Virus record (IMG/VR): IMGVR_UViG_3300042446_002147
Coordinates: 1 to 64,000 of that record
Origin: a virus
Reading direction: 5' to 3' (one strand)
DNA: 64,000 nucleotides
Under the pieces are notes generated by a model. It was given only the letters and a program-made list of their open reading frames with translations, did no database searches and had not been told where the DNA came from. Position numbers and translations under genes: made by a program. How positions within the stretch are numbered: the first letter of the stretch is position 1; every line of letters starts with the position of its first letter. Of this stretch, positions 1 through 64,000 are shown piece by piece.

Positions 1-1
1 A

Positions 2-715
2 AGTGGATCTTCAGGATCTTCAGGAACATCAGGATCTTCAGGAACATCAGGATCTAGTGGTTCTAGTGGAACATCAGGATCTAGTGGAACATCAGGATCT
101 TCAGGAACATCAGGATCTAGTGGATCTTCAGGATCTTCAGGAACATCAGGATCTAGTGGAACATCAGGATCTAGTGGTTCTAGTGGAACATCAGGAGCTT
201 CAGGAGCTTCAGGTTCAAGTGGATCTTCAGGATCTTCAGGAACATCTGGATCTAGTGGAACATCAGGAGCTTCAGGAGCTTCAGGTTCAAGTGGATCTTC
301 AGGATCTTCAGGAACATCTGGATCTAGTGGAACATCAGGAGCTTCAGGAGCTTCAGGATCTAGTGGATCTTCAGGATCTTCAGGAACATCTGGATCTAGT
401 GGAACATCAGGAGCTTCAGGAGCTTCAGGTTCAAGTGGATCTTCAGGATCTTCAGGAACATCAGGATCTAGTGGAACATCAGGAGCTTCAGGAGCTTCAG
501 GTTCAAGTGGATCTTCAGGATCTTCAGGAACATCAGGATCTAGTGGAACAAGTGGTAGCTCAGGAACATCAGGTTCAAGTGGTTCAAGTGGATCTTCAGG
601 AACAAGTGGTTCTAGTGGTTCTTCAGGTTCTAGTGGTAGATCAGGATCTTCAGGAACATCAGGATCTAGTGGAACATCAGGAATAGACGGAACTTCAGGA
701 ACTGATGGAAGATGG
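2..715 (+). repeat. Gly-Ser-Ser/Gly-Thr-Ser coding repeat, array 1
   Basis: This is a nearly uninterrupted array of 9-bp units that encode Gly-X-Y triplets. A few codon blocks (GGATCTTCA, GGAACATCA, GGATCTAGT, GGAGCTTCA) recur almost without synonymous variation. The DNA itself is therefore homogenised, as expected from slippage or unequal recombination. Higher-order blocks of roughly 70 bp can be seen repeating between about 180 and 540. Confidence 0.9.
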
Positions 716-1855
716 GGTAGTGATGGTTCAAATAGTGGAAGATGGTATAATGATGGAAGTTCTCCTGCACCTGCCAGTCCAAGTGGAGGAACCTTTGTTA
801 CGGATACACAAGTAATATCAACAATTTCATTGATTTCTATTAATATTTACGATATTAACACAACCGATTATTACGATTGGCTTAAAGCTTTATCAGATTT
901 AAGAACCGCAGGAAATAGAGGTTATCTACAAATAACAGAAGTAGGTAATAATAGTGTAATTGGAATCTATACTATTGGAAATAGAACAGATCATACTTCA
1001 TATTGGGATATAGGCCTTACTTTTGTCACTGGTTCAGGTAATTTAACTGATGGTGGTCTTCATACTGTTTCGTGGGTCTTTAATGGAACGAATGGATCTT
1101 CAGGAACATCAGGAGCTTCGGGAGCAAGCGGATCTTCAGGATCCTCAGGTTCTAGTGGAACAAGTGGTAGCTCAGGAACATCAGGATCTAGTGGAACATC
1201 AGGATCTTCAGGAACATCAGGATCTTCAGGATCTAGTGGTTCTTCAGGTTCTAGCGGTAGATCTGGTTCTTCTGGAACATCCGGATCTAGTGGAACATCA
1301 GGATCTTCAGGAACATCAGGATCACTTACAGTAACAGGGTCAACCGATAACGGTGTTATAACTCTCAATGGAGCATCTCCAAATGTTGCTGTTGAATCAA
1401 ATTTAACTTTTAATGCAACAGGTAATGTCTTTACAGTTAACGGTTCAATGGTTAATACACATAGCCCAGCTACCCAATTAAGTGCTACTGGTGGATATGG
1501 TGATATTGTAACATTTGGTTCTGGATCTTTAACTGCTGGAAAAGTTTATTACTTCGGTTCTACTGGAACATGGTTTGAAACAGATGCTGATGGAGCTTCA
1601 ACAGCTACAGGAATGTTAGGAGTTGCTTTAAGTACAACTGCTGCTGGTGGACTTTTAGTTAGAGGTTATGCTAAAAGTATCCAATACTATACGGGAGCAA
1701 CAGGAGCAATACTTTACTTATCCGGAACAGGAGGAGAAATCACTACAACTGCGCCAGCAGGAGCTTCAGATATTGTGAGAATAATTGGTTACCAAATAGA
1801 TGGAGCAAATGATATAATTTACTTTAATCCTTCAAATGATTGGGTGGAAATTTAA
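2..1855 (+). CDS. collagen-like tail fibre protein (5' partial)
   Basis: The reading frame is open from the left window edge and ends at the TAA at 1853-1855, so the N-terminus lies outside the window. About 235 residues of Gly-X-Y triplets, almost only G-S-S, G-T-S and G-A-S, are followed by a globular insert (about 715-1085), a second triplet stretch (about 1088-1327) and a C-terminal head of about 175 residues rich in G, T and aromatics. Long Gly-X-Y rods with a terminal knob are typical of phage fibres, where they form trimeric shafts. There is almost no proline, which is odd for a collagen helix, while Ser/Thr are extremely dense, giving many possible O-glycosylation sites. Three small virion-like proteins and a large glycosyltransferase follow. 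The fibre role is inferred from composition and context. Confidence 0.8.
   Translation, partial: SGSSGSSGTSGSSGTSGSSGSSGTSGSSGTSGSSGTSGSSGSSGSSGTSGSSGTSGSSGSSGTSGASGASGSSGSSGSSGTSGSSGTSGASGASGSSGSSGSSGTSGSSGTSGASGASGSSGSSGSSGTSGSSGTSGASGASGSSGSSGSSGTSGSSGTSGASGASGSSGSSGSSGTSGSSGTSGSSGTSGSSGSSGSSGTSGSSGSSGSSGRSGSSGTSGSSGTSGIDGTSGTDGRWGSDGSNSGRWYNDGSSPAPASPSGGTFVTDTQVISTISLISINIYDINTTDYYDWLKALSDLRTAGNRGYLQITEVGNNSVIGIYTIGNRTDHTSYWDIGLTFVTGSGNLTDGGLHTVSWVFNGTNGSSGTSGASGASGSSGSSGSSGTSGSSGTSGSSGTSGSSGTSGSSGSSGSSGSSGRSGSSGTSGSSGTSGSSGTSGSLTVTGSTDNGVITLNGASPNVAVESNLTFNATGNVFTVNGSMVNTHSPATQLSATGGYGDIVTFGSGSLTAGKVYYFGSTGTWFETDADGASTATGMLGVALSTTAAGGLLVRGYAKSIQYYTGATGAILYLSGTGGEITTTAPAGASDIVRIIGYQIDGANDIIYFNPSNDWVEI
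1088..1327 (+). repeat. Gly-Ser-Ser/Gly-Thr-Ser coding repeat, array 2
   Basis: This is a second array of the same 9-bp units in the same reading frame, separated from array 1 by a globular insert. It shares the codon blocks GGATCTTCA, GGAACATCA and GGATCTAGT with array 1, with a few more synonymous changes (for example GGTTCTTCT, GGAACATCC), so it may be slightly older or less recently exchanged. Confidence 0.9.
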
Positions 1856-1876
1856 TAAATAATAGATAAATAAATT

Positions 1877-2383
1877 ATGATTGCTAAAATAAGTGGAGTC
1901 ACATTCAATCCACCCAGAACTACTGGTCAAACAACAGCCTATGCATCTAGTACAGCTGAGAGAGTAGTGAATTCGGTTATTATTCCTGGAGGTTCTCTCC
2001 GAAATGATGATCATCTAGGAATAGATTCGAGAGTAATTAAATCAGGAGCGTTTGGAACTGTTACTGTGAGAATAAGAATAGGTACAGTCGCTAATACATC
2101 TCAAACATTAGTTGCAACTTATACTTCCAGTTCGGCTGCACATACTTATGTTCCAATAATGAGAAGATTATTATTATATAATGTAGCTAGTTCCACCTAT
2201 GTTTTTACAGCAGCTACATCAAATTCATGGGATTATGCAGGACCATCTATAGGATGGCAAAACTTAACAACTATAGATTGGGCATCAGATCAATATATCA
2301 TCATAACAACACAATGTGTAAGTGCTTCGGATACAATATATTGTCCTTATATAATAACAGATTTTCAAGCAGCAGTAAGATAA
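1877..2383 (+). CDS. small virion protein, fibre-associated paralogue A
   Basis: This 168-residue protein is of unknown family. It opens with KISGVTFNPP and is rich in Ser, Thr, Val and Ile in a pattern typical of beta-sandwich phage tail proteins, with no transmembrane segment or catalytic motif. It shares its opening (K/R-ISG) and general make-up with the next two genes, so the three look like tandem duplicates. It follows the fibre gene by 21 bp. A role as fibre tip, adhesin or decoration protein is inferred only from position and composition. Confidence 0.6.
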   Translation: MIAKISGVTFNPPRTTGQTTAYASSTAERVVNSVIIPGGSLRNDDHLGIDSRVIKSGAFGTVTVRIRIGTVANTSQTLVATYTSSSAAHTYVPIMRRLLLYNVASSTYVFTAATSNSWDYAGPSIGWQNLTTIDWASDQYIIITTQCVSASDTIYCPYIITDFQAAVR

Positions 2384-2384
2384 T

Positions 2385-2876
2385 ATGGCACAAACAAGAA
2401 AGAAAAATGGAATTGCGTTAAGAATTTCGGGTACGGGATTAAGATCAGCAGATCCTTGTTCAACTGAAAGTATTTTAGGGTCGGTGGCTATAGCCCCTGA
2501 TTATTTAGTATCTGGAGCTATTATTACTACAACTAATGGAATAATTAAATCGGGTGCTACCAATGCATTTACAATTAAATTGTACTGGAATACCACAGTA
2601 TCTCTTTCAGGAGCTTTGCAGATGGGAACATACTCAGTTGTCGCTGCTAATACATCACCTAATCTTTTTAGAAGATTTGTTTTTGATTCGGCGACTACTG
2701 CTAAAGGCATGGTTTCTACATTTTCAGCAACTAACGATGTTGGGGATATTGCCACCACTGTAGCATCATACACTTTTTCTTCTTGGTTAATAAATGGGGG
2801 ATATTTCTTTATAACAGGATTAAGGACTTCTGGAACTGAAACTCTACAATTAGTAAAAATGACAATAGAAGTATGA
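2385..2876 (+). CDS. small virion protein, fibre-associated paralogue B
   Basis: This 163-residue protein starts one base after the preceding stop codon (TAATATG). Its opening, RISGTGLRSADP, resembles paralogue A and paralogue C. It is beta-rich with repeated Thr/Ser/Ala stretches, and lacks a signal peptide or known enzyme motif. Its stop codon overlaps the next start as ATGA, so translation of the two is probably coupled. A tail or fibre accessory role is likely but unproven. Confidence 0.6.
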   Translation: MAQTRKKNGIALRISGTGLRSADPCSTESILGSVAIAPDYLVSGAIITTTNGIIKSGATNAFTIKLYWNTTVSLSGALQMGTYSVVAANTSPNLFRRFVFDSATTAKGMVSTFSATNDVGDIATTVASYTFSSWLINGGYFFITGLRTSGTETLQLVKMTIEV

Positions 2877-3388
2877 ATTCAAAAATATCAGGTAGGGCTT
2901 TAAATCCTTTCTATAACACCACGGTAAAAACAATTACTGGATCCACTGCATTAACAATATTACAAAAAGTTTTTGTTCCTGCAGGAACTTATGAAGCAGG
3001 AGATCTTATAATCGTAAATATGTTAATGGGTAAAATAGGATCTGCTAGCAGTTTCACTCACTGGCTATATGCCAGTCCAAACGATCCGGATGTTTCTGGT
3101 ATTACTGGAGCGATTCAACTTTGGGTTAGAGGAACTGGTGCGGCACAATTATATATAGATCACGGAAGACACCTTTACATAAAAAATACAACCGGTGGTG
3201 GAAGTGGAATAGAATTAGGAACTGAAGTTTTAGCAGTAGGAACTGCGGTATTTTCTGAAATGAGAAGTGGGACTACGTCTAACGTTGCTATAAATTGGTC
3301 AAATGGAGTATATTTGTTTATGGCAGGACAATTAGCAAGTTCTTCTGATAGAATAGATCAATACTACTTAAAAATATGGGATTATTAA
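2873..3388 (+). CDS. small virion protein, fibre-associated paralogue C
   Basis: This 171-residue protein overlaps the previous gene by 4 bp (ATGA). It starts MNSKISGRALNPF, sharing the KISG...NP opening with paralogue A. The body is beta-rich, with a glycine-rich loop (TTGGGSGIEL). It is the third member of the tandem family behind the fibre. Tandem variants of this kind can act as alternative or hetero-oligomeric receptor-binding heads, but that is speculation here. Confidence 0.6.
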   Translation: MNSKISGRALNPFYNTTVKTITGSTALTILQKVFVPAGTYEAGDLIIVNMLMGKIGSASSFTHWLYASPNDPDVSGITGAIQLWVRGTGAAQLYIDHGRHLYIKNTTGGGSGIELGTEVLAVGTAVFSEMRSGTTSNVAINWSNGVYLFMAGQLASSSDRIDQYYLKIWDY

Positions 3389-3389
3389 A

Positions 3390-3617
3390 ATGATTTTACA
3401 AGTAACAAAAATTGAAAACGGACTTAATTGGAGTGGAGAAGATAGACACTTCACAAATAACCTCCTTGAATCAGGGTTAAGTTATTCGTTAACTGATCCA
3501 ATAAATATGTCTATTGAATTAGATAATCAAATCTATGGTATGTGTGTTGAAACTGCTAGTCTAGACGGTATAATGTATTCAACATCCCAAGAATTTGCTA
3601 AAGCTATTTTTGGATAG
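3390..3617 (+). CDS. hypothetical small protein
   Basis: This 75-residue protein starts one base after the preceding stop (TAAAATG). It is the last gene of the fibre cluster. It is acidic, has no membrane segment and matches no family I recognise. Tight packing with the paralogue family suggests co-translation and perhaps a chaperone or accessory role for the fibre, but nothing in the sequence proves that. Confidence 0.5.
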   Translation: MILQVTKIENGLNWSGEDRHFTNNLLESGLSYSLTDPINMSIELDNQIYGMCVETASLDGIMYSTSQEFAKAIFG

Positions 3618-3661
3618 ATGATATCTAAGTATTAAAAATTAGGGAAACATCTTTCATATTT

Positions 3662-3686
3662 TTCGTATAATATAAAAAAATACGAA
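3662..3686 (+). promoter_or_regulatory. inverted repeat at the start of the large glycosyltransferase gene
   Basis: TTCGTAT (3662-3668) and ATACGAA (3680-3686) form a perfect 7-bp inverted repeat with an 11-bp A/T spacer. The right arm ends on the first base of the ATG at 3686. It could be an operator, or an RNA hairpin that hides the start codon. The spacer TAATATAAAAAA also looks like a promoter -10 region. Confidence 0.35.
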
Positions 3687-6600
3687 TGATAAAAGTTAGA
3701 GCTCATACATGCTATTTAGGAACAACTGGGTATTCTGCCCATGCTAGGGAATTCTTTAGGGGACTTTCCAAATATGTTGATTTAAGAGTGAGAAACTACA
3801 CCTGGGACAGTGACCCTATGTATTTAAATGATATCGATTTTAAAATCATAGATAAGATAACATTAAGGACGCCAGAGGGAAAAGATGAAGATTTTCCAAT
3901 TACTCACTCATTTCCGCAATTTCATTGGGCTAATTCAAATAGGGATTTCACACCAGATGTGGACATAGTTCTAATGGACATGAATCACAATTACTTTAAT
4001 GAAGAGTACAATAGTAAGATTAAGATAGCATACACTGTATGGGAAAGCACAGAAATACCTGAAGGATTTTTCAATCAACTTTTAAAATTTGATTACTTAT
4101 GGGTTGCAACTGAGTGGCATAAAGAAGTGGTTGTTAATCAAGGGTATCCTAAGCAAAAAGTTTTTGTAGTTAATGAGGGTGTTAGTAATGAATTTTTTGG
4201 AGACGTTGATATCCCGAATAACGTAAATGAAGAATATAAAGACGGAAGATTTAAGTTTTTATTTTTTGGTAGATGGGATTACAGAAAATCCGTACCAGAA
4301 ATAATCAATTCATTCTTAAAAGCATTTCCTAATAATGAACCAGTAGATCTTATTTTAAGTGCAGACAATCCTTATGCTGTCGATGGCATGAACACCACAG
4401 AGCAAAGGCTATTGCATTATGGATATAATGATCCAAGAATAAAAGTTAAACATTTTGTAAGTAGGGAAGAATACGTAGCATATTTAAAAAAAGGAAACGT
4501 TCTAATTACTTGTGCTAGAAGCGAAGGGTGGAATATACCGCTGATTGAAGCAATGGCTGCGGGTACACCTGTAATATATTCAGACTGGGGAGCTCAGTTA
4601 GAATTTGCATATGCTAAAGGAAATCCAGTTAAGATTAAAGAGGAACTTCCTGCAAATATAGGTGCAAAATTAGGATTTGCGGGAGACACTCCTGGACTTT
4701 ATGCTGAGCCAGATTATGATGATTTAATTTCCGTTTTAAGGGATTGTTATGTTAATTATAAGCAAAGAAAAGAATGTGCTGTATTAGAGAAGAATTATAT
4801 CATTAATAATTTTAATTGGGAGAATATTGGTAAAAAAGGATATGACACGTTATTAAGTGTTTCAGATTTTGAAATACCAAAGGTGTCAAAAAAAGAAGCA
4901 GTAGTTATATCATCTCATGCAGATACCAAAGAAAAAATATCAATTTTAAAAAGATCTGTATTAGCTCTAAAAAAACAAGGGTATTTTGTGATAGTGTCTT
5001 CTCATATTTCTATTCCTGATGAGATATTAAAAATATCAGATTACTTTATATGTGAGACAGATAATCCTGTGGTTATGTATGATGAGTTTAACAAATTGTC
5101 TAATTCAGTTCCCGTTTACTATTTAAAATACGATGATTTTGAGCTCAGTTATCCTTTAGAATTTAATCACGGCTATGCTGCTCTTAGATTGATTTTAAAT
5201 GGTGCTAGACTCTCTAAAAACTGTGGATTCAATAAAACACATTTCGTTAACTACGATTACATTATAGACGACGAAAACACACTTATACGCCATTCCGAGT
5301 TATTAGAAGAAAACTCTATAGTTACATATAGATGGAATCCTGAAAATTCAATTAGCTCCTCTTCAATCAGCTCAGCATTTTTCTCTGGTATAAACGACGA
5401 TATATTAAAATCTATAGAATCAACACAATCAAAGAGCGATTATTTTAGATATGATGGGGTAACTATATTAGAAGACTTTATCTATAAAGTATTTACTGAG
5501 AATGATTTAAAAATGTGGATAGGAGACATAGAAGATGTTTCTAAGAAGAATGTAATTAATTCTGTAATAATACCAGCATATCCCATAATAAAAACAAAAA
5601 ATGGTAAAATTAGCTACGTGTATTTAGGTCACGAATCTGCAGAAGGAAAAAATTATCTATGCGCAATAGGTAACGATGAGATATTAGAAGGTAAAATAAT
5701 TAAAGGGGGAAAGACATTTGATTTCTCAGCAGGATCTTATCCTATGAATTTTTATCTAATCACAGATGAAGAATTAGAAAACGGAGTAACTGTAGTTATT
5801 CCTAAATATGATCAGGTTTTTAATTACAACACAAAAACTAAAAAAGCATCAATATTAATAAATAATAAGTCATTGATATTAAATCTAGAGGAGAATAAGA
5901 ATAAGCCTAGATTTAATATAAATTTCTTTGAAGGTCCTTTTGTAGAAATAAAAGATGCAGAAGGTAAAGAATTCACGGTGGATTTTATAGATAATGATAA
6001 AGGAACTACACATTATACTACTAATTTAAAAAATAATACCTGGGCAAGATGTTCTATACAATATTATAAAAATTGGTTAATTAGAATAAAAGATAAATCC
6101 ACAGGAGATATCCACGAAGAAAGACTGGATCTAAAAGGTAAAAATGTTCTAATATCAATTGAATCTTCCTCTTTAGGAGATTCTCTTTCGTGGTTCCCTC
6201 ATATTGAAGAATTCAGAAAAATACACGGATGTAATATTTTTTTAAGCACTTTTAAAAACGAACTATTCATAAAAAACTATCCAGAAATAACATTTATAAA
6301 TCCAGGTCAAGTCGTTAACAATCTTAATTCAATTTATAGAATAGGTTGGTTCTATGATGGAGACAGTTTTAATAAGGATAAAAATCCTAGAGATTTTAAA
6401 AATATCCCTATGCAGGCAACTACAACGGACATTCTAGGATTACCCCACACTAATTTAAGAGCAAATATAGTTATAAAAGATTCTTCTAGACCAATGGAAG
6501 AAGATTATGTTTGTATAGGTTATCATTCTACAGCTCAAACTAAATATTGGAATAATCCTACAGGATGGCAAGAACTAGTCAATTGGCTAATTTCAAAAGG

Positions 6601-7027
6601 TAAAAAAGTTGTAATGATTAGTCATGAAGTAGATGGGTATATGGGTAATAAAAATCCGGAAGGGGTCATTTATATTGAGGGTGAAAAAACATTAGATAAT
6701 GCAATAAGATACATTAAAAATTCAGAAATGTTTATTGGTATAGGATCAGGATTAAGTTGGCTTTCATGGTCTTTAGAAGTTCCAACCGTATTAATATCAG
6801 GATTCAGTACACCAAAAACAGAATTTTTAGGTCCTGACGTGATTCGCATATTTAACTCTAATGTTTGTAATGGATGTTTTAATAGAGAAAGATTAGATGC
6901 AGGTGATTGGAATTGGTGTCCAGATCATAAAGGAACTGACAGACAATTTGAATGTACTAAAACAATTACTAGTAAAGATGTAATAGAAAAAATAGAAAAT
7001 TACTGGGAGGGTAACAAATCAGAATAG
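3686..7027 (+). CDS. multi-domain glycosyltransferase: GT4 + middle domain + BAHT/TibC-like O-heptosyltransferase
   Basis: Residues 1-400 form a GT4-type GT-B enzyme, with GRWDYRKSVPEII and the donor-site motif EGWNIPLIEAMAAGTPVI. Residues 400-700 are a less clear GT-like region. Residues 740-1113 match the bacterial autotransporter heptosyltransferase family: a small beta domain (FFEGPFVEI) is followed by a GT9-like fold (SLGDSLSWFPHIEEF; GIGSGLSWLSW; SGFSTPKTEF). Four cysteines (Cys1061, Cys1064, Cys1078, Cys1090) match the spacing idea of the iron-binding finger of TibC. Family members transfer heptose from ADP-heptose to serine of beta-helix adhesins. Lying next to a Ser/Thr-rich fibre, the protein may glycosylate virion protein. 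Substrate and donor are unknown. A terminator hairpin follows at 7113. Confidence 0.8.
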   Translation: MIKVRAHTCYLGTTGYSAHAREFFRGLSKYVDLRVRNYTWDSDPMYLNDIDFKIIDKITLRTPEGKDEDFPITHSFPQFHWANSNRDFTPDVDIVLMDMNHNYFNEEYNSKIKIAYTVWESTEIPEGFFNQLLKFDYLWVATEWHKEVVVNQGYPKQKVFVVNEGVSNEFFGDVDIPNNVNEEYKDGRFKFLFFGRWDYRKSVPEIINSFLKAFPNNEPVDLILSADNPYAVDGMNTTEQRLLHYGYNDPRIKVKHFVSREEYVAYLKKGNVLITCARSEGWNIPLIEAMAAGTPVIYSDWGAQLEFAYAKGNPVKIKEELPANIGAKLGFAGDTPGLYAEPDYDDLISVLRDCYVNYKQRKECAVLEKNYIINNFNWENIGKKGYDTLLSVSDFEIPKVSKKEAVVISSHADTKEKISILKRSVLALKKQGYFVIVSSHISIPDEILKISDYFICETDNPVVMYDEFNKLSNSVPVYYLKYDDFELSYPLEFNHGYAALRLILNGARLSKNCGFNKTHFVNYDYIIDDENTLIRHSELLEENSIVTYRWNPENSISSSSISSAFFSGINDDILKSIESTQSKSDYFRYDGVTILEDFIYKVFTENDLKMWIGDIEDVSKKNVINSVIIPAYPIIKTKNGKISYVYLGHESAEGKNYLCAIGNDEILEGKIIKGGKTFDFSAGSYPMNFYLITDEELENGVTVVIPKYDQVFNYNTKTKKASILINNKSLILNLEENKNKPRFNINFFEGPFVEIKDAEGKEFTVDFIDNDKGTTHYTTNLKNNTWARCSIQYYKNWLIRIKDKSTGDIHEERLDLKGKNVLISIESSSLGDSLSWFPHIEEFRKIHGCNIFLSTFKNELFIKNYPEITFINPGQVVNNLNSIYRIGWFYDGDSFNKDKNPRDFKNIPMQATTTDILGLPHTNLRANIVIKDSSRPMEEDYVCIGYHSTAQTKYWNNPTGWQELVNWLISKGKKVVMISHEVDGYMGNKNPEGVIYIEGEKTLDNAIRYIKNSEMFIGIGSGLSWLSWSLEVPTVLISGFSTPKTEFLGPDVIRIFNSNVCNGCFNRERLDAGDWNWCPDHKGTDRQFECTKTITSKDVIEKIENYWEGNKSE

Positions 7028-7104
7028 TAATGTGTAGTACTATTATTATGTTATTTGAAACATAAATATAAAAAATTAATATACTTAAGTTAGTCACCTT
7101 TCGT

Positions 7105-7112
7105 GATATATA
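7105..7112 (+). promoter_or_regulatory. GATATATA late-promoter-like motif abutting a terminator
   Basis: The octamer GATATATA lies directly against the hairpin that starts at 7113. Elsewhere in the window the same octamer sits 7-21 bp before start codons. Here the next start is 182 bp away, so if it works as a promoter the transcript would meet the terminator at once. Confidence 0.25.
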
Positions 7113-7135
7113 AAAGGAGCACTAGCTCTTTTTTT
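7113..7135 (+). terminator. intrinsic terminator after the glycosyltransferase
   Basis: AAAGGAGC, loop ACTA and GCTCTTTT form an 8-bp stem with one G-T pair, running into a tract of seven T. It lies 86 bp after the stop of the large glycosyltransferase and probably ends the fibre/glycosyltransferase transcript. Confidence 0.65.
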
Positions 7136-7294
7136 AGAATTGCGCATAAAAATAATAAATTGGCCATAAACTAGTTACAGATATGAAATATACACGGGTT
7201 AAAATTAAAAAGCCTGTATACTAAATATATAAAATATCTTGTAATATAATTTTGGAACACTTTAGAATAAAAATACTAAAACAATAAAGGACAA

Positions 7295-7837
7295 ATGATA
7301 ATATCTGAAAAAAATAAAATCCTAATCACACGGGTTATAGATACAATAAATTGGCCATTGATTCATAAGTTTTATAAAATAGTAGGTAGGACTATAGGAA
7401 CCGAAACGATTCAGATTTCTGGAATAAAAAAACTAGATAAAAAAATCAAGCTAAATGAGGATCATATAAAGGATGAGGTGCTTCATATAATAAATCATGT
7501 GGTAGAAAATGATATTTCTCAATATATGTATGGACCATGGAATGTTATATGGGTTAACGGAGAATGGGAAATGGAAATTCCAGAAACTGACGATAAAGGA
7601 AATGAGATTCTTGATGGAGATAGCGCATTCGTTCCTATTTTAGAATCTATGCTAGAGGTTTATTTTTCTCCAATGACTGTGATATCAAGAGAAATCGTTG
7701 TAGACGAGGATGATTTAGAAGATAAAACAGACACAATAGATCTAAATAAACAATTAGAAAAAGCTCTAAGCGATGAAAACTATGAACTAGCTTCAAAGAT
7801 TAGGGATCTAATTGATATCTATAAGAAACAAAAATGA
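7295..7837 (+). CDS. hypothetical phage protein with C-terminal UVR-like helical hairpin
   Basis: This 180-residue acidic protein has an N-terminal half that matches nothing I know. The last 35 residues (LNKQLEKALSDENYELASKI) resemble the UVR helical hairpin of UvrB/UvrC and Clp adaptors, a protein-protein contact module. It starts after a weak AAAGGA 6-7 bp before the ATG, one of the few possible Shine-Dalgarno sites in the window. It overlaps the next gene by 4 bp (ATGA). The function is unknown, and the UVR resemblance is short and could be chance. Confidence 0.6.
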   Translation: MIISEKNKILITRVIDTINWPLIHKFYKIVGRTIGTETIQISGIKKLDKKIKLNEDHIKDEVLHIINHVVENDISQYMYGPWNVIWVNGEWEMEIPETDDKGNEILDGDSAFVPILESMLEVYFSPMTVISREIVVDEDDLEDKTDTIDLNKQLEKALSDENYELASKIRDLIDIYKKQK

Positions 7838-8706
7838 AAAGAAGAATTAAATTAATAGACGAACAATTTGCACAAAGTATAAATGGTGACGGATTTAATA
7901 GCTCCAATGGGGTTTTTAAAGTGAATTATAAAGCTTATACAGATTTATCTTTAGCAGTAGGAAGAGACCCAGATCCTAGCTTATTAGTTAAAGATTCAGT
8001 TTTTCAAGTGGGAGATGTAGTTAAGGGAAAAATCAAAGGTGGTAATAAAAATGCAACAGGAGAGGTGATTGAGACTAAAAAGGCAACAGATGGTAAATCA
8101 TATGTTATAAAAATACAAGCATTAAAAGACAAAAAAAATTACACACTAACACCAGGATCAATAGAATTTGTAAAAGATAACGGTAACACACAAAATACTG
8201 TGGGAATGTCAATAAGTTCAAAAGAAAAAAATGCACAGAACTTAAAATATAATGGAGGTAATATTATATGGGGTTCTATGGAAAATAAAATCATTGATCC
8301 ACTATATACAGATTTAGAAGATGAACCTGTTACAGGGCCAATGAACACTGGATGGAAAATAAAATTTGTAGAAGATCTGCCAAAAGATAATCTTATATTT
8401 AATTCAATATTAGCCGATCCAGGAGAGTCTTTGATGACTTTCTCTAGATCTGGCATAAATGATGCGTTTAATGACATCTTAAAAGCAGCAGAGGCATTCT
8501 GTTACTTCATTCATCATCCAGATCTTAATGAATATCCAATAGATCTAAAATCTATTCTTGGGGTTCTATTTTTAGAACTAAAAAATGAAAATGATGCAAA
8601 GAAACAATTCATTCAGCATTTTCCAGATTTAACAAAAAGATCATACGGAGAATCTAGAGACGAACATCACGACAAAGCAAAATCAATTATTAATAGCTTC
8701 TTATAA
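7834..8706 (+). CDS. hypothetical protein, possible head-associated protein
   Basis: This 290-residue protein is coupled to the previous gene by ATGA. Its start MKRRIKLIDE/Q fits the short targeting pattern [LIV]xE seen on head-region proteins, with a candidate cut after Glu10. Residues about 55-110 look like a small beta barrel (VGDVVKGKIKGGNKNATGEV, then YTLTPGSIEFV), reminiscent of SH3/KOW-like folds. The C-terminal third is helical and acidic. No enzyme motif is seen. It ends directly before the next ATG. Confidence 0.5.
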   Translation: MKRRIKLIDEQFAQSINGDGFNSSNGVFKVNYKAYTDLSLAVGRDPDPSLLVKDSVFQVGDVVKGKIKGGNKNATGEVIETKKATDGKSYVIKIQALKDKKNYTLTPGSIEFVKDNGNTQNTVGMSISSKEKNAQNLKYNGGNIIWGSMENKIIDPLYTDLEDEPVTGPMNTGWKIKFVEDLPKDNLIFNSILADPGESLMTFSRSGINDAFNDILKAAEAFCYFIHHPDLNEYPIDLKSILGVLFLELKNENDAKKQFIQHFPDLTKRSYGESRDEHHDKAKSIINSFL

Positions 8707-9501
8707 ATGACTATCGAAAGAAAAAGAAATCTTTTAAGAATAAGCAGAGAGAAAACAAAAAATCCAGGGATTCCTAATTTTTCTAATGTAAATTCACAGG
8801 TTTTACAGGAACCTCTTAAATCTAATCCCGTGGAAAAAAATATTATCTCAGTAAGCAGAATAAAGACTGAAGTAAAAAGCTCATATCTTGGTAAAAATCT
8901 AAATCCTGATTATATCGGGAAATTTTCAGGCGAGACATTTATTGTTGCAGGATGCGGATCTTCATTAAATTATTACACAGATTTTAGTAAGTATTATGTA
9001 ATAGGTGTTAATGATATAGAAAGAATACTTACTCCAGATTTTTTAGTGGTTGTAAACGAAGTCAGAACTTTTATGATAGGAAGATGGAATTATGTAAGAG
9101 ATTCTTTAAGTCCTGTAATTTTTTCGCATTTAGATAATCCCGGTCCAATAACAAGACAAGCTCATCTTGCAAAAATAAATATTGGCGAAAGAAGCAATCC
9201 AAATCTTGATAGAATGGATCGTGTTGATTACACTATGAATTCTCCATATATGGCTATTGTGATAGCATATCAATTAGGGGCTAAAAAAATAGGAATGGTC
9301 GGTGTAGATTTCACACAAGATCATTTCTTTTCTAATACAGGAACACACAAACTTACTAAACACACAAAAAATATAGATCAGGAATATTTGGTGCTAAGAA
9401 ATGAATTAGAAAAAAGAGGGGTAAAAGTTGCAAATCTTTCACCAATAAGTTTATTAGAGTCCTGGCCAAAAATGGATCTAGCAGGATTTGATTCCCTTTA
9501 G
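8707..9501 (+). CDS. Maf/DUF115-like (MptE-type) protein, putative glycosyltransferase
   Basis: After about 75 polar residues the protein shows a Rossmann-type core with AGCGSSLNYYTDFSKYYVIG, DFLVVVNE and GAKKIGMVGVDFTQDHFF. This set is typical of the DUF115/MptE-like superfamily, which includes Maf flagellin glycosyltransferases and is structurally close to GT42/GT29 sialyltransferases. It starts immediately after the preceding stop. Related proteins occur in the glycan island at 40818 and 42704, so it is probably part of the same glycosylation programme although it lies 21 kb away. The exact reaction is not known. Confidence 0.6.
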   Translation: MTIERKRNLLRISREKTKNPGIPNFSNVNSQVLQEPLKSNPVEKNIISVSRIKTEVKSSYLGKNLNPDYIGKFSGETFIVAGCGSSLNYYTDFSKYYVIGVNDIERILTPDFLVVVNEVRTFMIGRWNYVRDSLSPVIFSHLDNPGPITRQAHLAKINIGERSNPNLDRMDRVDYTMNSPYMAIVIAYQLGAKKIGMVGVDFTQDHFFSNTGTHKLTKHTKNIDQEYLVLRNELEKRGVKVANLSPISLLESWPKMDLAGFDSL

Positions 9502-9532
9502 AAACTTATTTCATTTTTTTTGTAAAATTAAT

Positions 9533-10288
9533 ATGGAATCAATCAAAAATGGAATAGTGATTAGAATGCCGGATTCTTCAATCATTAAAGAAAACTCTCT
9601 TGGTAAAATAATCTGTGATAGGATTAAAAGCTATATCCCTATGGGTTATAAACTTTTTATAGTGGAGCTTTCAGAAAAAGATATTGAAAATTCAACAGAG
9701 GTAACAGAAGCACAAAAGGAAAGATTCCTTTATTATTTAGAAGACCTAGATGTTAGATTAGCATTTTACATAAAAAGTAAAAATCACGTGGTTTCTACAG
9801 ATATAGAATCTAAAAAGAAAGCTAAAAAAGAAATATTAAAAATTGGGCAATTCGTTGATGAAATTGATGCTGGAAGATTTGATGTGCCCCTAATATGTCA
9901 TATAGGTGGAGCAAACGGGAATAGAAGAAAAAGTATGATGGAATTTTGTAAATTCTTCGATACCCTTCCTTGGAGAATACAGAAGCAATTATGTTTAATA
10001 AATGATGATAAGCCAAGTCTTTTTTCAGTAAAGGATCTTCTGTCAGTTAGCTATGTAGAGAAAAAGATTCCTATTGTTTTTAGAACTAGTTCACATAGAA
10101 CGAATCAAGGTGGTCTAACATATAAAGAAAGTTTTTTCTTGGCTGCTTCAACTTGGGCGGAAAGATCAAACCCTATAATGTTCTATTGTCCATCCACACA
10201 AGAAGAAACAATAACAGTTCAGGACCTAAATCCTTATAATTTAATTGTTGATGTGGCTTTTGATAATAATATACCAGAACCTATTTAG
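9533..10288 (+). CDS. UvdE-like TIM-barrel protein, probably altered active site
   Basis: HIGGANGNRRKSM, the strand LCLINDDKPSLFSVKDLL and then IPIVFRTSSHR follow the order and spacing of UV-damage endonuclease (UvdE): HxGG, LENDD, FDxHHH. However, the usual Glu of LENDD is Ile, and the HHH cluster is reduced to SSHR, so several metal ligands are missing. It may have lost repair activity or changed substrate. I chose the ATG at 9533 because it begins the conserved part and leaves a clean AATTAAT leader; an upstream in-frame ATG at 9488 would overlap the previous gene by 14 bp. The length of 251 residues is a little short for UvdE. Confidence 0.6.
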   Translation: MESIKNGIVIRMPDSSIIKENSLGKIICDRIKSYIPMGYKLFIVELSEKDIENSTEVTEAQKERFLYYLEDLDVRLAFYIKSKNHVVSTDIESKKKAKKEILKIGQFVDEIDAGRFDVPLICHIGGANGNRRKSMMEFCKFFDTLPWRIQKQLCLINDDKPSLFSVKDLLSVSYVEKKIPIVFRTSSHRTNQGGLTYKESFFLAASTWAERSNPIMFYCPSTQEETITVQDLNPYNLIVDVAFDNNIPEPI

Positions 10289-10315
10289 AAAATTCTTATA
10301 TTTGCATTAATGACA

Positions 10316-10582
10316 TTACCAGCCAACATATCCTTTAGGTTTTCTTTCATTAGTGATAGTACTACTCATTTTGTTACTAGCATTAATAAGATCATCTATA
10401 GTTTTTACGTAATATCTTGTTTGTCCTGGCATTCCCCAATCACCTTTCTTCTTAAGATCAACAAAGCCATAAGTGGTAAGTTCATCACCTACAACAGGTC
10501 CATGATTTACTCTCCCATCATTATTAGAAGCTTTTTCGAATTCATTTCTAGAACTTATGTTCTTATAACCGTATTTTTCCAT
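10316..10582 (-). CDS. hypothetical small protein, isolated antisense gene
   Basis: This 88-residue, Lys/Asp-rich protein is encoded alone on the minus strand between two plus-strand genes. Its ATG (complement of 10580-10582) lies 6 bp after a GATATATA motif (complement of 10589-10596). That motif and the balanced protein composition favour this strand over the Ser/Ile/Phe-rich open frame opposite. It has no recognised domain and ends in KPKGYVGW. The function is unknown. Confidence 0.55.
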   Translation of the reverse strand: MEKYGYKNISSRNEFEKASNNDGRVNHGPVVGDELTTYGFVDLKKKGDWGMPGQTRYYVKTIDDLINASNKMSSTITNERKPKGYVGW

Positions 10583-10588
10583 ATAAAC

Positions 10589-10596
10589 TATATATC
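10589..10596 (-). promoter_or_regulatory. GATATATA late-promoter-like motif (minus)
   Basis: GATATATA on the minus strand lies 6 bp before the ATG of the 88-residue gene at 10582. It also sits directly before the divergent exonuclease ATG at 10597. Confidence 0.45.
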
Positions 10597-11295
10597 ATGA
10601 TACAAAGAGTATTACTAGACAGCTTTCTTTTTTTCGATATAGAAACTGCAGGTCTTTACCCAACATTACAAGAAGCAAAAGAAGCAGATCCACATTTAGC
10701 AGAGCTTTGGATTAAAAGATGTAAATGGTTACATAAGCAGGTAGAACCAGGAGAATCAACTGATCCTAGCGACCTTTGGCTAACTAGATCGTCATTACAT
10801 CCTGAATTTGGTAGAGTTGTTTGTGTTAGCTTTGGTGTATTAACTCAGGAAGGAACTGAAAGAATCACAAGCTTCTATGGAGAAGACGAAAAAGACATTT
10901 TAGAAAAATCAAATAAAGTGCTAGCAAATTCAAGATCTAAAGGATTTAAAATTGCAGGGCAAAATATTAAAAACTTTGATGTACCATATTTAGGTAAAAG
11001 AATGCTTATTAATAAAATAGTCCCTGATTCTATTATACAAACATGGAATAAAAAACCATGGGAGACTTCATTTATTGATCTTGCTGAAATATTTGCATTT
11101 GGAGCTTGGGGACAAACATTCTCTTCCCTTGATTTAATATCACATGTATTAGGTGTTCCTACATCTAAAGACAATATGGACGGATCACAGGTTCATGAAA
11201 ACTACTGGGAAAATAAATCCTTTGATTCCATCAAAGATTATTGCGAGCAAGATGTAGTTTGTACAATTAATTGTTTCTTGGGCATTTCTTCATAA
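10597..11295 (+). CDS. DnaQ/PolB-type 3'-5' exonuclease
   Basis: This 232-residue protein has the three exonuclease motifs of the DEDD superfamily: FFDIETAGL (Asp14, Glu16), AGQNIKNFDVPYL (Asn, Phe-Asp), and DYCEQDVVCT with the Tyr-x3-Asp of the DEDDy type. Such stand-alone proteins resemble the proofreading domain of family B polymerases and are common in large phages, where they trim DNA ends during repair or recombination. No polymerase domain is present and none is seen nearby. Confidence 0.8.
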   Translation: MIQRVLLDSFLFFDIETAGLYPTLQEAKEADPHLAELWIKRCKWLHKQVEPGESTDPSDLWLTRSSLHPEFGRVVCVSFGVLTQEGTERITSFYGEDEKDILEKSNKVLANSRSKGFKIAGQNIKNFDVPYLGKRMLINKIVPDSIIQTWNKKPWETSFIDLAEIFAFGAWGQTFSSLDLISHVLGVPTSKDNMDGSQVHENYWENKSFDSIKDYCEQDVVCTINCFLGISS

Positions 11296-11309
11296 TTGTT
11301 TTTTATCTG

Positions 11310-11317
11310 GATATATA
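11310..11317 (+). promoter_or_regulatory. GATATATA late-promoter-like motif
   Basis: GATATATA followed by C lies 21 bp before the TTG start of the nucleotidyltransferase gene at 11339. It is the first motif of the head region. Confidence 0.45.
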
Positions 11318-11338
11318 CAATTGTAGTAATATCTAGAT

Positions 11339-12100
11339 TTGAAGAATGTCTTAAATTATAATGCTTGGCTTTTCGAAAGCGAAGAGGAAAGAAATGATTT
11401 CTATAAAGAGGAATTAAATAAATCTTTTTGGGAGGACGGTAAATTCGATCCTCATATTAGAAAAAAGCTGTTAACGATAGCTGATGATTTCTATAGTGCC
11501 CTTAAATTCAATGCAAAAATACAAGATATACAATTAACAGGTTCTTTAGCAAATTATAATTGGACTGACAAATCAGATCTTGATGTACATGTTCTTGTTG
11601 ATTTCGAAGAGATAGATGATAATACTGAATTAGTTAGAAGGGCAGTTGATGGAGCTAGATTTATATGGAATCTTAGACACAATTTAAAAATCAAAGGATT
11701 TGACGTTGAACTATATGTTCAGGATATAAATGATTTACATACAGCTTCTGGATTATTTTCTTTATTAAATAATAAATGGATTAGAATTCCTAAGTACAAT
11801 CCTCCAGAAATAGATTACAAAGATGTTGATAAGAAATTTCAAGGATTAGTATCTGATATATTAAATGTTGAAAATATCACAGCAACATCCGATTTTTCAA
11901 ACGTGTCTCCAGAAGAGATATACACATTAGCAGTAAAGTTAAAAAAGAAAATATTAGAAATGAGAAAAGAAGGCCTTTCTCGTTCCGGTGAGTTTTCTGT
12001 AGAGAACCTAGTCTTTAAAAAGTTAAGGAACGAAGGATATATAGAAAAGATCATAGAGTTAATCTCTAAGGCTTATACAAATATTTACAATGAGCAATAA
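11339..12100 (+). CDS. nucleotidyltransferase-fold protein with capsid-targeting-like N-terminus
   Basis: GSLANYNWTDKSDLDVHV (Gly68 onward, Asp80 and Asp82) is the GS...DxD signature of the pol-beta/MNT nucleotidyltransferase fold, and a possible third Asp lies in GFDVELYV. Such enzymes transfer a nucleotide to proteins, RNA or small molecules. The start is TTG at 11339, giving MKNVLNYNAWLFE/S. The L11xE13 followed by Ser matches the pattern shared by neighbouring head proteins, so the enzyme may be packaged and delivered with the DNA, like T4 Alt. That part is inference. The last 50 residues are a Lys-rich helix. Confidence 0.7.
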   Translation: MKNVLNYNAWLFESEEERNDFYKEELNKSFWEDGKFDPHIRKKLLTIADDFYSALKFNAKIQDIQLTGSLANYNWTDKSDLDVHVLVDFEEIDDNTELVRRAVDGARFIWNLRHNLKIKGFDVELYVQDINDLHTASGLFSLLNNKWIRIPKYNPPEIDYKDVDKKFQGLVSDILNVENITATSDFSNVSPEEIYTLAVKLKKKILEMRKEGLSRSGEFSVENLVFKKLRNEGYIEKIIELISKAYTNIYNEQ

Positions 12101-12101
12101 T

Positions 12102-14621
12102 ATGAAAAACATTTACGGAGGATCAAATCCTATTTTTGAAAGCATGTCTAACTCTTTAAAGGAGGATAAAGACAAAGGAACTAGCAAAGCTCCAGTTAAA
12201 GGAATGGATGTGGTTTCAGCTGTGACAACAGCTCTTAACACAGTTTTTACCATCTTACTGAATTCAAAAAACGAGAGTGCTAAAACCTCAAGAGGATTCG
12301 AAGAGATTAGAAATAAAATTATAGGGGCAACCAACTTCGGTAGTTTTAGACAATATCTAGTTTCTTTAGTTCAATCTTTTGGAGCATTAGATAATGCACA
12401 AAGAGACGCTTACGAAAAGAACGTGAAATTCATTATCGATTTATTAAGTGGAGATACTGAAGCTACTTTAAGTGATACTAAGATTTATGATAGCCTTAGA
12501 AAAGATATAATAAATAAATTATTAATTAATTTCTCAAACGACCTTAAAGAAAGAGAAACACAATTGAGAAAAACAAATCCTAAATTGTTTGGTCAGGTTG
12601 TTAAACAAGGTTTAGTTGTTAAAGAAAATGTAGATCTTGACGAGAAAAAGAAAAGCGGTGAAGAAACTGATGTGGAAGATGCAGAGTTTAGAGGAGCGGC
12701 TTTTAATAAGTCTAAAGAATCATTAGATGCTGCTAGCGGTTTTGTTGGTATGATTGACAGAGACAAATATGTACCAGTACTTAAGGATAATGAAGACGTA
12801 AAAAGATATAAAGAAATTGCAGATGGGCTTTATAAAAAAGCACAGGATATGCAAATGATAGACCGTAAAGGTTTAGTAGGTGGTAAAATTGTTACCGCTT
12901 CTGGTGAATATAAAGCTAGAGATTATAAAAGATCACAGGATGATCTATTAAATGAAATTATTAGACAGAAAAAAGAATACAACAGAGTTAAAGATGGTAT
13001 TCTTAAAAATAATAACGTCACACCTGCACCTGTAGTAACACCAGTATGTCCTCCAGGTAAAAGATATGATGAATCAAAAGGTATATGTGTTGATATAGTA
13101 GCAGCTACTGGGGATAATAAACCTAAGCCTAAGCCTAAGCCTACACCTACACCTACACCCACTACTGAATGTACATTCCCTGTACAATTAGGTAAAAGAT
13201 GTAAAGAGGTTGGAACTATTCAAACTAAATTAATGGAAATACTTCCAGCAGCAGCTGAATACCTTCCTAAGTATGGAGGTGCAGATAATAAATACGGAAG
13301 TGCTACTGCTAAAGCTGTTAATATTGTTTGGTCATACGTTTCTAAAAACACATTAAAAATAGACGGTGAATTAACAAAAGATATGTATGATACTATCTTG
13401 GCTTTAACTGCAGATGATGTAGATAAAAATTGTTACAAACCAATAGAGGTTTATGGAGCTACAGGAGCTACAGGAGCTAAAGAAAGTCTTTCTTGGGAAA
13501 TGTCAATAGAAGATAAGATAGAAGAAAGAGAAGAGATCAAAGGATCTCCAATTCTTTCTTTTGAGGATTTCTATTCTGTTATTGAAGAATCTTATAAATT
13601 CAAAAAATTAGATGAACAAACAGCAACAACACCAGTTGCAGGATCTACAGTTACTAATAAAAAATTAGTTGACTGTTGTGTTAAAGATTCTATATATGGT
13701 AACACATTAGTTAATTGTATAGGAGCTTCTGGAGCTTCTGGAGAATCAGGACCATCTGGAGACATTGAATGGAAAGGTTTAAAACCAGTACAAGATGGAG
13801 CATATACTGTATTCTACGATGAAAGCTGGGGTGATTGGTGGGGGGACGTAGCTAAGGGAGCTGTTATTACAGGTATTATAATAGGCGCAGTAATTGTTAC
13901 TGGTGGTACTGCTGCTGTAGTTCTTCCCGCTGCTGCTTTACCAGGAGCTGCTACCTTTGCTGGTGGTGCTGCTTTAGTAACAGGAGCTATAGGTGGATCT
14001 GTAGGTATAACTGTAGGAGTAATAGGTGGTGCTGCAGTAAGTAAATGGTTAGGAAATGATAGAAACCCAGTAACGATATTAGTATATAACGGATATATTG
14101 AATCCATTGCAGTAAAAGCAATGGCTAGAGGTCTTTTCAATAGTATGGGAGGAACAATATCATCACAAGATATGCTAGCAATCTATTCCACATTAATTCT
14201 ATGCAGAGGTACATTCACTGACAACGGAGACGGAAAAGCAGTATCAGTATGGGAAAAAATTAAGCAAGATTATAGTTCATTTGATGGGGATAATTTAGTT
14301 GGAGATATTAATGGAATAACGACATCACAAGGAGTTGCTGGATTCTTTAAAGATATAGTAACAGATATGGATGATCTTCCTGCATTCCCTCCTAGCTTTA
14401 AAACTAAGGATCCTACCAACGGAGGTGGATCAGTATCATTTGAGGGAGCAAAAGACGCTTGTGATGATGCAATTCAGAAATTAGACAAGAATTCAACAAA
14501 GCTTAGTGAAAACCTAAAAAATATTACAGAAAGTGATCTAGAATTATTATCTGATAATATGGGGGAGATAACCGGACAAGTAGAGGATAAAGTATCAGGA
14601 GAAGGTTCTGAAGAGGAATAA
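12102..14621 (+). CDS. large head-associated protein with PG-binding-like domain and glycine-zipper segment
   Basis: This 839-residue protein starts MKNIYGGSNPIFE/S, nearly the same opening as the gene at 20634, with the candidate protease site I11xE13. The first 340 residues are helical. A Pro-Lys/Pro-Thr linker (about 13120-13160) leads to a domain with the pattern of peptidoglycan-binding modules (IQTKLMEILP ... YGGADNKYGSATAKAVNIVW). Short Gly-Ala-Thr and Gly-Ala-Ser triplets follow, then about 65 hydrophobic Gly/Ala/Val residues (13850-14050) that could span or perforate a membrane. An ejected protein that crosses the cell wall is a reasonable guess. An ATG 12 bp upstream would overlap the previous gene. 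Confidence 0.6.
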   Translation: MKNIYGGSNPIFESMSNSLKEDKDKGTSKAPVKGMDVVSAVTTALNTVFTILLNSKNESAKTSRGFEEIRNKIIGATNFGSFRQYLVSLVQSFGALDNAQRDAYEKNVKFIIDLLSGDTEATLSDTKIYDSLRKDIINKLLINFSNDLKERETQLRKTNPKLFGQVVKQGLVVKENVDLDEKKKSGEETDVEDAEFRGAAFNKSKESLDAASGFVGMIDRDKYVPVLKDNEDVKRYKEIADGLYKKAQDMQMIDRKGLVGGKIVTASGEYKARDYKRSQDDLLNEIIRQKKEYNRVKDGILKNNNVTPAPVVTPVCPPGKRYDESKGICVDIVAATGDNKPKPKPKPTPTPTPTTECTFPVQLGKRCKEVGTIQTKLMEILPAAAEYLPKYGGADNKYGSATAKAVNIVWSYVSKNTLKIDGELTKDMYDTILALTADDVDKNCYKPIEVYGATGATGAKESLSWEMSIEDKIEEREEIKGSPILSFEDFYSVIEESYKFKKLDEQTATTPVAGSTVTNKKLVDCCVKDSIYGNTLVNCIGASGASGESGPSGDIEWKGLKPVQDGAYTVFYDESWGDWWGDVAKGAVITGIIIGAVIVTGGTAAVVLPAAALPGAATFAGGAALVTGAIGGSVGITVGVIGGAAVSKWLGNDRNPVTILVYNGYIESIAVKAMARGLFNSMGGTISSQDMLAIYSTLILCRGTFTDNGDGKAVSVWEKIKQDYSSFDGDNLVGDINGITTSQGVAGFFKDIVTDMDDLPAFPPSFKTKDPTNGGGSVSFEGAKDACDDAIQKLDKNSTKLSENLKNITESDLELLSDNMGEITGQVEDKVSGEGSEEE

Positions 14622-14629
14622 GATATATA
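14622..14629 (+). promoter_or_regulatory. GATATATA late-promoter-like motif
   Basis: GATATATA lies 13 bp before the ATG of the protease-scaffold gene, immediately after the stop of the preceding gene, so head protein expression could be boosted here. Confidence 0.5.
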
Positions 14630-14642
14630 AAGAAATAACAAA

Positions 14643-16679
14643 ATGGAAAAAAATCTAGACTACGTATTAATATTAGAAAAATCCTCTAATAATCTTAAGA
14701 CAACTAAAGATGGTGGAGAATATTTCTTAGAAGGTGTAGCTGCTGTATTTGGAGTTGAAAACTCTAATCACAGAATATATGAGGAAAATGAATATCTTCC
14801 TCACCTTGATTACTTAAAGAAAAAAATCGAGCAAAATAGATTAGTAGGTGAATTAGATCACCCTAAAGAGTTTGATGTGTCTTTAAAAAATATTTCTCAC
14901 GTTATTACAGATCTTAACTACGATAAGAATGATAGAAACGTAAAGATCAAGGTAAAACTTTTAGATACACCAGCAGGTAAAATTGCTAAGAGTTTAATTG
15001 ATGCAGGTGTTCCTATTTCTATATCATCTAGAGCAGCTGGTAATGTTAAAGAGAATAAAAAAGTAGAAATTAAGAAAATTTTTACATATGATCTAGTTGC
15101 TGATCCTGGATTCGAAAATGCTCAATTAGAAAGGGTTTACGAAAGTTTAGGATCTCATATGCCATCTGAATCTGTAAAAGATTCAATTATTTCTTCATTA
15201 ACTAATATAAATGAAAGTTTTGGGCTTAGAAAAAATTCTAACACTCAGATATATAGAATAAAAGATACGGAGAAGATCTCTAGACTTTTAAAAGAAAACG
15301 TAAATAATTCAAAGAATATGGACAATAATTTTGTCACTGCAGAAGAACTAAACGAATATTCATTAATCCTTAAAAGGGAAATGGATTCATTAAAAAATGA
15401 ATTAAGATCAGTTTCTAAAGAAACTCCTTCCATAAATAGCGCAAGCGATTCAGGATTAGAAGAAAGAATTCAAAGACTCGAAAAATATTCTGAATATCTT
15501 GCTGAAAATTTAGAATCATCTATTAAGCACGGAGATTATCTTGCAGAGAACTTAGAAGGATCTATTTCTTATAATAAATATTTAGCTGAGAACTTAGACA
15601 AAGCTATTTCCTATGCTAAATACTTAGCAGAGCACGTAGACGGCAATATTTCTTATTCTGAATACATTGCAGATAACTTAGATAATAATATCGCTTATAG
15701 CAAATATTTAGCTGAGAACTTAGATAAAAATATCACTTATTCAGAATATCTTGCAGAGAACTTAGATAAGAATATTTCTTACTCTGAATACCTAGGAGAA
15801 AATCTTGATAGAAACATTTCTTATTCTGAGTATTTAGCTGAAAATTTAGATAAGAACATTTCTTATTCTGATTATCTTGCAGAGAACTTAGATAAGAACA
15901 TTTCTTACTCTGATTATCTTGCAGAGAACTTAGATAAGAATATTTCTTATTCTGATTACTTAGGAGAAAAATTAAACGGAAATATTAACTACTCTGATTA
16001 CATTTCAGAAAAAGTTAAAAATGGTATTGAATACACAGAATACTTAGCAGAGTCTATCAACAACGGTGGAGCTACTAAAAACAATCTTACTAAGAAAGTT
16101 AATGAATCTATTAACGAAGGTAAGAGAACTTCAGGATTCTCTGGAGATTACACAGATCTTTCATCTAAAGTTGACAAATTAATTGAATCTGTTAACACTA
16201 AAAAGACTGATCAAATTATTAACGAAAACAAATATGCTTTCTTAAAACTTGTCGATGACAACACTAAGAAAGGATTTATATCTTTAAACGAGGCCGAAAA
16301 ACAAAAGGTCGTAAAAGCTCTTAATGAGCAGAACTATAATTCGGGTACGGATGTAGTTCAAATTATGGGATCTGCTTTAACTGAACAAGTTAACTCAGGT
16401 GAAAAATTCCTTGATATGATGCCAGCTGATTTAACATCTACATGGGGATCTTTAAATGAATCACAAAAAGCATCAATTATTGCTCAGAGTAAATTCTACA
16501 AATTAGATACTCCTTATCAGATCAATCACTTCTGGAGAACGAGAGGACTTTCTGCACCTGCAGCTAATCTAGAACAGATAAACGAATCCCAAAATATTAG
16601 CAACCCTGTAAATACTGGAGTAAGTAATTCTTACATGCAGAATATTGCAGCAGAGCTAGAAAAAAGATTTAAAAAATAA
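14643..16679 (+). CDS. prohead protease fused to scaffold (gp21-gp22-like)
   Basis: Residues 1-170 match the T4 gp21/herpes-assemblin type prohead protease: GELDHPKEF carries the catalytic His73, and ISISSRAAGNV the catalytic Ser128/129. In T4 the protease and scaffold are separate genes; here the same chain continues into 13-14 tandem 14-residue units (about residues 280-475, consensus YLAENLDKNISYSE) and a C-terminal core-protein-like region of 200 residues. Most units contain LAE, which fits the LxE cleavage rule of T4-type proteases, so the scaffold could be chopped unit by unit after assembly. The N-terminus VLILE/K also has an IxE site. It lies directly before the capsid gene, as expected. 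Confidence 0.85.
   Translation: MEKNLDYVLILEKSSNNLKTTKDGGEYFLEGVAAVFGVENSNHRIYEENEYLPHLDYLKKKIEQNRLVGELDHPKEFDVSLKNISHVITDLNYDKNDRNVKIKVKLLDTPAGKIAKSLIDAGVPISISSRAAGNVKENKKVEIKKIFTYDLVADPGFENAQLERVYESLGSHMPSESVKDSIISSLTNINESFGLRKNSNTQIYRIKDTEKISRLLKENVNNSKNMDNNFVTAEELNEYSLILKREMDSLKNELRSVSKETPSINSASDSGLEERIQRLEKYSEYLAENLESSIKHGDYLAENLEGSISYNKYLAENLDKAISYAKYLAEHVDGNISYSEYIADNLDNNIAYSKYLAENLDKNITYSEYLAENLDKNISYSEYLGENLDRNISYSEYLAENLDKNISYSDYLAENLDKNISYSDYLAENLDKNISYSDYLGEKLNGNINYSDYISEKVKNGIEYTEYLAESINNGGATKNNLTKKVNESINEGKRTSGFSGDYTDLSSKVDKLIESVNTKKTDQIINENKYAFLKLVDDNTKKGFISLNEAEKQKVVKALNEQNYNSGTDVVQIMGSALTEQVNSGEKFLDMMPADLTSTWGSLNESQKASIIAQSKFYKLDTPYQINHFWRTRGLSAPAANLEQINESQNISNPVNTGVSNSYMQNIAAELEKRFKK
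15480..16070 (+). repeat. 42-bp tandem repeat encoding the scaffold rod
   Basis: Thirteen to fourteen units of 42 bp encode 14-residue repeats with consensus YLAENLDKNISYSE. The central units (about 15720-15960) are nearly identical and the outer ones more diverged, which is typical of growth by unequal exchange in the middle. Two heptads per unit would suit a coiled-coil rod whose length could influence capsid size. Confidence 0.9.
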
Positions 16680-16687
16680 TTTAAAAT

Positions 16688-18406
16688 ATGGAACTCTTAA
16701 ATCAAAGTGAGATCTACGAAACGTGGTCTCCAATCATAGAGAGCAAGACCGGTATGACAGATCGTACAAAGGTAGAGTGGTTATCTAAATATTGCCACTT
16801 TCACTCATTAAACGAATCTGCCGGAGCTTATAACACTCTAGGTGCAATGAACGGTATGGGCGCAATCGCTCCTCCAACAAACTACACAGGTGGTGCCGCT
16901 GGTAACGGTCCTGGTGGATTTTACTATAATAATACTTACAACGCTGGTCGTCCATACGTTGGTTCTGGTGATAAATTCCCATCATTACTTCCATTGGCTA
17001 TTCAGGTAGCTGCTAAAACCGTAGGTTTTGACATCGTGCCTGTTATCCCAATGAGTGGTCCTACAGGAGTATTATCTTACTTAGACTACGTATACGCAGG
17101 TGGTACTTTAACTGGATCTTCAACTGATTCTTCAACTAATAACGTTGCTAACACACCAGACGTTATTAAAGTGCCAACAGCAGTAGCTTCTCCAGCAACA
17201 ACTTTAGCTGTAGGTACAGTTTATTACCTTTGGGTTCAAGCTGACGCATCTAAATATGCTACTACTAAATTTGTTGGTTACTCTCGTATCGATGGTTTCC
17301 CAATTTTTAGAGTAACAGCATTAACATCTGGCGATTCAATTGCTGCTGTTGTTACTGCTAATTCAGTTATTTCTACTGCACAAGGTTCAGGTATAGTTGG
17401 TTATTCTAGTAGCTCAGCAACACTTGTTAAAACTTTAGAAGATCATATCCAAGGTTTCTCAGGAACTGGAGATGCTACTGATCCTTTCCAAGGACCTTAT
17501 GTAGATGGTACTACTAACTACGATCCAATGTCAAGAGCACAAGGTGAATCTACTTACTACAAGTCTTTAGGTTTATCTACTTTCACTAAGTTCGTTGAAG
17601 CTGGTACTTTCCAAGTTGCTGCTTCTGTTACTACTGAGCAAATTCAAGATCTTAACAAACAATTCGGTATCGACGTAGTTTCTATGATCGAGAACGCATT
17701 GGTTAATGAGGTTTCTCAAGCTATTAACAAGCACATCTTATCAAGAGGATTTGCTCTTGGATGGTCTAACCACTCTCAATTCTTCTTAACAGAGAATACA
17801 AACCTTAACTTAAACTTAGTTATTGGTGGTCCTGCTACTTATACAGTTCCTAGTTACATCGGTAAAAACGGTCAATCTTTAGGTGCTTCTGCACCAGGTC
17901 CAGTAGCTGGTCCAGCTTCAGGTACTTTTGAGAACTTATCAACAGTTCAAAGAAGACTTTACAGCCGTATCTTAGCAGCTGCTAACGTGGTAGCTAATAG
18001 AGGTCGTAGAGGTCCTGGTAACTTTATCGTTACAAACTCTCAAATTGCGTCTGCATTACAAGACATCAGTCAGTTCACATTCGCTCCATTTACTAACACC
18101 CTTACTCAAAACAACGGTACATTATACCCTGTAGGTTCACTTGCTGGTATGACTGTATATGTTGATCAGAACATGTCATTCGGTGACACTAGAGTATTAG
18201 TTGGTAGAAAAGGTGCTGATGATGAGCCAGGTATGAAATTCATGCCTTACATGATGGCAGAATCAATCCAAACAATCTCTGAAGGTACTATGTCTCCTAA
18301 GATCGCGGTTAAATCTCGTTACTCTTTAGTTGAGGCTGGTCACCACCCAGAAACAATGTATTTCTGCTTCCACATTAATGTTGGAACTGCTACTGCTATT
18401 ATCTAA
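16688..18406 (+). CDS. major capsid protein (gp23-like)
   Basis: This 572-residue protein contains PLAIQVAAKTVGFDIVPVIP followed by MSGPTGVLSYLDYVYAGG, a hallmark of T4-like major capsid proteins. It follows the protease-scaffold gene by 8 bp, as in T4-like head operons. HSLNE/SAG at Glu43 is a plausible maturation cleavage site, with earlier IxE sites at Glu11 and Glu18. Codon use differs from the neighbours: there are many GGT, GCT, AAC, TTC and CGT codons, consistent with very high expression. A strong terminator follows at 18431. Confidence 0.92.
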   Translation: MELLNQSEIYETWSPIIESKTGMTDRTKVEWLSKYCHFHSLNESAGAYNTLGAMNGMGAIAPPTNYTGGAAGNGPGGFYYNNTYNAGRPYVGSGDKFPSLLPLAIQVAAKTVGFDIVPVIPMSGPTGVLSYLDYVYAGGTLTGSSTDSSTNNVANTPDVIKVPTAVASPATTLAVGTVYYLWVQADASKYATTKFVGYSRIDGFPIFRVTALTSGDSIAAVVTANSVISTAQGSGIVGYSSSSATLVKTLEDHIQGFSGTGDATDPFQGPYVDGTTNYDPMSRAQGESTYYKSLGLSTFTKFVEAGTFQVAASVTTEQIQDLNKQFGIDVVSMIENALVNEVSQAINKHILSRGFALGWSNHSQFFLTENTNLNLNLVIGGPATYTVPSYIGKNGQSLGASAPGPVAGPASGTFENLSTVQRRLYSRILAAANVVANRGRRGPGNFIVTNSQIASALQDISQFTFAPFTNTLTQNNGTLYPVGSLAGMTVYVDQNMSFGDTRVLVGRKGADDEPGMKFMPYMMAESIQTISEGTMSPKIAVKSRYSLVEAGHHPETMYFCFHINVGTATAII

Positions 18407-18430
18407 TCGATATAACAGTATAATACTAGA

Positions 18431-18458
18431 AAAGGTCTCTCTCGGGAGACCTTTTTCT
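18431..18458 (+). terminator. strong intrinsic terminator after the capsid gene
   Basis: AAAGGTCTC and GAGACCTTT form a perfect 9-bp stem around a 6-nt loop, followed by TTTTCTTT. It lies 25 bp after the capsid stop and is followed by a GATATATA motif for the next gene, separating the two transcription units. Confidence 0.85.
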
Positions 18459-18478
18459 TTGTTTCAAGGTTTAGTTGG

Positions 18479-18486
18479 GATATATA
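18479..18486 (+). promoter_or_regulatory. GATATATA late-promoter-like motif
   Basis: GATATATA followed by C lies 16 bp before the ATG at 18503 and 20 bp after the capsid terminator, which is the expected place for a new promoter. Confidence 0.55.
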
Positions 18487-18502
18487 CAATAAAAGCAAAA
18501 AT

Positions 18503-19465
18503 ATGTTATTCGAAAACGTAAATCAGTTTCAATCAGCTAAAAAAACATTATTAGAAAACGATAGAAACGTTCAACACACTGTAGAGATTCTTAAAAATTC
18601 TCAATTATTTTCTACACTTTCAGAGGGGGAAATAATTCTAGCAGTAACAGAATTAAACGAAGGTCTTGGTGATAGAATCATGAATTTCCTTAGCGGTGCT
18701 TTTGGTGGTGATGTAAACACTATAAAAACTGTTCTAACGCAAATGAAAGAACAAGAACTTAAATACAATCAAGAAGAATTTGAAATATATAATGAATTCT
18801 ACTCTCTTTTACAAGATCAAAAAGCTTTAGATAGAGATAAAACAAATCCTAGTTATCAAGAATTTAGTAATGATATTGCACAGTCAAGAAATGGACTAAA
18901 TCAAAGAATGAAGGAACTAAACAAAGCTCACGGCGACATTTTTGATGCTTTAGAGACAAAAGTTAAGGATCTAGTTAAAGATAGTAATAGAAAGAAAAAA
19001 TACTTCAATGCACAAAGAGCAACAGATGTATTAGAGACTAAAAATGACAGATACGATAAGATTAAAGCAGTAACAGCTAAGAGCTCTAGAAGATCTCAAG
19101 AATTAGAAGATTTCTTTGGCGTTAATGCAGAGCAAGCAAAACAAAACGTAGCTCAGGCACAGACTAAAGCAAATCAAGCTGTTAATGCACTTTCAAAAGT
19201 TGCACCAGTTGCACCAGGATCTACGCCATCAAGAGACGTATTTGTTAATGACCCAGAGAAAGGATTTTATGAAGATTTTGAACAAATATCAGGGAGTGCA
19301 GGTAAACCTGAGGATAAATTAAAAGAACTTAGACTATTAGAAAAGGCAATATTTACACATATAATGAAGGGAAATCATTCAGCAGAAACGATTGAGAATC
19401 TTAAAGACGTACACAAACAAGTTTCTGATATGATTCAATCATTAGGATCTAATGTTAATCCATAA
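18503..19465 (+). CDS. hypothetical helical head-region protein
   Basis: This 320-residue protein is almost wholly helical and charged, with coiled-coil stretches (about residues 80-240). Two sites fit the prohead protease rule: LLE/N at Glu18 and ELNE/GLG at Glu53. The segment after Glu53 (GLGDRIMNFLSGAFGGD) is a short hydrophobic glycine-containing helix, as in the next gene. It is the first gene after the capsid terminator. An internal core or head-accessory role is inferred from position and processing sites, with no recognised family. Confidence 0.6.
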   Translation: MLFENVNQFQSAKKTLLENDRNVQHTVEILKNSQLFSTLSEGEIILAVTELNEGLGDRIMNFLSGAFGGDVNTIKTVLTQMKEQELKYNQEEFEIYNEFYSLLQDQKALDRDKTNPSYQEFSNDIAQSRNGLNQRMKELNKAHGDIFDALETKVKDLVKDSNRKKKYFNAQRATDVLETKNDRYDKIKAVTAKSSRRSQELEDFFGVNAEQAKQNVAQAQTKANQAVNALSKVAPVAPGSTPSRDVFVNDPEKGFYEDFEQISGSAGKPEDKLKELRLLEKAIFTHIMKGNHSAETIENLKDVHKQVSDMIQSLGSNVNP

Positions 19466-19466
19466 T

Positions 19467-20339
19467 ATGAAATCAATTAAAAAATTAAACGAGTTTGGTT
19501 CTTTAAATGAAGGGATATTTTCTTCATTCTTTAAAGGCTTCGGTGGTACTCAAGGAAGAAGGGGTAAGCTTGAATCTTTACTAAAAGATATAAGAAAAGC
19601 TAGGGAAGAAGATGTTGATAGCGCTATTTCAATAGAAAAAGAAATCTGGAATATGCCTAAGGAGAATACTCCTGAATATAGATTCGCAATAACAAATCTT
19701 AATAGACAAGCTAGGACTTATGCTTCTTTAAAAGGCCAGGAGATTAATTCTTTAATTAAGAATGCTAACAATCTCATAGAAGATAATCCTAAATTACAAG
19801 CATTTTTTAGTGCAGAGCTTGCTAAGATAGAAAAGGAAACCACAGAAAAACTTATAAAGAATATAAAGCCTTATAAAGAAAAAACATATCTGGATCAATT
19901 AAGTGCTGAGTTTGATAGACTTGTACAGGATTCAAATAAAAAATCATCAGTATACGGAGAATTTGGAGAGGGCGACGATAGAGTACCTAAAATAACTGTA
20001 CCTGAAAAGGTTAGTAATGATGTTTTAACATTCCTAGATATGTCTCCACAAGAAGCTGCTTTGCATTGTAAAAATTTAAACGATAAAGATATTGGTAATT
20101 ATTACACACAAATAAAGTCTTTCTTTTATGATTTACAGTATAAGTATACTAGTGCAATAGATTCAGTAAGAGATTCAATTAAGAAAGCTCAGAAAGAAGG
20201 CCAAGATTGGATGATTCCTTCTTTTGATAAAGAAGAAATTAATATTAGATATTATATGAAAAAACCTATGGACAGGTTAAGAAATAGAATATCTACAATA
20301 GAAAAAGAAATGAAAAGTAGAAAGCATGGCTCTTATTAA
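19467..20339 (+). CDS. hypothetical helical head-region protein with double LNE site
   Basis: This 290-residue protein starts MKSIKKLNEFGSLNE/GIF. Two LNE motifs (Glu9, Glu15) followed by small or hydrophobic residues match the inferred protease consensus. GIFSSFFKGFGG after the second site resembles the same region of the preceding gene, suggesting the two are distant paralogues. The rest is a charged helical protein. I preferred the ATG at 19467 (TAATATG context, just after the preceding stop) over an in-frame ATG at 19452 that overlaps it. Confidence 0.6.
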   Translation: MKSIKKLNEFGSLNEGIFSSFFKGFGGTQGRRGKLESLLKDIRKAREEDVDSAISIEKEIWNMPKENTPEYRFAITNLNRQARTYASLKGQEINSLIKNANNLIEDNPKLQAFFSAELAKIEKETTEKLIKNIKPYKEKTYLDQLSAEFDRLVQDSNKKSSVYGEFGEGDDRVPKITVPEKVSNDVLTFLDMSPQEAALHCKNLNDKDIGNYYTQIKSFFYDLQYKYTSAIDSVRDSIKKAQKEGQDWMIPSFDKEEINIRYYMKKPMDRLRNRISTIEKEMKSRKHGSY

Positions 20340-20610
20340 ATTAAAGAATTTTGTTACAGAACAAGAATCTGCTCAACAAAAAGGTAAAGATCTACAGGTT
20401 AAAACCACTGCAGAAAAAGAGATGCTAGAGATTAATAAAAAGATTTCTGAAATAGATCTTGCAATAGCAAATCTTATAAAAAGAGAACAAGACGGTACTC
20501 TTAAAAAAAGTGATTCTATTAGCCAGCAAGCATTAGAGTTACAGAAGAAGGTTGCAGAAATGCAAAAGAAATCAGTAGCACAGAAAAAGATGGAAAGTCT
20601 TGAAAAATAA
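20326..20610 (+). CDS. small coiled-coil protein
   Basis: This 94-residue protein is Lys/Glu/Gln-rich and predicted to be one long helix, with heptad-like spacing through residues 25-90. It overlaps the preceding gene by 14 bp. Its start MALIKLKNFVTE/Q weakly fits the [LIV]xE targeting pattern. A minor head-core protein, similar in size to T4 gp67/gp68, is possible. No family is recognised. Confidence 0.55.
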   Translation: MALIKLKNFVTEQESAQQKGKDLQVKTTAEKEMLEINKKISEIDLAIANLIKREQDGTLKKSDSISQQALELQKKVAEMQKKSVAQKKMESLEK

Positions 20611-20618
20611 GATATATA
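20611..20618 (+). promoter_or_regulatory. GATATATA late-promoter-like motif
   Basis: GATATATA immediately follows the stop of the coiled-coil gene and lies 15 bp before the ATG at 20634. Confidence 0.5.
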
Positions 20619-20633
20619 AATAAAAATTATAAA

Positions 20634-21167
20634 ATGAGAAATCAATACTTAGGATATAATCCAGTTTTTGAATCACTATCACAACAAGCTAGGAAATATA
20701 CAAATGTTCATATTAATGAAGATGCAATTGCATACGAAGGTGAAAAATCACAAAAGTATTTAAAGCTTATAATAGATAATATTAGTAGCAGAATAATTAC
20801 ATTCACTGCTTCTATACCAGAAAAAAAATTAAGGGATTCAGTATTAGCTATAATAGATCAGGGTTACAAAACTCTATCAACTTCAGCTCCTGCTAATTTA
20901 GATGCTTTAATAGCTTCTATGAGGGGTTTATTTGACGAAGCTTATACAGAAGTTGGCGGTTCTTCTTCTAAGGATAAATTAGTTCCTATTTACGATAAAG
21001 TAAAAGAGGGAATGGAATTATTAATGAAGGCTTATGAAAATTTAAAGAAAAAATACCCTTCGGAAATGAGTCAACCAGCATCTTTAACGAATTGTATTGG
21101 TTATTTAAAATCTTCTATAACTAGCTTTAATACTACATTAGAAGAACTAAAGAAAAAAGCAGTATAA
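20634..21167 (+). CDS. hypothetical head-region protein with capsid-targeting-like N-terminus
   Basis: This 177-residue helical protein opens MRNQYLGYNPVFE/S, nearly superimposable on the opening of the large gene at 12102 (Asn9-Pro10-[VI]11-Phe12-Glu13-Ser14 in both), although the remainders differ. A second possible site is VHINE/D at Glu29. A shared N-terminal tag on unrelated bodies is what packaged internal proteins of T4 show. The body function is unknown. Confidence 0.6.
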   Translation: MRNQYLGYNPVFESLSQQARKYTNVHINEDAIAYEGEKSQKYLKLIIDNISSRIITFTASIPEKKLRDSVLAIIDQGYKTLSTSAPANLDALIASMRGLFDEAYTEVGGSSSKDKLVPIYDKVKEGMELLMKAYENLKKKYPSEMSQPASLTNCIGYLKSSITSFNTTLEELKKKAV

Positions 21168-21193
21168 AAAAATAATATTAAATAAAAAATAAA

Positions 21194-23140
21194 ATGCTAA
21201 GCAAAAAATTTATATCATTACTCGAAAGCATGAAATCACCTCATAATGAAATGTATGAGGACAGAGATGAAAGAGTAGAAAGAAGAGAGGAAAGAAGAAG
21301 AGAGCGAAGAGAAGATAAATTCGGAGTATCTACTAGTAGCACTGACGGTACTACTACAGAGGTCGAAGGGGATACAGATTTTAAAATTAGACCTTTTATT
21401 AGAGCAGTTGATCAATTAAAATCTCAAGTTCAATCTGAAATTTTTAATATTGATCAGACAATAAAAAACAGAGAATCTGGATCACAAAGTGCTTCCACTT
21501 ATAAAACAAAATTTAATGCTATTTTAGAAATAATTTTAAAAATTGTTTCTAAGGTTGATCTAATAAAAGATAAGGAAGGAAGAAATCTTGAAGCAAATGA
21601 TTTAGCTGAAATTAAAATCTTTAGAGGTCTTTATACTACAGCTTCTAATGATTTTCTTGCTGCACAGAAAGAATGGTCAGAAAAAAAATTAGAGGCTGAT
21701 ACTAAATATCTTTCAGATCTTAAAGACACAGACACCAATAACTTTATTATTGGTGCTAATAAAGCATTTGACGAAGCTAAAGCTATGTTAAACGATCTTA
21801 TAAGAAATTCTCAATCCGCAGGATCTAGTGGATCTTCAGGATCTTCAGGAACATCAGGATCAACAGATATTGCAACAGGCGACACAATTAAAGGCGGTAA
21901 ATACGCTAAAGATTCTAAAGAAGGTAAGATAGTTATAGCGGTTAAGAAAACTATCTATACTAAATTTAAAAAATATAAATCGTTATCTGATACTAATGAC
22001 TGGAAGGTGGTTTATAAAGCTGGTGTAGATAATGTATCTGGTACTTTATTAGCTAACACACAGGCAGTAATAAAATTAGTAAAATTAGGACTTGCTACTA
22101 AAGAGGCACCAGAATTAAAATCAGACAAAACAGGTGATATTACTCCAGCATTTATTGCTGCAATAAATAAGATATCAGAGGGTAAAGAAAATACATCCGG
22201 TAGATTAATAACATTCGAAAATTTTATTAAAAATAAAATAAACGAACAATTTGACGAGGAAGCGGTAAAAACTTCTATAGCTAGTGGAAGTAGTTCATCT
22301 TCTTCTTCTAATAATTCAGGAAGTAATACCAAACCTAAAACAGAGAAACCTAAAGTTCCCACACAAGAATATAATTCAACAGGTTTTGATAATGAGACAG
22401 ATGGAAATGAATTCAGAGCATGGGTTATTAAAACACATAAAGAATGGGCAGAAACTAATGATTTATGGGCTCAAGGACCTAAAGATAACAGACTCATAAG
22501 AAAAGCTTTTAGTCAATTTGGAGCAGATTATGCTAAAACTAAAGAGGCACCAGCAGAGGTTAAAACTGTAGCAAAATTAACTCTTTCTCAATTGCAGCAA
22601 ATAGTAACATCAATAAAAGCAAGCGGAGCTAAGGCAGAAATAAAAGTAACAACTGAAGAGGGAAATCCTTATGTCTTTTGGTGGAGAGGAAAAGAATATG
22701 GTCATATATTTACTAATTTTAGACTTACGTTTGTTTCTTCTTCAGGAAAGAAATTTAATGGAACATATGCTACAGGGGGAAATATTAAATTTGATAACGG
22801 AAAAACCATTACACTTAAAGATTTTGTATTAGGAAACGCATCATTTAAAATCTCTGGCGAAAAACCTGAAGTTGCTCAATCCAAGAAAGCTTTTGTTGCT
22901 AGTTCAGGAGATGGTTATGTTAACGTGAGATCTGGAGCATTCGCAGATACCAAAGGAGGAAACGCGAACTTAATCTATAAGCATACCGATAAGTCTAAGC
23001 AAATAGGTGTAGTTGTATCTAGTCAAGTAACTAAAAGCTCTAAAATTGGAGACAAGACTTGGTACAAAGTACAATTTCCTACAAAAATGTCAGGGCAGGA
23101 ATTCGGATACGTTAGATCTGACACTGTTGATCTAAAATAA
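21194..23140 (+). CDS. head-associated protein with fibre-type Gly-Ser repeat and C-terminal SH3b domain
   Basis: This 648-residue protein starts MLSKKFISLLE/S (L9xE11 then Ser), again the targeting pattern. An Arg/Glu-rich run follows (residues 23-42). A helical part leads to a Gly-Ser-Ser/Gly-Thr-Ser linker (21821-21861) whose DNA is identical over 41 bp to the fibre repeat at 113-153. The C-terminal 85 residues look like a bacterial SH3 domain (GYVNVRSGAF ... TWYKVQF ... EFGYVRSDTV), a fold that often binds peptidoglycan. The protein may be packaged and act at the cell wall during DNA entry; that is inference. Ser-rich and Pro-Lys linkers separate the domains. Confidence 0.6.
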   Translation: MLSKKFISLLESMKSPHNEMYEDRDERVERREERRRERREDKFGVSTSSTDGTTTEVEGDTDFKIRPFIRAVDQLKSQVQSEIFNIDQTIKNRESGSQSASTYKTKFNAILEIILKIVSKVDLIKDKEGRNLEANDLAEIKIFRGLYTTASNDFLAAQKEWSEKKLEADTKYLSDLKDTDTNNFIIGANKAFDEAKAMLNDLIRNSQSAGSSGSSGSSGTSGSTDIATGDTIKGGKYAKDSKEGKIVIAVKKTIYTKFKKYKSLSDTNDWKVVYKAGVDNVSGTLLANTQAVIKLVKLGLATKEAPELKSDKTGDITPAFIAAINKISEGKENTSGRLITFENFIKNKINEQFDEEAVKTSIASGSSSSSSSNNSGSNTKPKTEKPKVPTQEYNSTGFDNETDGNEFRAWVIKTHKEWAETNDLWAQGPKDNRLIRKAFSQFGADYAKTKEAPAEVKTVAKLTLSQLQQIVTSIKASGAKAEIKVTTEEGNPYVFWWRGKEYGHIFTNFRLTFVSSSGKKFNGTYATGGNIKFDNGKTITLKDFVLGNASFKISGEKPEVAQSKKAFVASSGDGYVNVRSGAFADTKGGNANLIYKHTDKSKQIGVVVSSQVTKSSKIGDKTWYKVQFPTKMSGQEFGYVRSDTVDLK

Positions 23141-23185
23141 TCGAAATTTTACTTATATTTGGGGTATAATCATAAACAAAAGATT

Positions 23186-23722
23186 ATGCCCCTTATTATT
23201 GTAGAAGGTTCTAGAAAATCTGGTAAGTCTTATCTTATATCAAAGCAGACTGATTTTCCTGTTTTCAAATTTGATTTTAATTCTAATTTCTCAACATGGG
23301 ATTTTGGTAAACAATCAGAAGATATTCATTGGTTTGGTCTAGGGAAAGAAGTTATGCTTCACGAATTAAACTCGTCCGGATTTCTAGAAGAAATGGTAGT
23401 TGATAGAGGAATATTAACAAACTCTGTCTGGGGTGTATTTCAAGGAAGAGTCACAAAGACCCAAGCAGAACAAGATCTTATAAATTTTCATAAACGAGGT
23501 CTATTTAAAAATGTAAGAATCTTAGTAGTCGAAGGAGAATGGAATCAATCAAGAACTAAAGATATTTGGGATAATGACGACTCTAGAGCAGAAGAAGAAA
23601 GGGTTCTTTTTAGATCGTTTTCTTTGCTTCTAAAGGACTTAGGAGTAGACATAAGGTCTTTCACTAATAACTTTGATTTGGAGTCAGTAGTACGCTTTAA
23701 AAACGAAATTAGAAAGAATTAA
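23186..23722 (+). CDS. P-loop kinase, deoxynucleoside/thymidylate-kinase-like
   Basis: This 178-residue protein has a Walker A motif GSRKSGKS at residues 8-15, and MVVDRGILTNSVWGVFQGR resembles the DRx motif of thymidylate and deoxynucleoside kinases. It would phosphorylate a nucleoside or nucleotide to feed phage DNA synthesis, but 5' end kinase or other roles are not excluded. I chose ATG 23186; an upstream in-frame TTG at 23159 would add nine residues. The leader TATTTGGGGTATAAT may hold a promoter. The asparagine synthetase gene starts 2 bp after its stop. Confidence 0.6.
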   Translation: MPLIIVEGSRKSGKSYLISKQTDFPVFKFDFNSNFSTWDFGKQSEDIHWFGLGKEVMLHELNSSGFLEEMVVDRGILTNSVWGVFQGRVTKTQAEQDLINFHKRGLFKNVRILVVEGEWNQSRTKDIWDNDDSRAEEERVLFRSFSLLLKDLGVDIRSFTNNFDLESVVRFKNEIRKN

Positions 23723-23724
23723 AT

Positions 23725-25137
23725 ATGTGTGGAATTTTAGTAGCAAAAAGACCAAGTGAGCAAAGAATATTATCCATAGCTCACAGAGGAATAGAACACA
23801 GTACAGTTTATAAAGACGACTTATGCCTAGTACACCACAGACTACCAATTCAAACAGTAGATGGTGATAGTTGGTCACAGCCAATACAAATTGGAGAAGA
23901 CCGATGGTTATTGTTCAATGGAGAGATCTTTAATTACGGAGATTTTGAATCTGACACAGCATATTTACAAAATCTATTCAGTTCTTTTAATTTTGGAAGT
24001 GTTGGTATGCTACAAGCTTTATTTGAACCACATATTGTTGCATGGGATGGCTTTTGGGCTATAACATTAGTTGACACTAAGAAAAGAGAAATATTTGCTT
24101 TCACAGATCCATTAGGAAAAAAATCCCTATACAGAAACGATTCGGGGGAAATATGTTCAGAAATAAAAGGACTATTTGAACCAGGAGAGAATTTACAGAT
24201 TGACGAATCATTTTTTAGTGGTGTTGTAAAATTTGGATATCTTCCTAATGCACAGACACCTATAGCAAATGTTAAAAAATTAGAACCAAATAGATTCTAC
24301 AGATGGAGTTTAGATCATCCAATAAAAGTGGAGGTTTCAGATCCTTATTATAATTTTCATTATTTTGATGCGGGACTAAGAACATATGATGATCGATGTG
24401 ATTGGCTTTTTGAAAAGATGGAAAAATCTGTAGGAGCTAGACTACTATCCAAAAACTACCCTACATCTCTACTTTTATCAGGCGGATTAGATTCTGCAAT
24501 AATTGCGGGGCTTTTATTAAAGCTAGATGCTGATGTTGATTTCTATTCTATTTCTAATGGAGAAGATGAGAAGTATGTAAAAGATTGTGAGTACTACTGG
24601 GATATAGAATCTAAAAGGCTGAACTATTCAATTGATTTAGAAAGTGAAGAAGGTCAAAAAAATCTGAAAGAGATCTATAAAAAATGGAATGAATCACCAG
24701 TTGATATGGGTAGTGTGGTTCCTCAATATCATTTATTTGATGCTATCAAAAAAGGATCTAATACGAGGATTGTAATATCTGGGGATGGAGCAGATGAATT
24801 ATTTGGAGGATATAGAAGAATTAATGAATATGATTCACAGCAATCTGATATCTTTCACGAATTATCTTATTATCATTTACCAAGACTAGATAAGTTATCT
24901 ATGGCTCATACACTAGAATTAAGAAGTCCTTTCTTAAATCATGATATTGTGAGATTTGCTTTGAGTCTTCCTTTTGAAGAAAGAAAGAATAAGAAAATTC
25001 TTAAAGACACATTCAAAGGACTAGTACCAGATTCAGTTATAGAAAGAAGCAAATTAGCTCTTAAGAATACAAAGATTGTTGAGAATCAAATAGAATACAG
25101 AAAAGATATAGTTAAATTATATCTAGGAGATTTATAA
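23725..25137 (+). CDS. asnB: asparagine synthetase, glutamine-hydrolysing
   Basis: This 470-residue protein begins MCGILVAKRP with the catalytic Cys2 of class II glutamine amidotransferases, followed by LFNGEIFNY. The synthetase half has the PP-loop LLLSGGLDSAIIAG and GDGADELFGGYRR. It would make asparagine from aspartate with glutamine and ATP. It is shorter than E. coli AsnB (about 554 residues). Within a glycan-rich phage an alternative is amidation of a sugar acid, as some AsnB homologues in O-antigen clusters do. Its 3' end overlaps the converging RimK gene by 6 bp. Confidence 0.85.
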   Translation: MCGILVAKRPSEQRILSIAHRGIEHSTVYKDDLCLVHHRLPIQTVDGDSWSQPIQIGEDRWLLFNGEIFNYGDFESDTAYLQNLFSSFNFGSVGMLQALFEPHIVAWDGFWAITLVDTKKREIFAFTDPLGKKSLYRNDSGEICSEIKGLFEPGENLQIDESFFSGVVKFGYLPNAQTPIANVKKLEPNRFYRWSLDHPIKVEVSDPYYNFHYFDAGLRTYDDRCDWLFEKMEKSVGARLLSKNYPTSLLLSGGLDSAIIAGLLLKLDADVDFYSISNGEDEKYVKDCEYYWDIESKRLNYSIDLESEEGQKNLKEIYKKWNESPVDMGSVVPQYHLFDAIKKGSNTRIVISGDGADELFGGYRRINEYDSQQSDIFHELSYYHLPRLDKLSMAHTLELRSPFLNHDIVRFALSLPFEERKNKKILKDTFKGLVPDSVIERSKLALKNTKIVENQIEYRKDIVKLYLGDL

Positions 25138-26628
25138 AACTTCTTCTTCGCTATTTCCGTTAGCTTTTATCACTTTAACACCTGCTATTGGATCTCCTTT
25201 AGCATCTTTAGGTGAATAACCTTTAGGTCTATCACTAATAACAAAATCTTCAGAAGGATCTACAATAAGACCAGCAGAACTTAAGAAATCTCTATTAAGT
25301 AATAAAGGTGTACTTTTTTCTGTTCTATCTACTAATGAGAATTTAACTTTCTTGTAAACTATACCATTAAAATCAACATCAAGATTAACTACAGATCTGT
25401 GGTGTATTTTTTCACCTACCTCTGCTCTAGATTGACCTATAATTTTATTTACAAATTCTTGATTTCCTAATTTCCAGTGTACGCTTCCGTCTGTTTCTTC
25501 AATAGAGTCAGCGTGTAAAGAACAAGAGTTAGCTCCATTTCCTGTATCAAGTTTACCAACAAAAGTACCAACCCCTGAAATAGTAACCATCTCTCTAAAT
25601 CCTGCAATTTTTTTAGGTTTAACCCAATTCTTTTTATCTAATAAGAAATCCAATACCATATCAGTTACTGGTATATTCGTTGTTTTTTCTATTCCTGTAG
25701 TACCTGGGGAAGCGTTAACTTCAAGTACATAAGGTTTATTTTCTCTGTTTTTTTCTACAATAATATCTACTCCACACCATAGACATCCAGTAGCTTTTGC
25801 TGATTCAATTGCTATTCTTTCAATCTCCGGAGAAAGCTCTACTGTTTCTGTGTCACCACCTAGTGAGAAGTTAGTTCTAAAATCACCTTCAATTTTGATT
25901 CTTTTCATTGCTGCAATGACTTTGTACTCTCTTCCAGACATACCATCAGATTCAGCAATTACATGTATTCTAAGGTCGTATTCAGCATCAATCTTTTCTT
26001 GTAAAACAATCTCAGTATCTGGTGACAAATACCATAATGCTTGAAGGGTAGATACCAATGAAGGTCTTGAATCTATCATAAAAACTCCGATACCTTTAGT
26101 ACCTGATAGGAATTTACAGACAACTGGATAAGTTCCACCAACATCTTCTAAAGCTTTATCTATATCAGCCTCTGATGATATAAGAGCAGTCTTAGGAACA
26201 GGTATTTTTGCTAATTGTAATTTTCTAGTGGTTTGTAATTTATCTTCACACATGATAACAGAATCATAGGAGTTCACACACGGAAATCCTAAATCTTCCA
26301 TTTTCTTAAAAAATCCTTTAGCTGCATTGTTTTTTATAGCAGATCTTCTTGTAAGAACCACCGTTCTATCTAAATAAATTTCTTGTTGTTTTCCTCCTCT
26401 ACTTGATATTAAAAAAGTTCCTTTAGTTGTTTTTTGTATAGATCCTTTTTCTGTGTCTATAATTATACACCTAACCCCTCTTTCTTCACAGATTTTCATT
26501 ATTTTATCTGTGCTTGGTGCATTTTTTAAACTCCTACCTAACTTTGTGGTAAGGATTACTACTGTCAAGGGCCTTTCTTTTCCTTTTACGCCTTTAAAAA
26601 CAAACTTTTCTAATAGAGGGATATCCAT
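25132..26628 (-). CDS. RimK-like ATP-grasp ligase fused to RimB-like retropepsin domain
   Basis: Residues about 100-335 form an ATP-grasp ligase (VPKTALISS, VVCKFLSGTKGIGVFMID, KPYVLEVNASPGTTGIEKTT), the type that adds glutamate to protein C-termini (RimK on ribosomal protein S6). Residues about 350-480 resemble the RimB/ATP-dependent zinc protease retropepsin family, with the aspartyl motif GKLDTGNGANSCSLHAD. In bacteria rimB and rimK are separate neighbours; here they are one chain of 498 residues. A GATATATA motif sits 5 bp upstream. The gene just upstream encodes a Glu-rich acidic protein, a possible partner or substrate. The substrate is not evident from sequence. Confidence 0.8.
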   Translation of the reverse strand: MDIPLLEKFVFKGVKGKERPLTVVILTTKLGRSLKNAPSTDKIMKICEERGVRCIIIDTEKGSIQKTTKGTFLISSRGGKQQEIYLDRTVVLTRRSAIKNNAAKGFFKKMEDLGFPCVNSYDSVIMCEDKLQTTRKLQLAKIPVPKTALISSEADIDKALEDVGGTYPVVCKFLSGTKGIGVFMIDSRPSLVSTLQALWYLSPDTEIVLQEKIDAEYDLRIHVIAESDGMSGREYKVIAAMKRIKIEGDFRTNFSLGGDTETVELSPEIERIAIESAKATGCLWCGVDIIVEKNRENKPYVLEVNASPGTTGIEKTTNIPVTDMVLDFLLDKKNWVKPKKIAGFREMVTISGVGTFVGKLDTGNGANSCSLHADSIEETDGSVHWKLGNQEFVNKIIGQSRAEVGEKIHHRSVVNLDVDFNGIVYKKVKFSLVDRTEKSTPLLLNRDFLSSAGLIVDPSEDFVISDRPKGYSPKDAKGDPIAGVKVIKANGNSEEEVL

Positions 26629-26633
26629 ACCAA

Positions 26634-26641
26634 TATATATC
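26634..26641 (-). promoter_or_regulatory. GATATATA late-promoter-like motif (minus)
   Basis: On the minus strand GATATATA lies 5 bp before the ATG of the RimK-RimB gene and just downstream of the terminator of the acidic-protein gene. Confidence 0.5.
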
Positions 26642-26654
26642 TGTGGAAAAAGAA

Positions 26655-26680
26655 AAAGCCCAGATTATAATCTAGGCTTT
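26655..26680 (-). terminator. intrinsic terminator after the acidic-protein gene
   Basis: AAAGCC and GGCTTT flank the palindrome AGATTATAATCT with one mismatch pair, giving a long hairpin. On the minus strand it is followed by TTTTTCTTTTT. It lies 24 bp after the acidic gene's stop and before the promoter motif of RimK-RimB. Confidence 0.7.
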
Positions 26681-26703
26681 GTATCTTTTATTATTTAATG
26701 TGA

Positions 26704-27360
26704 TTAATTAAAGAAATTATCGAATCTTATAACCTTCTCCGAAGTATCATCCTCTTCCTCTTCTAAATCCGATTCGTCCTCTTCTTCAGTGTCATCTTCG
26801 TCATCTTCTTCAGTGTCATCTTCGTCATCTTCTTCTTCGTCTTCTGCTTCGATATCGTCCTCGTCAGATTCTTCTTCGTCTTCTACTTCAATTTCGTCCT
26901 CGTCAGATTCTTCTTCGTCTTCGTCGGATTCTTCCTCGTCTTCGTCAGATTCTTCTTCGTCCTCTTCATATTCTTCTTCGTCCTCTTCAGATTCTTCTTC
27001 GTCAGATTCTTCTTCGTCAGATTCTTCTTCGTCTTCGTCAGATTCTTCTTCGTCTTCGTCAGATTCTTCTTCGTCAGATTCTTCTTCTTCGTCCGATTCT
27101 TCTTCTTCGTCAGATTCTTCTTCGTCAGATTCTTCTTCGTCCTCGTCAGATTCTTCTTCTTCGTCAGATTCTTCTTCGTCAGATTCTTCAGTATCTAGAT
27201 CGTCTAGGTCCTCGTCTTCTTCGTCAGATTCTTCTTCGTCCTCATCAGTTTCTTCTTCCTCCTCTTCTTCTATTTCAGAATCTTGCCAAAAATCATTTTT
27301 TGGCATTTCAGAAGGTTTTCTTGAGTTAAACTCTTCGAATGATAATATTTTTTTATCCAT
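26704..27360 (-). CDS. highly acidic Glu/Asp/Ser repeat protein
   Basis: This 218-residue protein begins MDKKILSFEEFNSRKPSEM. About 160 residues made almost only of Glu, Asp and Ser in units such as ESDEEESDEDEE follow, ending in VIRFDNFFN. The encoding DNA is a GAA/GAC/TCG-type repeat. It is extremely negative and presumably disordered. T4-like heads contain acidic core proteins (gp67, gp68), and the gene lies among head-type genes, so a core or DNA-mimic role is possible. It is directly upstream of the glutamate-ligase-like gene on the same strand. Confidence 0.7.
   Translation of the reverse strand: MDKKILSFEEFNSRKPSEMPKNDFWQDSEIEEEEEEETDEDEEESDEEDEDLDDLDTEESDEEESDEEEESDEDEEESDEEESDEEEESDEEEESDEEESDEDEEESDEDEEESDEEESDEEESEEDEEEYEEDEEESDEDEEESDEDEEESDEDEIEVEDEEESDEDDIEAEDEEEDDEDDTEEDDEDDTEEEDESDLEEEEDDTSEKVIRFDNFFN
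26750..27260 (-). repeat. acidic-codon repeat tract
   Basis: This is a low-complexity tract of GAA, GAC, GAG, GAT and TC(T/G) codons on the minus strand, with recurring blocks of 12-18 bp. Length changes by slippage are likely between relatives. Confidence 0.85.
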
Positions 27361-27372
27361 TTTTTTTGTTTT

Positions 27373-27624
27373 TTATTCAGTTACACCTATAGAAGCTCCG
27401 CTTCCTGATTCTGTTGCTCCGTAACCAGGATAATCTATTTTAGAAAATCCATTAAAGATTGCGTCTTTATAGCCAACATAATCATAAGCAGATTCTGGTT
27501 TTATTTTATGTAATCCAGTTCTGTCTTCTTTACTAAGATTCTCTGGGTTCCAAGGATCATTAGCCACTTTCATAAAGTCTTTATAGCTAAGTACTTCTCT
27601 TTTTTTTACGTTCTTCTGATTCAT
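27373..27624 (-). CDS. hypothetical small protein
   Basis: This 83-residue protein starts MNQKNVKKREVLSYKDFMKV. The basic, aromatic opening resembles those of neighbouring head-type genes, though no clear [LIV]xE site is present. It has no recognised domain. It starts 1 bp after the upstream gene's stop and ends 12 bp before the acidic-protein gene, so the three are probably one transcript. Confidence 0.55.
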   Translation of the reverse strand: MNQKNVKKREVLSYKDFMKVANDPWNPENLSKEDRTGLHKIKPESAYDYVGYKDAIFNGFSKIDYPGYGATESGSGASIGVTE

Positions 27625-27625
27625 A

Positions 27626-28348
27626 TTAATTAGCGAAATTTAAAATACTTGTTAGTCCACTTTTAGCAGCTTTAGTGAATATATTAGGATCTTTATTTTC
27701 TGCTCCTTGTATTTCTGATGCTATCTTTTGTTTATCTACATCCGTAACATTTTTACCACTTATAACATCTCCAAGATTGAATCCACAAATTTTATCTCCA
27801 ATCATAGTTTCAATATTGTTCATGAATGCTGTGTTGTTAGCTGCATTAGTTAAAGCCTCTCTTAGTCCTGCTGCTATAGTTGCTCCCATTCCACTTTGCA
27901 TATCCATTTTTAAACCTAATCTAGGTAATAAATATTCTATTCCTCTTTCTTGTAATGTTTCAGAAAGACCCTCTACAACTGCTTTTGACCAGAACTTACA
28001 AGATCCTTTACCAAAATAACTACCAAGATCTGTGAAATGCACCTGCTCAATAATGTTTCGTATTACTTGATAAAAGAATGTTGGTTGTCCCATTTCATCG
28101 AATGCTTCAATACCAAGTTTTTCTGTTGCCCAGTCAATAACATAATCTTTAAAAGTATCTGTAAAACCACCTCCTAATGATCCTAAAAATGAAGCAAAAA
28201 TATTTTCATTTATTTGTTCTTCATTTAATCCCTCGGACTTAAGTTTAAGGTATTCATTTTCTAAAAGTGACATTTCATTACTGTATGATACATTTAATGA
28301 AGCATTTTTAGATTCTGCCAGAAATTGTGAATATTTACGAATAGTCAT
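27626..28348 (-). CDS. hypothetical head-type protein with T4-like capsid-targeting N-terminus
   Basis: This 240-residue protein opens MTIRKYSQFLAE/S, which closely resembles the targeting sequence of T4 internal proteins (MKTYQEFIAE/A). A second possible cleavage site is EEQINE/N at Glu48, followed by FASFLGSLGGGF, similar to the hydrophobic glycine-rich segments after LNE in the genes at 18503 and 19467. The rest is mixed helix with no known domain. It is the first gene of a minus-strand unit. Confidence 0.6.
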   Translation of the reverse strand: MTIRKYSQFLAESKNASLNVSYSNEMSLLENEYLKLKSEGLNEEQINENIFASFLGSLGGGFTDTFKDYVIDWATEKLGIEAFDEMGQPTFFYQVIRNIIEQVHFTDLGSYFGKGSCKFWSKAVVEGLSETLQERGIEYLLPRLGLKMDMQSGMGATIAAGLREALTNAANNTAFMNNIETMIGDKICGFNLGDVISGKNVTDVDKQKIASEIQGAENKDPNIFTKAAKSGLTSILNFAN

Positions 28349-28366
28349 TTTAATCTACTTTTAATG

Positions 28367-28374
28367 TATATATC
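28367..28374 (-). promoter_or_regulatory. GATATATA late-promoter-like motif (minus)
   Basis: On the minus strand GATATATA lies 18 bp before the ATG at 28348. A second copy on the plus strand (28394-28401) faces the other way, so this 60-bp gap looks like a divergent promoter pair. Confidence 0.5.
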
Positions 28375-28393
28375 ATTTTACCTGTGGGAATCT

Positions 28394-28401
28394 GATATAT
28401 A
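28394..28401 (+). promoter_or_regulatory. GATATATA late-promoter-like motif
   Basis: GATATATA followed by T lies 7 bp before the ATG at 28409, the nearest spacing among the plus-strand copies. Confidence 0.5.
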
Positions 28402-28408
28402 TGTAGTA

Positions 28409-28819
28409 ATGGCAAGAATTTTAAAGATAGACAATTTTACAGATGCTTTTCCCAGCTTTTATGGATTAGAAGGAGATGGTGCTTGTTATAGTGTTACTAA
28501 TCCATTTTCAGTGGATATTTTAATATCCTATGATGTTAAAGGTAAAATAGGTGATATAGATTACTTGGAGCCAACTTGGACACAATACCAATGTCAAGAA
28601 GGAGATCTTATAACATGTAACAAAAACGGATGTTATATAGAACCAAAGGCTTCTGAATATTTTGTTGAATGTATGCCTAACGATAAAACCAAACCAGGAG
28701 AGCCAAGCTTTGATAAATTCCCAGTGGAATCTTTAAAAAAAATAGGCATCGATTTAATAAATTCACAATCTATGGGATTTGAAGAAAGAAAGAAAATAAC
28801 ACTTACATCGGGATTATGA
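28409..28819 (+). CDS. hypothetical protein
   Basis: This 136-residue protein begins MARILKIDNFTDAFPSFYGL. It is mixed alpha/beta with several Cys (CYS, QCQEGDLITCNKNGC), which could bind metal but do not form a known pattern. The ATG at 28409 is chosen because it follows the GATATATA motif by 7 bp; a longer frame from 28364 would run through the motif. It overlaps the next gene by 4 bp (ATGA). Confidence 0.55.
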   Translation: MARILKIDNFTDAFPSFYGLEGDGACYSVTNPFSVDILISYDVKGKIGDIDYLEPTWTQYQCQEGDLITCNKNGCYIEPKASEYFVECMPNDKTKPGEPSFDKFPVESLKKIGIDLINSQSMGFEERKKITLTSGL

Positions 28820-29379
28820 AAAGGATCTTTACATTTAACCAATTTAATCTAGACGAAAGTTCTGCTGCAGGAAATATGGGACAGACATATTCAATACCGT
28901 TTGCTTATACATCTAACGATCCAAAAGATGGTTATAGTAGTAAAAGTTTTTGCGACGATTTAGAAGCTGTTTTTATAGAAAAACCAAATCTAAGAAAAGA
29001 AATTATTGAATTTTTATCATCCAACTTAGGGATATCAAAAATTGAAGAATTAGCAATAATGCCATTTATAAAAGTAGCTAAAGTCATACCTGAGATAGAA
29101 AGAATAATAGAAGCAGGTGAATATGAGCCAGAGACCACAATGCCTGGAGGCGGATTACTATTTATAAGAAATAAGATTTTTGCTAATGGCGGGGGAGCAG
29201 ATTTCTATATAAATAGAAAAGGCACTAAGGTGGAAGTTGTTACAGAGGACGAAATGGGTAACGAGAAGGTTCGAATATTTGATATAGAAAAATTCCCTTT
29301 CGATCGTTTTGAATTTACAGAAGAGGATAAAGAAGAACTTAATGCTTTAAAAAAAGCTAAAGGAGGATTCAGCTTTTAA
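28816..29379 (+). CDS. hypothetical head-region protein
   Basis: This 187-residue protein starts MKRIFTFNQFNLDE/SSAAG, with an LxE site at Glu14 followed by Ser, fitting the targeting pattern of the head genes. The body includes a helical part and a small beta-rich C-terminal half (ADFYINRKGTKVEVV). It is coupled to the previous gene through ATGA and overlaps the converging gene at 29369 by 11 bp. No family is recognised. Confidence 0.55.
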   Translation: MKRIFTFNQFNLDESSAAGNMGQTYSIPFAYTSNDPKDGYSSKSFCDDLEAVFIEKPNLRKEIIEFLSSNLGISKIEELAIMPFIKVAKVIPEIERIIEAGEYEPETTMPGGGLLFIRNKIFANGGGADFYINRKGTKVEVVTEDEMGNEKVRIFDIEKFPFDRFEFTEEDKEELNALKKAKGGFSF

Positions 29380-30082
29380 ACTTATTCATAATAAGATCTA
29401 TAGATTTTTCTTTCCCTAGCTCTGTTCCTATCTCTAAATCAATATCCTTAGATACATCAGCGACTAACACACAATCATATTGAGTGGAAAAGTCTTTTAT
29501 GTTTTCTTTTAGAAATTTTTTTATCTTAGCAATATCTTTTGTTGTGTTACATTGAGGATCTAATAATTCGGTCATTAATAAAGCTATATTCTCCTTACCC
29601 GCAACTTTAACTATGGAAAAGAACCAACTAAATATTCTCATGTGTTCTTCACCTTTTTTTCTTATAACTAAAAATCCCTGATCCCAAAGATTATATTTAG
29701 CACAATAGCTTTCGACATCAACTAATGAATTATATCTTTCATAAAATTCTCTGTTATCATTAAGAAACTCATTGATTACTTTTATTGAATTTTTTACAAT
29801 ATTCTCAATTTCTTCTATATCATCAAGATTTTTATCAAGCATATCATACATATGACTCCTTTCCTCATCTGTCATTTTAGACAAGGTCTTTTGTGTTAGC
29901 TCTGTTTTTTTATCAAAGCTCTCCAAATCTTTTTTTATTGCAATTAGATTCTTGAAATACTTCTCAAATCCTTGTGTTTTAAAGCTCTCTTTGACCCTCA
30001 TTAAATAAGCCATAAGAATATAATATCTATATTCTGTATCTATTGGGGATTCTATAAACCAATAAGGCTTTAATTCTTTCAT
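29369..30082 (-). CDS. hypothetical helical protein
   Basis: This 237-residue protein is charged and mainly helical, with a coiled-coil-like middle (residues 55-110), and ends with VLVADVSKDIDLE. It has no motif I can assign. On the minus strand the leader contains AATATATAATATAATG, a variant of the GATATATA signal. It marks the left edge of the glycan island and is transcribed away from it. Confidence 0.5.
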   Translation of the reverse strand: MKELKPYWFIESPIDTEYRYYILMAYLMRVKESFKTQGFEKYFKNLIAIKKDLESFDKKTELTQKTLSKMTDEERSHMYDMLDKNLDDIEEIENIVKNSIKVINEFLNDNREFYERYNSLVDVESYCAKYNLWDQGFLVIRKKGEEHMRIFSWFFSIVKVAGKENIALLMTELLDPQCNTTKDIAKIKKFLKENIKDFSTQYDCVLVADVSKDIDLEIGTELGKEKSIDLIMNKFKS

Positions 30083-30237
30083 GTAATCTTGTTAATACAT
30101 TATATTATATATTAAATCAGGGAAAATTATTCATGAATTGAAAATATATCTGAAATATTGAAACTATTCTGTGGAACCCGTCTAAAATTTTTATCTTTAA
30201 AATCCCAGGCTATGAATACTTTATATATGATAATCTT

Positions 30238-30858
30238 ATGAGTCCCCAATTTTTAGTAATAGCTTATTATACTGAGAGCACACAATATGAAGTCCTAGCT
30301 GGTAATCTTGAGAAGACTTTACAAAACTTTAGTATTCCTTTTTATATAGAAGATATAGAGGATTTAGGTTCTTGGGAAAAGAATACACATTACAAAGCAC
30401 ATTTTATTAAGAAATGTTTAAATGACAGAAATCAGGATCTTTTATATGTAGATGTTGATGCACTCTTTAAACAATACCCAAGTCTTATACCAGATCTCAC
30501 ATGTGATATAGCATATAGAACGCAAGACTTCAGATGGAGAGCAGACGAAGCCCTATCAGGAACTATCTTTCTAAAGAATAATGACAAGGTTAAGAGATTT
30601 GTTGATCGATGGATCCAACTAAATGAAGCCACACCCGCAGAAAGAATGAAACCTGAAACATGGGAGCAAAAAAATATGCAAAGAGCTCATCGAGAAATGA
30701 CCGAGATCGATTATTTCAATCTACCACCAGAATACACATTCATATTTGATCACATGAAAACAATGTATCCAGGAACATCTCCAGTAATAGAGCATTATCA
30801 AGAGTCAAGAAATGTTCATAGAAATACGAATCAAAATCGTAATTTCAGGATAAGATAA
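30238..30858 (+). CDS. putative GT-A glycosyltransferase
   Basis: This 206-residue protein has LLYVDVDALFKQYPSL, a DxD-type metal/nucleotide-sugar site in the usual place for GT-A folds, and near the C-terminus LPPEYTFIFDH. It is the first gene of the long plus-strand glycan operon, preceded by TTATATATG 9 bp before the ATG. It is shorter than typical GT-A enzymes. Donor and acceptor are unknown. Confidence 0.6.
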   Translation: MSPQFLVIAYYTESTQYEVLAGNLEKTLQNFSIPFYIEDIEDLGSWEKNTHYKAHFIKKCLNDRNQDLLYVDVDALFKQYPSLIPDLTCDIAYRTQDFRWRADEALSGTIFLKNNDKVKRFVDRWIQLNEATPAERMKPETWEQKNMQRAHREMTEIDYFNLPPEYTFIFDHMKTMYPGTSPVIEHYQESRNVHRNTNQNRNFRIR

Positions 30859-30860
30859 GC

Positions 30861-31595
30861 ATGGAATTAAAATATGCTGTAGTCAGCTCCGATTCAAATC
30901 CTGAATATCTTGATTTTTGGCCTTACGTAGCTAAAGCATGGAAAAGAATAGGTATAGAACCAGTACTACTTTATATTGATAAACAAACTCCACCAGAGAG
31001 CGTACATGAACATGGAAAGGTAATATATCTTGAATCAATATCTGAATGGAGTATAGCTCAACAAGCACAATGTATAAGATTTTGGGCAGCTAAGATATTA
31101 GATGCTCCTTTTATAATATCAGATATTGATATGCTTCCTATTTCTGAAGAATATTATAAAAATGGTGTGGCTTCCATTGGAGATAAAGGTATAGTTTCTT
31201 ACAGCTCTGATATTATTAAATATAGATGGTATGTAACTAATCCACAATACCCTATGTGTTATCTTGCAGGAGACACACAAAGCTTTATTGATCTATTAGA
31301 AATGAATGATAATTCTCATCAGAATTTTTTAAGAAGATTAATGAAAATGAATATAAGATTTGGTACAGATCAGAAGTTCTTTTATAATCAATCTGTTAAA
31401 AATAAACACATATCTATTAAGCATTTAGAAAGAGGATGGATAGAAGAGAAATATGCTAGAGGAAGATTGGATAAAGTGATCTGGCCAAAAACAGACTATA
31501 ATGCAGATGAATATATAGATTGTCATTTACCAAGACCGTTATCCTCAAATATTGGGATTTGTAAAGAATTATTTAATAAAATTAGAATAGATTAA
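30861..31595 (+). CDS. putative GT-A glycosyltransferase
   Basis: This 244-residue protein has APFIISDIDMLPISEEYY, with the DxD of GT-A enzymes. WSIAQQAQCIRFWAA and later MCYLAGDTQSF are typical of a small phage/bacterial glycosyltransferase group near GT8 in layout. It starts 2 bp after the preceding gene and its stop is followed directly by the next ATG. Specificity is not evident. Confidence 0.6.
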   Translation: MELKYAVVSSDSNPEYLDFWPYVAKAWKRIGIEPVLLYIDKQTPPESVHEHGKVIYLESISEWSIAQQAQCIRFWAAKILDAPFIISDIDMLPISEEYYKNGVASIGDKGIVSYSSDIIKYRWYVTNPQYPMCYLAGDTQSFIDLLEMNDNSHQNFLRRLMKMNIRFGTDQKFFYNQSVKNKHISIKHLERGWIEEKYARGRLDKVIWPKTDYNADEYIDCHLPRPLSSNIGICKELFNKIRID

Positions 31596-32405
31596 ATGAA
31601 ATTATCAATAATACTTCCCACAGGTGGAAATGACCATCTAAGAAATAGAAATTTTAACGAGTGTCTTACTTGTATTAAAAATCAGACTTTTGTTGATTAT
31701 GAAGTTATTGTGGTGGAGCAATCATTAGATAATAATTTTTACAAACAAAGTAATCCAATTATTTCTTATAAACACATAGGAATTAAAGATCCACATGATA
31801 GAGGATTTAATCTTAGCTGGTGTAGAAATGTAGGAGCAAGAGAAGCACAAGGTGATATTATAGTCCTGATGGATTCTGATTTTGTTTTTGAAAATAATTA
31901 TTTCACTATCATTAGTGAATTTAATGGAGAATTTGCTGCTGGAGCGGAAACATATTATTGGTGTAATACTGAAGATCCCACTACCGATTGGATAAGAACA
32001 AAAGACTTTAATGTTTTTAAAAAAAGAGGTGGTGGCCCTAGAGACCCTGTATTTCAATTTAGATCTATGTCTAGAGGATGTGGGTACGGAGCTATACTAG
32101 TTTATAATAAAGAATGGTTCTGGAATACTATGGGAGGATACAACGAAAACTTCTTTAGATATGGCTGGGAAGATAAAGCAACAACGGAAATGATTAAATC
32201 ATTGCTTGATAGGGATGATGAGAGTATGTTAAGAATTCCTTCAGAAGCAGCACATCTTAATCATAGATCTAAAGATGTTAGGAATATGAATATAAATGAA
32301 GCACTTTTTAATAAATTTACTAGAATGGATCAATTAGAGCTTTCAAAAACAATAAAAGAATCATTTGTTGGCAAAAGATCAGAGCCTACTTTATTAAATA
32401 TTTAA
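31596..32405 (+). CDS. GT2/GT7-like glycosyltransferase
   Basis: This 269-residue protein opens SIILPTGGNDHLRNRNFNEC, has LSWCRNVGAREAQGDIIVLM then DSDFVF (the DxD motif), and MGGYNENFFRYGWEDKATTE, which matches the (G)WGxED region of galactosyltransferases of GT7 and chondroitin-synthase type. It would add hexose or N-acetylhexosamine to a growing glycan. It is packed without gaps in the operon. Confidence 0.75.
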   Translation: MKLSIILPTGGNDHLRNRNFNECLTCIKNQTFVDYEVIVVEQSLDNNFYKQSNPIISYKHIGIKDPHDRGFNLSWCRNVGAREAQGDIIVLMDSDFVFENNYFTIISEFNGEFAAGAETYYWCNTEDPTTDWIRTKDFNVFKKRGGGPRDPVFQFRSMSRGCGYGAILVYNKEWFWNTMGGYNENFFRYGWEDKATTEMIKSLLDRDDESMLRIPSEAAHLNHRSKDVRNMNINEALFNKFTRMDQLELSKTIKESFVGKRSEPTLLNI

Positions 32406-32408
32406 TTC

Positions 32409-33581
32409 ATGAAAAAACCAGAAAGAGATATATCTGAGGAAAGAAGAGGAAGAAGAATATTAAACAGATTCATTCACGGAAATAAAAATACTGATATTAA
32501 TAAAGAAATAAAAGAAATTATAAAAGCGGAAGTTATAACAAATAAACACCCTATAATAGAATTATACGAAAAAAATAATCTAGATTATATAATGGAAAAA
32601 AATAATACTGATATAGCTAAATATTGGGAACATCTTAATATAATAAACGGAAATAATATTGACAATTCTCTTCCATTTTTTATAAATATCTCCGCAATTA
32701 ATTATAATGATTTAAGCAATTTAGCAGAAGAAAAAAATAAAGAGCTTTTTAAATGCTTTGATGGATTAACTGTAGATAAGTGCATTGATGAGTATGATTT
32801 GGTTACTATAATTCCTTTCAGAGGGAGATACATGCATTTAGAAAAAACATTAGAAACATTATTAGCTTCTTCTAATAATTCTTCAAATAAAATAGGTTTT
32901 ATTATTATAGAAAACTCTAATGAATCTATATTTAATTGTGATAAATTTAATAATCCAGATATACATTACAGATGGATTAATTCATCGGGTAATATATTTA
33001 ATAAATGCTTTTGCCATAATATAGGATCATTAATAAGTAACACCAAATATTTACATTTTCATGACTGCGATTTATTAGTACCTAGTAATTTCTACGATGA
33101 GGTTTTTAATAAAATAGAATTGAATGATGTAGTACAGTGTTTTTATAATAGAAGAGTTAATTATCTGAATGAAATTCCCTCGATTGATTATTTTAACGGG
33201 GAAGATATAGAATCTATAATTGTTAATAAACAATCATATAAAGAAGGTGGATACGGAGCACCAGGAGGATCTATTGCAATATCAAAGGATCTTTTTGAAA
33301 AATGTGGGGGATTTGATCCTCATTTTTTCTGGGGATATTCTATAGAGGATGCTTTTTTCTGGAATAAAGTTGAAAGATTTAAAACCATAATAACATTAGA
33401 TGATCCTAAGATAGAATTATATCACTTATGGCATCATCCTGCATGGGGAAAAAATCCTATGCAAGGTGTAGAGAAAAGAATACACGATTCATTTATAAGC
33501 AATAATCATAATTGGTTAGATTATGTAAATAAATCTAAAGAACTTTATAATAGAATTAAAAATACTTTTATAAATGAATAA
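32409..33581 (+). CDS. GT7/GT2-like galactosyltransferase
   Basis: After a charged 120-residue N-terminal extension, the catalytic part shows VTIIPFRGRYMHLEKTLETL, LHFHDCDLLVP (DxD-like) and the strong motif GGFDPHFFWGYSIEDAFFW, typical of galactosyltransferase family 7 and bacterial chondroitin-type polymerases. It is a likely soluble or membrane-peripheral hexosyltransferase. The extension is Asn/Lys-rich and has no known domain. It overlaps the next gene by 8 bp. Confidence 0.72.
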   Translation: MKKPERDISEERRGRRILNRFIHGNKNTDINKEIKEIIKAEVITNKHPIIELYEKNNLDYIMEKNNTDIAKYWEHLNIINGNNIDNSLPFFINISAINYNDLSNLAEEKNKELFKCFDGLTVDKCIDEYDLVTIIPFRGRYMHLEKTLETLLASSNNSSNKIGFIIIENSNESIFNCDKFNNPDIHYRWINSSGNIFNKCFCHNIGSLISNTKYLHFHDCDLLVPSNFYDEVFNKIELNDVVQCFYNRRVNYLNEIPSIDYFNGEDIESIIVNKQSYKEGGYGAPGGSIAISKDLFEKCGGFDPHFFWGYSIEDAFFWNKVERFKTIITLDDPKIELYHLWHHPAWGKNPMQGVEKRIHDSFISNNHNWLDYVNKSKELYNRIKNTFINE

Positions 33582-34491
33582 AAAAATATTAATAACAGGA
33601 GGTACATCACATTTAGCTGAAAGTCTAAAAAAATATTTGCCTAATGCTTCTTATATAGAAGGAAGATCTGAATTAGATCTAACTGATTATCAATCAACAT
33701 TAGAATACTTTAAAAATGAATCTCCGTATTGGGTTTTACATTTAGCATCTAAAGTTGGTGGTATTAAAAGTAACATGGAAAATCCTTTTGAGTATTTCTA
33801 TGACAATCTATTAATTAATACTAATGTTTTTAGAGCATGTAAAGAATTAGAAATAGAAAGATTAACTTCTATATTATCAACATGTGTATATCCAGCAGAT
33901 AATGTTGAATATCCTATTGTAGAGAATAATATTATTTTAGGCGATCCAGAAAAAACAAATAGAGGTTATGCTCAATCTAAAAGAATATTAGCGGAACTCA
34001 CTGATCTTTATAATCAGAAATACGGAAAAAATTACAATTATATTATTCCTTGTAATCTTTTTGGTATGGAAGAATCGTATGATCCTAATAAAACACATTT
34101 TCTTACATCATTGATTTATAAATCTGCTAAAGCATTATCCAATGGCGATAAAGAACTTGAAATGTTTGGTAGCGGTAAAGTTCTAAGACAATTTGTAACG
34201 TATGACGATTTTGCAAGAATGCTAGCTTATTGTGTTGATAACGAAGTCTCTGAATCTTTTAATTTTTCTCCTGATTATAATTTATCATTAATTGAATATG
34301 GAAGTATTATAGAGAATATCACAGATAAAAAAATTAAGGTTACATTCAACGGTAATGGACCTGACGGGGTATACAGAAAAGATGCGGATAATTCAAGAAT
34401 GAAAAAAATAGCACCGGATTTTGAATTTAGTGTACTAAGAGAAAGTATAAAAGAAGTATTAGATTTTTATTTAGCAAATGATAGCATTTAG
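33574..34491 (+). CDS. GDP-L-fucose synthase-like (or GDP-colitose synthase-like) epimerase/reductase
   Basis: This 305-residue extended SDR has the nucleotide motif ITGGTSHLAESL and then HLASKVGGIKSN. The catalytic set is STCVYP (Ser, Cys), GYAQSKR (Tyr-x3-Lys) and CNLFG, as in GDP-4-keto-6-deoxymannose 3,5-epimerase-4-reductase (Fcl). With Gmd at 49068 it would give GDP-L-fucose. Since a ColD-like 3-dehydratase is also encoded, the ColC reaction (GDP-L-colitose) is an equal option. It is coupled to a GT11 gene by a 14-bp overlap, which favours use of an L-fucose-like donor. Confidence 0.8.
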   Translation: MNKKILITGGTSHLAESLKKYLPNASYIEGRSELDLTDYQSTLEYFKNESPYWVLHLASKVGGIKSNMENPFEYFYDNLLINTNVFRACKELEIERLTSILSTCVYPADNVEYPIVENNIILGDPEKTNRGYAQSKRILAELTDLYNQKYGKNYNYIIPCNLFGMEESYDPNKTHFLTSLIYKSAKALSNGDKELEMFGSGKVLRQFVTYDDFARMLAYCVDNEVSESFNFSPDYNLSLIEYGSIIENITDKKIKVTFNGNGPDGVYRKDADNSRMKKIAPDFEFSVLRESIKEVLDFYLANDSI

Positions 34492-35218
34492 TCACTTAGG
34501 AAAATATGGTAAATTGGGCAATCAGCTTTTTCAAATTGCTGTTGTTTATTCACATTGTATTAGAAACGGTAAAGAATTTATTTTTCCTGAGTGGAAATAT
34601 AATTCCTATTTAAAAACTCCAATTAGAACAGGATCAATACCACCAGGACTAATTTTACACAGAGAAAAAGATCCTTTTTCTTTCACCCCTATTCCTAATA
34701 TAGATAACATTGATCTCATTGGATATTTTCAGAACGAGAATTATTTTAATGGACAGGAGGACACAATAAGAGATCTTTTAGAACCAGCAGATTTTGTAAA
34801 ATCTAAAATAGAAGAAATAAATTTAGAAGGTATAACTGCTATACATGTAAGAAGAGGAGATTATCTAAACTTCCCTTTACACCATCCTATACCTCCTATG
34901 GATTATTATAATAGAGCAATAGAAAATTTAAAAGATAGGACTAGTAACTTTATGATTTTTTCTGATGATATCGAATGGTGTAAAGAAAACTTCTCTTCTG
35001 ATTTTTTATTCTCTGAAGAGAAAGACGAGTTCATAGACCTTTATAAAATGTCTAGATGCGCTAATTTTATAATTGCAAATTCTAGTTTTTCATGGTGGGC
35101 TTCATTCTTAAATAAATCAGATGATAAAATAATATATGCTCCGGAAAATTGGGTAGGACGAGGATACTTAGGTACTAGCTGGAGACAAGTTTACAGAAAA
35201 GAAATGAAAATAATATAA
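34478..35218 (+). CDS. GT11 alpha-1,2-fucosyltransferase-like
   Basis: This 246-residue protein begins with GKYGKLGNQLFQIAVVYS and contains IHVRRGDYLNFP, the HxRRGDY motif of family 11 that binds GDP-fucose, and later ANSSFSWWASFLN, also conserved in GT11. It would transfer fucose, or colitose by a relative, in alpha-1,2 linkage. It overlaps the Fcl-like gene, so donor synthesis and transfer are encoded together. Confidence 0.85.
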   Translation: MIAFSHLGKYGKLGNQLFQIAVVYSHCIRNGKEFIFPEWKYNSYLKTPIRTGSIPPGLILHREKDPFSFTPIPNIDNIDLIGYFQNENYFNGQEDTIRDLLEPADFVKSKIEEINLEGITAIHVRRGDYLNFPLHHPIPPMDYYNRAIENLKDRTSNFMIFSDDIEWCKENFSSDFLFSEEKDEFIDLYKMSRCANFIIANSSFSWWASFLNKSDDKIIYAPENWVGRGYLGTSWRQVYRKEMKII

Positions 35219-35222
35219 TATA

Positions 35223-36086
35223 GTGGAAAAAGAAACGATAGGTATTATAGGACAAGGATTTGTCGGATCTGCTGTTAGAGAAGGAATGGAAAAATATTTT
35301 GATGTTATATGCTTTGATAAGGATCCTAATAAATTTAGCAATTCCGTATCTGTATTTAATGTTATAGAGAATAGTGTATTATGCTTTTTGTGTGTACCAA
35401 CTCCTATGAAAAAATCAGGAGAATGTGATTTAAGTATAGTTAAGAAAGCACTTAATGAAATTTATGAGTGTACTACATCTTTAAATAAAAACCAATATAT
35501 AGTAGTGATAAAATCCACTATACCTCCAGGAACTACTAGTAAATTAAATTTAGAATTTCCAAATATTTCTATTGTTTTTAATCCTGAATTTTTAACTGAA
35601 GCTAATTCTGTTAATGATTACTTAGAACAAAACCGAATAATTATAGGAGGAGATAGACCAGCATCATCAAAAGTTAAGATGATTTTTACTAAGGCATTTC
35701 CTCGTGTACCTATAATTAAAACTAGCTCTACTATTGCAGAGACTATTAAGTATGTAACTAATACATTTTTAGCAATGAAGGTTTCTTATGCTAATGAAGT
35801 TTATCAGATATGTCAGGAATTAAATATAGATTATGATAAAGTTATAGAATACTCAAGATATGATGATAGACTGGGAAATTCACATTGGTCGGTGCCTGGT
35901 CCTGATGGAGATTTTGGCTTTGGAGGACATTGCTTCCCTAAAGACTTAGCTGCTTTTGAATTTATTGCAAAAGAAATGTGTATAGATACAATAATGTTAA
36001 CTGCTGCATTAGATAAAAATAAAAAAGTAAGAAAAAACCTAGATTGGGTTAAACAAGTAGGAAGAGCAGTATCGTTAGAAGAATAA
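35223..36086 (+). CDS. UDP-glucose/GDP-mannose dehydrogenase-like, short form
   Basis: The gene starts with GTG 4 bp after the preceding stop. IGIIGQGFVGSAV is the NAD-binding motif, KSTIPPGTT and FNPEFLTEANSVNDY are family signatures, and GFGGHCFPKDLAAF carries the catalytic Cys. At 287 residues it lacks the C-terminal sugar-nucleotide-binding domain of full enzymes (about 390-440). It may still make a uronic acid or have changed substrate; truncation with preserved catalytic residues suggests function rather than decay. Confidence 0.75.
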   Translation: MEKETIGIIGQGFVGSAVREGMEKYFDVICFDKDPNKFSNSVSVFNVIENSVLCFLCVPTPMKKSGECDLSIVKKALNEIYECTTSLNKNQYIVVIKSTIPPGTTSKLNLEFPNISIVFNPEFLTEANSVNDYLEQNRIIIGGDRPASSKVKMIFTKAFPRVPIIKTSSTIAETIKYVTNTFLAMKVSYANEVYQICQELNIDYDKVIEYSRYDDRLGNSHWSVPGPDGDFGFGGHCFPKDLAAFEFIAKEMCIDTIMLTAALDKNKKVRKNLDWVKQVGRAVSLEE

Positions 36087-36087
36087 T

Positions 36088-36705
36088 ATGAAAATACCAG
36101 GAATAGATAATATTTATTGCATAAATCTAGAAAGAAGACCTGATAGAAGGAATGAAGCTATAGAAGAATTTAAAAGATTCAATCTAGACTTCGAATTTTT
36201 TAATGGCGTTGACGGTCATGAATTAAATGTACCTGCTAAAATAAAACCAGGACACGTAGGATGTGTTATGTCACATCTTAACCTTTATAGATATCTTAAA
36301 GAACAAGAAGGTGAAATATTTATGATAACGGAGGATGATGTTGTCTTTAATGAAAATTTCATATATAGCTATTTAGATGTAGTAAGACACGTTCCTTCTG
36401 ATTGGCATCTTTTATATTTAGGTGGTAACCATAACGGAATGCCATTAAACATAATAGCACCAAATATTCATAGGTTACAAAAAACTTTTACAACTCATTG
36501 TTATTTGGTTAAAAAGACACATCTAGATGTTCTTATTAATGAATTTGATACAGTTAACATCTTTAATAGTGAGGTTGATGTTCATTTATCTCGAATACAA
36601 TTAAAAGTACCTTGTTACGGATTTACTCCATCTCTAGCATGGCAAAGAGACGGATTTTCTGATATAGAAATGAAAAACGTTGAATATAATTTTTTAAAGA
36701 AATAA
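36088..36705 (+). CDS. GT25 (LgtB/LPS-type) glycosyltransferase
   Basis: This 205-residue protein starts IYCINLERRPDRRNEAIEEF, continues VGCVMSHLNLYRYL and has FMITEDDVVF, the EDD motif of family 25. These enzymes add galactose or similar hexoses to LPS oligosaccharides or to collagen hydroxylysine. It is flanked by other transferases with 1-bp spacing. Confidence 0.82.
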   Translation: MKIPGIDNIYCINLERRPDRRNEAIEEFKRFNLDFEFFNGVDGHELNVPAKIKPGHVGCVMSHLNLYRYLKEQEGEIFMITEDDVVFNENFIYSYLDVVRHVPSDWHLLYLGGNHNGMPLNIIAPNIHRLQKTFTTHCYLVKKTHLDVLINEFDTVNIFNSEVDVHLSRIQLKVPCYGFTPSLAWQRDGFSDIEMKNVEYNFLKK

Positions 36706-36706
36706 A

Positions 36707-37645
36707 ATGGAAAATACATTTATCTTTACTGAAGCTTTTAATTGTGGAAAGATCCTAGCGGTTTGTTTAGAATCTTTTCATAGACACCACGATTTAAAAC
36801 TGAACATAATAGGTACATCTAGAGATTTTAAAGAAGCAGGCGATATTATAAATCATCCTAATAATGTACTAATTAATTGGGATTCACATAGCTCTGCAAA
36901 GGAGAAATGGTCAATTGGACATCAAGGAACTGCACTTGCTTTTGCAACTGCTATGAAAGGAAATATACATTCTGATAAATTTGTAATACATCTCGACTCC
37001 GATTGTTATTTTAATGGCGAATGTATTTCTGATATAGTTTCTATGCTAAATAATGGATATGATATAATAGGATCTCCTAGGCCTTATAAGAATAATCTAA
37101 GTGGTATAAAAGGATTAGAAAGAACACCAGACTGTGTGTCTACTTATTTAATGGGTGTAAATACTCATAAGATACCTAATTATGATTTTGAAATATTTAC
37201 CCGAATGTGTGGGGGATGGGCTTCTCCTACAGGACATAGATCTTTAGATTTCTTTGATCCTGTTACCCATGCAATAATAACAAACGGAGGAAGAATAGGA
37301 TTTCTAGACACATACAAATATGGTGGTATAGATTTAGATGGATCTAAGAATAATGGATTTGAATCGAATCTTAATTTTGACTGTGGATCACATATTGCTC
37401 ATTTTGGGGGGGTAGGATCAGGTAAAGCAGTTGCTGATAATTTATCTGAGCCACCAAAAGGATATGCTGATTGGGCTTATTACAGATGGAATTTTTTCTC
37501 GCATATATTCTTTAACACTGAAGCTTTAGAAAGCCCAGTAGCAGTATATTCATCACCCTCAGATCATCAAGGTAAAAGATGGTGTAACGGTGCAGCAGAT
37601 TCTTCTATAATAAATAACGCAAAAAAAGAACTTAATTTAAACTAA
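36707..37645 (+). CDS. putative GT-A glycosyltransferase
   Basis: This 312-residue protein has KFVIHLDSDCYFNGECISD, with an LDSD (DxD) motif placed as in GT-A folds, and an N-terminal FTEAFNCGKILAVCLESF. The C-terminal half (MCGGWASPTGHRSLDFFDP, then GSHIAHFGGVGSG) is conserved-looking but not assignable to a family by eye. It starts 1 bp after the preceding stop. Specificity is unknown. Confidence 0.6.
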   Translation: MENTFIFTEAFNCGKILAVCLESFHRHHDLKLNIIGTSRDFKEAGDIINHPNNVLINWDSHSSAKEKWSIGHQGTALAFATAMKGNIHSDKFVIHLDSDCYFNGECISDIVSMLNNGYDIIGSPRPYKNNLSGIKGLERTPDCVSTYLMGVNTHKIPNYDFEIFTRMCGGWASPTGHRSLDFFDPVTHAIITNGGRIGFLDTYKYGGIDLDGSKNNGFESNLNFDCGSHIAHFGGVGSGKAVADNLSEPPKGYADWAYYRWNFFSHIFFNTEALESPVAVYSSPSDHQGKRWCNGAADSSIINNAKKELNLN

Positions 37646-37646
37646 A

Positions 37647-38450
37647 ATGATAAAGCCAATAGTACAAGAAATATTATTAAAAGGATGGAGTGTGGATCCT
37701 TTTACTTATTTTGGAAGCTACCATAAAAGAGTAGCTATAGAAATAGATCCTTCCCGTGATCCACATTGGATAAATGATGAGTCTTTATTTAAAGTAGCAG
37801 TTCAAGTTGAGCCTCCGTCTGTAACTAATAAAGCAGTAGAACAGTATCTTGATGTGGAGGGAAATAAATTCGATCTTATTCTTACATATTATTCTTCTAT
37901 TCTTAAATCGAATAAGAAAGCTAAACTTTTTTATTTTGGCGACTCTTGGATAAAGGAGAAAAGCGAATCTATAGATAAAACAAGAAACGTTTCCTTTGTA
38001 ACATCTAACAAGAATTTTACTCCTGGACATGCTGTAAGAATGGAGGTAGTTGATTCTCTTCACTTAGGATTAGCTAGATTTGATTTGTATGGTAGGGGAT
38101 TTAATCCTATAGAAAAAAAAGAGGAAGGACTTAATGATTATAAATTCTCTATAGTAATTGAGAATGAGTTTATGGAAAATTGGTTTACTGAAAAAATAGT
38201 CGATTGCTTTAGAACTAAAACAATACCGATCTATAAAGGATGTCCTAATATTAAAGATTTCTATAATGAGAAAGGAATAATAAAATTTGATACTACGGAA
38301 GAACTTTACTCAATATTAAATGATGTAAATTTTAATAGTACTTCAATTTATGATTCAATGAAAGAATCTATGGATGATAATTATAATAGATCATGGGCAG
38401 ATCCTGCATTTAACGAAAGAGTAGAGATAGAAATAAAAAAATATCTATGA
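37647..38450 (+). CDS. GT10 alpha-1,3-fucosyltransferase-like
   Basis: This 267-residue protein has a C-terminal FSIVIENEFMENWFTEKIVD followed by CFRTKTIPIYKGCPN, which matches the family 10 donor-binding motif (FENS...YVTEK...G.VPV..G). The N-terminal acceptor domain is diverged and short. It would transfer an L-fucose-type sugar from GDP. With GT11 at 34478 it makes two potential fucosyl/colitosyl transferases. It overlaps the next gene by 4 bp (ATGA). Confidence 0.75.
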   Translation: MIKPIVQEILLKGWSVDPFTYFGSYHKRVAIEIDPSRDPHWINDESLFKVAVQVEPPSVTNKAVEQYLDVEGNKFDLILTYYSSILKSNKKAKLFYFGDSWIKEKSESIDKTRNVSFVTSNKNFTPGHAVRMEVVDSLHLGLARFDLYGRGFNPIEKKEEGLNDYKFSIVIENEFMENWFTEKIVDCFRTKTIPIYKGCPNIKDFYNEKGIIKFDTTEELYSILNDVNFNSTSIYDSMKESMDDNYNRSWADPAFNERVEIEIKKYL

Positions 38451-39163
38451 ATATAGATTTTTTAAATAGAACAATATTAGTAACAGGTGGTACTAAAGGA
38501 ATAGGATACCACGTAGCTAAAAATTTAAATTCTTGTGGAGCCAATGTTATTGTAACGGGTACAAAGGATACTAATATAGACTATGGTAAATTCTTAAAAG
38601 CTGATTTTTCAACTAGGGAGGGAATATACAAATTTATTGAAATTATAGAAGAAATACCTATAATAGATGGATGTTTTAATTGCGCGGGTATAAATAAAAT
38701 ATCATGCTTGGAAGATATAGACATAGAAGACTTTGATTCGATTATGAATGTAAACCTATATGCTCCGTTTCTTATATCTAAACATCTAATCCCAAAAATG
38801 AAAAAGAATAATTATGGTAGGATTGTAAACGTTTCTTCTATATGGGGATCGATAACAAAAAAAGGAAGGACCTCCTATTCTGTTTCAAAAAATGGAATAA
38901 TAGGTCTTACTAGAAGTTTAGCTGTAGAGGGAGCCAATAATAACGTGATAGTAAACTCGATATCTCCTGGATTTACTGAAACTGAATTAACTAGAAAATC
39001 TTTATCTGATTCAGATATCTTAGATCTTGAAAAAACAATACCAATGGGTAGAATGGCAACACCTAATGAGATATCTAATGTTTCGTTATTTCTTCTATCA
39101 GAATGTAATTCGTATATGACTGGGCAAAATATTATAGTAGATGGAGGATTCTCAATTGTATAA
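38447..39163 (+). CDS. short-chain dehydrogenase/reductase
   Basis: This 238-residue classical SDR shows LVTGGTKGIGYHVA (cofactor loop), NCAGIN, VNVSSIWG (Ser), SYSVSKNG (Tyr-x3-Lys) and a C-terminal SYMTGQNIIVDGG, as in FabG-like enzymes. In this operon it most likely reduces or oxidises a sugar intermediate. Its last 23 bp overlap the sugar cyclase gene, pointing to a joint pathway. Confidence 0.82.
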   Translation: MNIDFLNRTILVTGGTKGIGYHVAKNLNSCGANVIVTGTKDTNIDYGKFLKADFSTREGIYKFIEIIEEIPIIDGCFNCAGINKISCLEDIDIEDFDSIMNVNLYAPFLISKHLIPKMKKNNYGRIVNVSSIWGSITKKGRTSYSVSKNGIIGLTRSLAVEGANNNVIVNSISPGFTETELTRKSLSDSDILDLEKTIPMGRMATPNEISNVSLFLLSECNSYMTGQNIIVDGGFSIV

Positions 39164-40202
39164 AATAGATATAAAGTCATCAATAAGAGACTATAGTGTT
39201 TTCTTTATAGATTCAATAGAAGATCATATAAAAAATATAATAAAACCTAATGATATAATCATATGTGACAATAAGATTAACATATCTATTAACAAAAATC
39301 TTAAAATAATTAAAGTTAAGGCATCAGAAAAATCTAAAAGTTTTGATGGTGTTAATTCTATGATAACTAAAATATTAGATATAGGTTTAACTAAAAATGA
39401 TAGAATAATATGTATAGGTGGTGGAACCATACAGGACCTTGGATCTTTTATAGCTTCAATTTTATTTAGGGGGATAGATTGGATATTCTATCCTACTACG
39501 CTTCTTTCCCAGGGAGATAGCTGTATAGGAAGTAAAACTTCTATAAATTTTGGGGATTATAAAAATCAGCTAGGTAATTTCTATCCCCCTGCTTCTGTTT
39601 TTGTAGATATAAATATTCTTAAATCATTGGATGATTCAGAAATACGCTCCGGTATAGGTGAAATGTCTCATTACTTTTTTATTAAAGGTGGGAACGATCT
39701 AGATTTTTTTGTTAAAAATTACAAAAAATGCTTTGAAATAAATACATCTATAAGAGATATAATATACAAAAGCCTACTGATAAAGAAAGAATACATAGAA
39801 ATAGATGAGTTTGATAAAGGTCCTAGGGTTATTTTTAATTATGGACACACATTTGGACATTCAATAGAATCTATTAAAAAGTATTCAATCCCACATGGTA
39901 TTGCAGTATCTATAGGCATGGATATGGCTAATTATATTTCTTTTTGTAAGGGATATATAAAAGAGAACGATTTTTTATTTTACAGAAAGATATTAAAATC
40001 TATCTGGAGCGGGTTTGATTTATTAGATCTAGATGTAGATTTAATGATTACCTTTTTAAAAAAAGATAAAAAAAATGAATATAATAAAATAGGTTTAATA
40101 CTAACAAAAGGTCCCGGAAATATGTTCAAAGAACTTATTGATCCACACCCTGAACTATTTAACTATATCAATGATTATAAATTAAAATACATAAATAAAT
40201 AA
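39141..40202 (+). CDS. dehydroquinate-synthase-family sugar-phosphate cyclase
   Basis: This 353-residue protein has IICIGGGTIQDLGSFIASIL, PTTLLSQGDSCIGSKTSIN, RSGIGEMSHYFF and FNYGHTFGHSIES...HGIAV, the NAD- and metal-binding signatures of 3-dehydroquinate synthase and related cyclases (2-epi-5-epi-valiolone and 2-deoxy-scyllo-inosose synthases). It sits beside a phosphoheptose-isomerase-like gene, so a sedoheptulose-7-phosphate-type substrate is plausible; that is inference. A role in aromatic amino acid synthesis is unlikely in this setting. Confidence 0.8.
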   Translation: MEDSQLYKIDIKSSIRDYSVFFIDSIEDHIKNIIKPNDIIICDNKINISINKNLKIIKVKASEKSKSFDGVNSMITKILDIGLTKNDRIICIGGGTIQDLGSFIASILFRGIDWIFYPTTLLSQGDSCIGSKTSINFGDYKNQLGNFYPPASVFVDINILKSLDDSEIRSGIGEMSHYFFIKGGNDLDFFVKNYKKCFEINTSIRDIIYKSLLIKKEYIEIDEFDKGPRVIFNYGHTFGHSIESIKKYSIPHGIAVSIGMDMANYISFCKGYIKENDFLFYRKILKSIWSGFDLLDLDVDLMITFLKKDKKNEYNKIGLILTKGPGNMFKELIDPHPELFNYINDYKLKYINK

Positions 40203-40209
40203 AAAAGTT

Positions 40210-40818
40210 ATGATACTAAATCTTGAAAACATAGAAAGTAAATTTAATAATTTACTAGAATCTCCAAAATATAAAGAATTTATTAAGCAGATAAAAGAAG
40301 CAAAGAACATATACCTTGTTGGTAATGGAGGTCTTTGGTCAACAGCAAACCATGCTGCAGATGATTGCAATAGATTACTTACTAAAGCAGGAATTAATAA
40401 GATGTTTATTTCTATGGACAGTCAATGTCTAATTACATCTGTAGCAAATGATTATGGGTACAACAATATATTTGTTAGATGGCTAGAACTTTTGAAAAAA
40501 AATAACGCTAAATCATCAGAGACTATGGTTATAGGTTTATCCTGTTCTGGTACATCAAAAAATGTCATATCAGCTTTGCATTGGGGTAAAGAGAATGGAT
40601 ATAAGACATGTTTAATTTCTGGTCAAAAATCTGCAGTTATACCCGAAGATATGTTAGAGGTTTGTTTTGATACGGAATTTTTTCACACAACAGAAGTTTT
40701 ATCTCTTATATTATTTTACCAAATAATTATTGAATGTGGAGCTTCTTGTCCAACAATAAAAGAAGAAATTATAAGAAAAGGTTCTTCGCAACCTTTAACT
40801 AGACCTACAGACGAATAA
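40210..40818 (+). CDS. SIS-domain phosphoheptose isomerase-like (GmhA-like)
   Basis: This 202-residue SIS protein reads IYLVGNGGLWSTANHAADDC, ITSVANDYGYNNIFVRWLEL and VIGLSCSGTSKNVISALHWG. This is the order and spacing of GmhA (GNGGSA...H; ND.G; SGxS). GmhA turns sedoheptulose 7-phosphate into heptose 7-phosphate, the first step to ADP- or GDP-heptose. This fits the BAHT-like heptosyltransferase module at 3686. It overlaps the next gene by 1 bp. The later heptose enzymes were not found as a set. Confidence 0.75.
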   Translation: MILNLENIESKFNNLLESPKYKEFIKQIKEAKNIYLVGNGGLWSTANHAADDCNRLLTKAGINKMFISMDSQCLITSVANDYGYNNIFVRWLELLKKNNAKSSETMVIGLSCSGTSKNVISALHWGKENGYKTCLISGQKSAVIPEDMLEVCFDTEFFHTTEVLSLILFYQIIIECGASCPTIKEEIIRKGSSQPLTRPTDE

Positions 40819-41651
40819 TGCCATCCAAACAATTTTCTGATATAATAGATAAAGAGAAAGGTAAAATTGGGCTAGTAATGGGATTAGGTCCTAGCTTAGT
40901 ACAATCTTCACATTTTATAAAAGAGAAAGAGAAAGACAAGGATAATTTTTCTATTGTTTCTTGTAACAATATTGATGTTATGTCCGATTTTAAAGTAGAT
41001 TATTGGATACTTGCACAACCTGCAGATTACTGTAATCCTTTACATATTCCTTTAGCAAAAGATAGGTATAATAAAATGGGTGCAACTTTCTTGTATACAG
41101 ATTGTTTAGATCTTACACCAAGAGAGGAAGTTGAAGAGATGTTAAAAGATATAGATTATATTGGATACGATCAAAGACATATTAATTCAGAAAGATGTGG
41201 ATGGTTAGATGTACACGGCAGACCTCCCTCCTGTTGTAATGGTATTATAGAGGGAAGACTTTGTATACAGGAGGAATTCCAAAAATACACAGGATCTGAA
41301 AATAAATACGGTTCAGGAGATACTGTTGGTGTGCATATGGTTTCTTTAAGTGTTATGTTAGGATTAAATCCTATTTACATATCTGGTATAGATCTGGATT
41401 ATACCAACGGATATTTTAACAACGATTTTGAAGGCGAAGAGGGTATTAAAAATCTAGGAATGAGATTAGTTGATCGAATAACCATGGGAATGAATAGTAT
41501 AAATAAATCTCCTGACATAGTAGATAGGATAATAAGTGATTTATCAATAATTAATGAATCCGCTAAAAAAATAGGTGTTAATATATACAATACATCTAAA
41601 GAATCTCGACTTAATGAGGTCTTTGATTATTTTGATATAAGTAAACTTTAA
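40818..41651 (+). CDS. Maf/DUF115-like putative glycosyltransferase, paralogue 1
   Basis: This 277-residue protein has LVMGLGPSLVQSSHFI, VDYWILAQPADYC, YTDCLDLTPREEVEEM and LNPIYISGIDLDYTNGYF. It is clearly related to the gene at 42704 (shared DLTPR, IQEEF, IDxDYxxGY). The GxGPSL and the C-terminal acidic strand are typical of the DUF115/MptE/GT42-like superfamily, which includes Maf enzymes that add nonulosonic acids to flagellin. With CMP-sugar genes nearby, a CMP-ulosonate transferase is a fair guess. Confidence 0.6.
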   Translation: MPSKQFSDIIDKEKGKIGLVMGLGPSLVQSSHFIKEKEKDKDNFSIVSCNNIDVMSDFKVDYWILAQPADYCNPLHIPLAKDRYNKMGATFLYTDCLDLTPREEVEEMLKDIDYIGYDQRHINSERCGWLDVHGRPPSCCNGIIEGRLCIQEEFQKYTGSENKYGSGDTVGVHMVSLSVMLGLNPIYISGIDLDYTNGYFNNDFEGEEGIKNLGMRLVDRITMGMNSINKSPDIVDRIISDLSIINESAKKIGVNIYNTSKESRLNEVFDYFDISKL

Positions 41652-42707
41652 ATGTATAAGCATCTAATAATTTTTCCACAAAAAAAATGCGAATATAATA
41701 CATGGTCTAGGCTTAATGCCTTTATCAGTGAGATAAGAGATATGTACGAAAGAATATCGGTAGTTTTACCAACAAAGGTAGCTACTATAATTTCGGAAGC
41801 GGATGATTTTATTTCTTGTAATGATAATTTTTTGGATACAATAAGAGAGAATTATCCACAGCTTCATCATTGGGAAGAAAAACTAGATGGGCCTTCTATT
41901 TTTCACGAAACTGTCATGGGTTATATTAAAAATGATCCTGATCTATTAAGAGCAGAGATTATAAGTATTACCCCTTATGAGGTAATATCATTAGAAAATC
42001 CTAATAATATTAATTTACTCAACCAAATATATCGGGTTAGTCACGGGGGTTATAGGGATGCTTTAAGAAGAGACTGGGAGTTTTTAAAAAAATATATTTC
42101 CAGTAAGCCATTATTAAATCCATCTCTAGATTCTAAAAAAAAAATGGAGCATAAATTTGAATCACATCTTAAAAAAAATAAAAAAAATTATCTCCTAATA
42201 TCTAGAAGTACTACTTTAAAAAGTGTTGCAAATTATAATACGAAAATACAAATACCTGAACTTGAGGATCATATAAGATATTGGACTAATAACGGAATAG
42301 GTATTATAAACATCGGGTTCCCCCCTGCTTCTTATGATAATATGAGTGATAGTTATTTAGAAATTGAAGAGAGCTTATCACACGATGAAGTTTTAGCTAT
42401 TTCTTCTATCGTTGACGGAACAATAATTAGCGGAAGTGCTGGTGGATATCTAGTTCATATTTTAGGCAATGTCGATTTATTTATACTAACAGAAGATTGG
42501 GGTATAACCTTATCTAAAAGCGGTGAAAAATCAGACGAGGAAAAATACAATCTTATATCAGTAAGAAAAAACAGGACTGAAGTCAAGACTATAGCTAATT
42601 ATGAATGGCTTAGGGATGTTAATTTTTCAGGAGATTTTTTATTGTCCCACAATAGTGAAGTTAAGAAAGATTTTAGTATCACTAAAAATATAAACTATAT
42701 CCTATGA
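41652..42707 (+). CDS. putative glycosyltransferase, GT-B-like, unassigned
   Basis: This 351-residue protein sits between the two DUF115-like paralogues. The C-terminal half has NYLLISRSTTLKSVAN, GIGIINIGFPPAS and the stretch GTIISGSAGGYLVHILGNVD, which resembles the donor-side SGxGG loops of GT-B enzymes. I cannot place it in a family. It ends with an ATGA overlap to the next gene. A transferase role is inferred from context. Confidence 0.5.
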   Translation: MYKHLIIFPQKKCEYNTWSRLNAFISEIRDMYERISVVLPTKVATIISEADDFISCNDNFLDTIRENYPQLHHWEEKLDGPSIFHETVMGYIKNDPDLLRAEIISITPYEVISLENPNNINLLNQIYRVSHGGYRDALRRDWEFLKKYISSKPLLNPSLDSKKKMEHKFESHLKKNKKNYLLISRSTTLKSVANYNTKIQIPELEDHIRYWTNNGIGIINIGFPPASYDNMSDSYLEIEESLSHDEVLAISSIVDGTIISGSAGGYLVHILGNVDLFILTEDWGITLSKSGEKSDEEKYNLISVRKNRTEVKTIANYEWLRDVNFSGDFLLSHNSEVKKDFSITKNINYIL

Positions 42708-43582
42708 TTTTAGATATATGTGATATAATTAACAAGCATAAAGGAAAATCTGCTTTAGTGATAGGTAACGGCCCTAGTTTAACCCCTGAAATAAAAAGAA
42801 ATTTACACGATCTTAACCCAGAGAGTATAGTTACTTTTGGTATGAACTATTGGTTCGAGTATTACAACAAAACACCCGACTATTGGATAATGGCTGAGCC
42901 CAGCTTAACTCTACCTAGAGTGATATCAGAGATTAAAAATTTTAACATCCCTGTCTTATATCCAGATGTTGTTGATTTAACTCCTCGTAAATTCATAGAT
43001 GAAAACCAAATAACGTGTTTGCCTTTTGATAGAATGCATTATAATAATCAAGATTGTGGTGAGAATTTACCTTGGTATGAAAAATTTAAAAATTGGAATG
43101 ATCCCATAGAACATTATTGTTGTGAAGGGTTTATAAAGGATAGAAAAAGTATACAAGAGGAATTTGGTATTTATTGTAATTCTGATAATATAGATTTCCC
43201 CTTTAGAAAAAGAAAGCTGTTGGATTTTAATGGTCCTTTAAATGAAATAATATTAAGAACATACGGTCCAGGAAGAAGCGTTATTCTTCATGGATTATCA
43301 TTTGCTACTATGATGGGATGTGATTCAATATATGTGATAGGATTTGACTGGGATTATTCTAAAGGATATTCAGGACAAATAAACACCAATGATGATTATA
43401 CTTTATTATCAGATCCTCCTAATTTACTAGGATTTAGCGACGATGTTATGGAAGATCTTAATATAATAAAAGAATTGGCTAAAAATATAGGTACTAATAT
43501 TTACAATCTAAATAAAAACTCGTGGCATAAAATATTAGATTTTTGTGATTACGATGAATTCTATAATAAAATAAGGGTATGA
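42704..43582 (+). CDS. Maf/DUF115-like putative glycosyltransferase, paralogue 2
   Basis: This 292-residue protein has ALVIGNGPSLTPEIKRNL, PDYWIMAEPSLTL, YPDVVDLTPRKF and CDSIYVIGFDWDYSKGYSG, and is a diverged duplicate of the gene at 40818. IGNGPSL is seen in GT42 sialyltransferases and DUF115 proteins. It is flanked by ATGA overlaps on both sides, so it is co-translated with the transferase-like genes around it. The donor is probably a CMP-linked sugar if the family relation holds. Confidence 0.6.
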   Translation: MILDICDIINKHKGKSALVIGNGPSLTPEIKRNLHDLNPESIVTFGMNYWFEYYNKTPDYWIMAEPSLTLPRVISEIKNFNIPVLYPDVVDLTPRKFIDENQITCLPFDRMHYNNQDCGENLPWYEKFKNWNDPIEHYCCEGFIKDRKSIQEEFGIYCNSDNIDFPFRKRKLLDFNGPLNEIILRTYGPGRSVILHGLSFATMMGCDSIYVIGFDWDYSKGYSGQINTNDDYTLLSDPPNLLGFSDDVMEDLNIIKELAKNIGTNIYNLNKNSWHKILDFCDYDEFYNKIRV

Positions 43583-44355
43583 GTAATTATCCTGTGTGGG
43601 ATTCATCTGCAGTAAATCCTGATATTTATATAGAAAAATATACCGATTACGTAAAAACTGCTGAGCTCCAAGAAATATTAGACGGAAAAACAGTAGCTAT
43701 AGTTGGACCTTCATTTCATATAAATGGACAAAATCTTGGTAATTATATAGACTCATTTGATGTTGTAGTGAGAGTAGGATTTTTAGAAGAACCTACAGAA
43801 ATAGCTATGAAAGACTACGGTAGTAGAACAGATATAATAATACATTCATTTAACTCATTTGAAATACCAGTTGCTTACCGAAATACAGGTTACCTTTCTA
43901 AGTGTAAGCACATTATATGTGGAATGGTTTCTAGTGATTTTATAGATGACCATGAATCTTTTTTTGCTTCTTTAAGAGAAATAGGTATTAAAGTACAAAA
44001 TGTGGAAGATAGCTATTTATATGGATTTTTTAGAAGAGTTGGAACAATATGTAATTTAGGAACAGTAGGAATAGAAATTATTCTTAAGTATGAAATTAAA
44101 TCTCTTTTTGTTACTGGGATAAACTTTTATAACATGGGAAGATACGGTAAGGTATACAATGAGGAATATTTCGATGTTGTTTCATCTAAGATGGGAATTT
44201 ACAAGAATGAACTTAACGGAACAGTTAATGGTATTTCAGCAAGATCTGATTTACATTCTCAGAAACCTCAGATAGAGCATTTTAAATCAGTAGCTAGATC
44301 TGACGATAGAGTATTGTTGGATAAATATTTGGAAGATAATTTATTCGTTCCTTGA
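43579..44355 (+). CDS. GT29/GT42-like sialyltransferase-type protein
   Basis: This 258-residue protein has VAIVGPSFHINGQNLGNYID followed by SFDVVVRVGF and YGSRTDIIIHS. This resembles the sialyl motif L of family 29 (VGxS..l.g...G..ID..D.VvR.N). CNLGTVGIEIILKYEIKSLF and a later histidine region would correspond to motif S and the VS region. It would use a CMP-activated sugar. It ends converging on the FkbM gene with a 15-bp overlap. Confidence 0.65.
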   Translation: MSNYPVWDSSAVNPDIYIEKYTDYVKTAELQEILDGKTVAIVGPSFHINGQNLGNYIDSFDVVVRVGFLEEPTEIAMKDYGSRTDIIIHSFNSFEIPVAYRNTGYLSKCKHIICGMVSSDFIDDHESFFASLREIGIKVQNVEDSYLYGFFRRVGTICNLGTVGIEIILKYEIKSLFVTGINFYNMGRYGKVYNEEYFDVVSSKMGIYKNELNGTVNGISARSDLHSQKPQIEHFKSVARSDDRVLLDKYLEDNLFVP

Positions 44356-44940
44356 TCCTCCCCACCATACAAATTCGTAACTGAATTTTGTATTGAAACC
44401 TAATTTATTTAGATCATCAATAATTCCGTACATGTATTCTTTTTTAATACCCTTGTTTCTGTGGAATTGTATTTGTATATTTTGCACAAGGTCTAGACAT
44501 TTATTTTCTATAAGATAAGGTACTAGATCATATTCATATCCCTCGATATTGATCATTAGAACTGCTATTCTTTGATCTTTGATAAAATCCTTTGCGTCTT
44601 TGATTAGTATTATCTCTTCACCTTCATTTGATATTGATGATCCATCTTCATCTAGATTTATTTTATCCTCTTTATTCTCTAGCCCTAATGCAAAATTGTG
44701 CACCTTAATTTTTTCTGGAAATATCACATCCTCTATGAAGCTTTTTATTGGCTCGAATCCTATTCCATTACACCCATATTTATTGTACATATCAATAAGC
44801 CATTGACCTTTGTATGCACCAACATCTACTATTAGATCATCTGGACATAAATTGTAATTCCTTAAATGCTTCTGATCTCCTAAATCACCGAACCATCTCT
44901 CGATTGTGTTTCTAAATTCGTTATCCTGTTTTGTAATCAT
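44341..44940 (-). CDS. FkbM-family methyltransferase
   Basis: This 199-residue protein has DLIVDVGAYKGQW (SAM-binding motif I), GFEPIKSF, and the FkbM signature ...AVLMINIEGYEYDLVPYLIE. FkbM-type enzymes O-methylate sugars and occur in many surface-glycan clusters. It is the last gene of a three-gene minus-strand block embedded in the plus-strand island and overlaps the aminotransferase gene by 4 bp. Confidence 0.8.
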   Translation of the reverse strand: MITKQDNEFRNTIERWFGDLGDQKHLRNYNLCPDDLIVDVGAYKGQWLIDMYNKYGCNGIGFEPIKSFIEDVIFPEKIKVHNFALGLENKEDKINLDEDGSSISNEGEEIILIKDAKDFIKDQRIAVLMINIEGYEYDLVPYLIENKCLDLVQNIQIQFHRNKGIKKEYMYGIIDDLNKLGFNTKFSYEFVWWGGSRNE

Positions 44941-46085
44941 AATATAGATTTTTTTATAATTTTTAAAGCTTCTTTAACCTCTTCGTCTTTTACTGCTAAA
45001 TTAGGTCTAATCCTAATTGATGTATCCCCTGCTGAATTAACAAGTAATCCGTTGTTTTTAGATCTAAGAATAAAAGAATTTCTTTGTTCTTGATTTTCAA
45101 AATCAAAAGCTATTAACAGCCCACACGATCTAACATTCATTAGACCCATTTCTTCTAGTCCTGTGTGTAATTTATATCCTTGTTTTATTGAATTCCCTGT
45201 CAGATCTTTCTCTTTGATTGCCTTAATTATATACGTAGATCTAATCATGTCAATTATATCACCGTCCCATGTTATGCAATATTTTGACGGATCATTAATT
45301 TTTTCTGCTATTCTCTTAGTTGACATAGCTCCCGATACTTGTGACTTTTTTCCGAATATTATTATATCCGGAGCATAAGCAGTATTTTGAAAATACCATA
45401 TTTTTCCTGTGGTACAGAATCCTGTTTGTATCTCATCATAAATAAGAGGTATATCATACTTATTTGCTATCGATCTTAGTCCTTTAAAAAATTCTAAAGA
45501 GTAATAGATATCTCCATTGGTACATTGAACAGGTTCAAAAAGTATAGCAGCTATATTTTGATCCTTTTTAATTGACAATTCAAGATCATCTAAGTCGTTA
45601 AATTTAGGCCAAACTTTATCCCCAGGAAATCCGTTTAATCTCTTGTAGCTTGGCCCAGTTCTACCTGTTACTATATTTCCGTATGAAGTAATACCATGGA
45701 AGCTTTTATTATGAGATATAACCTTAGGATTTTTTTTATTTGAATATTCAAATGCCATTTTTATACCATGCTCTACTGCAAGAGCTCCTGTACATGCAAA
45801 ATGAGGATTATGAAAAATACCTAAGGAAGTAAATTCCATAAAATCTTTTTCAAATGTCTCCCTTTCTTCTGATGTGTATTCGCAGTTGGTTATCCTAATA
45901 CCTGCCCATTTATTAATAGATTCTTTAAAATCATCTCTTTTAAATATATCGTGATTATAGCCAAGAGGAAGAGAAGAATACATTGACATGAAATCTAAGT
46001 ATAATCTATCGTCCTCCTTATTATATAGGTAACTATTATTTGATAGTAAGGGGTCTATTTTTATTTTATAAAAACTGTTTATCAT
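44937..46085 (-). CDS. class III PLP aminotransferase
   Basis: This 382-residue protein shows HNKSFHGITSYGN, IAAILFEPVQCTNGD, IPLIYDEIQTGFCTTG and PDIIIFGKKSQVSG, where Lys binds PLP. This is the ordinary arrangement of class III (ornithine/lysine-epsilon type) aminotransferases, closest by eye to L-lysine 6-aminotransferases. In a glycan island it may aminate a keto sugar or make a sugar-linked amine. It is coupled to the CMP-transferase gene by a 4-bp overlap. Confidence 0.8.
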   Translation of the reverse strand: MINSFYKIKIDPLLSNNSYLYNKEDDRLYLDFMSMYSSLPLGYNHDIFKRDDFKESINKWAGIRITNCEYTSEERETFEKDFMEFTSLGIFHNPHFACTGALAVEHGIKMAFEYSNKKNPKVISHNKSFHGITSYGNIVTGRTGPSYKRLNGFPGDKVWPKFNDLDDLELSIKKDQNIAAILFEPVQCTNGDIYYSLEFFKGLRSIANKYDIPLIYDEIQTGFCTTGKIWYFQNTAYAPDIIIFGKKSQVSGAMSTKRIAEKINDPSKYCITWDGDIIDMIRSTYIIKAIKEKDLTGNSIKQGYKLHTGLEEMGLMNVRSCGLLIAFDFENQEQRNSFILRSKNNGLLVNSAGDTSIRIRPNLAVKDEEVKEALKIIKKSIL

Positions 46086-47200
46086 AGTTTTTTAATATCT
46101 CCCGTATATATGTGATCAACGTCTTCTCTTGAAACAGCTAATCTAATAGCTGGTACGTTTCCAGTTGCTTCTATTCTATGGATTCTGTTTTTTTCTATGA
46201 ATACCATATCTCCTTCTTTAACTATTTTATTAGCTCCTTCTATTTCAAATATCCATTCGCCTTTAACAATTAACCACCATTCATTCCAATCCGAATGATA
46301 ATGTCTTCTGTTACCTTCACCTGGATTTTGACAGATTAGTGTTGCACTATTATTTTCTGAGTTTACTACTCTTTTACTCCAGGATGATTCTCCCATAGAG
46401 TTTATAACGTCGTATAGATTAACTATTTCTTTATTAGAATCGTGCAAATCGTTGTATTCGACGCCATCCTTAACTAGAATGCTAGGAACATCATTTTCTT
46501 TATGTAAATCTGTAGAGTCCTTCTCAATTTTCTGTATGTGCTCAGCTATCACTTCAGCTATATCAAAATCCTCTTCATTATCGATGTCAACGGTTGAAAA
46601 TCCTTTTAGTTCGAAAGTGTCCTTTGGATAATCTCCACCGTGATATCCAGCTCCGTGGATTTTCATATTTTCATTGTATTCTTTTGTAGTCCATGCCATT
46701 AATGAACAAGCGTATGCTTTTATCGGCTCTAGTTCTTGTGAAGGAAGTGTTACCCCTATAGGATCAAAATTAATTGGCTCATTTTTATAAATAGCTTCTA
46801 TTTGCACGTTCTTTACTGATATTAATGTGTTGATATCACCTATCTTAATTCTCTCTACAAATTCTCTAATTTCTTCTGGTGTTATAAAAGGTGATGTAGA
46901 TAGGATCTGCACTATCACGTCGCATTCTATATTATTTATAAACTCCTGTGTGAAATCGTCATTGGTAGCAGAATCGGAGGATAAGTGCTCGGGCCTTTTG
47001 TGAAATTTAATACCGCTTTTTTCTGCAATATCTTTAAACACATCTGATTCGGAATTTATATAAATCTCGTCGAATACTCCTGCTTCCTTTGCTGCATCTA
47101 TCGGGTACTGTATTAGTTGTTTTCCTAAGATTTTCCTAAGATTTTTTTTAGGAACTCTCTTGCTACCCATTCTTGCGGGGATCATTGCTACTATTTTCAT
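46082..47200 (-). CDS. CMP-sugar synthetase (NeuA-like) fused to a cupin domain
   Basis: Residues 1-230 carry MIPARMGSKRVPKKNL, INSESDVF and LSTSPFITPEEIREFV, the cytidylyltransferase signatures of the NeuA/PseF/LegF group (KdsB differs in the first motif). Residues about 285-370 form a cupin with GEGNRRHYHSDWNEWWLIVK and GDMVFIEKNRIHRIEA, whose His/Glu set binds metal in sugar epimerases and isomerases. The enzyme would activate an ulosonic acid with CTP; the cupin could isomerise or sense the sugar. It is first in its minus-strand unit, with a TATATA-type leader. Confidence 0.82.
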   Translation of the reverse strand: MKIVAMIPARMGSKRVPKKNLRKILGKQLIQYPIDAAKEAGVFDEIYINSESDVFKDIAEKSGIKFHKRPEHLSSDSATNDDFTQEFINNIECDVIVQILSTSPFITPEEIREFVERIKIGDINTLISVKNVQIEAIYKNEPINFDPIGVTLPSQELEPIKAYACSLMAWTTKEYNENMKIHGAGYHGGDYPKDTFELKGFSTVDIDNEEDFDIAEVIAEHIQKIEKDSTDLHKENDVPSILVKDGVEYNDLHDSNKEIVNLYDVINSMGESSWSKRVVNSENNSATLICQNPGEGNRRHYHSDWNEWWLIVKGEWIFEIEGANKIVKEGDMVFIEKNRIHRIEATGNVPAIRLAVSREDVDHIYTGDIKKL

Positions 47201-47251
47201 ATTTAACTAATTTGTTTTATATATTTTACTTGAAACCTATATGATTATTTC

Positions 47252-47905
47252 ATGTATAATAATAAAAAAAATGATATGAACTTAAATAAGCAAGAAGATG
47301 AGTACAACTGGAAAAATTACACTCCAGAATATTCCGATCAATTAAGGGGAATGGTTAAAAACGATGGTTTTGATTTTTTTGTAAAAAACTATGAAATAAT
47401 TAACGACAACCCAGTTTTTCATGATAATTTAGTTAGTAACTGGAAAGAAATATACTCTCTTATTTATAAAATAAATCCTAAGAGTATTTTTGAATTCGGG
47501 TGTGGTGCTTGTTATCATTTAAGAAATATTATGACATTATGCCCAGAGATTAAAGTTTCAGGAGCTGACTATCTAGGAACACAGATAGAATTCGGTAAAG
47601 AATTTATTCCGGAAGGTATGGAATTTCCTAAAAATGTATCCGTTAGAGATTTAACAGAAGATGTATCAGATATACCTAAAGCAGAATTAGTCTATTCACA
47701 AGCAGTAGTTATGCACTTAAACTCAGAGAAGGCTGTAAAAATGATGCAGAACATGGGTGAGGTAGCAGAAAAATATATAATAATGGTTGAGGGCGTAAGG
47801 AATCACGAGAATTGGTATGAGCTTGTTAATTATGCTTTACCAGATTGGAAAATGACTTTAACTAATAATTACATTGATTACGGTATAATATTAGAAAGAA
47901 AATGA
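47252..47905 (+). CDS. class I SAM-dependent methyltransferase
   Basis: This 217-residue protein has SIFEFGCGACYHLRNI (motif I), VSGADYLGTQIEFG, and AELVYSQAVVMHLNSEKAVK (motif IV/post-IV). It belongs to the small-molecule/sugar methyltransferase type common in capsule and O-antigen clusters. Start ATG 47252 or the internal ATG 47276 are both possible since neither has a ribosome binding site. It is coupled to the ColD-like gene by ATGA. Confidence 0.75.
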   Translation: MYNNKKNDMNLNKQEDEYNWKNYTPEYSDQLRGMVKNDGFDFFVKNYEIINDNPVFHDNLVSNWKEIYSLIYKINPKSIFEFGCGACYHLRNIMTLCPEIKVSGADYLGTQIEFGKEFIPEGMEFPKNVSVRDLTEDVSDIPKAELVYSQAVVMHLNSEKAVKMMQNMGEVAEKYIIMVEGVRNHENWYELVNYALPDWKMTLTNNYIDYGIILERK

Positions 47906-49071
47906 AAAATGTAAAATTGGTATCAGACACAATATCAAAAAATGATATAGAAAAACTAGTGACATGGATGTCACAAGATGATATACCACAATTAACAAAA
48001 GGTCCTTTAACAATAAAATTTCAGAATGACTTCTCTAATTTTTTAGGTGAAGATTTAAGAAGCTGTTTTATTAATTCGGGATCATCTGCTATTCTTTTAT
48101 CTCTTCTTGCTCTTAAGATAAAGAACAATATAAAAAAAGTTGTTGTACCTTCAGTTTCTTGGGCAACAGATTTAAGTAGCCCTATGGTTCTTGGATTAGA
48201 AACTATATTATGTGATTGTAACTTACAAGATCTATCATTAGATCTAGACAAATTAGAAAAGATCTTTGAAGAAGAAAGTCCAGAGGTTTGTATATTAGTT
48301 TCTGTATTAGGATTAGTGCCTGATATGGAGCGTATAATGAGTCTTTGTAAGAAATATAACGTTATTCTTTTGGAAGATGTTTGCGAGAGCTTAGGATCAA
48401 AATATAAAGGTGATTACCTTGGAACTTTTGGTCTTATGTCATTCTTTTCTTTCTATTATGGTCATCATATAAGTACTATAGAGGGAGGAATGATTACAAC
48501 AGAAGATAAAAACATGCATGATATTTTAGTTTCTATACGTAATCATGGATGGGATAGAGATTGGAGTGAGGATCTAAAAAAAGAATATCGGGAGAAATAC
48601 GGAATTGATTCTTTTTCTAGCATGTATGCTTTCTATTTTCCTGGACTAAATCTCAGATCTACTGATCTTCAAGCATTCCTAGGAATAAATCAGATAGAAA
48701 AAATAGAACCTTTTTCCTCAGTTAGGAATAGAAACTTTCTTAAATATTCGGAACTTATAAAAGAAAACTATTTGAACGTTAATCAGAGAGATGGCGATTT
48801 TGTTTCTAATTTCGCTTATCCTGTGGTACACTCAGAAAGAGCTTCAATCATTGCTAAGATTAAAGAGCATAATATAGAAGTTAGACCTCTTATTGCAGGA
48901 TCTATGGCTAAGCAACCATTTGCAACGGGGGTTAATAAAAAATACGGAACAGGTAATTCTGATATAATTCATGAGAAAGGATTTTATTTACCTAATCACC
49001 AAGATTTATCTTTAGAGCAGGTTGAGTTCATTGCATCTTTGGTTAATTCTGAAAAAAATAATTTAAAATGA
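47902..49071 (+). CDS. ColD/RfbH-like sugar 3-dehydratase of the DegT aminotransferase fold
   Basis: This 389-residue DegT/DnrJ/EryC1-family protein has [46 protein letters not shown] and [19 protein letters not shown]. The residue that would be the PLP lysine is His188 in that last motif. Lys-to-His at this point, with an HH pair, marks the 3-deoxygenating members ColD (GDP-4-keto-6-deoxymannose 3-dehydratase) and RfbH/E1. Gmd, which makes ColD's substrate, is the next gene (ATGA overlap). Together they point to GDP-colitose or a related 3,6-dideoxysugar. A plain aminotransferase role is unlikely without the lysine. Confidence 0.8.
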
Positions 49072-50075
49072 AAAAAGCTATAATAACAGGAGTTAACGGG
49101 CAAGACGGAAGTTATCTTGCTGAACTCCTTCTCGATAAAGGATATGAAGTACACGGTACTATTAGAAGATCCTCATCTTTTAATACATGGAGAATAGATC
49201 ATATTAGATCTCATGAAAATTTCCATTGGCACTATGCTGATGTTACAGATCCGGTATCTATTAGTAACCTTATATCTAGAATAAAGCCAGAAGAATTTTA
49301 TAATTTAGCTGCTCAAAGCCATGTTAAAATTTCTTTTGAAATTCCTTACTATACAGGACAAGTTGATGCTATAGGAACACTTAATGTACTTGAAGCAATA
49401 AGAACGCATTCGCCAATTACTAAGCTTTATCAAGCATCAACATCAGAACTTTATGGAAAAGTTCAAGAAATACCACAGAATGAAAATACACCTTTTTATC
49501 CAAGAAGCCCTTATGGAGTTGCTAAGCTTTATGGATTTTGGATAATAAAAAACTACAGAGAAGCATACGACATATTTGCATGCAATGGAATTCTTTTTAA
49601 TCACACATCGCCAAGAAGAGGAGAAAACTTTATGGAGAAAAAGATTGTAGATTCTCTTGTAGCTATTCACAAAGGGGGTAAAGAAATTCTTAAGCTTGGG
49701 AATCTTGATGCTAAAAGGGATATTGGTCATGCTAAAGAATATGTTGAAGGCATGTGGAGAATGCTTCAACAAGAAACCCCCGAAGATTTTGTTCTTGCTA
49801 CTGGTATGTGTTTTTCTGTAAGAGAAATAGTTGAAACCGTTTATCAAATTTTAGGTAATAAAATAAGATGGGAAGGGGAAGGACTAGAAGAAAAAGGTTT
49901 AGATGTGGAAACTGAAAAAATCGTAGTTTCTATAGACCCTAAATATTTTAGACCTTCGGAGGTTGATCTACTAATTGGTAATCCTAAAAAAGCTAAAGAT
50001 ATTCTTGGGTGGGAAAGTAATAGCACAATTAGGGGAATTTTAGAAGAGATGGTTAACGAGCAAATCAAAAAATAA
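49068..50075 (+). CDS. gmd: GDP-mannose 4,6-dehydratase
   Basis: This 335-residue protein has [61 protein letters not shown] (Ser/Thr, Glu) and [15 protein letters not shown] (Tyr-x3-Lys), and [11 protein letters not shown]. It has the whole conserved backbone of Gmd and is near normal length (about 345-370). It makes GDP-4-keto-6-deoxy-D-mannose, the branch point to GDP-fucose (Fcl-like, 33574) or GDP-colitose (ColD-like, 47902). Confidence 0.93.
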
Positions 50076-50662
50076 TGGACTATAAAGGTTTAATTGAAAA
50101 AGAAATAGAGTATTTAAGAAAGATACCAACCGAAAGAATTGGCGATATAGTAAGAATAATAAATTCAAATCTAAAAGGCGGAAGAATAATAACTTCCGGT
50201 ATGGGAAAGGCAGGACAAGTTGCTAATACCTTTGCAACTACACTCTGCTCTACAGGAACCCCTTCTTTTTTTCTACATCCTGCAGAAGCTCAACATGGAG
50301 ATCTTGGTATGATAATGCCAGGAGATATAATTATAGTTTTTAGTAACTCAGGAAAAACTAGAGAAGTTATAGAGCTTATAGAACTTGTACATTCTTTAGA
50401 ATATAATAATATTATATTTGGTGTTATAGGAAAAAGAAACCCTCAATTAGATCTAATATTTGCAGATTATATTGAATTTGGTGAGGTGGAAGAAATATGT
50501 CCTCTTGGATTAACACCAACCACTTCAACAACTTGTATGTCAGTTATTTGTGATCTTATGGTAGTTGGAATAATGGCTAATAAAGAATTTACCAAAGAAG
50601 AATACGCAAAATTCCATCATGGCGGATATTTGAATTTAAAGGCTAAAGGAATTTCTAATTAA
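50075..50662 (+). CDS. kdsD: D-arabinose 5-phosphate isomerase, SIS-only
   Basis: This 195-residue protein contains TSGMGKAGQVANTFATTLCS, LHPAEAQHGDLGMI, IIVFSNSGKTREVIELIELV and CPLGLTPTTSTTCM followed by FHHGGYLNLKAKG. These match KdsD/GutQ closely. The C-terminal CBS domains of the E. coli enzyme are absent, as in other short isomerases of this family. It makes arabinose 5-phosphate for KdsA, encoded two genes later. Start and stop overlap by one base with gmd. Confidence 0.88.
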   Translation: MDYKGLIEKEIEYLRKIPTERIGDIVRIINSNLKGGRIITSGMGKAGQVANTFATTLCSTGTPSFFLHPAEAQHGDLGMIMPGDIIIVFSNSGKTREVIELIELVHSLEYNNIIFGVIGKRNPQLDLIFADYIEFGEVEEICPLGLTPTTSTTCMSVICDLMVVGIMANKEFTKEEYAKFHHGGYLNLKAKGISN

Positions 50663-50680
50663 GATAATTTAATAATAGAA

Positions 50681-51139
50681 ATGAATAAAACGATAGGAAT
50701 TACTTGCTCTACTTTTGATCTTTTACATACTGGACATATAATTATGCTAGAGGAGTGTAAAAAATACTGCGATTATTTAATATGCGCAATACAAGTTGAT
50801 CCCTCATTAGATAGAATTGGAAAAAATAAACCAGTGCAGTCTTTAGTTGAAAGGTACATACAATTAGATGCTGTTAAGCATGTTGATAAGATTATACCAT
50901 ACACTAATGAGAAAGAGCTTGAATTAATATTTATGTCATTAGATTTAGACGTTAGAATTATAGGTGAAGAATATAAGGATATAGATTTTACAGGTAAGAA
51001 TATTTGTATAAAAAGAAATATTAAATTAATATACAATAAAAGGGAGCATAATTTTTCTACAACTAATTTAAGAAAATCAATATACTTAAATGAATTAAAT
51101 AAAGAATTAGAAAAAAATAATAAGCCGGATGGAAATTAA
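50681..51139 (+). CDS. TagD/HldE-type cytidylyl- or nucleotidyltransferase
   Basis: This 152-residue protein begins ITCSTFDLLHTGHIIMLEEC, with the HxGH motif, then CDYLICAIQVDPS, and ends with REHNFSTTNLRKSI, the (I/F)STT..R/K motif. It resembles glycerol-3-phosphate cytidylyltransferase TagD and the C-terminal domain of HldE. It would attach CMP or AMP to a sugar or polyol phosphate. It sits between kdsD and kdsA, which may mean it works on a heptose or glycerol phosphate used in the same glycan. Confidence 0.78.
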   Translation: MNKTIGITCSTFDLLHTGHIIMLEECKKYCDYLICAIQVDPSLDRIGKNKPVQSLVERYIQLDAVKHVDKIIPYTNEKELELIFMSLDLDVRIIGEEYKDIDFTGKNICIKRNIKLIYNKREHNFSTTNLRKSIYLNELNKELEKNNKPDGN

Positions 51140-51917
51140 ATATAATAAGATTCTTATAGCAGGTCCTTGCGTAATTCAAAGTTGGGACACTTGTTATGAG
51201 GTAGCTATTGAAATTAAAAGATGTGCACTTCTGTATAATTTTACACCTATCTTCAAAGCAAGTTTTGATAAAGCTAATAGAACTTCGTCTAATGGATTTA
51301 GAGGCGTTGGTATAGATAAAGGATTAGATATACTATCTAAGATCAAACAGAGGCTAGATATACCTGTTATAACGGATGTACACGAAACTGAACAAGTTGA
51401 GCAAGTAGCATCAGTTGTGGATTACTTACAAGTTCCTGCTTTTTTGTCTAGACAGACAGATCTTATTGAAGCATGTGCTAAAACAGGATTACCTGTGTTA
51501 GTTAAAAAAGGACAATTTCTTTCTCCTGAAAGTTGTAAATTCATTGAGGATAAATTTTACAAAGCTGGGGGTACACAATTACTAATAGGTGAAAGGGGTA
51601 ACAGCTTTGGGTATAATGATTTGATAGTTGATGTCACATCAATTTCTAGATTAAAAAAATCCTGCGAAAATTCAAAGATTATAATGGATTGCACACACAG
51701 TCTGCAAAGACCCAATGGAATTTACGGAAAGACAGAAGGGAGAGGTGATATGATCGAAGAGATGGTAAAATATGCTTCAGTAATGAATGCTGATGGAATA
51801 TTTATAGAAACACATCCATACCCAGAACTCTCCCCGTCGGATTCTGAAAATATGTTAGAACTTAGTAAATTTGAAAATATAATAAAAAAATCAAGATCGA
51901 TATATGATACCCACTAA
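51129..51917 (+). CDS. kdsA: 3-deoxy-D-manno-octulosonate 8-phosphate synthase
   Basis: This 262-residue protein contains LIAGPCVIQS, FKASFDKANRTS, LQVPAFLSRQTDLIEAC, KKGQFLSPESC, ERGNSFGYNDLIVD and MDCTHSLQRPNG, which identify KdsA. Cys14, the His of DCTHS, the Glu of IETHP and the Asp of SPSDSEN form the set of metal ligands of the metal-dependent class (the E. coli type has Asn at Cys14). It condenses arabinose 5-phosphate and PEP. The phosphatase KdsC is not seen in the window. It overlaps its neighbours by 11 and 14 bp if the longer downstream start is used. Confidence 0.92.
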   Translation: MEIKYNKILIAGPCVIQSWDTCYEVAIEIKRCALLYNFTPIFKASFDKANRTSSNGFRGVGIDKGLDILSKIKQRLDIPVITDVHETEQVEQVASVVDYLQVPAFLSRQTDLIEACAKTGLPVLVKKGQFLSPESCKFIEDKFYKAGGTQLLIGERGNSFGYNDLIVDVTSISRLKKSCENSKIIMDCTHSLQRPNGIYGKTEGRGDMIEEMVKYASVMNADGIFIETHPYPELSPSDSENMLELSKFENIIKKSRSIYDTH

Positions 51918-51921
51918 ATTA

Positions 51922-52620
51922 ATGGATATAGTGATTGTTAGCTATGCTAAAGATGACTACTGTAAGGGTTTAACTGAAAATTGTATAAAGTCAATTCTAG
52001 AGTCAGAAAATTATTCTGAGAAGCTATTTAATATAATTGTTGTTGAATCTGAACCTGGTGTAAAATGGGAACATCTATCCGATATAGTTCACACATTTGA
52101 AGCTCCTTTACCTTATGGTTATCACAAATTTCTTAACTTTGGTAGAAAGCAGGGAAATTCACAATTCGTTGCTCTCTGTAATAATGATTTAGAATTTAAA
52201 GAAAAATGGTTTACTAATATAATGAAAGCATCTGTTATGGAATCTGATGTCATATCATTTTCTCCTATATGTCCGATGACTCAGACAATTTACGAGATAT
52301 ACGAGCACTCAGGAAATATTGAAGGATACGAAATAAGAAAACATATATCTGGATGGTGTATAATACACAAGAGGGAAATTTATAATATAATTGGGGATCT
52401 TGATGAAAGATTTCATCATTGGTTCTGTGATAATGATTATTCAATGGAGCTTCAATATCATGGACTTAAACACATGCTTGTCACTGATTCAATTGTGATA
52501 CATCACGATAAAAATATAGGAAAAACCACAGAAAGAGTTATAACTGATAGAAATCAGATGTATGATATGACTAGTGGTTCTTTGCCTATCTTTCAAGAAA
52601 AATGGAGAAATAAAATATAA
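51922..52620 (+). CDS. GT2-family glycosyltransferase
   Basis: This 232-residue protein starts MDIVIVSYAKDDYCKGLTEN, has FVALCNNDLEFKEKWFTNIM (NND in place of DxD, as in many rhamnosyl/GT2 enzymes) and LDERFHHWFCDNDYSMELQY, the C-terminal (E/D)NDxS region. The ATG at 51922 sits just after the kdsA stop; an in-frame ATG at 51904 would overlap it. It is the last clear transferase of the island. Donor unknown. Confidence 0.75.
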   Translation: MDIVIVSYAKDDYCKGLTENCIKSILESENYSEKLFNIIVVESEPGVKWEHLSDIVHTFEAPLPYGYHKFLNFGRKQGNSQFVALCNNDLEFKEKWFTNIMKASVMESDVISFSPICPMTQTIYEIYEHSGNIEGYEIRKHISGWCIIHKREIYNIIGDLDERFHHWFCDNDYSMELQYHGLKHMLVTDSIVIHHDKNIGKTTERVITDRNQMYDMTSGSLPIFQEKWRNKI

Positions 52621-52630
52621 AATATAAAAT

Positions 52631-53254
52631 ATGAAAAGATATGAAATGATCAACCGTGTTATCGAATCAAAAGGATACACGAATTATTTAGAAATAGGAG
52701 TGAGAGACGGTGAATGCTTCAAAGAGATTTGCTGTAAGAATAAAACCGGGGTGGATCCTAATCCCACTAGTGATCATACAACACATATAATGACTTCTGA
52801 CGATTTCTTTTATGAATTAGACGAGAATTCTATGTTTGATGTGATATTCATTGATGGGTTACACTTAGATCATCAAGTAAATAAAGATATTGAAAATTCA
52901 TTAAAGCATTTAAAAGAAGGTGGAACTATACTTCTTCATGATTGTAATCCACCAACTAAATATCATGCTGCAGAATCTCCTGTTTATTCTGCACCTGCTA
53001 ACGGTGATTGGAATGGTACTGTGTATCTTTCCTTGATTAATTTAAGATTATACAGAAATAATTTGAGATTAAGAACGGTGGATTCTGATTGGGGAGTTGG
53101 CTTATTAACAAAAGAGACGAGCGAGACTTTAAATGCTTTTCCTAATGATGCTATGTCATGGGAATTCTTTTATGAAAACCGACAAGAAATACTCGATTTA
53201 GTTACAGTTGATGAATTTATTAATCTTTATCCTGTCAATCTTCTAGTTGACTAA
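52631..53254 (+). CDS. class I methyltransferase (Methyltransf_24-like)
   Basis: This 207-residue protein reads NYLEIGVRDGECFKEI (SAM motif I), GVDPNPTSDH, FDVIFIDGLHLDHQVNKDIE and KEGGTILLHDCNPP. This is the pattern of Methyltransf_24-type enzymes often found in glycan and antibiotic clusters. It probably methylates a sugar or glycan end group and may terminate the chain. It closes the island, followed by a 37-bp gap. Confidence 0.78.
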   Translation: MKRYEMINRVIESKGYTNYLEIGVRDGECFKEICCKNKTGVDPNPTSDHTTHIMTSDDFFYELDENSMFDVIFIDGLHLDHQVNKDIENSLKHLKEGGTILLHDCNPPTKYHAAESPVYSAPANGDWNGTVYLSLINLRLYRNNLRLRTVDSDWGVGLLTKETSETLNAFPNDAMSWEFFYENRQEILDLVTVDEFINLYPVNLLVD

Positions 53255-53291
53255 TGAAATTATTCCAATTTATTAGAGTATAAAATTTATT

Positions 53292-53552
53292 ATGAAAATA
53301 GAAAATGGTTATAAACTATGTTTGACTAAAGAAAAAGGCAAGACTAAAATAGAGATAACTAGGCATAAAAATCCAGTAATGGATAATATTTTAATAATAA
53401 ACAGCATAGGAAGTACAAGATACGAAGACACATGGATAATAGAGAAAGATTTAGATGGATGGTTATCCAGTTTAAAAAATGAAGGTTTTACTGAAATAAA
53501 TATAAATGAGGATGTGGAATCTCCTAAAGAAAATAATAAGAAAAAAAAATAA
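53292..53552 (+). CDS. hypothetical small protein
   Basis: This 86-residue mixed alpha/beta protein starts MKIENGYKLCLTKEKGKTKI and ends in a poly-Lys tail. No motif is recognised. It is the first gene of the tail/baseplate unit; the leader TAGAGTATAAAATTTATT contains a TATAAA-like element. The next gene starts one base after its stop. Confidence 0.5.
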   Translation: MKIENGYKLCLTKEKGKTKIEITRHKNPVMDNILIINSIGSTRYEDTWIIEKDLDGWLSSLKNEGFTEININEDVESPKENNKKKK

Positions 53553-53553
53553 G

Positions 53554-54132
53554 ATGGAAAACATAGAAGAAATCGATATTGAGTACCTTGATAAAGAACT
53601 AAGCCCTTTTGTTTATAAATGGACCAAAGGAGATAACGATGGGGAAATATGTGAATATGAAAACTTATTTAAAGATCCAACTACTGGAATTATTTGGATA
53701 AACTTTAGAGGTGGTAGTAGAATTAATTATTTATTATTAAATGATTTTATGCTACAGATAGAACCTTCAGCGGTTAAGGAAGAAGCTATAGAGCAATTAG
53801 CAAATCTTCCAATGAGAAATGTTATGCTTTCTGATAATAAATCTAAAGTTACACTTCCTGATAATCCTATTGTTTCTTTATTACAGAAACAAAAGCCAAA
53901 CTGGGTCGAGGTTGGTATTAATCTTAAATTGAATCTACCTACTAAGAATCTTTATAATGTATTAACTAGCTCTTTTGAAGATGCGGAAGAAGAAATTATA
54001 GAATTTGTAGTGAGGGATCTTGATATAGAATTAATTAAAGACAGTTTGAGGATAAATATAAAAGATATATATAATAAAAGTAATGGAACTTTACGAAAAA
54101 GCGGATCCCAAGATAATACAAAAGACGGGTAA
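53554..54132 (+). CDS. hypothetical protein of the tail module
   Basis: This 192-residue acidic protein starts MENIEEIDIEYLDKELSPF right after the preceding stop. A middle beta part (GIIWINFRGGSRINYLLLND) and a C-terminal acidic helix are visible. I cannot assign a family. I chose the ATG at 53554; a longer frame from 53506 would overlap the previous gene. It overlaps the Nudix gene by 50 bp. Confidence 0.5.
   Translation: MENIEEIDIEYLDKELSPFVYKWTKGDNDGEICEYENLFKDPTTGIIWINFRGGSRINYLLLNDFMLQIEPSAVKEEAIEQLANLPMRNVMLSDNKSKVTLPDNPIVSLLQKQKPNWVEVGINLKLNLPTKNLYNVLTSSFEDAEEEIIEFVVRDLDIELIKDSLRINIKDIYNKSNGTLRKSGSQDNTKDG
54064..54071 (+). promoter_or_regulatory. GATATATA late-promoter-like motif
   Basis: GATATATA lies 11 bp before the ATG of the Nudix gene, inside the 3' end of the preceding gene. 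Confidence 0.4.
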
Positions 54133-54646
54133 TATAGAGGTTATTGATATAGATGACCATTTATTTATACGACAAATAAATCCAGGGGTTATTATAATGC
54201 CTTACACTTCCGATGAGTCAGGATTCCCTGTTAAAATAGGTGTTATTTCTGAGGTATTAGATCAAAGACCTGGTGGAATGTCTATGACACTTATTACGGG
54301 ATCGACAGAAGATGATGATAAAAATATTTATCAAACAGCAGTTAGGGAGTTAAGGGAGGAATCAGGATTTGAAATTAAAGATTTAAAAAGATGGAAATTC
54401 TTAGGAAGTCTATACACATCTAAAATGGTTATGAACTCCAATCCTTGTTTTGCTGTTGATATTACAGGGACTGTAGCTGAGGAGAAAGAAACTGACGGAT
54501 CACAATCAGAGAAAGATTCAAAATTTGAATTAATTAGTGTGGACAATGCTTTGGATCTAGAAGATTCATTAGTTAGCACTTTATTTATAAAAACATTTAA
54601 AAACCTTTTTAATAAAAATGAACAAGATACAGAATCTCCCGAATAG
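54083..54646 (+). CDS. Nudix hydrolase-like protein
   Basis: This 187-residue protein has a Nudix-box-like segment TAVRELREESGFEIKDL preceded by GSTEDDDKNIYQ. The core REx-x-EExG is intact, but the spacing to the leading Gly is one residue longer than canonical and the first Glu is Asp. Nudix enzymes cleave nucleoside diphosphates linked to another group, such as NDP-sugars or oxidised nucleotides. A second strand LGSLYTSKMVMNSNPCFAVD fits the fold. Substrate unknown; a link to the sugar-nucleotide island is possible. Confidence 0.7.
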   Translation: MELYEKADPKIIQKTGNIEVIDIDDHLFIRQINPGVIIMPYTSDESGFPVKIGVISEVLDQRPGGMSMTLITGSTEDDDKNIYQTAVRELREESGFEIKDLKRWKFLGSLYTSKMVMNSNPCFAVDITGTVAEEKETDGSQSEKDSKFELISVDNALDLEDSLVSTLFIKTFKNLFNKNEQDTESPE

Positions 54647-54806
54647 AAAGGATAGAAGAAAAATGGCCAAAGACCTTGGTCTTTTTGGTAAGAAAAAAGA
54701 TAAAGCAGAAACGGCTGAATCTAAAGAAAGAACTAAAGCTGTAGGAAATCTTATTAGACTTAGGAATCTTACGGAGCAAAGAAATAATAACAAAACTAAA
54801 GACTAA
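54618..54806 (+). CDS. small basic phage protein
   Basis: This 62-residue, very basic protein begins MNKIQNLPNRKDRRKMAKDL and is rich in Lys, Arg and Asn. It overlaps the Nudix gene by 29 bp in another frame, so it is less certain than its neighbours. The N-R-K-D-R-R opening followed by AK is a form I associate with small structural-module proteins of T4-like phages, but no function is known. Confidence 0.45.
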   Translation: MNKIQNLPNRKDRRKMAKDLGLFGKKKDKAETAESKERTKAVGNLIRLRNLTEQRNNNKTKD

Positions 54807-54809
54807 AAG

Positions 54810-55139
54810 TTGGAGTGTTTTAAATCATTTATAGTATCAAAATCTGATAAGGTTAAAACAATAGATACAGATTCTATTGGTCCTTATCATGTTATAGATG
54901 TAAATATGTGGTTTAAAACAAACAGTTTAACCCCTTCAAATATGAACGAAATTCGCCAATACATATTTGAAGAATGGCTACATAAAAAAATAGTTACTTC
55001 TAAAACAAAAGTTGTTTCTGGTAGTAACTTAGTGGTAGTTTATGATAGTCCTACCGATCCTTTTATTGATTTATTAAAAAATAAAATTTCCGAAATTCTT
55101 GAATTTGAATTTTGTGATATTATTTTAATAGATGAATAG
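54810..55139 (+). CDS. hypothetical protein of the tail module
   Basis: This 109-residue protein starts with TTG 3 bp after the preceding stop and reads MECFKSFIVSKSDKVKTIDT. It is a mixed alpha/beta protein with a C-terminal EFEFCDIILIDE and no recognised motif. The alternative ATG further inside would lose about 30 residues. Its position just before the baseplate genes suggests a tail-assembly role. Confidence 0.5.
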   Translation: MECFKSFIVSKSDKVKTIDTDSIGPYHVIDVNMWFKTNSLTPSNMNEIRQYIFEEWLHKKIVTSKTKVVSGSNLVVVYDSPTDPFIDLLKNKISEILEFEFCDIILIDE

Positions 55140-55147
55140 AAAGTAAG

Positions 55148-55157
55148 GTATATAATA
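55148..55157 (+). promoter_or_regulatory. late-promoter-like motif variant
   Basis: GTATATAATA, one base short of the ATG at 55159, is a variant of the GATATATA signal and stands before the first large tail gene. Confidence 0.35.
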
Positions 55158-55158
55158 C

Positions 55159-56982
55159 ATGGCAGCACCTTTCTCATTTTCATCAGATGTACAAGATTTT
55201 GAAAGATCTGGTAAGAATATATTTAAGTTCGATAGCGACAAAGTATTTGCTACATACGAACTATCCGATCTAGCAACTCTTCCTAAAAGTTTATTTTATG
55301 ATGCTGCAACAGCAGATGGTGCGGGATATGCTGGTCTTTTTGCTTATTATGTTTTAGGTAGGGGTGCTGGAGGACAAAATGTTAAATACCATTTATCTGA
55401 GACAACTAATGAATTAAAAAACGTAACATCACAAGAATCAAGAAATCCCACAGCAGCTCAAATAATATCAATAACTTCAGGAAAAACTAGTGAAAACTCT
55501 GTGCCTGCTTATTTAGATCCTAAAAGTCCTTATAGAGGACAACTTTATAATGTTAAGGATTTTATATTTTGTAAATATTATGGTATTATTCCTAATAATA
55601 GGATGATAACTTTGAGAAGATTTCCGCATCCTACATTAGATTCACTAAGAACTATTCCAGATGGAGGTGTTGGAGATTTTGGATTTTCTCAGAAAGATAA
55701 AAAGAAAATAACTTTTGAAGCTAGAGGAGTTCCTGAACTAGGTAAATTACATGATAAAACTGGGGAACTTAACACATCCCTTCCTGTTGCACAAGCGGTT
55801 ACATTTTTTGGTGGTGACACAGGTAACTCACTATCCACTGTATTAGGAATAAACACGGGTTTAAATTTTGGCGTACAGACACAGGAAGCTGTAAAAAATG
55901 AACAAACAGGGGATCCTGGGTTAATGAATTCTCCATATGGAGATTTAATAAAATCTTTAATAACTGGGACTGGAATAGATTTTGATCCAGAGGTAGCGGA
56001 TAATTTAGCTGGTACATTATTAACTCCGGAGAAAAACAGAAACAGATTACAAAGAATGTTATTAGATCAGGCAGTAAGTGAAGACGGGCCGTTATCTAAA
56101 AAAATATTTGTCAATGTAAATACTGTTAATCAGATGATGATCAGATCGCAAGGTTTTAATGGAGGATTTGATTCCTTTACCTTGGATTTTCATTATAATT
56201 TAACATCAGTTGGTAGAATTAATTCTAAGATTCTATTTCTTGATCTTATGACTAATCTTTTATCTATAGGATCAGATTATGGCCAATTTTTATCACCAGA
56301 GCTTAGATTATCTCAAACTAGTGTGGGATTAGGATTTCCTGGTGGACCCGCAGGATATGCAAAATCTATAGTTGATCCCATAGGTTATATTAGAGATACT
56401 GTTTCAAAAATGCTTTCAAAAGATAATGTTGATAGGCAATTAGAAAACGAAAAAGGATTAGCTGACCGGGTGTCACAGATAGCAGCAGAGGTTAAAGCTT
56501 TTGCTAATGATCCATCAAAAGGTTTAGGACCAGATTCAACACTAATGAAATCTATATCTGTAATGTTAAGTGATGCTTTTCTTAAGAAGGTTTATTTTTC
56601 TCCTATTATGCTTAGTGGATATCCGACCGGAGATTGGCATATGGTAGTTGGTAACCCTTTAAATCCTATTGCTATGATAGGAAATTTAGTTTGTACAAAT
56701 GTTAAAATCACCTTCGGTGATGATCTAGGACCTGATGATTTTCCTACTGAATTAAAAGCTACATATACTTTACAACCAGGAAGACAAAGACATAGAGGCG
56801 ATTTTGACTCAATGTTTAATAGAGGTAGTGGTAGACTATATCTTGGTCAATTAGTATCTTCTGGAGAATCTACTAAAGCATTTATTAATACCAGAGGAAT
56901 ATTCACTAATGAAATAAAAAATATAGACCAGACAGTAATACAAGGATCTAGTACAACTACAGGATCGGAAAAAGTAAATTAG
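55159..56982 (+). CDS. tail/baseplate structural protein
   Basis: This 607-residue protein has PTGDWHMVVGNPLNPIAMIG followed by NLVCTNVKITFGDDLGPDDF and TLQPGRQRHRGDFDSMFNRG, a combination typical of large phage virion proteins of the baseplate/tail-tube region, though I cannot assign a T4 gene. The middle is helical with long disordered parts. It opens a run of five baseplate-like genes. Gp48/gp54-type tube-initiator function is possible but unproven. Confidence 0.65.
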   Translation: MAAPFSFSSDVQDFERSGKNIFKFDSDKVFATYELSDLATLPKSLFYDAATADGAGYAGLFAYYVLGRGAGGQNVKYHLSETTNELKNVTSQESRNPTAAQIISITSGKTSENSVPAYLDPKSPYRGQLYNVKDFIFCKYYGIIPNNRMITLRRFPHPTLDSLRTIPDGGVGDFGFSQKDKKKITFEARGVPELGKLHDKTGELNTSLPVAQAVTFFGGDTGNSLSTVLGINTGLNFGVQTQEAVKNEQTGDPGLMNSPYGDLIKSLITGTGIDFDPEVADNLAGTLLTPEKNRNRLQRMLLDQAVSEDGPLSKKIFVNVNTVNQMMIRSQGFNGGFDSFTLDFHYNLTSVGRINSKILFLDLMTNLLSIGSDYGQFLSPELRLSQTSVGLGFPGGPAGYAKSIVDPIGYIRDTVSKMLSKDNVDRQLENEKGLADRVSQIAAEVKAFANDPSKGLGPDSTLMKSISVMLSDAFLKKVYFSPIMLSGYPTGDWHMVVGNPLNPIAMIGNLVCTNVKITFGDDLGPDDFPTELKATYTLQPGRQRHRGDFDSMFNRGSGRLYLGQLVSSGESTKAFINTRGIFTNEIKNIDQTVIQGSSTTTGSEKVN

Positions 56983-56999
56983 AAAAATAATAATAATAG

Positions 57000-57605
57000 A
57001 TGTTAATTATTGATATAATAGAAGCAAAACCTTATAGGACAGATCCCAATACTAAAATATCTTTATTGGATCTTGTTAGTCCATCTTGGGATCCAAAATC
57101 TATTGGTTATGAATTAAAAAGTATTGCCATAGTAACTGACGAAACTGAAATGAGACCTGATTTAATTGCTCTTTCATATATGAGTGAAGCTAGTCATTTA
57201 GGTACATTATTAAAAATAAATAATATATCTAATCCTCTTAGCTTACTAAGAGGTGAGGTTTTATTAGTACCATCGGATAAGATGATGAAAAATTTATTCG
57301 CTAGCGGACAAGCTGTAAATAACCAGAAACAGAAAGCTAAATCTTTCAGAAAAGAATTACAGGAAAAAATATCACAGGTCAGTCAGGAAAGACTTGAGTA
57401 TTTGAATTCTAAAAATATATCAAATCTAACAGAAACTCCTCTTCCACCAAATATGTTAAAAGAAGGAGAACAACAAATATTAGTTGAAGGTGGGAGATTA
57501 ATATTTGGACCTGATATAGGAACTTGTAGAGCTAAGACAAAAAAGAATGTTTCTATTACTGATATAAAGTCTAAGCTTGCACAGAAGAACATTTTTAAAA
57601 GATAA
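57000..57605 (+). CDS. baseplate wedge protein, gp53-like with LysM fold
   Basis: This 201-residue protein has DLIALSYMSEASHLGTLLKI followed by NNISNPLSLLRGEVLLVPS, a LysM-like arrangement with an LPS/VPS ending. T4 gp53 (196 residues) is the baseplate wedge protein with such a LysM-like domain, and the length and position next to the hub genes agree. It connects wedges around the hub. The N-terminal strand and Lys-rich helix (residues 100-130) are less conserved. Confidence 0.75.
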   Translation: MLIIDIIEAKPYRTDPNTKISLLDLVSPSWDPKSIGYELKSIAIVTDETEMRPDLIALSYMSEASHLGTLLKINNISNPLSLLRGEVLLVPSDKMMKNLFASGQAVNNQKQKAKSFRKELQEKISQVSQERLEYLNSKNISNLTETPLPPNMLKEGEQQILVEGGRLIFGPDIGTCRAKTKKNVSITDIKSKLAQKNIFKR

Positions 57606-57608
57606 TAA

Positions 57609-59222
57609 ATGGCTGTAGATTTTAATTTAAGAAAAGCTATATTACAATATAGAGATCCCACTATATTACTGGATGAATTAGGAATAGTTGACACGTCCTC
57701 ACAGGAAGGGGATATAACAGCAAATGACCAAAGATCTGGAAATATACAAAAAAAATATACAGGGCTAGCTGAGCCTTTAGTAAGGATTAATAATGCTACT
57801 ATTACAGGTATTAAATATTTTAATCTGGATCTGACTGGATTTAAACCCACACTTTTATTTAGATTTGAAACAATAGATGAGAGATTTCTTTTCACGTCAT
57901 ATCCTAAAGACGGTGATATAGTTTCTTTGTATATAAGGCCTTTTGGTGAATTATTTAAACCTATTAGGATGGATTTTATTATAAACGAGGTGATATCTCC
58001 TTTTAATAATGGACCATATAACACAAATGAACCATCAACTGGTAAATTCCTTTCCTTTACTGTAATGTGTGAAGTGAGAATACCAAAACTATATAAACAT
58101 ATATGTAAGAATATTAGAGGAACAAGTACAGAAGCATTAATAAAAATAGCGGAAGATCTTGGTCTAGGATATGCTTCTAACGAAGTAAAGATGAACGATC
58201 CAATGAATTGGCTTTCACCTAATCTTGATTACGAATCTTTTATAAAAAATATAGTTAATGGTGCTTGGTTAGGAGAGGATGATTATTTTGATTGTTGGAT
58301 AGATCAATATTATAATATAAATCTAGTAAATCTTAAAAAACAATTTGACGAGCAGAATTCTAAAATTGACACAATGAGAATGGCTTACGGTGTTGATTCA
58401 TTCGGTGATTTAAGTGGAGGTGCAGAACCTGCTGAAGTTGAATTCCCTATTGTTCTTACAAATTCAACGCAATTTGAGAAGTCTCCCCTTTTTATTAAAG
58501 ATCTTGCTTTGGAACAAAACTCTGGGTCTATTAATAAAGATCTAGGATATTTTCAAAAGATTCAATTCTACGATGATAAATTAAAATCAGATAAGCCTAA
58601 AAATAAGTTCGTTGAATATTCTATAGAATCGGTAACTAATAAGGATTTAAGTTCTAGGGACACTTTAAATAAAGGAAGATTAGGAGAGGATGTATATAAG
58701 GACGAGGAAAAGAAAACTTATATAGGTACGATGTACTTTGATAATGTTCATGAAAATTTTCAACAGGCATCTATACAAAATATACTTAATAGAAATGATA
58801 GTTATAAGACTATATTAAAAGTGAAAAATAGAGCATGGACTCCTTTTTTATATAGAGGACAAACATTCCCTGTAATTATTATGAGCGAAGGGAGTACTAC
58901 AGCTTCTTCAGATTCTGCAATGGGTCCAGGAGGAAAAAAAGCTTCTTTAGCACCAGACGGAGATAAAAGAGTACCTAATGTATTTCTCTCTGGTAATTAT
59001 GTTGTTCTTGGTTTTAATTTAGAGTTTAATCCTAATGATGGGATATATCAAAGTATGATTCTTGGTAAAAAACAATGGACTTTAAATCCTGGGATTATTT
59101 CAGATCCTAAGACATTAGATCCTAAAGTTGATGATGCACAATTTAATGATTTAGTTAAAAATTCATCTACTATATTACAACAAGAAGTTGGCAAAATAAA
59201 AAGCAGCATATTTGCTGGATAA
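57609..59222 (+). CDS. baseplate hub protein, gp27/gpD-like
   Basis: This 537-residue protein has a beta-barrel part (LVRINNATITGIKYFNLDLT) and then TSTEALIKIAEDLGLGYASN followed by DPMNWLSPNLDYESFIKNIV and DDYFDCWIDQYYNINLVNL. This resembles the second half of gp27 and late-control-D hub proteins of contractile injection systems, which form the trimeric ring that holds the gp5 spike. It is larger than T4 gp27 (391). The gp5-like gene follows two genes on. Confidence 0.75.
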   Translation: MAVDFNLRKAILQYRDPTILLDELGIVDTSSQEGDITANDQRSGNIQKKYTGLAEPLVRINNATITGIKYFNLDLTGFKPTLLFRFETIDERFLFTSYPKDGDIVSLYIRPFGELFKPIRMDFIINEVISPFNNGPYNTNEPSTGKFLSFTVMCEVRIPKLYKHICKNIRGTSTEALIKIAEDLGLGYASNEVKMNDPMNWLSPNLDYESFIKNIVNGAWLGEDDYFDCWIDQYYNINLVNLKKQFDEQNSKIDTMRMAYGVDSFGDLSGGAEPAEVEFPIVLTNSTQFEKSPLFIKDLALEQNSGSINKDLGYFQKIQFYDDKLKSDKPKNKFVEYSIESVTNKDLSSRDTLNKGRLGEDVYKDEEKKTYIGTMYFDNVHENFQQASIQNILNRNDSYKTILKVKNRAWTPFLYRGQTFPVIIMSEGSTTASSDSAMGPGGKKASLAPDGDKRVPNVFLSGNYVVLGFNLEFNPNDGIYQSMILGKKQWTLNPGIISDPKTLDPKVDDAQFNDLVKNSSTILQQEVGKIKSSIFAG

Positions 59223-59236
59223 ATAATTTTTAAAAG

Positions 59237-61612
59237 ATGGCAGATTTTTTTGGTGATTTTGGTGACGAGGCCAAAAAATCTTTAAATAGAAAGATAGATT
59301 ATCAAAGGGAAAAATTTCTAAAAGGGATTTCCACCTCTAAGCACGGAAAAAAAGAAGATCCTACATATTTACATTTTAGATTTATCTTTGATGAGGGTAT
59401 TTCTGATCAGATAGATCCTGAGACATTTTTAGCACCATCTCCATTATTTAGCCCTTATAAAAATCCAGCTAAAGCTACAGGTGTTGAAGGTGCAACAGGA
59501 AATGCTGAGCAACCAACCCCGCCTTCTTTTGTAACAGGTGGTTCTAATTTCTTTTATCAATCTAAATTTCGAATTGATGGAATGGAAGGTTTTGGTGCTA
59601 TTGACCCACAAGATGGATATGCTTATATGGGTGCTCAAGAATATTTATTTCAAAGATCTACACAAAGAAGAGATATGCTTAACGCATTCAGAAATGGATT
59701 TCTTTATATAAACAAAAATAGTCCATATTATTTTCAGAGCATATCTGGACTAGATCAATTATTAAAATCTGATATAAAAAACATACACAAAGGAGCAAGT
59801 AAACCACAAAGAATGGGTACTTTATCGATAGATTGTTTAGAATCTATTGATATGAGAATGTTTGCTCTTTCCGAACTTTACAGAAAAGCTATTTATGATT
59901 ATAAATATCAAAGATCAATGCTTCCTGAGAATCTTAGAAAGTTTAGAATGTGGCTGGTTATAACGGAGATTAGAAATATACAATTAAGTTATGGAATTGG
60001 TGATGTGCTAAACCCTTTCTCTATACCTTCGGTTGCAAAAGCTGCTAATGCTTTAGATAGTTTTAATTCACAGACGGGATTTTTGGATAAAATATCCGGA
60101 CTTAATCAAAAAAGTACAAACACAGAAAAAGCTCCTCCAGAAAATAATGCCTTAGGAACCGACGAGTTAGGGCCATATGCTTTTATTTATCAATTTGATC
60201 AATGTGAATTTGATTTTGATGATAGCTATCCATCATATTCCTCTATAGATAATAAAGGAGGTTCAGCAGTGACTAGTAAATTTAAAATACATGTCGGCAG
60301 GGTTAAGGATTATAAAATACAATTCAATCAATTAGCCGATATTATCGGGAAAAACGATAATGTAAAACAAATGGTTATTAATGACACCTGGGGATCTTTA
60401 GGTAGTAGTTATAGAGATTATGATTATGTAGGAACTCAAGGGATATCAGATCTTGTTATGGACGAAAATGATCCTGCTGGGTTTTTTAAAGAGATGGCTT
60501 CCAATTTTATAACTAATACTGTTGCAGATCTTAAGAATATAGGTGTTTCTAAATTAGAAAATGCTTTACTAGGTAACATTTACGGATTAGGTGGATTAAA
60601 TATAGCGTCAGCAGGAAGGAGTGCTTTTTCTGTAGCTAACACATTTAATGATCTTAAGAATAATGGAATACCTGATCCCAGAAAAGATAATTCACCTCAA
60701 GGACAAGGTCTAGGAGGACCAGGGCAAAGACAATATCCCACTATCAACGAAGATGCTTATACCGGAACTTCATCACAAAATAACGAAAATTTAGGAAATG
60801 TTTTAGGTGGTAGTACTAATCCTCCTGGTACATTATCTGGTGATGTTTATCCGAATGTTCCTGGTACAGATTTAGGTGGACCGGATAGGCAATATCCTTC
60901 AAATGATTCGGATGAGTATAATAATGTACCTGGGGCAGATTCGGGTGTACCCGGAAGAGTTTACCCGGTTCCTTCTGGAGATACATACCCCACTGTTCCT
61001 GGTACAGATTTAGGAGTACCTGATAGGCAATACACAACAAATGATTCGGATGAGTATAATAATGTACCAGGCACAGATTCGGGTGTTCCTGAAAGGGTTT
61101 ACCCAATTCCTTCTGGAGATACATATCCCACTGTTCCTGGTGCAGATTTAGGAGTACCCGATAGGCAATATTCACAAGCAGGAGGGGACGAGTATTCTAA
61201 TGTCCCTGGCAGCGATTTGGGTGTGATAGGTAGGGTTTATGATGAACCAGTCGGTGATGTGTATCCTAGCGTACCTGGATCGGATCTAGGAGCACCTGAT
61301 AGACAATATTCACAAGCAGGAGGTAACGAATACCCGGAGCCCGAAATAGGAGTTGCTCCTAATTTTACTAAAGTATACCCAGATGCGGATAATAAATACC
61401 CTAAAGTAAATGACAGGGAATATAAAGATTCAATTAAAGAATTTAATGATAGTATGGGTGATGTTTATAAAAATGTACCAGGACCTGATTTAGGAGGCAA
61501 AGGAAGAAATTATGAATCTATTAGGACGGATGAATATAAAGATATTCCCGCGCAGCCTCAAATTAATTTAGGAAGGACTTATACTAAATCTAATAATTCC
61601 GAAAACTCCTAA
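59237..61612 (+). CDS. baseplate/tail protein with C-terminal Pro-Gly-Tyr repeats
   Basis: This 791-residue protein has an N-terminal 470-residue structural part (THLHFRFIFD-like YLHFRFIFDEGI, FRMWLVITEIRNIQLSYGIG, AFIYQFDQCEFDFDDSYPSY) that resembles tail-tube-type folds (gp19/gp54) only loosely. The C-terminal 260 residues consist of about ten units of 22-24 residues with the core YPxVPGxDLGxPDRQY. It lies between the hub and spike genes, so it probably assembles at the central baseplate or tube start. Function inferred from position. Confidence 0.6.
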   Translation: MADFFGDFGDEAKKSLNRKIDYQREKFLKGISTSKHGKKEDPTYLHFRFIFDEGISDQIDPETFLAPSPLFSPYKNPAKATGVEGATGNAEQPTPPSFVTGGSNFFYQSKFRIDGMEGFGAIDPQDGYAYMGAQEYLFQRSTQRRDMLNAFRNGFLYINKNSPYYFQSISGLDQLLKSDIKNIHKGASKPQRMGTLSIDCLESIDMRMFALSELYRKAIYDYKYQRSMLPENLRKFRMWLVITEIRNIQLSYGIGDVLNPFSIPSVAKAANALDSFNSQTGFLDKISGLNQKSTNTEKAPPENNALGTDELGPYAFIYQFDQCEFDFDDSYPSYSSIDNKGGSAVTSKFKIHVGRVKDYKIQFNQLADIIGKNDNVKQMVINDTWGSLGSSYRDYDYVGTQGISDLVMDENDPAGFFKEMASNFITNTVADLKNIGVSKLENALLGNIYGLGGLNIASAGRSAFSVANTFNDLKNNGIPDPRKDNSPQGQGLGGPGQRQYPTINEDAYTGTSSQNNENLGNVLGGSTNPPGTLSGDVYPNVPGTDLGGPDRQYPSNDSDEYNNVPGADSGVPGRVYPVPSGDTYPTVPGTDLGVPDRQYTTNDSDEYNNVPGTDSGVPERVYPIPSGDTYPTVPGADLGVPDRQYSQAGGDEYSNVPGSDLGVIGRVYDEPVGDVYPSVPGSDLGAPDRQYSQAGGNEYPEPEIGVAPNFTKVYPDADNKYPKVNDREYKDSIKEFNDSMGDVYKNVPGPDLGGKGRNYESIRTDEYKDIPAQPQINLGRTYTKSNNSENS
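60838..61590 (+). repeat. 66-72-bp repeat encoding Tyr-Pro/Val-Pro-Gly units
   Basis: About ten diverged units encode 22-24 residues with a shared core (YPxVPGxDLGxPDRQY). Two unit types alternate: one with DLG and RQY, one with DSG and RVY. The last units are degenerate. The region is likely extended and flexible, or a beta-solenoid-like stalk. Confidence 0.85.
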
Positions 61613-61634
61613 TCAAAATTAACTATAATTTTAT

Positions 61635-62573
61635 ATGAGCTTAGTTAATAGAGAAAAATTAGAAAGACCAAATACGGAGATAACCCATTATTTAGGTGTT
61701 GTGGTTGATAATAAAGATCCAGAATTTAGAGGAAGAGCAAAGATACGTGTTTTTGGACTATTTGATCAAATAGAAGATGCGGATCTACCTTGGTCACATC
61801 AAAGATTTGAGATGAGCTACGGATTAGGCGGAGGATCTGGTAGAATATCTGTTCCTAAGTTAGGTTCAGTAGTTCATGTGCAATTTAATAATGGTAACTA
61901 TTATAGCCCAGAATATAAAGCAGTACAGGAATTATCACCAGATTTAATAGATGAGATAAGAGTTAGTTATGATGGTGCTCATTCTCTTATATACGATGGT
62001 ATAGAAAGATTAAAAATGTACTATACTGTAGAGAAAGGTCTTGTAATAGATTTAAAAGATTCTAAAATTATAATAAGGAATGACAATTCTATACTAATAA
62101 CTCACGCAGATGATACTTCTTCAATAGAATTAAAAGGTGGTAAAATAACTAAATATGCAGATCAAGAGATAGAGAATACTGCGGTTACTAGAATTAAACA
62201 TTCTTCCGAAGAGGTTTGGATGGATGGTAAAACAACTAATCTTGGGCACTCTCCTGTTTTTTCTGCTGTATGTGCAGAACCTCTTTGGGACTTCTTAAAA
62301 AAATTAGCTATATCAGTTGACAGTAAAATGCCAGCTACTCCTGGTGTTAATTCAACACTAGCATCTAGCTTTGAACAATTAGCAACAAGCCAAACAGTAA
62401 GGGTTACTAGAGAAAATACACCAGATCTTCCTACTACGCCAGCACAGAATAATACTCCTGTATCATTACCTAATACTGGACCTACTGGAATATTAGGAAT
62501 TACTGGATTGACCGGACCTAATGGAATAACTGGACCAAATGGAATAAACCTTACAGGAGCTACGGGAGGATAA
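61635..62573 (+). CDS. gp5/VgrG-like baseplate spike protein with collagen-like C-terminus
   Basis: This 312-residue protein starts with HYLGVVVDNKDPEFRGRAKI, RVFGLFD and GRISVPKLGSVVHVQFNNGN, the OB-fold of gp5/VgrG spike proteins (residues 15-105). The following 90 residues carry repeated short strands, as expected for a beta-helix start. No lysozyme domain is present, unlike T4 gp5. The last 35 residues are Gly-X-Y triplets such as GPTGILGITGLTGPNGITGP, an unusual collagen-like tail for a spike. The protein should sit at the centre of the baseplate. Confidence 0.8.
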   Translation: MSLVNREKLERPNTEITHYLGVVVDNKDPEFRGRAKIRVFGLFDQIEDADLPWSHQRFEMSYGLGGGSGRISVPKLGSVVHVQFNNGNYYSPEYKAVQELSPDLIDEIRVSYDGAHSLIYDGIERLKMYYTVEKGLVIDLKDSKIIIRNDNSILITHADDTSSIELKGGKITKYADQEIENTAVTRIKHSSEEVWMDGKTTNLGHSPVFSAVCAEPLWDFLKKLAISVDSKMPATPGVNSTLASSFEQLATSQTVRVTRENTPDLPTTPAQNNTPVSLPNTGPTGILGITGLTGPNGITGPNGINLTGATGG

Positions 62574-62574
62574 T

Positions 62575-64000
62575 ATGGCAAGTATAGAAAAAAGAATAGA
62601 TAAGCTCCTTAGTAAGGATTTTACAACAGTTAGCTCTGATGAAATAATCAATATAATAACTGACGGGAAAGTATCAAATTTACCTTATGATGATTTACAA
62701 TCAGAAGAGGGATTTAATAAAGAACTTGAAAAAAATCAGAAAGAGGTAGAGAATATATTAGCAAGCTTAGAACCACAGAAGCCTCCTATTTCTATGAAAA
62801 TGATAGAGAAATTGGCTTGTAATTATGAAGGTGATGATTTGTACAGTGTTATATTACTCGAATCTTTAAAAAAAGAAAAACCAAAATTATATAAAGAATT
62901 AATATCTTCTGCCGAATTTAAAAATAATTCTGCAATAACAGAGAAAGATCTTGGAGTAACTGTAACTAATACTAAATCTTTTAAATACCAATATAAAATA
63001 CCTTCTTCAGGTATTATTAAATTTCTTGAGGCAAAAAATCCTGATTTTTTAGAAATTGCTAATGAGAAAATTTTTGATAATATGGACCCTTTATTGCTAG
63101 GTAAACCTTCTAATTCAGGAGCTAGAAAGAAAAGAGAAATGAATGTGCTTGGATTTAAAATTCCTTTGGAATTTATAATGTCTGGTAAAAAAGTAGTACA
63201 TGTTAAAATAGGAAGTGAAAAACAAACTAAAAAGGAAGCTTTAGATAAGATTAATAGCGTACTAGATAAACAATATAAGAATTCAAAGCCTTGTGATTTT
63301 GAAGGTCTTGGTGAAAATATTAGATCAGAAAGATCTGAAAGATTAGATGATTATGATTCAAATTTCTTTCCTGATGGTGATGACCCTATATTAGATGATG
63401 ATTGTTTACCGGGTGTTCCTGAAGATCCTATTACAGGAGATCCTATAGTAACAGTGGATACATTTAACAACTTAACTGAAGATTTTTGTGATCCTCCTGA
63501 ATACGATTTTTCAGATGCTAATGGAGATGAATTAGATCCAGTAGGTAATCAAGTTGATGTGGATGCAATAGATGCTTGTATAGATTCAGCATTAAAAAAA
63601 TCCAAAAAGATTGAAGACGATAGCAAACTATTAGCTAGATGGAATCTTATTGAAAGAAGTTTAGAAGAAATATTTTATCACTACGAAATAATATATGAGT
63701 ATCAAAAGGCATTATCAGAAAACTGGAGAAATAGAATTCCTGTAAATTCAGGAGGTGATCCTAGTAATCTTGATCTTGCAATTAGTATATTAACATATAA
63801 TGATAGCATAAAAGAAATTGATAAAGAGATCACTGATCAGAAACAAAAAAATGATACGGACAAGAAAAATTTCATTCAAGAGAACGAAATATTTACTGAG
63901 GATATTTTTCTTTTAAGTGGACTTGACACCGAATTAAATACGATAGAATTAACTAATCTATTTAACTATCAAATAGAAGCTAATAAATCACCTATACGTT
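62575..64000 (+). CDS. large tail/baseplate protein (3' partial)
   Basis: The frame starts at ATG 62575, one base after the preceding stop, and stays open to the right edge (475 codons seen). The protein is charged, with a helical first part, a hydrophobic Gly-free segment (FKIPLEFIMSGKKVVHVKIG), an Asp/Pro-rich middle (DDPILDDDCLPGVPEDPITG) with scattered Cys, and coiled-coil-like stretches near the edge. No family is recognised. Its place after the spike gene suggests a baseplate or tail protein. Confidence 0.7.
   Translation, partial: MASIEKRIDKLLSKDFTTVSSDEIINIITDGKVSNLPYDDLQSEEGFNKELEKNQKEVENILASLEPQKPPISMKMIEKLACNYEGDDLYSVILLESLKKEKPKLYKELISSAEFKNNSAITEKDLGVTVTNTKSFKYQYKIPSSGIIKFLEAKNPDFLEIANEKIFDNMDPLLLGKPSNSGARKKREMNVLGFKIPLEFIMSGKKVVHVKIGSEKQTKKEALDKINSVLDKQYKNSKPCDFEGLGENIRSERSERLDDYDSNFFPDGDDPILDDDCLPGVPEDPITGDPIVTVDTFNNLTEDFCDPPEYDFSDANGDELDPVGNQVDVDAIDACIDSALKKSKKIEDDSKLLARWNLIERSLEEIFYHYEIIYEYQKALSENWRNRIPVNSGGDPSNLDLAISILTYNDSIKEIDKEITDQKQKNDTDKKNFIQENEIFTEDIFLLSGLDTELNTIELTNLFNYQIEANKSPIR

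Follow-up and report, generated by a model that had tools for sequence, protein, structure and literature searches.

A modular viral relative of the TibC/Aah O-heptosyltransferases and its candidate acceptor, a proline-free Gly-X-Y fibre

At the start of the virus record IMGVR_UViG_3300042446_002147, an ORF for a collagen-like fibre is followed by an ORF for a large glycosyltransferase, an arrangement that raises the question of whether the virus attaches sugars to its own tail fibre. The stretch that we analyzed (the window) comprises bases 1-64000 of this 123,769-b linear record; since it starts at base 1 of the record, the 5′ end of the fibre ORF is open. The features of the fibre and enzyme region are as follows.

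2..1855, + strand: fibre ORF, truncated at its 5′ end by the contig end; proposed acceptor (Pfam Collagen match, triplet count)
5-733, + strand: proline-free Gly-X-Y run 1, 81 triplets, within the fibre ORF
1085-1327, + strand: proline-free Gly-X-Y run 2, 27 triplets, within the fibre ORF
1877..2383, + strand: small ORF, 168 aa, perhaps a fibre-tip or tail protein (weak PHROG tail match, E 0.0056)
2385..2876, + strand: small ORF, 163 aa, matching no family in profile searches
2873..3388, + strand: small ORF, 171 aa, matching no family in profile searches
3686..7027, + strand: multidomain glycosyltransferase, 1113 aa (profile and PDB sequence matches)
3686..4837, + strand: GT4 (GT-B) domain, residues 1-384 (Pfam PF00534, 2.6e-11; phrog_2170)
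4883..5842, + strand: middle domain of putative function, residues 400-719 (alignment, model)
5921..6997, + strand: TibC/Aah-type heptosyltransferase domain, residues 746-1104 (TIGR04414, TibC alignment, fold)
6866..6955, + strand: iron-finger motif, Cys 1061/1064/1078/1090 (alignment)

The fibre ORF is matched by the Pfam Collagen family (PF01391) with E 1e-45, and its long uninterrupted Gly-X-Y repeats form two perfect runs of 81 and 27 triplets. The original prediction had described a fibre of Gly-Ser-Ser and Gly-Thr-Ser triplets almost without proline, lying 1.8 kb from the enzyme, and both statements are borne out. Proline is absent from all 108 triplets; the X position is occupied by S59, T33, A12, R3 and I1 (Ser, Thr or Ala in 104/108) and the Y position by S101, D3, N2, W1 and L1, while the enzyme ORF begins 1.83 kb past the end of the fibre.

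The C-terminal part of the enzyme, for which a likeness to TibC/Aah had been claimed, belongs to that family by several independent routes. Residues 746-1104 match the NCBIfam model TIGR04414 (hepto_Aah_TibC) with 307 bits (cutoff 200; E 1.5e-91), and a sequence search of the PDB with the enzyme ORF retrieves TibC with E 5e-62. The fold could have lacked the GT9-like core or the four-cysteine finger; instead, an AlphaFold2 model of residues 700-1113, built from an alignment of 40 sequences (pLDDT 90.9), contains both the beta-barrel of TibC and its GT-B-like catalytic fold. All of the top Foldseek matches of this model are TibC chains (4rap and 4rb4; for 4rap, E 1e-38, TM 0.82/0.88, rmsd 2.3), with WaaF and WaaC next in the list, far behind. 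The four predicted cysteines are at exactly positions 1061, 1064, 1078 and 1090 and align with Cys 339/342/358/370 of TibC, and D832, K953 and W1025 correspond in the alignment to the catalytic or donor residues D110, K230 and W305; the functional roles of these TibC residues are described in PMC4358343. The D/K/W and cysteine columns are invariant across the 40 aligned sequences. Two sites appear to differ, both in a region where the alignment is uncertain: the adenine contact R286 of TibC stands opposite A1006, and the hydrophobic thumb F265/V266 opposite Y985/M986.

The N-terminal GT4 domain and the middle domain, like a glycan-biosynthesis island of approx. 23 kb at 30-53 kb, were absent from the earlier account of this locus. 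The middle domain is common, by alignment, to the fusions of four other loci (L002, L109, L110 and L126), and in a modest model of the full-length protein (pLDDT 71, pTM 0.40) it consists of strands alternating with helices, which would possibly make it another glycosyltransferase. Taken together, sequence and predicted structure support the view of a modular viral enzyme related to the TibC/Aah O-heptosyltransferases.

Such enzymes are not confined to this record. It had been stated that no phage BAHT was known, which proved wrong at the level of databases: at least 208 IMG/VR stretches encode relatives of the enzyme, as does Mel-JY01, and one UniProt phage protein already bears the name Aah/TibC. 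In INPHARED, 4 of 50,697 phage records contain a relative; one is that of Mel-JY01, and the other three come from uncultured huge phages, with two of the latter apparently representing a single genome. Mel-JY01, a cultured phage of Microcystis elabens, repeats the gene order of the present locus, with a GSS/GTS ORF (2-3049), a structural gene (3065-4591) and a TibC fusion (4750-8430). We found no paper in the open-licence literature describing a phage BAHT, heptosylated collagen-like proteins or Mel-JY01.

The phage relatives occur in two layouts: (i) fusions of approx. 700-1300 aa, some with extra methyltransferase-like parts, and (ii) a stand-alone TibC ORF of 385 aa preceded by a separate GT4 ORF. 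That the GT4 and TibC domains are found both split and fused suggests that they act jointly. When the GT4 half alone was used as an IMG/VR query, all 17 readable loci, many of them near-copies of one another, contained TibC, and 16 also contained an upstream Gly-X-Y fibre. Because all of these phage GT4 relatives carry TibC as well, they were unusable as a control for proximity to Gly-X-Y repeats, and we used contigs sampled by pattern instead.

IMG/VR contigs were sampled by DNA pattern only, blind to the enzyme, with either (Gly-[ST]-[ST])7 (n = 50) or six Gly-Pro-X triplets (n = 50); the latter DNA pattern is palindromic, and its matches were verified by translation. TIGR04414 was detected in 23/50 contigs with the proline-free repeat (22 above the cutoff) versus 0/50 with the proline-rich one (Fisher p 9e-9), and among contigs of at least 50 kb in 17/25 versus 0/17. 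The T4-like phage lineage partly confounds this contrast, as T4-like portals were present in 13 of the 38 tested repeat-sampled contigs versus 2 of 32 Gly-Pro-X contigs; after exclusion of the portal-bearing contigs the difference persisted (12/25 versus 0/30, p 1e-5). The association also holds within contigs: among repeat contigs that bear TibC and measure 50 kb or more, Gly-[ST]-[ST] repeats were found in 13/17 windows centred on TibC and in 5/29 control windows (p 1e-4).

In 27 of the 50 contigs with proline-free repeats, 8 of which measure 50 kb or more, the TIGR04414 profile found no match; repeats of this kind may therefore occur in the absence of the enzyme. Ser occupied the Y position about equally often in repeat contigs that have TibC (0.80) and in those that lack it (0.82; p 0.10), and Y-position Ser alone is therefore no marker of heptosylated fibres. 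Proline-free Gly-Ser/Thr-Ser repeats were common in phage contigs among the matches listed. Searching whole contigs with Pfam Collagen was abandoned as a source of evidence, since this family does not tell proline-free from proline-rich repeats.

The same pairing is found in cells. A genome scan yielded 19 loci labelled cellular, a few of which are phage-like by gene content (L089, L092, L101, L106 and L107). The chromosomal TibC relatives of Methylobacter, Methylomicrobium, Polaromonas and other Gammaproteobacteria adjoin small (GTS)n/(GSS)n ORFs, whose predicted products are secreted or lipoprotein-like. We scanned 14 cellular genomes in full for the strict pattern (G[ST][ST])5, converting the coordinates by hand. 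In ten of them all matches lay no more than approx. 5 kb from the TibC relative, in many cases in the adjoining gene, and one further genome had 13 of its 14 matches in that range; in two genomes the strict matches were elsewhere and a looser repeat adjoined the TibC gene, and the strict scan of the remaining genome gave none. Taking just three independent lineages, the chance of the cellular pairing is approx. 1e-8. The TibC domains of phages and cells interleave without forming separate clades in a quick tree (one outgroup, some rows lost through strand orientation), and we therefore do not claim a single phage origin.

These comparisons across phages and cells strongly support the fibre as the candidate acceptor of the enzyme. 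Of the self-glycosylated fibre envisaged in the original prediction, the TibC-like enzyme stands and the role of the fibre as acceptor is upheld by comparative evidence from both phages and cells, while the glycosylation itself keeps the status of a prediction. According to the reading that we prefer, to which we assign a probability of roughly 0.74, the virus O-heptosylates its own tail fibre and the fused glycosyltransferase modules extend the modification. In the infected cell, the C-terminal domain would most probably transfer heptose from ADP-heptose onto Ser (perhaps also Thr) of the proline-free Gly-X-Y fibre, with the Y-position Ser of the triplets as the putative site; this first sugar would then be extended or decorated by the GT4 part of the fusion, possibly with help from the middle domain. 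The outcome would be a self-glycosylated tail fibre, which the modification may stiffen or shield. By the rules of collagen, proline-free Gly-Ser/Thr-Ser repeats are expected to form weak triple helices, and a matched glycosyltransferase, if the proposal is true, would explain their stiffness or protection. Several observations were counted against this explanation: the proline-free repeat contigs with no TIGR04414 match, the rarity of nearby Gly-X-Y repeats in the stand-alone TibC clade, the beta-helix nature of the known TibC/Aah acceptors, the apparent differences from TibC at R286 and the thumb, the failure to find a heptose-7-phosphate kinase in the contig, the sub-cutoff scores of the GmhA- and HldE-C-like ORFs, and the enrichment of T4-like phages in the repeat-sampled set.

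The source of the donor sugar may be sought in the neighbourhood of the TibC gene in related phages and in the glycan island of the window itself, in which the following features were distinguished by profile searches.

30238..53254, unstranded: glycan-biosynthesis island, approx. 23 kb
40210..40818, + strand: GmhA-like (sedoheptulose-7-phosphate isomerase) ORF, in the island (64 bits, under the curated cutoff)
50681..51139, + strand: HldE-C/RfaE2-like nucleotidyltransferase ORF, in the island (70 bits, under the curated cutoff)

Among 61 distinct IMG/VR loci, an ORF resembling the adenylyltransferase half of HldE lies immediately or almost immediately next to the TibC ORF in 18, and an ORF resembling the kinase half follows it in 13. 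As these ORFs score under the NCBIfam equivalog cutoffs, their identity as HldE halves is likely rather than proven; their position beside TibC points to heptose as the donor. A heptose-7-phosphate kinase (HldE kinase half) was sought in the contig of the source virus and not found. Working heptose nucleotide enzymes have been reported from viruses (Tang et al. 2024, as cited in PMC11461863). The island encodes several glycosyltransferase families, Gmd, an Fcl-like protein, a nucleotide-sugar dehydrogenase, KdsD- and KdsA-like proteins and aminotransferases, and is a possible source of further sugars.

This sugar and LPS-type gene content, with its many glycosyltransferase genes, also suits a different explanation, in which the enzyme remodels the LPS or exopolysaccharide of the host surface and thereby blocks superinfection, its proximity to the fibre being incidental. 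A superinfection-blocking role has been proposed for the LPS-gene clusters of T4-like cyanophages, and WaaC and WaaF are distant relatives of the TibC domain. However, the residues modified by TibC/Aah enzymes are Ser in proteins, the enzyme adjoins the fibre and is separated by 23 kb from the start of the island, and it tracks proline-free Gly-X-Y repeats in phages and also in cells, where there is no phage island. We therefore consider remodelling of the host surface unlikely.

A further explanation retains heptosylation of a virion protein and places it elsewhere than on the Gly-X-Y repeat, for example on the small tip proteins or a giant tail protein, or else on the poly-Thr mucin-like proteins of related phages. 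It draws on the stand-alone TibC loci, only 2 of 42 of which have a Gly-X-Y repeat within 10 kb, versus 16 of 19 among the fusions (distinct loci in both cases); poly-Thr mucin-like ORFs lie nearby, upstream, in three loci of the stand-alone clade, and giant structural genes in others. Proline-free GTS/GSS-type repeats do occur farther off in four of six longer contigs of this clade (in one as a single short run), the other two being without them. The scarcity of nearby Gly-X-Y repeats, together with the poly-Thr ORFs, makes an acceptor other than the Gly-X-Y repeat possible in the stand-alone clade. For the source virus we judge such a target slightly less probable even than the host surface, as both the contrast between proline-free and proline-rich contigs (23/50 versus 0/50) and the pairing seen in cells point to the Gly-[ST]-[ST] repeat in particular.

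Some T4-like phages have DNA modified by glycosyltransferases, and the source phage has T4-like head genes. Nevertheless, glycosylation of the phage DNA bases against restriction, in the manner of the T4 glucosyltransferases, is very improbable and was rejected on family grounds: the curated family, the fold and the iron finger are of the protein heptosyltransferase type, and the cellular relatives are paired with secreted repeat proteins.

Self-heptosylation of the fibre thus being the preferred reading, a wider idea may be put forward tentatively, although we think it somewhat more apt to fail than to hold: phages and bacteria might share a route to collagen in which O-heptosylated Gly-[Ser/Thr]-Ser replaces (hydroxy)proline as the stabiliser of the triple helix. 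This route would rely on dedicated TibC-type enzymes that can be exchanged, on additional sugar modules and, for some of the phages, on heptose-donor genes of their own. A glycosylated mucin-like rod is an alternative to the triple helix for these repeats. The predicted modification is directly testable, as the isolate Mel-JY01 and the small two-gene bacterial loci (in Methylomicrobium and others) hold the enzyme-repeat pair.

The closest known system is that of TibC/Aah itself (TIGR04414; eLife 2014 e03714, PMC4358343; PDB 4rap). The enzyme shares with it the C-terminal fold, the D/K/W residues and the four cysteines, as well as the location of the gene beside that of a repetitive, Ser-rich surface protein. 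It differs in being virus-encoded and fused to GT4 and further modules and, as far as the uncertain alignment there shows, in its thumb residues and at R286. The known acceptors of TibC/Aah are beta-helix autotransporters, whereas the enzyme described here neighbours a Gly-X-Y repeat, and the neighbours that track it are Gly-[ST]-[ST] repeats rather than a strand-loop-strand autotransporter; it thus belongs to the enzyme family but has another kind of partner, and is not part of a canonical autotransporter system. If the proposal is true, the TibC/Aah family gains a second class of acceptors beyond the adhesins of the E. coli type.

Self-glycosylation of virions (in mycobacteriophages) and glycosylation of collagen by a viral enzyme (in Mimivirus) are already known. 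The comparisons made here suggest that what is new is the pairing, in phages and bacteria, of a TibC-type enzyme with proline-free Gly-X-Y repeats, of which we found no instance in the open-licence literature. The lysyl hydroxylase/glucosyltransferase L230 of Mimivirus likewise glycosylates collagen-like proteins of its own virus (reviewed in PMC9614988), but it is an unrelated enzyme that forms a hydroxylysine-Glc linkage and belongs to a eukaryotic virus. In mycobacteriophages such as Che8, virion glycans have been attributed to phage glycosyltransferases (Freeman et al. 2023, as cited in PMC11256854), and glycosylation of the tail fibre would, if confirmed, be added to these cases; the enzymes and acceptors there are others (the capsid is reported), with no known link to Gly-X-Y repeats or heptose. 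The cuticle collagen of Riftia is an animal protein modified by other enzymes, on Thr rather than mainly Ser. Its glycosylated Thr residues occupy stabilising positions of the triple helix, so that a sugar on the hydroxy residues of Gly-X-Y takes the place of 4-hydroxyproline (Mann 1996, as cited in PMC11766948). It is plausible that in the viral fibre a sugar in the place of proline would hold the triple helix together.

In some phages that carry TibC as a stand-alone gene (loci L024, L033 and L054, in which it is not fused to GT4), a poly-Thr, mucin-like ORF with long T runs and AAP/EAP is a possible alternative acceptor; a further ORF of L033 is listed with them:
L024, 3730-5052, poly-Thr ORF
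L033, 4224-5591, poly-Thr ORF
L054, 211-900, poly-Thr ORF
L033, 5609-7606, ORF of 665 aa that separates the poly-Thr ORF from the GT4-TibC genes; its C-terminal part is radical SAM/SPASM-like

The following features were found elsewhere in the window and at the right end of its contig:
9488-10288, UvdE-like TIM-barrel ORF (Pfam, 3e-11)
26704-27360 (- strand), ORF of 218 aa with extremely high Asp/Glu/Ser content
30238-53254, phage-borne sugar-biosynthesis island (approx. 23 kb)
contig 122356-123768 (locus L088, 18356-19768), Pro-containing Gly-Pro-Thr-Gly-Glu-Thr repeat ORF, open at the contig end

The last of these is possibly, though not necessarily, the missing portion of the fibre gene that is truncated at base 1. 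The island encodes many GT families, Gmd, Fcl-like, KdsD-like and KdsA-like proteins and aminotransferases, together with a PseF/KdsB-like cytidylyltransferase and an AroB-related TIGR04425 enzyme.

Five contigs with TibC relatives (L089, L092, L101, L106 and L107) come from MAG bins of Rickettsiaceae, Bacteroidetes, Deltaproteobacteria, Thermoplasmatales and Nitrosotalea, and in gene content they look like phage contigs.

In the cultured Microcystis phage Mel-JY01 (PP395634.1), the Gly-Ser/Thr-Ser fibre ORF (2-3049 of locus L390) is absent from the deposited annotation, in which an opposite-strand CDS (739-2298) has been called over it. The same record contains an annotated prolyl 4-hydroxylase (146571-147170).

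Follow-up and report, generated by a model that had tools for sequence, protein, structure and literature searches.

One continuous ORF of 678 codons occupies positions 14643-16679 on the plus strand of the window, the whole 64,000-nucleotide stretch of viral DNA that was analyzed. The encoded protein of 678 residues starts with a gp21-type protease, continues with 14 units of 14 residues each, all in register, and ends in a helical C-terminal domain. In our view, this protein fairly probably serves a huge T4-type phage as the precursor of both prohead protease and scaffold, with an array that is cut and a scaffold that is also started internally. In this model, the gp21-like N-terminal domain would cut after Glu in hydrophobic-x-Glu (hxE), free itself at INE191↓S192 (arrows mark cuts), trim the capsid protein at LNE43↓S44 and cut the scaffold at several C-terminal hNE sites as well as, most likely, once in nearly every 14-residue unit. 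The uncut array would be a long helical rod, and once cut it would yield about a dozen peptides of 14 residues, which could exit the prohead ahead of DNA entry. Most of the scaffold would probably be made free of protease, from an internal promoter and a start at Met226 that would set the protease:scaffold ratio as in herpesvirus UL26/UL26.5. A self-dissolving scaffold is likely.

The fused gene and its relatives

A sequence-only reading of this DNA had described a gp21-like protease continuous with a scaffold, and the single 678-codon frame, together with profile and fold matches, bears this out. The N-terminal part matches Pfam Peptidase_S77 at 42.8 bits (curated cut-off 27), Peptidase_S80 at 35.5 (cut-off 23.4) and PHROG 207, head maturation protease, at 1.4e-38. 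In addition, its predicted fold resembles the solved structure of T4 gp21, 5JBL (Foldseek E 7.9e-8, TM 0.66 on target). His73, Ser128 and Ser129, which the same reading had assigned to the protease, are all invariant in the 57 aligned relatives. Based on conserved hxE motifs in the capsid protein, the linker and the array, we infer that this protease would show gp21-type cutting after Glu in L/I-x-E.

14643-16679, plus strand: fused ORF for a prohead protease and putative scaffold, 678 aa (profile matches and full-length relatives)
14643-15152, plus strand: gp21-type serine protease domain, residues about 1-170 (Pfam S77/S80, PHROG 207, Foldseek 5JBL)
14859-14861, plus strand: His73, invariant, in GELDHP (alignment)
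15024-15029, plus strand: Ser128-Ser129, invariant, in ISSRAAG (alignment)
15090-15092, plus strand: Asp150, invariant in 57 relatives, candidate third catalytic residue (alignment)
16688-18406, plus strand: gp23-type major capsid protein, with a predicted propeptide cut LNE43↓S44 at about 16814-16816 (Pfam, motif)

The gene order is protease-scaffold-capsid, with the gp23-type capsid gene (Pfam Gp23, 4.4e-40) directly downstream of the fused ORF and no separate gp22-like gene between the two. Near the head genes, the window also encodes an asparagine-synthase-like protein (23725-25137) and, on the minus strand, a RimK-type ATP-grasp ligase whose C-terminal segment is retropepsin-like (25132-26628).

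The closest named records found by tblastn were the Al-Shayeb huge phages LR756501 (735 kb), LR756502 (642 kb), LR756504, LR745206 and LR756500, with 35-39% identity over most of the protein, followed by the Lak phages; nearer relatives (59-88%) are IMG/VR contigs. The largest Al-Shayeb relatives and Lak make up the Mahaphage clade, the largest members of which are predicted to infect Bacteroidetes (PMC7162821). By sequence similarity, the phage groups with the Mahaphage/Lak huge phages. Relatives were collected with a degenerate DNA pattern spanning two successive units, which gave at least 119 stretches. The same fusion of protease, array and C-terminal domain was observed wherever these were full-length, and at least 115 loci had both ends recognized. 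For comparison we used 61 non-redundant proteins, all with this architecture, in three groups A, B and C; group A includes the protein of the window and group C the 635-735 kb phages. In bacterial genomes the repeat was found on one contig, with the same type of fused gene, and this is probably a phage contig within a MAG. We found no proteomics, transcript or structure for this phage group. Nor did the literature searched yield anything on the making or removal of its scaffolds, on the 14-residue repeat or on nesting of a scaffold gene in this group.

The 14-residue array and other candidate cut sites

15495-16082, plus strand: array of 14 units, each 14 residues long and in register, Y-[LIV]-A-E↓N-L-D-K-N-I-S-Y-S-E (matrix scan; predicted long helices)
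16152-16676, plus strand: helical C-terminal domain, putatively scaffold, with several hNE sites (model pLDDT 71; invariant P, W, F-W and R)
15207-15218, plus strand: putative release site INE191↓S192 at the protease/scaffold boundary (conserved motif)
16578-16589, plus strand: putative C-terminal site INE648↓S, 30 residues before the end (conservation)

The matrix scan identified 13 scored units at residues 285-466 and a 14th, degenerate in-register unit reaching to residue 480. The motif [LI]-x-E is present in 13 of the 14, against 4.1 +/- 1.8 in shuffles (z 5.0), the remaining unit reading IAD. This agrees with the earlier count of 13-14 units, most of them with a built-in cut site. The repeat itself thus stands, and only its phase needs changing: it had been written as YLAENLDKNISYSE, whereas cutting after E would make NLDKNISYSDYLAE the chemically relevant unit. 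The units differ by many synonymous DNA changes (TAT/TAC, GAA/GAG, CTT/TTA), and the protein pattern is therefore held by selection and not only by recent duplication. For the predicted cut products, we computed [M+H]+ values of 1644.775 for NLDKNISYSDYLAE, which is present in two copies, and masses of 1672.806 for NLDKNITYSEYLAE and 3191.480 for the 28-residue fragment across the IAD unit. AlphaFold models the array as long helices at low confidence (pLDDT 40-50), and a helical rod is plausible. No further copies of the repeat scoring 12 or more were found elsewhere in the 124-kb record. Other repeats in the window are long 18/36-bp tandem repeats encoding GSSGTSG collagen-like tracts (11-710 and 1084-1323), an acidic low-complexity repeat protein (26704-27360, minus strand) and a 138-bp repeat (60848-61224) within the ORF at 59237-61612.

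The array could be a purely structural coiled-coil rod, in which LAE recurs as helix-favouring Leu, Ala and Glu and the units stay uncut. Fourteen residues make two heptads, the model is helical, and Tyr1, Ala3, Ile10 and Tyr12 are also highly conserved, although no cleavage rule needs them; moreover, the module is present in three other proteins. We nevertheless consider this reading unlikely because of the behavior of Glu4. When units were gathered with a matrix that ignored positions 2 and 4, Glu4 was the most conserved position of the repeat, ahead of Tyr1 and every other structural position (663 of 673 units, entropy 0.15, Asp once). Position 2 was L or I in 87% of units and V in a further 12%. 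The other two acidic positions, in contrast to Glu4, vary freely among D, E, N and K (D/E 511/92 at position 7, 54/478 at position 14). A Glu4-Lys8 salt bridge as the cause of this conservation was rejected, since Glu4 is kept equally with K/R at residue 8 (409/414) and without it (254/259). Glu4 also outlasts the decay of the consensus: 20 degenerate in-register units below the scan threshold retain hydrophobic-x-Glu in 18 cases and Tyr1 in only seven. Outside the protease-scaffold family it relaxes, position 4 being E/D/N in 6/2/1 units of the three other proteins (Fisher p 0.0004), a small sample with two or three units per protein and two of the three proteins homologous. These contrasts make the constraint on Glu separable from the structural constraint, and in strictness it agrees with the P1 rule already known. 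The T4 protease gp21 shreds gp22 and cuts behind L/I-x-E, and Asp in place of Glu in the T4 IPIII leader blocks processing and leaves targeting intact (PMC9026906). LAE, proposed earlier to fit the protease rule, is indeed a legal gp21-type site, and it is strongly conserved among the relatives; the outcome that the earlier reading had named as refuting it, a lack of LAE conservation, was not observed. The three other proteins with the module are two of ~210 residues with collagen-like GxSG stretches (L034:4650-5294 and L098:8612-9238) and an 85-residue ORF adjoining a fragmentary protease-like ORF (L033:4796-5050).

Candidate sites of the hNE type lie on both sides of the array and in the capsid protein. 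The linker site (residues 189-192) reads [ILVM]-N-E in 60 of 61 relatives, with S next in 57. The C-terminal site has Glu in 39 of 61, mostly as LNE↓S or LNE↓N, and nearly all relatives carry, around residue 43 of the capsid protein, an [LIM]-N-E with S or N as the next residue; the T4 gp23 counterpart is the cut FLTE65↓A. The fused protein contains eight LNE against 1.2 expected, the highest count of the 124-kb record, and its residues 226-678 contain 23 L/I-x-E against 7.5 in shuffles (z 6.4). The motif [LIVMF][FLYN]E[SGN] occurs 18 times within the first 40 residues of proteins, compared with 3.6 expected. N-termini similar to the capsid-targeting sequences of T4, for example MKNLIEYNSFLLES, MTIRKYSQFLAES and MKKIYNFKEFVNES, were observed at window positions 12090, 20634, 21194 and 27626 (minus strand) and at record positions 72470, 82306 (minus strand), 108549, 114269, 116151, 116677 and 118510. 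Judged by these motifs, the proteins concerned could be internal head proteins that the gp21-type protease also cuts.

It is also conceivable, but about as improbable as an uncut structural rod, that cutting is confined to the hNE sites of the linker, C-terminal domain and capsid protein, and that the array exits as one large fragment. The best-conserved sites have Asn at P2 (60/60 at residue 190) whereas array units have Ala, YLAENLDKNISYSD being the array counterpart of the hNE site sequences LNESAG and INESFG. A separate point against cutting in the array is that 12% of units have Val at P3, which departs from the strict L/I rule of T4, but V and M are tolerated at the linker site as well. 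However, T4 gp22 has six [LIV]AE and L/I-A-E is abundant in gp22 scaffolds; these gp22 sites are putative cuts, and Ala at P2 would then be common in a known substrate. Furthermore, gp21 degrades gp22 to small peptides (PMC9958956), and one capsid-targeting-like N-terminus of the present phage reads FLAES. We prefer cutting in nearly every unit.

Unit number had earlier been proposed as a possible way to tune head length, and this is not supported. The counts do not rise with genome size, which is only a proxy for head size and makes the counter-evidence weak, but nothing supports a ruler function. Most relatives have 10-14 units; genomes of 735, 642, 636 and 635 kb have 12, 11, 11 and 11, so that the largest carry no extra units, while a 462-kb relative has about five recognizable units and the array is missing from the Lak phages (~540 kb). 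Neighboring units are spaced by exactly 14 residues in 595 of 612 pairs, which implies that units are gained or lost whole. This, and the narrow range of counts within clades, would speak for a ruler for head length or size, but near relatives differ by one unit or more, and we consider such a ruler very improbable.

No homology between the C-terminal domain and T4 gp22 was detected (hhalign probability 0.6%). A gp22 homologue was sought with the single sequence and with a 13-member profile, and both failed; a short LxExxKxKV resemblance to gp22 was not significant. No known fold could be assigned either, as the best VIA-align Z of 4.1 is not meaningful for a helical model with pLDDT 71.

A putative start codon within the fused gene

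15318-15320, plus strand: putative internal start codon, Met226 (invariant, A-rich upstream)
15318-16679, plus strand: putative nested scaffold-only gene, 453 aa (comparative signatures)
14622-14629, plus strand: GATATATA, promoter-like element preceding the fused gene (concentrated before ORF starts)
15248-15255, plus strand: GATATATA, promoter-like element within the coding sequence, 62 nt upstream of the internal ATG (exact copy; ATA bias)

The sequence-only reading had a single fusion only, to which a nested start appears to be an addition. About 580 copies of gp22 and 55 of gp21 are used in T4 (PMC9958956), proportions that are out of reach for a plain fusion. Among the relatives, on whose comparison the nested start is based and which are not independent of each other, Met226 is invariant (61/61) within a variable linker. 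The eight bases from -20 to -13 before its codon contain, across the whole set, 69% A and 2% G, close to the real start (71% and 6%) and far from other in-frame ATGs (38% and 19%). A-richness upstream of Met226 ranks first of 670 codon positions, and the synonymous choices there give 491 A against 452.6 expected (sd 5.3). No Shine-Dalgarno sequence was found before the internal ATG, and practically none before the fused gene either.

The element GATATATA is probably late-promoter-like, judging from its distribution: 14 of its 22 copies in the whole record lie no more than 70 nt upstream of an ORF start on the same strand, compared with 0.7 expected. Copies in the window include those at 14622, 18479, 20611 and 54064. 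Nearly all relatives have ATATATA upstream of the fused gene, and the DNA at Ile203-Tyr204 reads ATATAT in 43 of 61. The Ile203 codon is ATA in 86% of relatives, the next-highest Ile column reaching 40% and the median 10%. This bias is extreme in both large clades, with ATA fractions of 0.95 in group A (next best 0.69) and 0.88 in group C (next best 0.60); in clade C the internal element is ATATATG rather than ATATATA. The Lak phages have an ATG at an apparently matching place (MEGVTVNEL).

The invariant Met226, the start-like DNA upstream and the ATATAT element together point to a putative nested scaffold-only gene. By this comparison, the fused gene would also give rise to scaffold without protease, through the start codon it contains. 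Met226 might instead be an ordinary conserved Met, with protease and scaffold always made 1:1 from a single fusion. The stretch before the internal ATG in the window itself is ordinary (four of eight bases are A), and P2 gpO functions as a plain fusion (PMC7552001). Nevertheless, the invariance of Met226 amid variable flanks, the top-ranked A-richness with its synonymous excess, and the promoter-like element make this explanation quite unlikely.

Comparison with known assembly systems

The T4 system resembles the present one in protease family and fold, in the order 21-22-23, in a capsid propeptide that ends in L-x-E and in a gp22 rich in L/I-x-E (16 in 269 residues, against 5.7 in shuffles). 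All 13 T4-type gp22 proteins examined are enriched in this motif (z 2.6-5.9), and a spacing of one is found 182 times among them compared with 41-92 for other spacings. From these patterns, a scaffold dense in cut sites would be an old T4 feature of which the array is a regularized version. T4 differs in having two separate genes, a gp22 without a tandem array and C-terminal domains without detectable homology, and its annotated internal start lies within gp21 itself. What is new here is the tandem single-register array and its fusion to the protease.

Herpesvirus UL26/UL26.5 is similar in that one ORF encodes protease, release site and scaffold, with an in-frame nested scaffold-only gene and a second cut near the C-terminus (PMC12474303), whereas in the phage the cuts are predicted from motifs and the nested gene is putative. 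The herpesvirus proteases probably belong to another branch of the protease superfamily, match the modelled protease only weakly in structure (Foldseek E 0.2-0.9) and are not accompanied by a 14-residue array. They cut after Ala, not Glu. In phage lambda, the Nu3 scaffold is made from an internal in-frame start within the gene of the C protease, a family unrelated to the gp21 type; an array of cut sites is lacking here too. P2 gpO, also an N-terminal protease fused to a C-terminal scaffold, is self-cleaving (PMC7552001), but with 284 residues, no repeat array and another capsid lineage it is an unrelated precedent for fusion.

The same protease fused to a long scaffold with hNE motifs is found in Lak, in pT24 (Tenacibaculum) and in MaF61 (Flavobacterium), but none of these has the 14-residue array, and Lak has an acidic linker in its place. 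The MaF61 protein (L042:3908-8122) has 1404 residues and 17 hNE motifs. Read by eye, Lak and pT24 have the C-terminal P/W/FW/R signature in common with the present protein.

Huge phages must build and then empty very large proheads. In the phage studied here, a single sequence yields predictions for the protease rule, for the release site, for a scaffold-only product and for the precise peptides. We see roughly even chances that the largest known phages have a herpesvirus-like overlapping pair of genes, with a second late promoter and start inside the first, and a periodic rod that is cut every 14 residues into very many near-identical peptides. After the herpesviruses and lambda, this would be the third apparent case of a scaffold gene nested in a protease gene.
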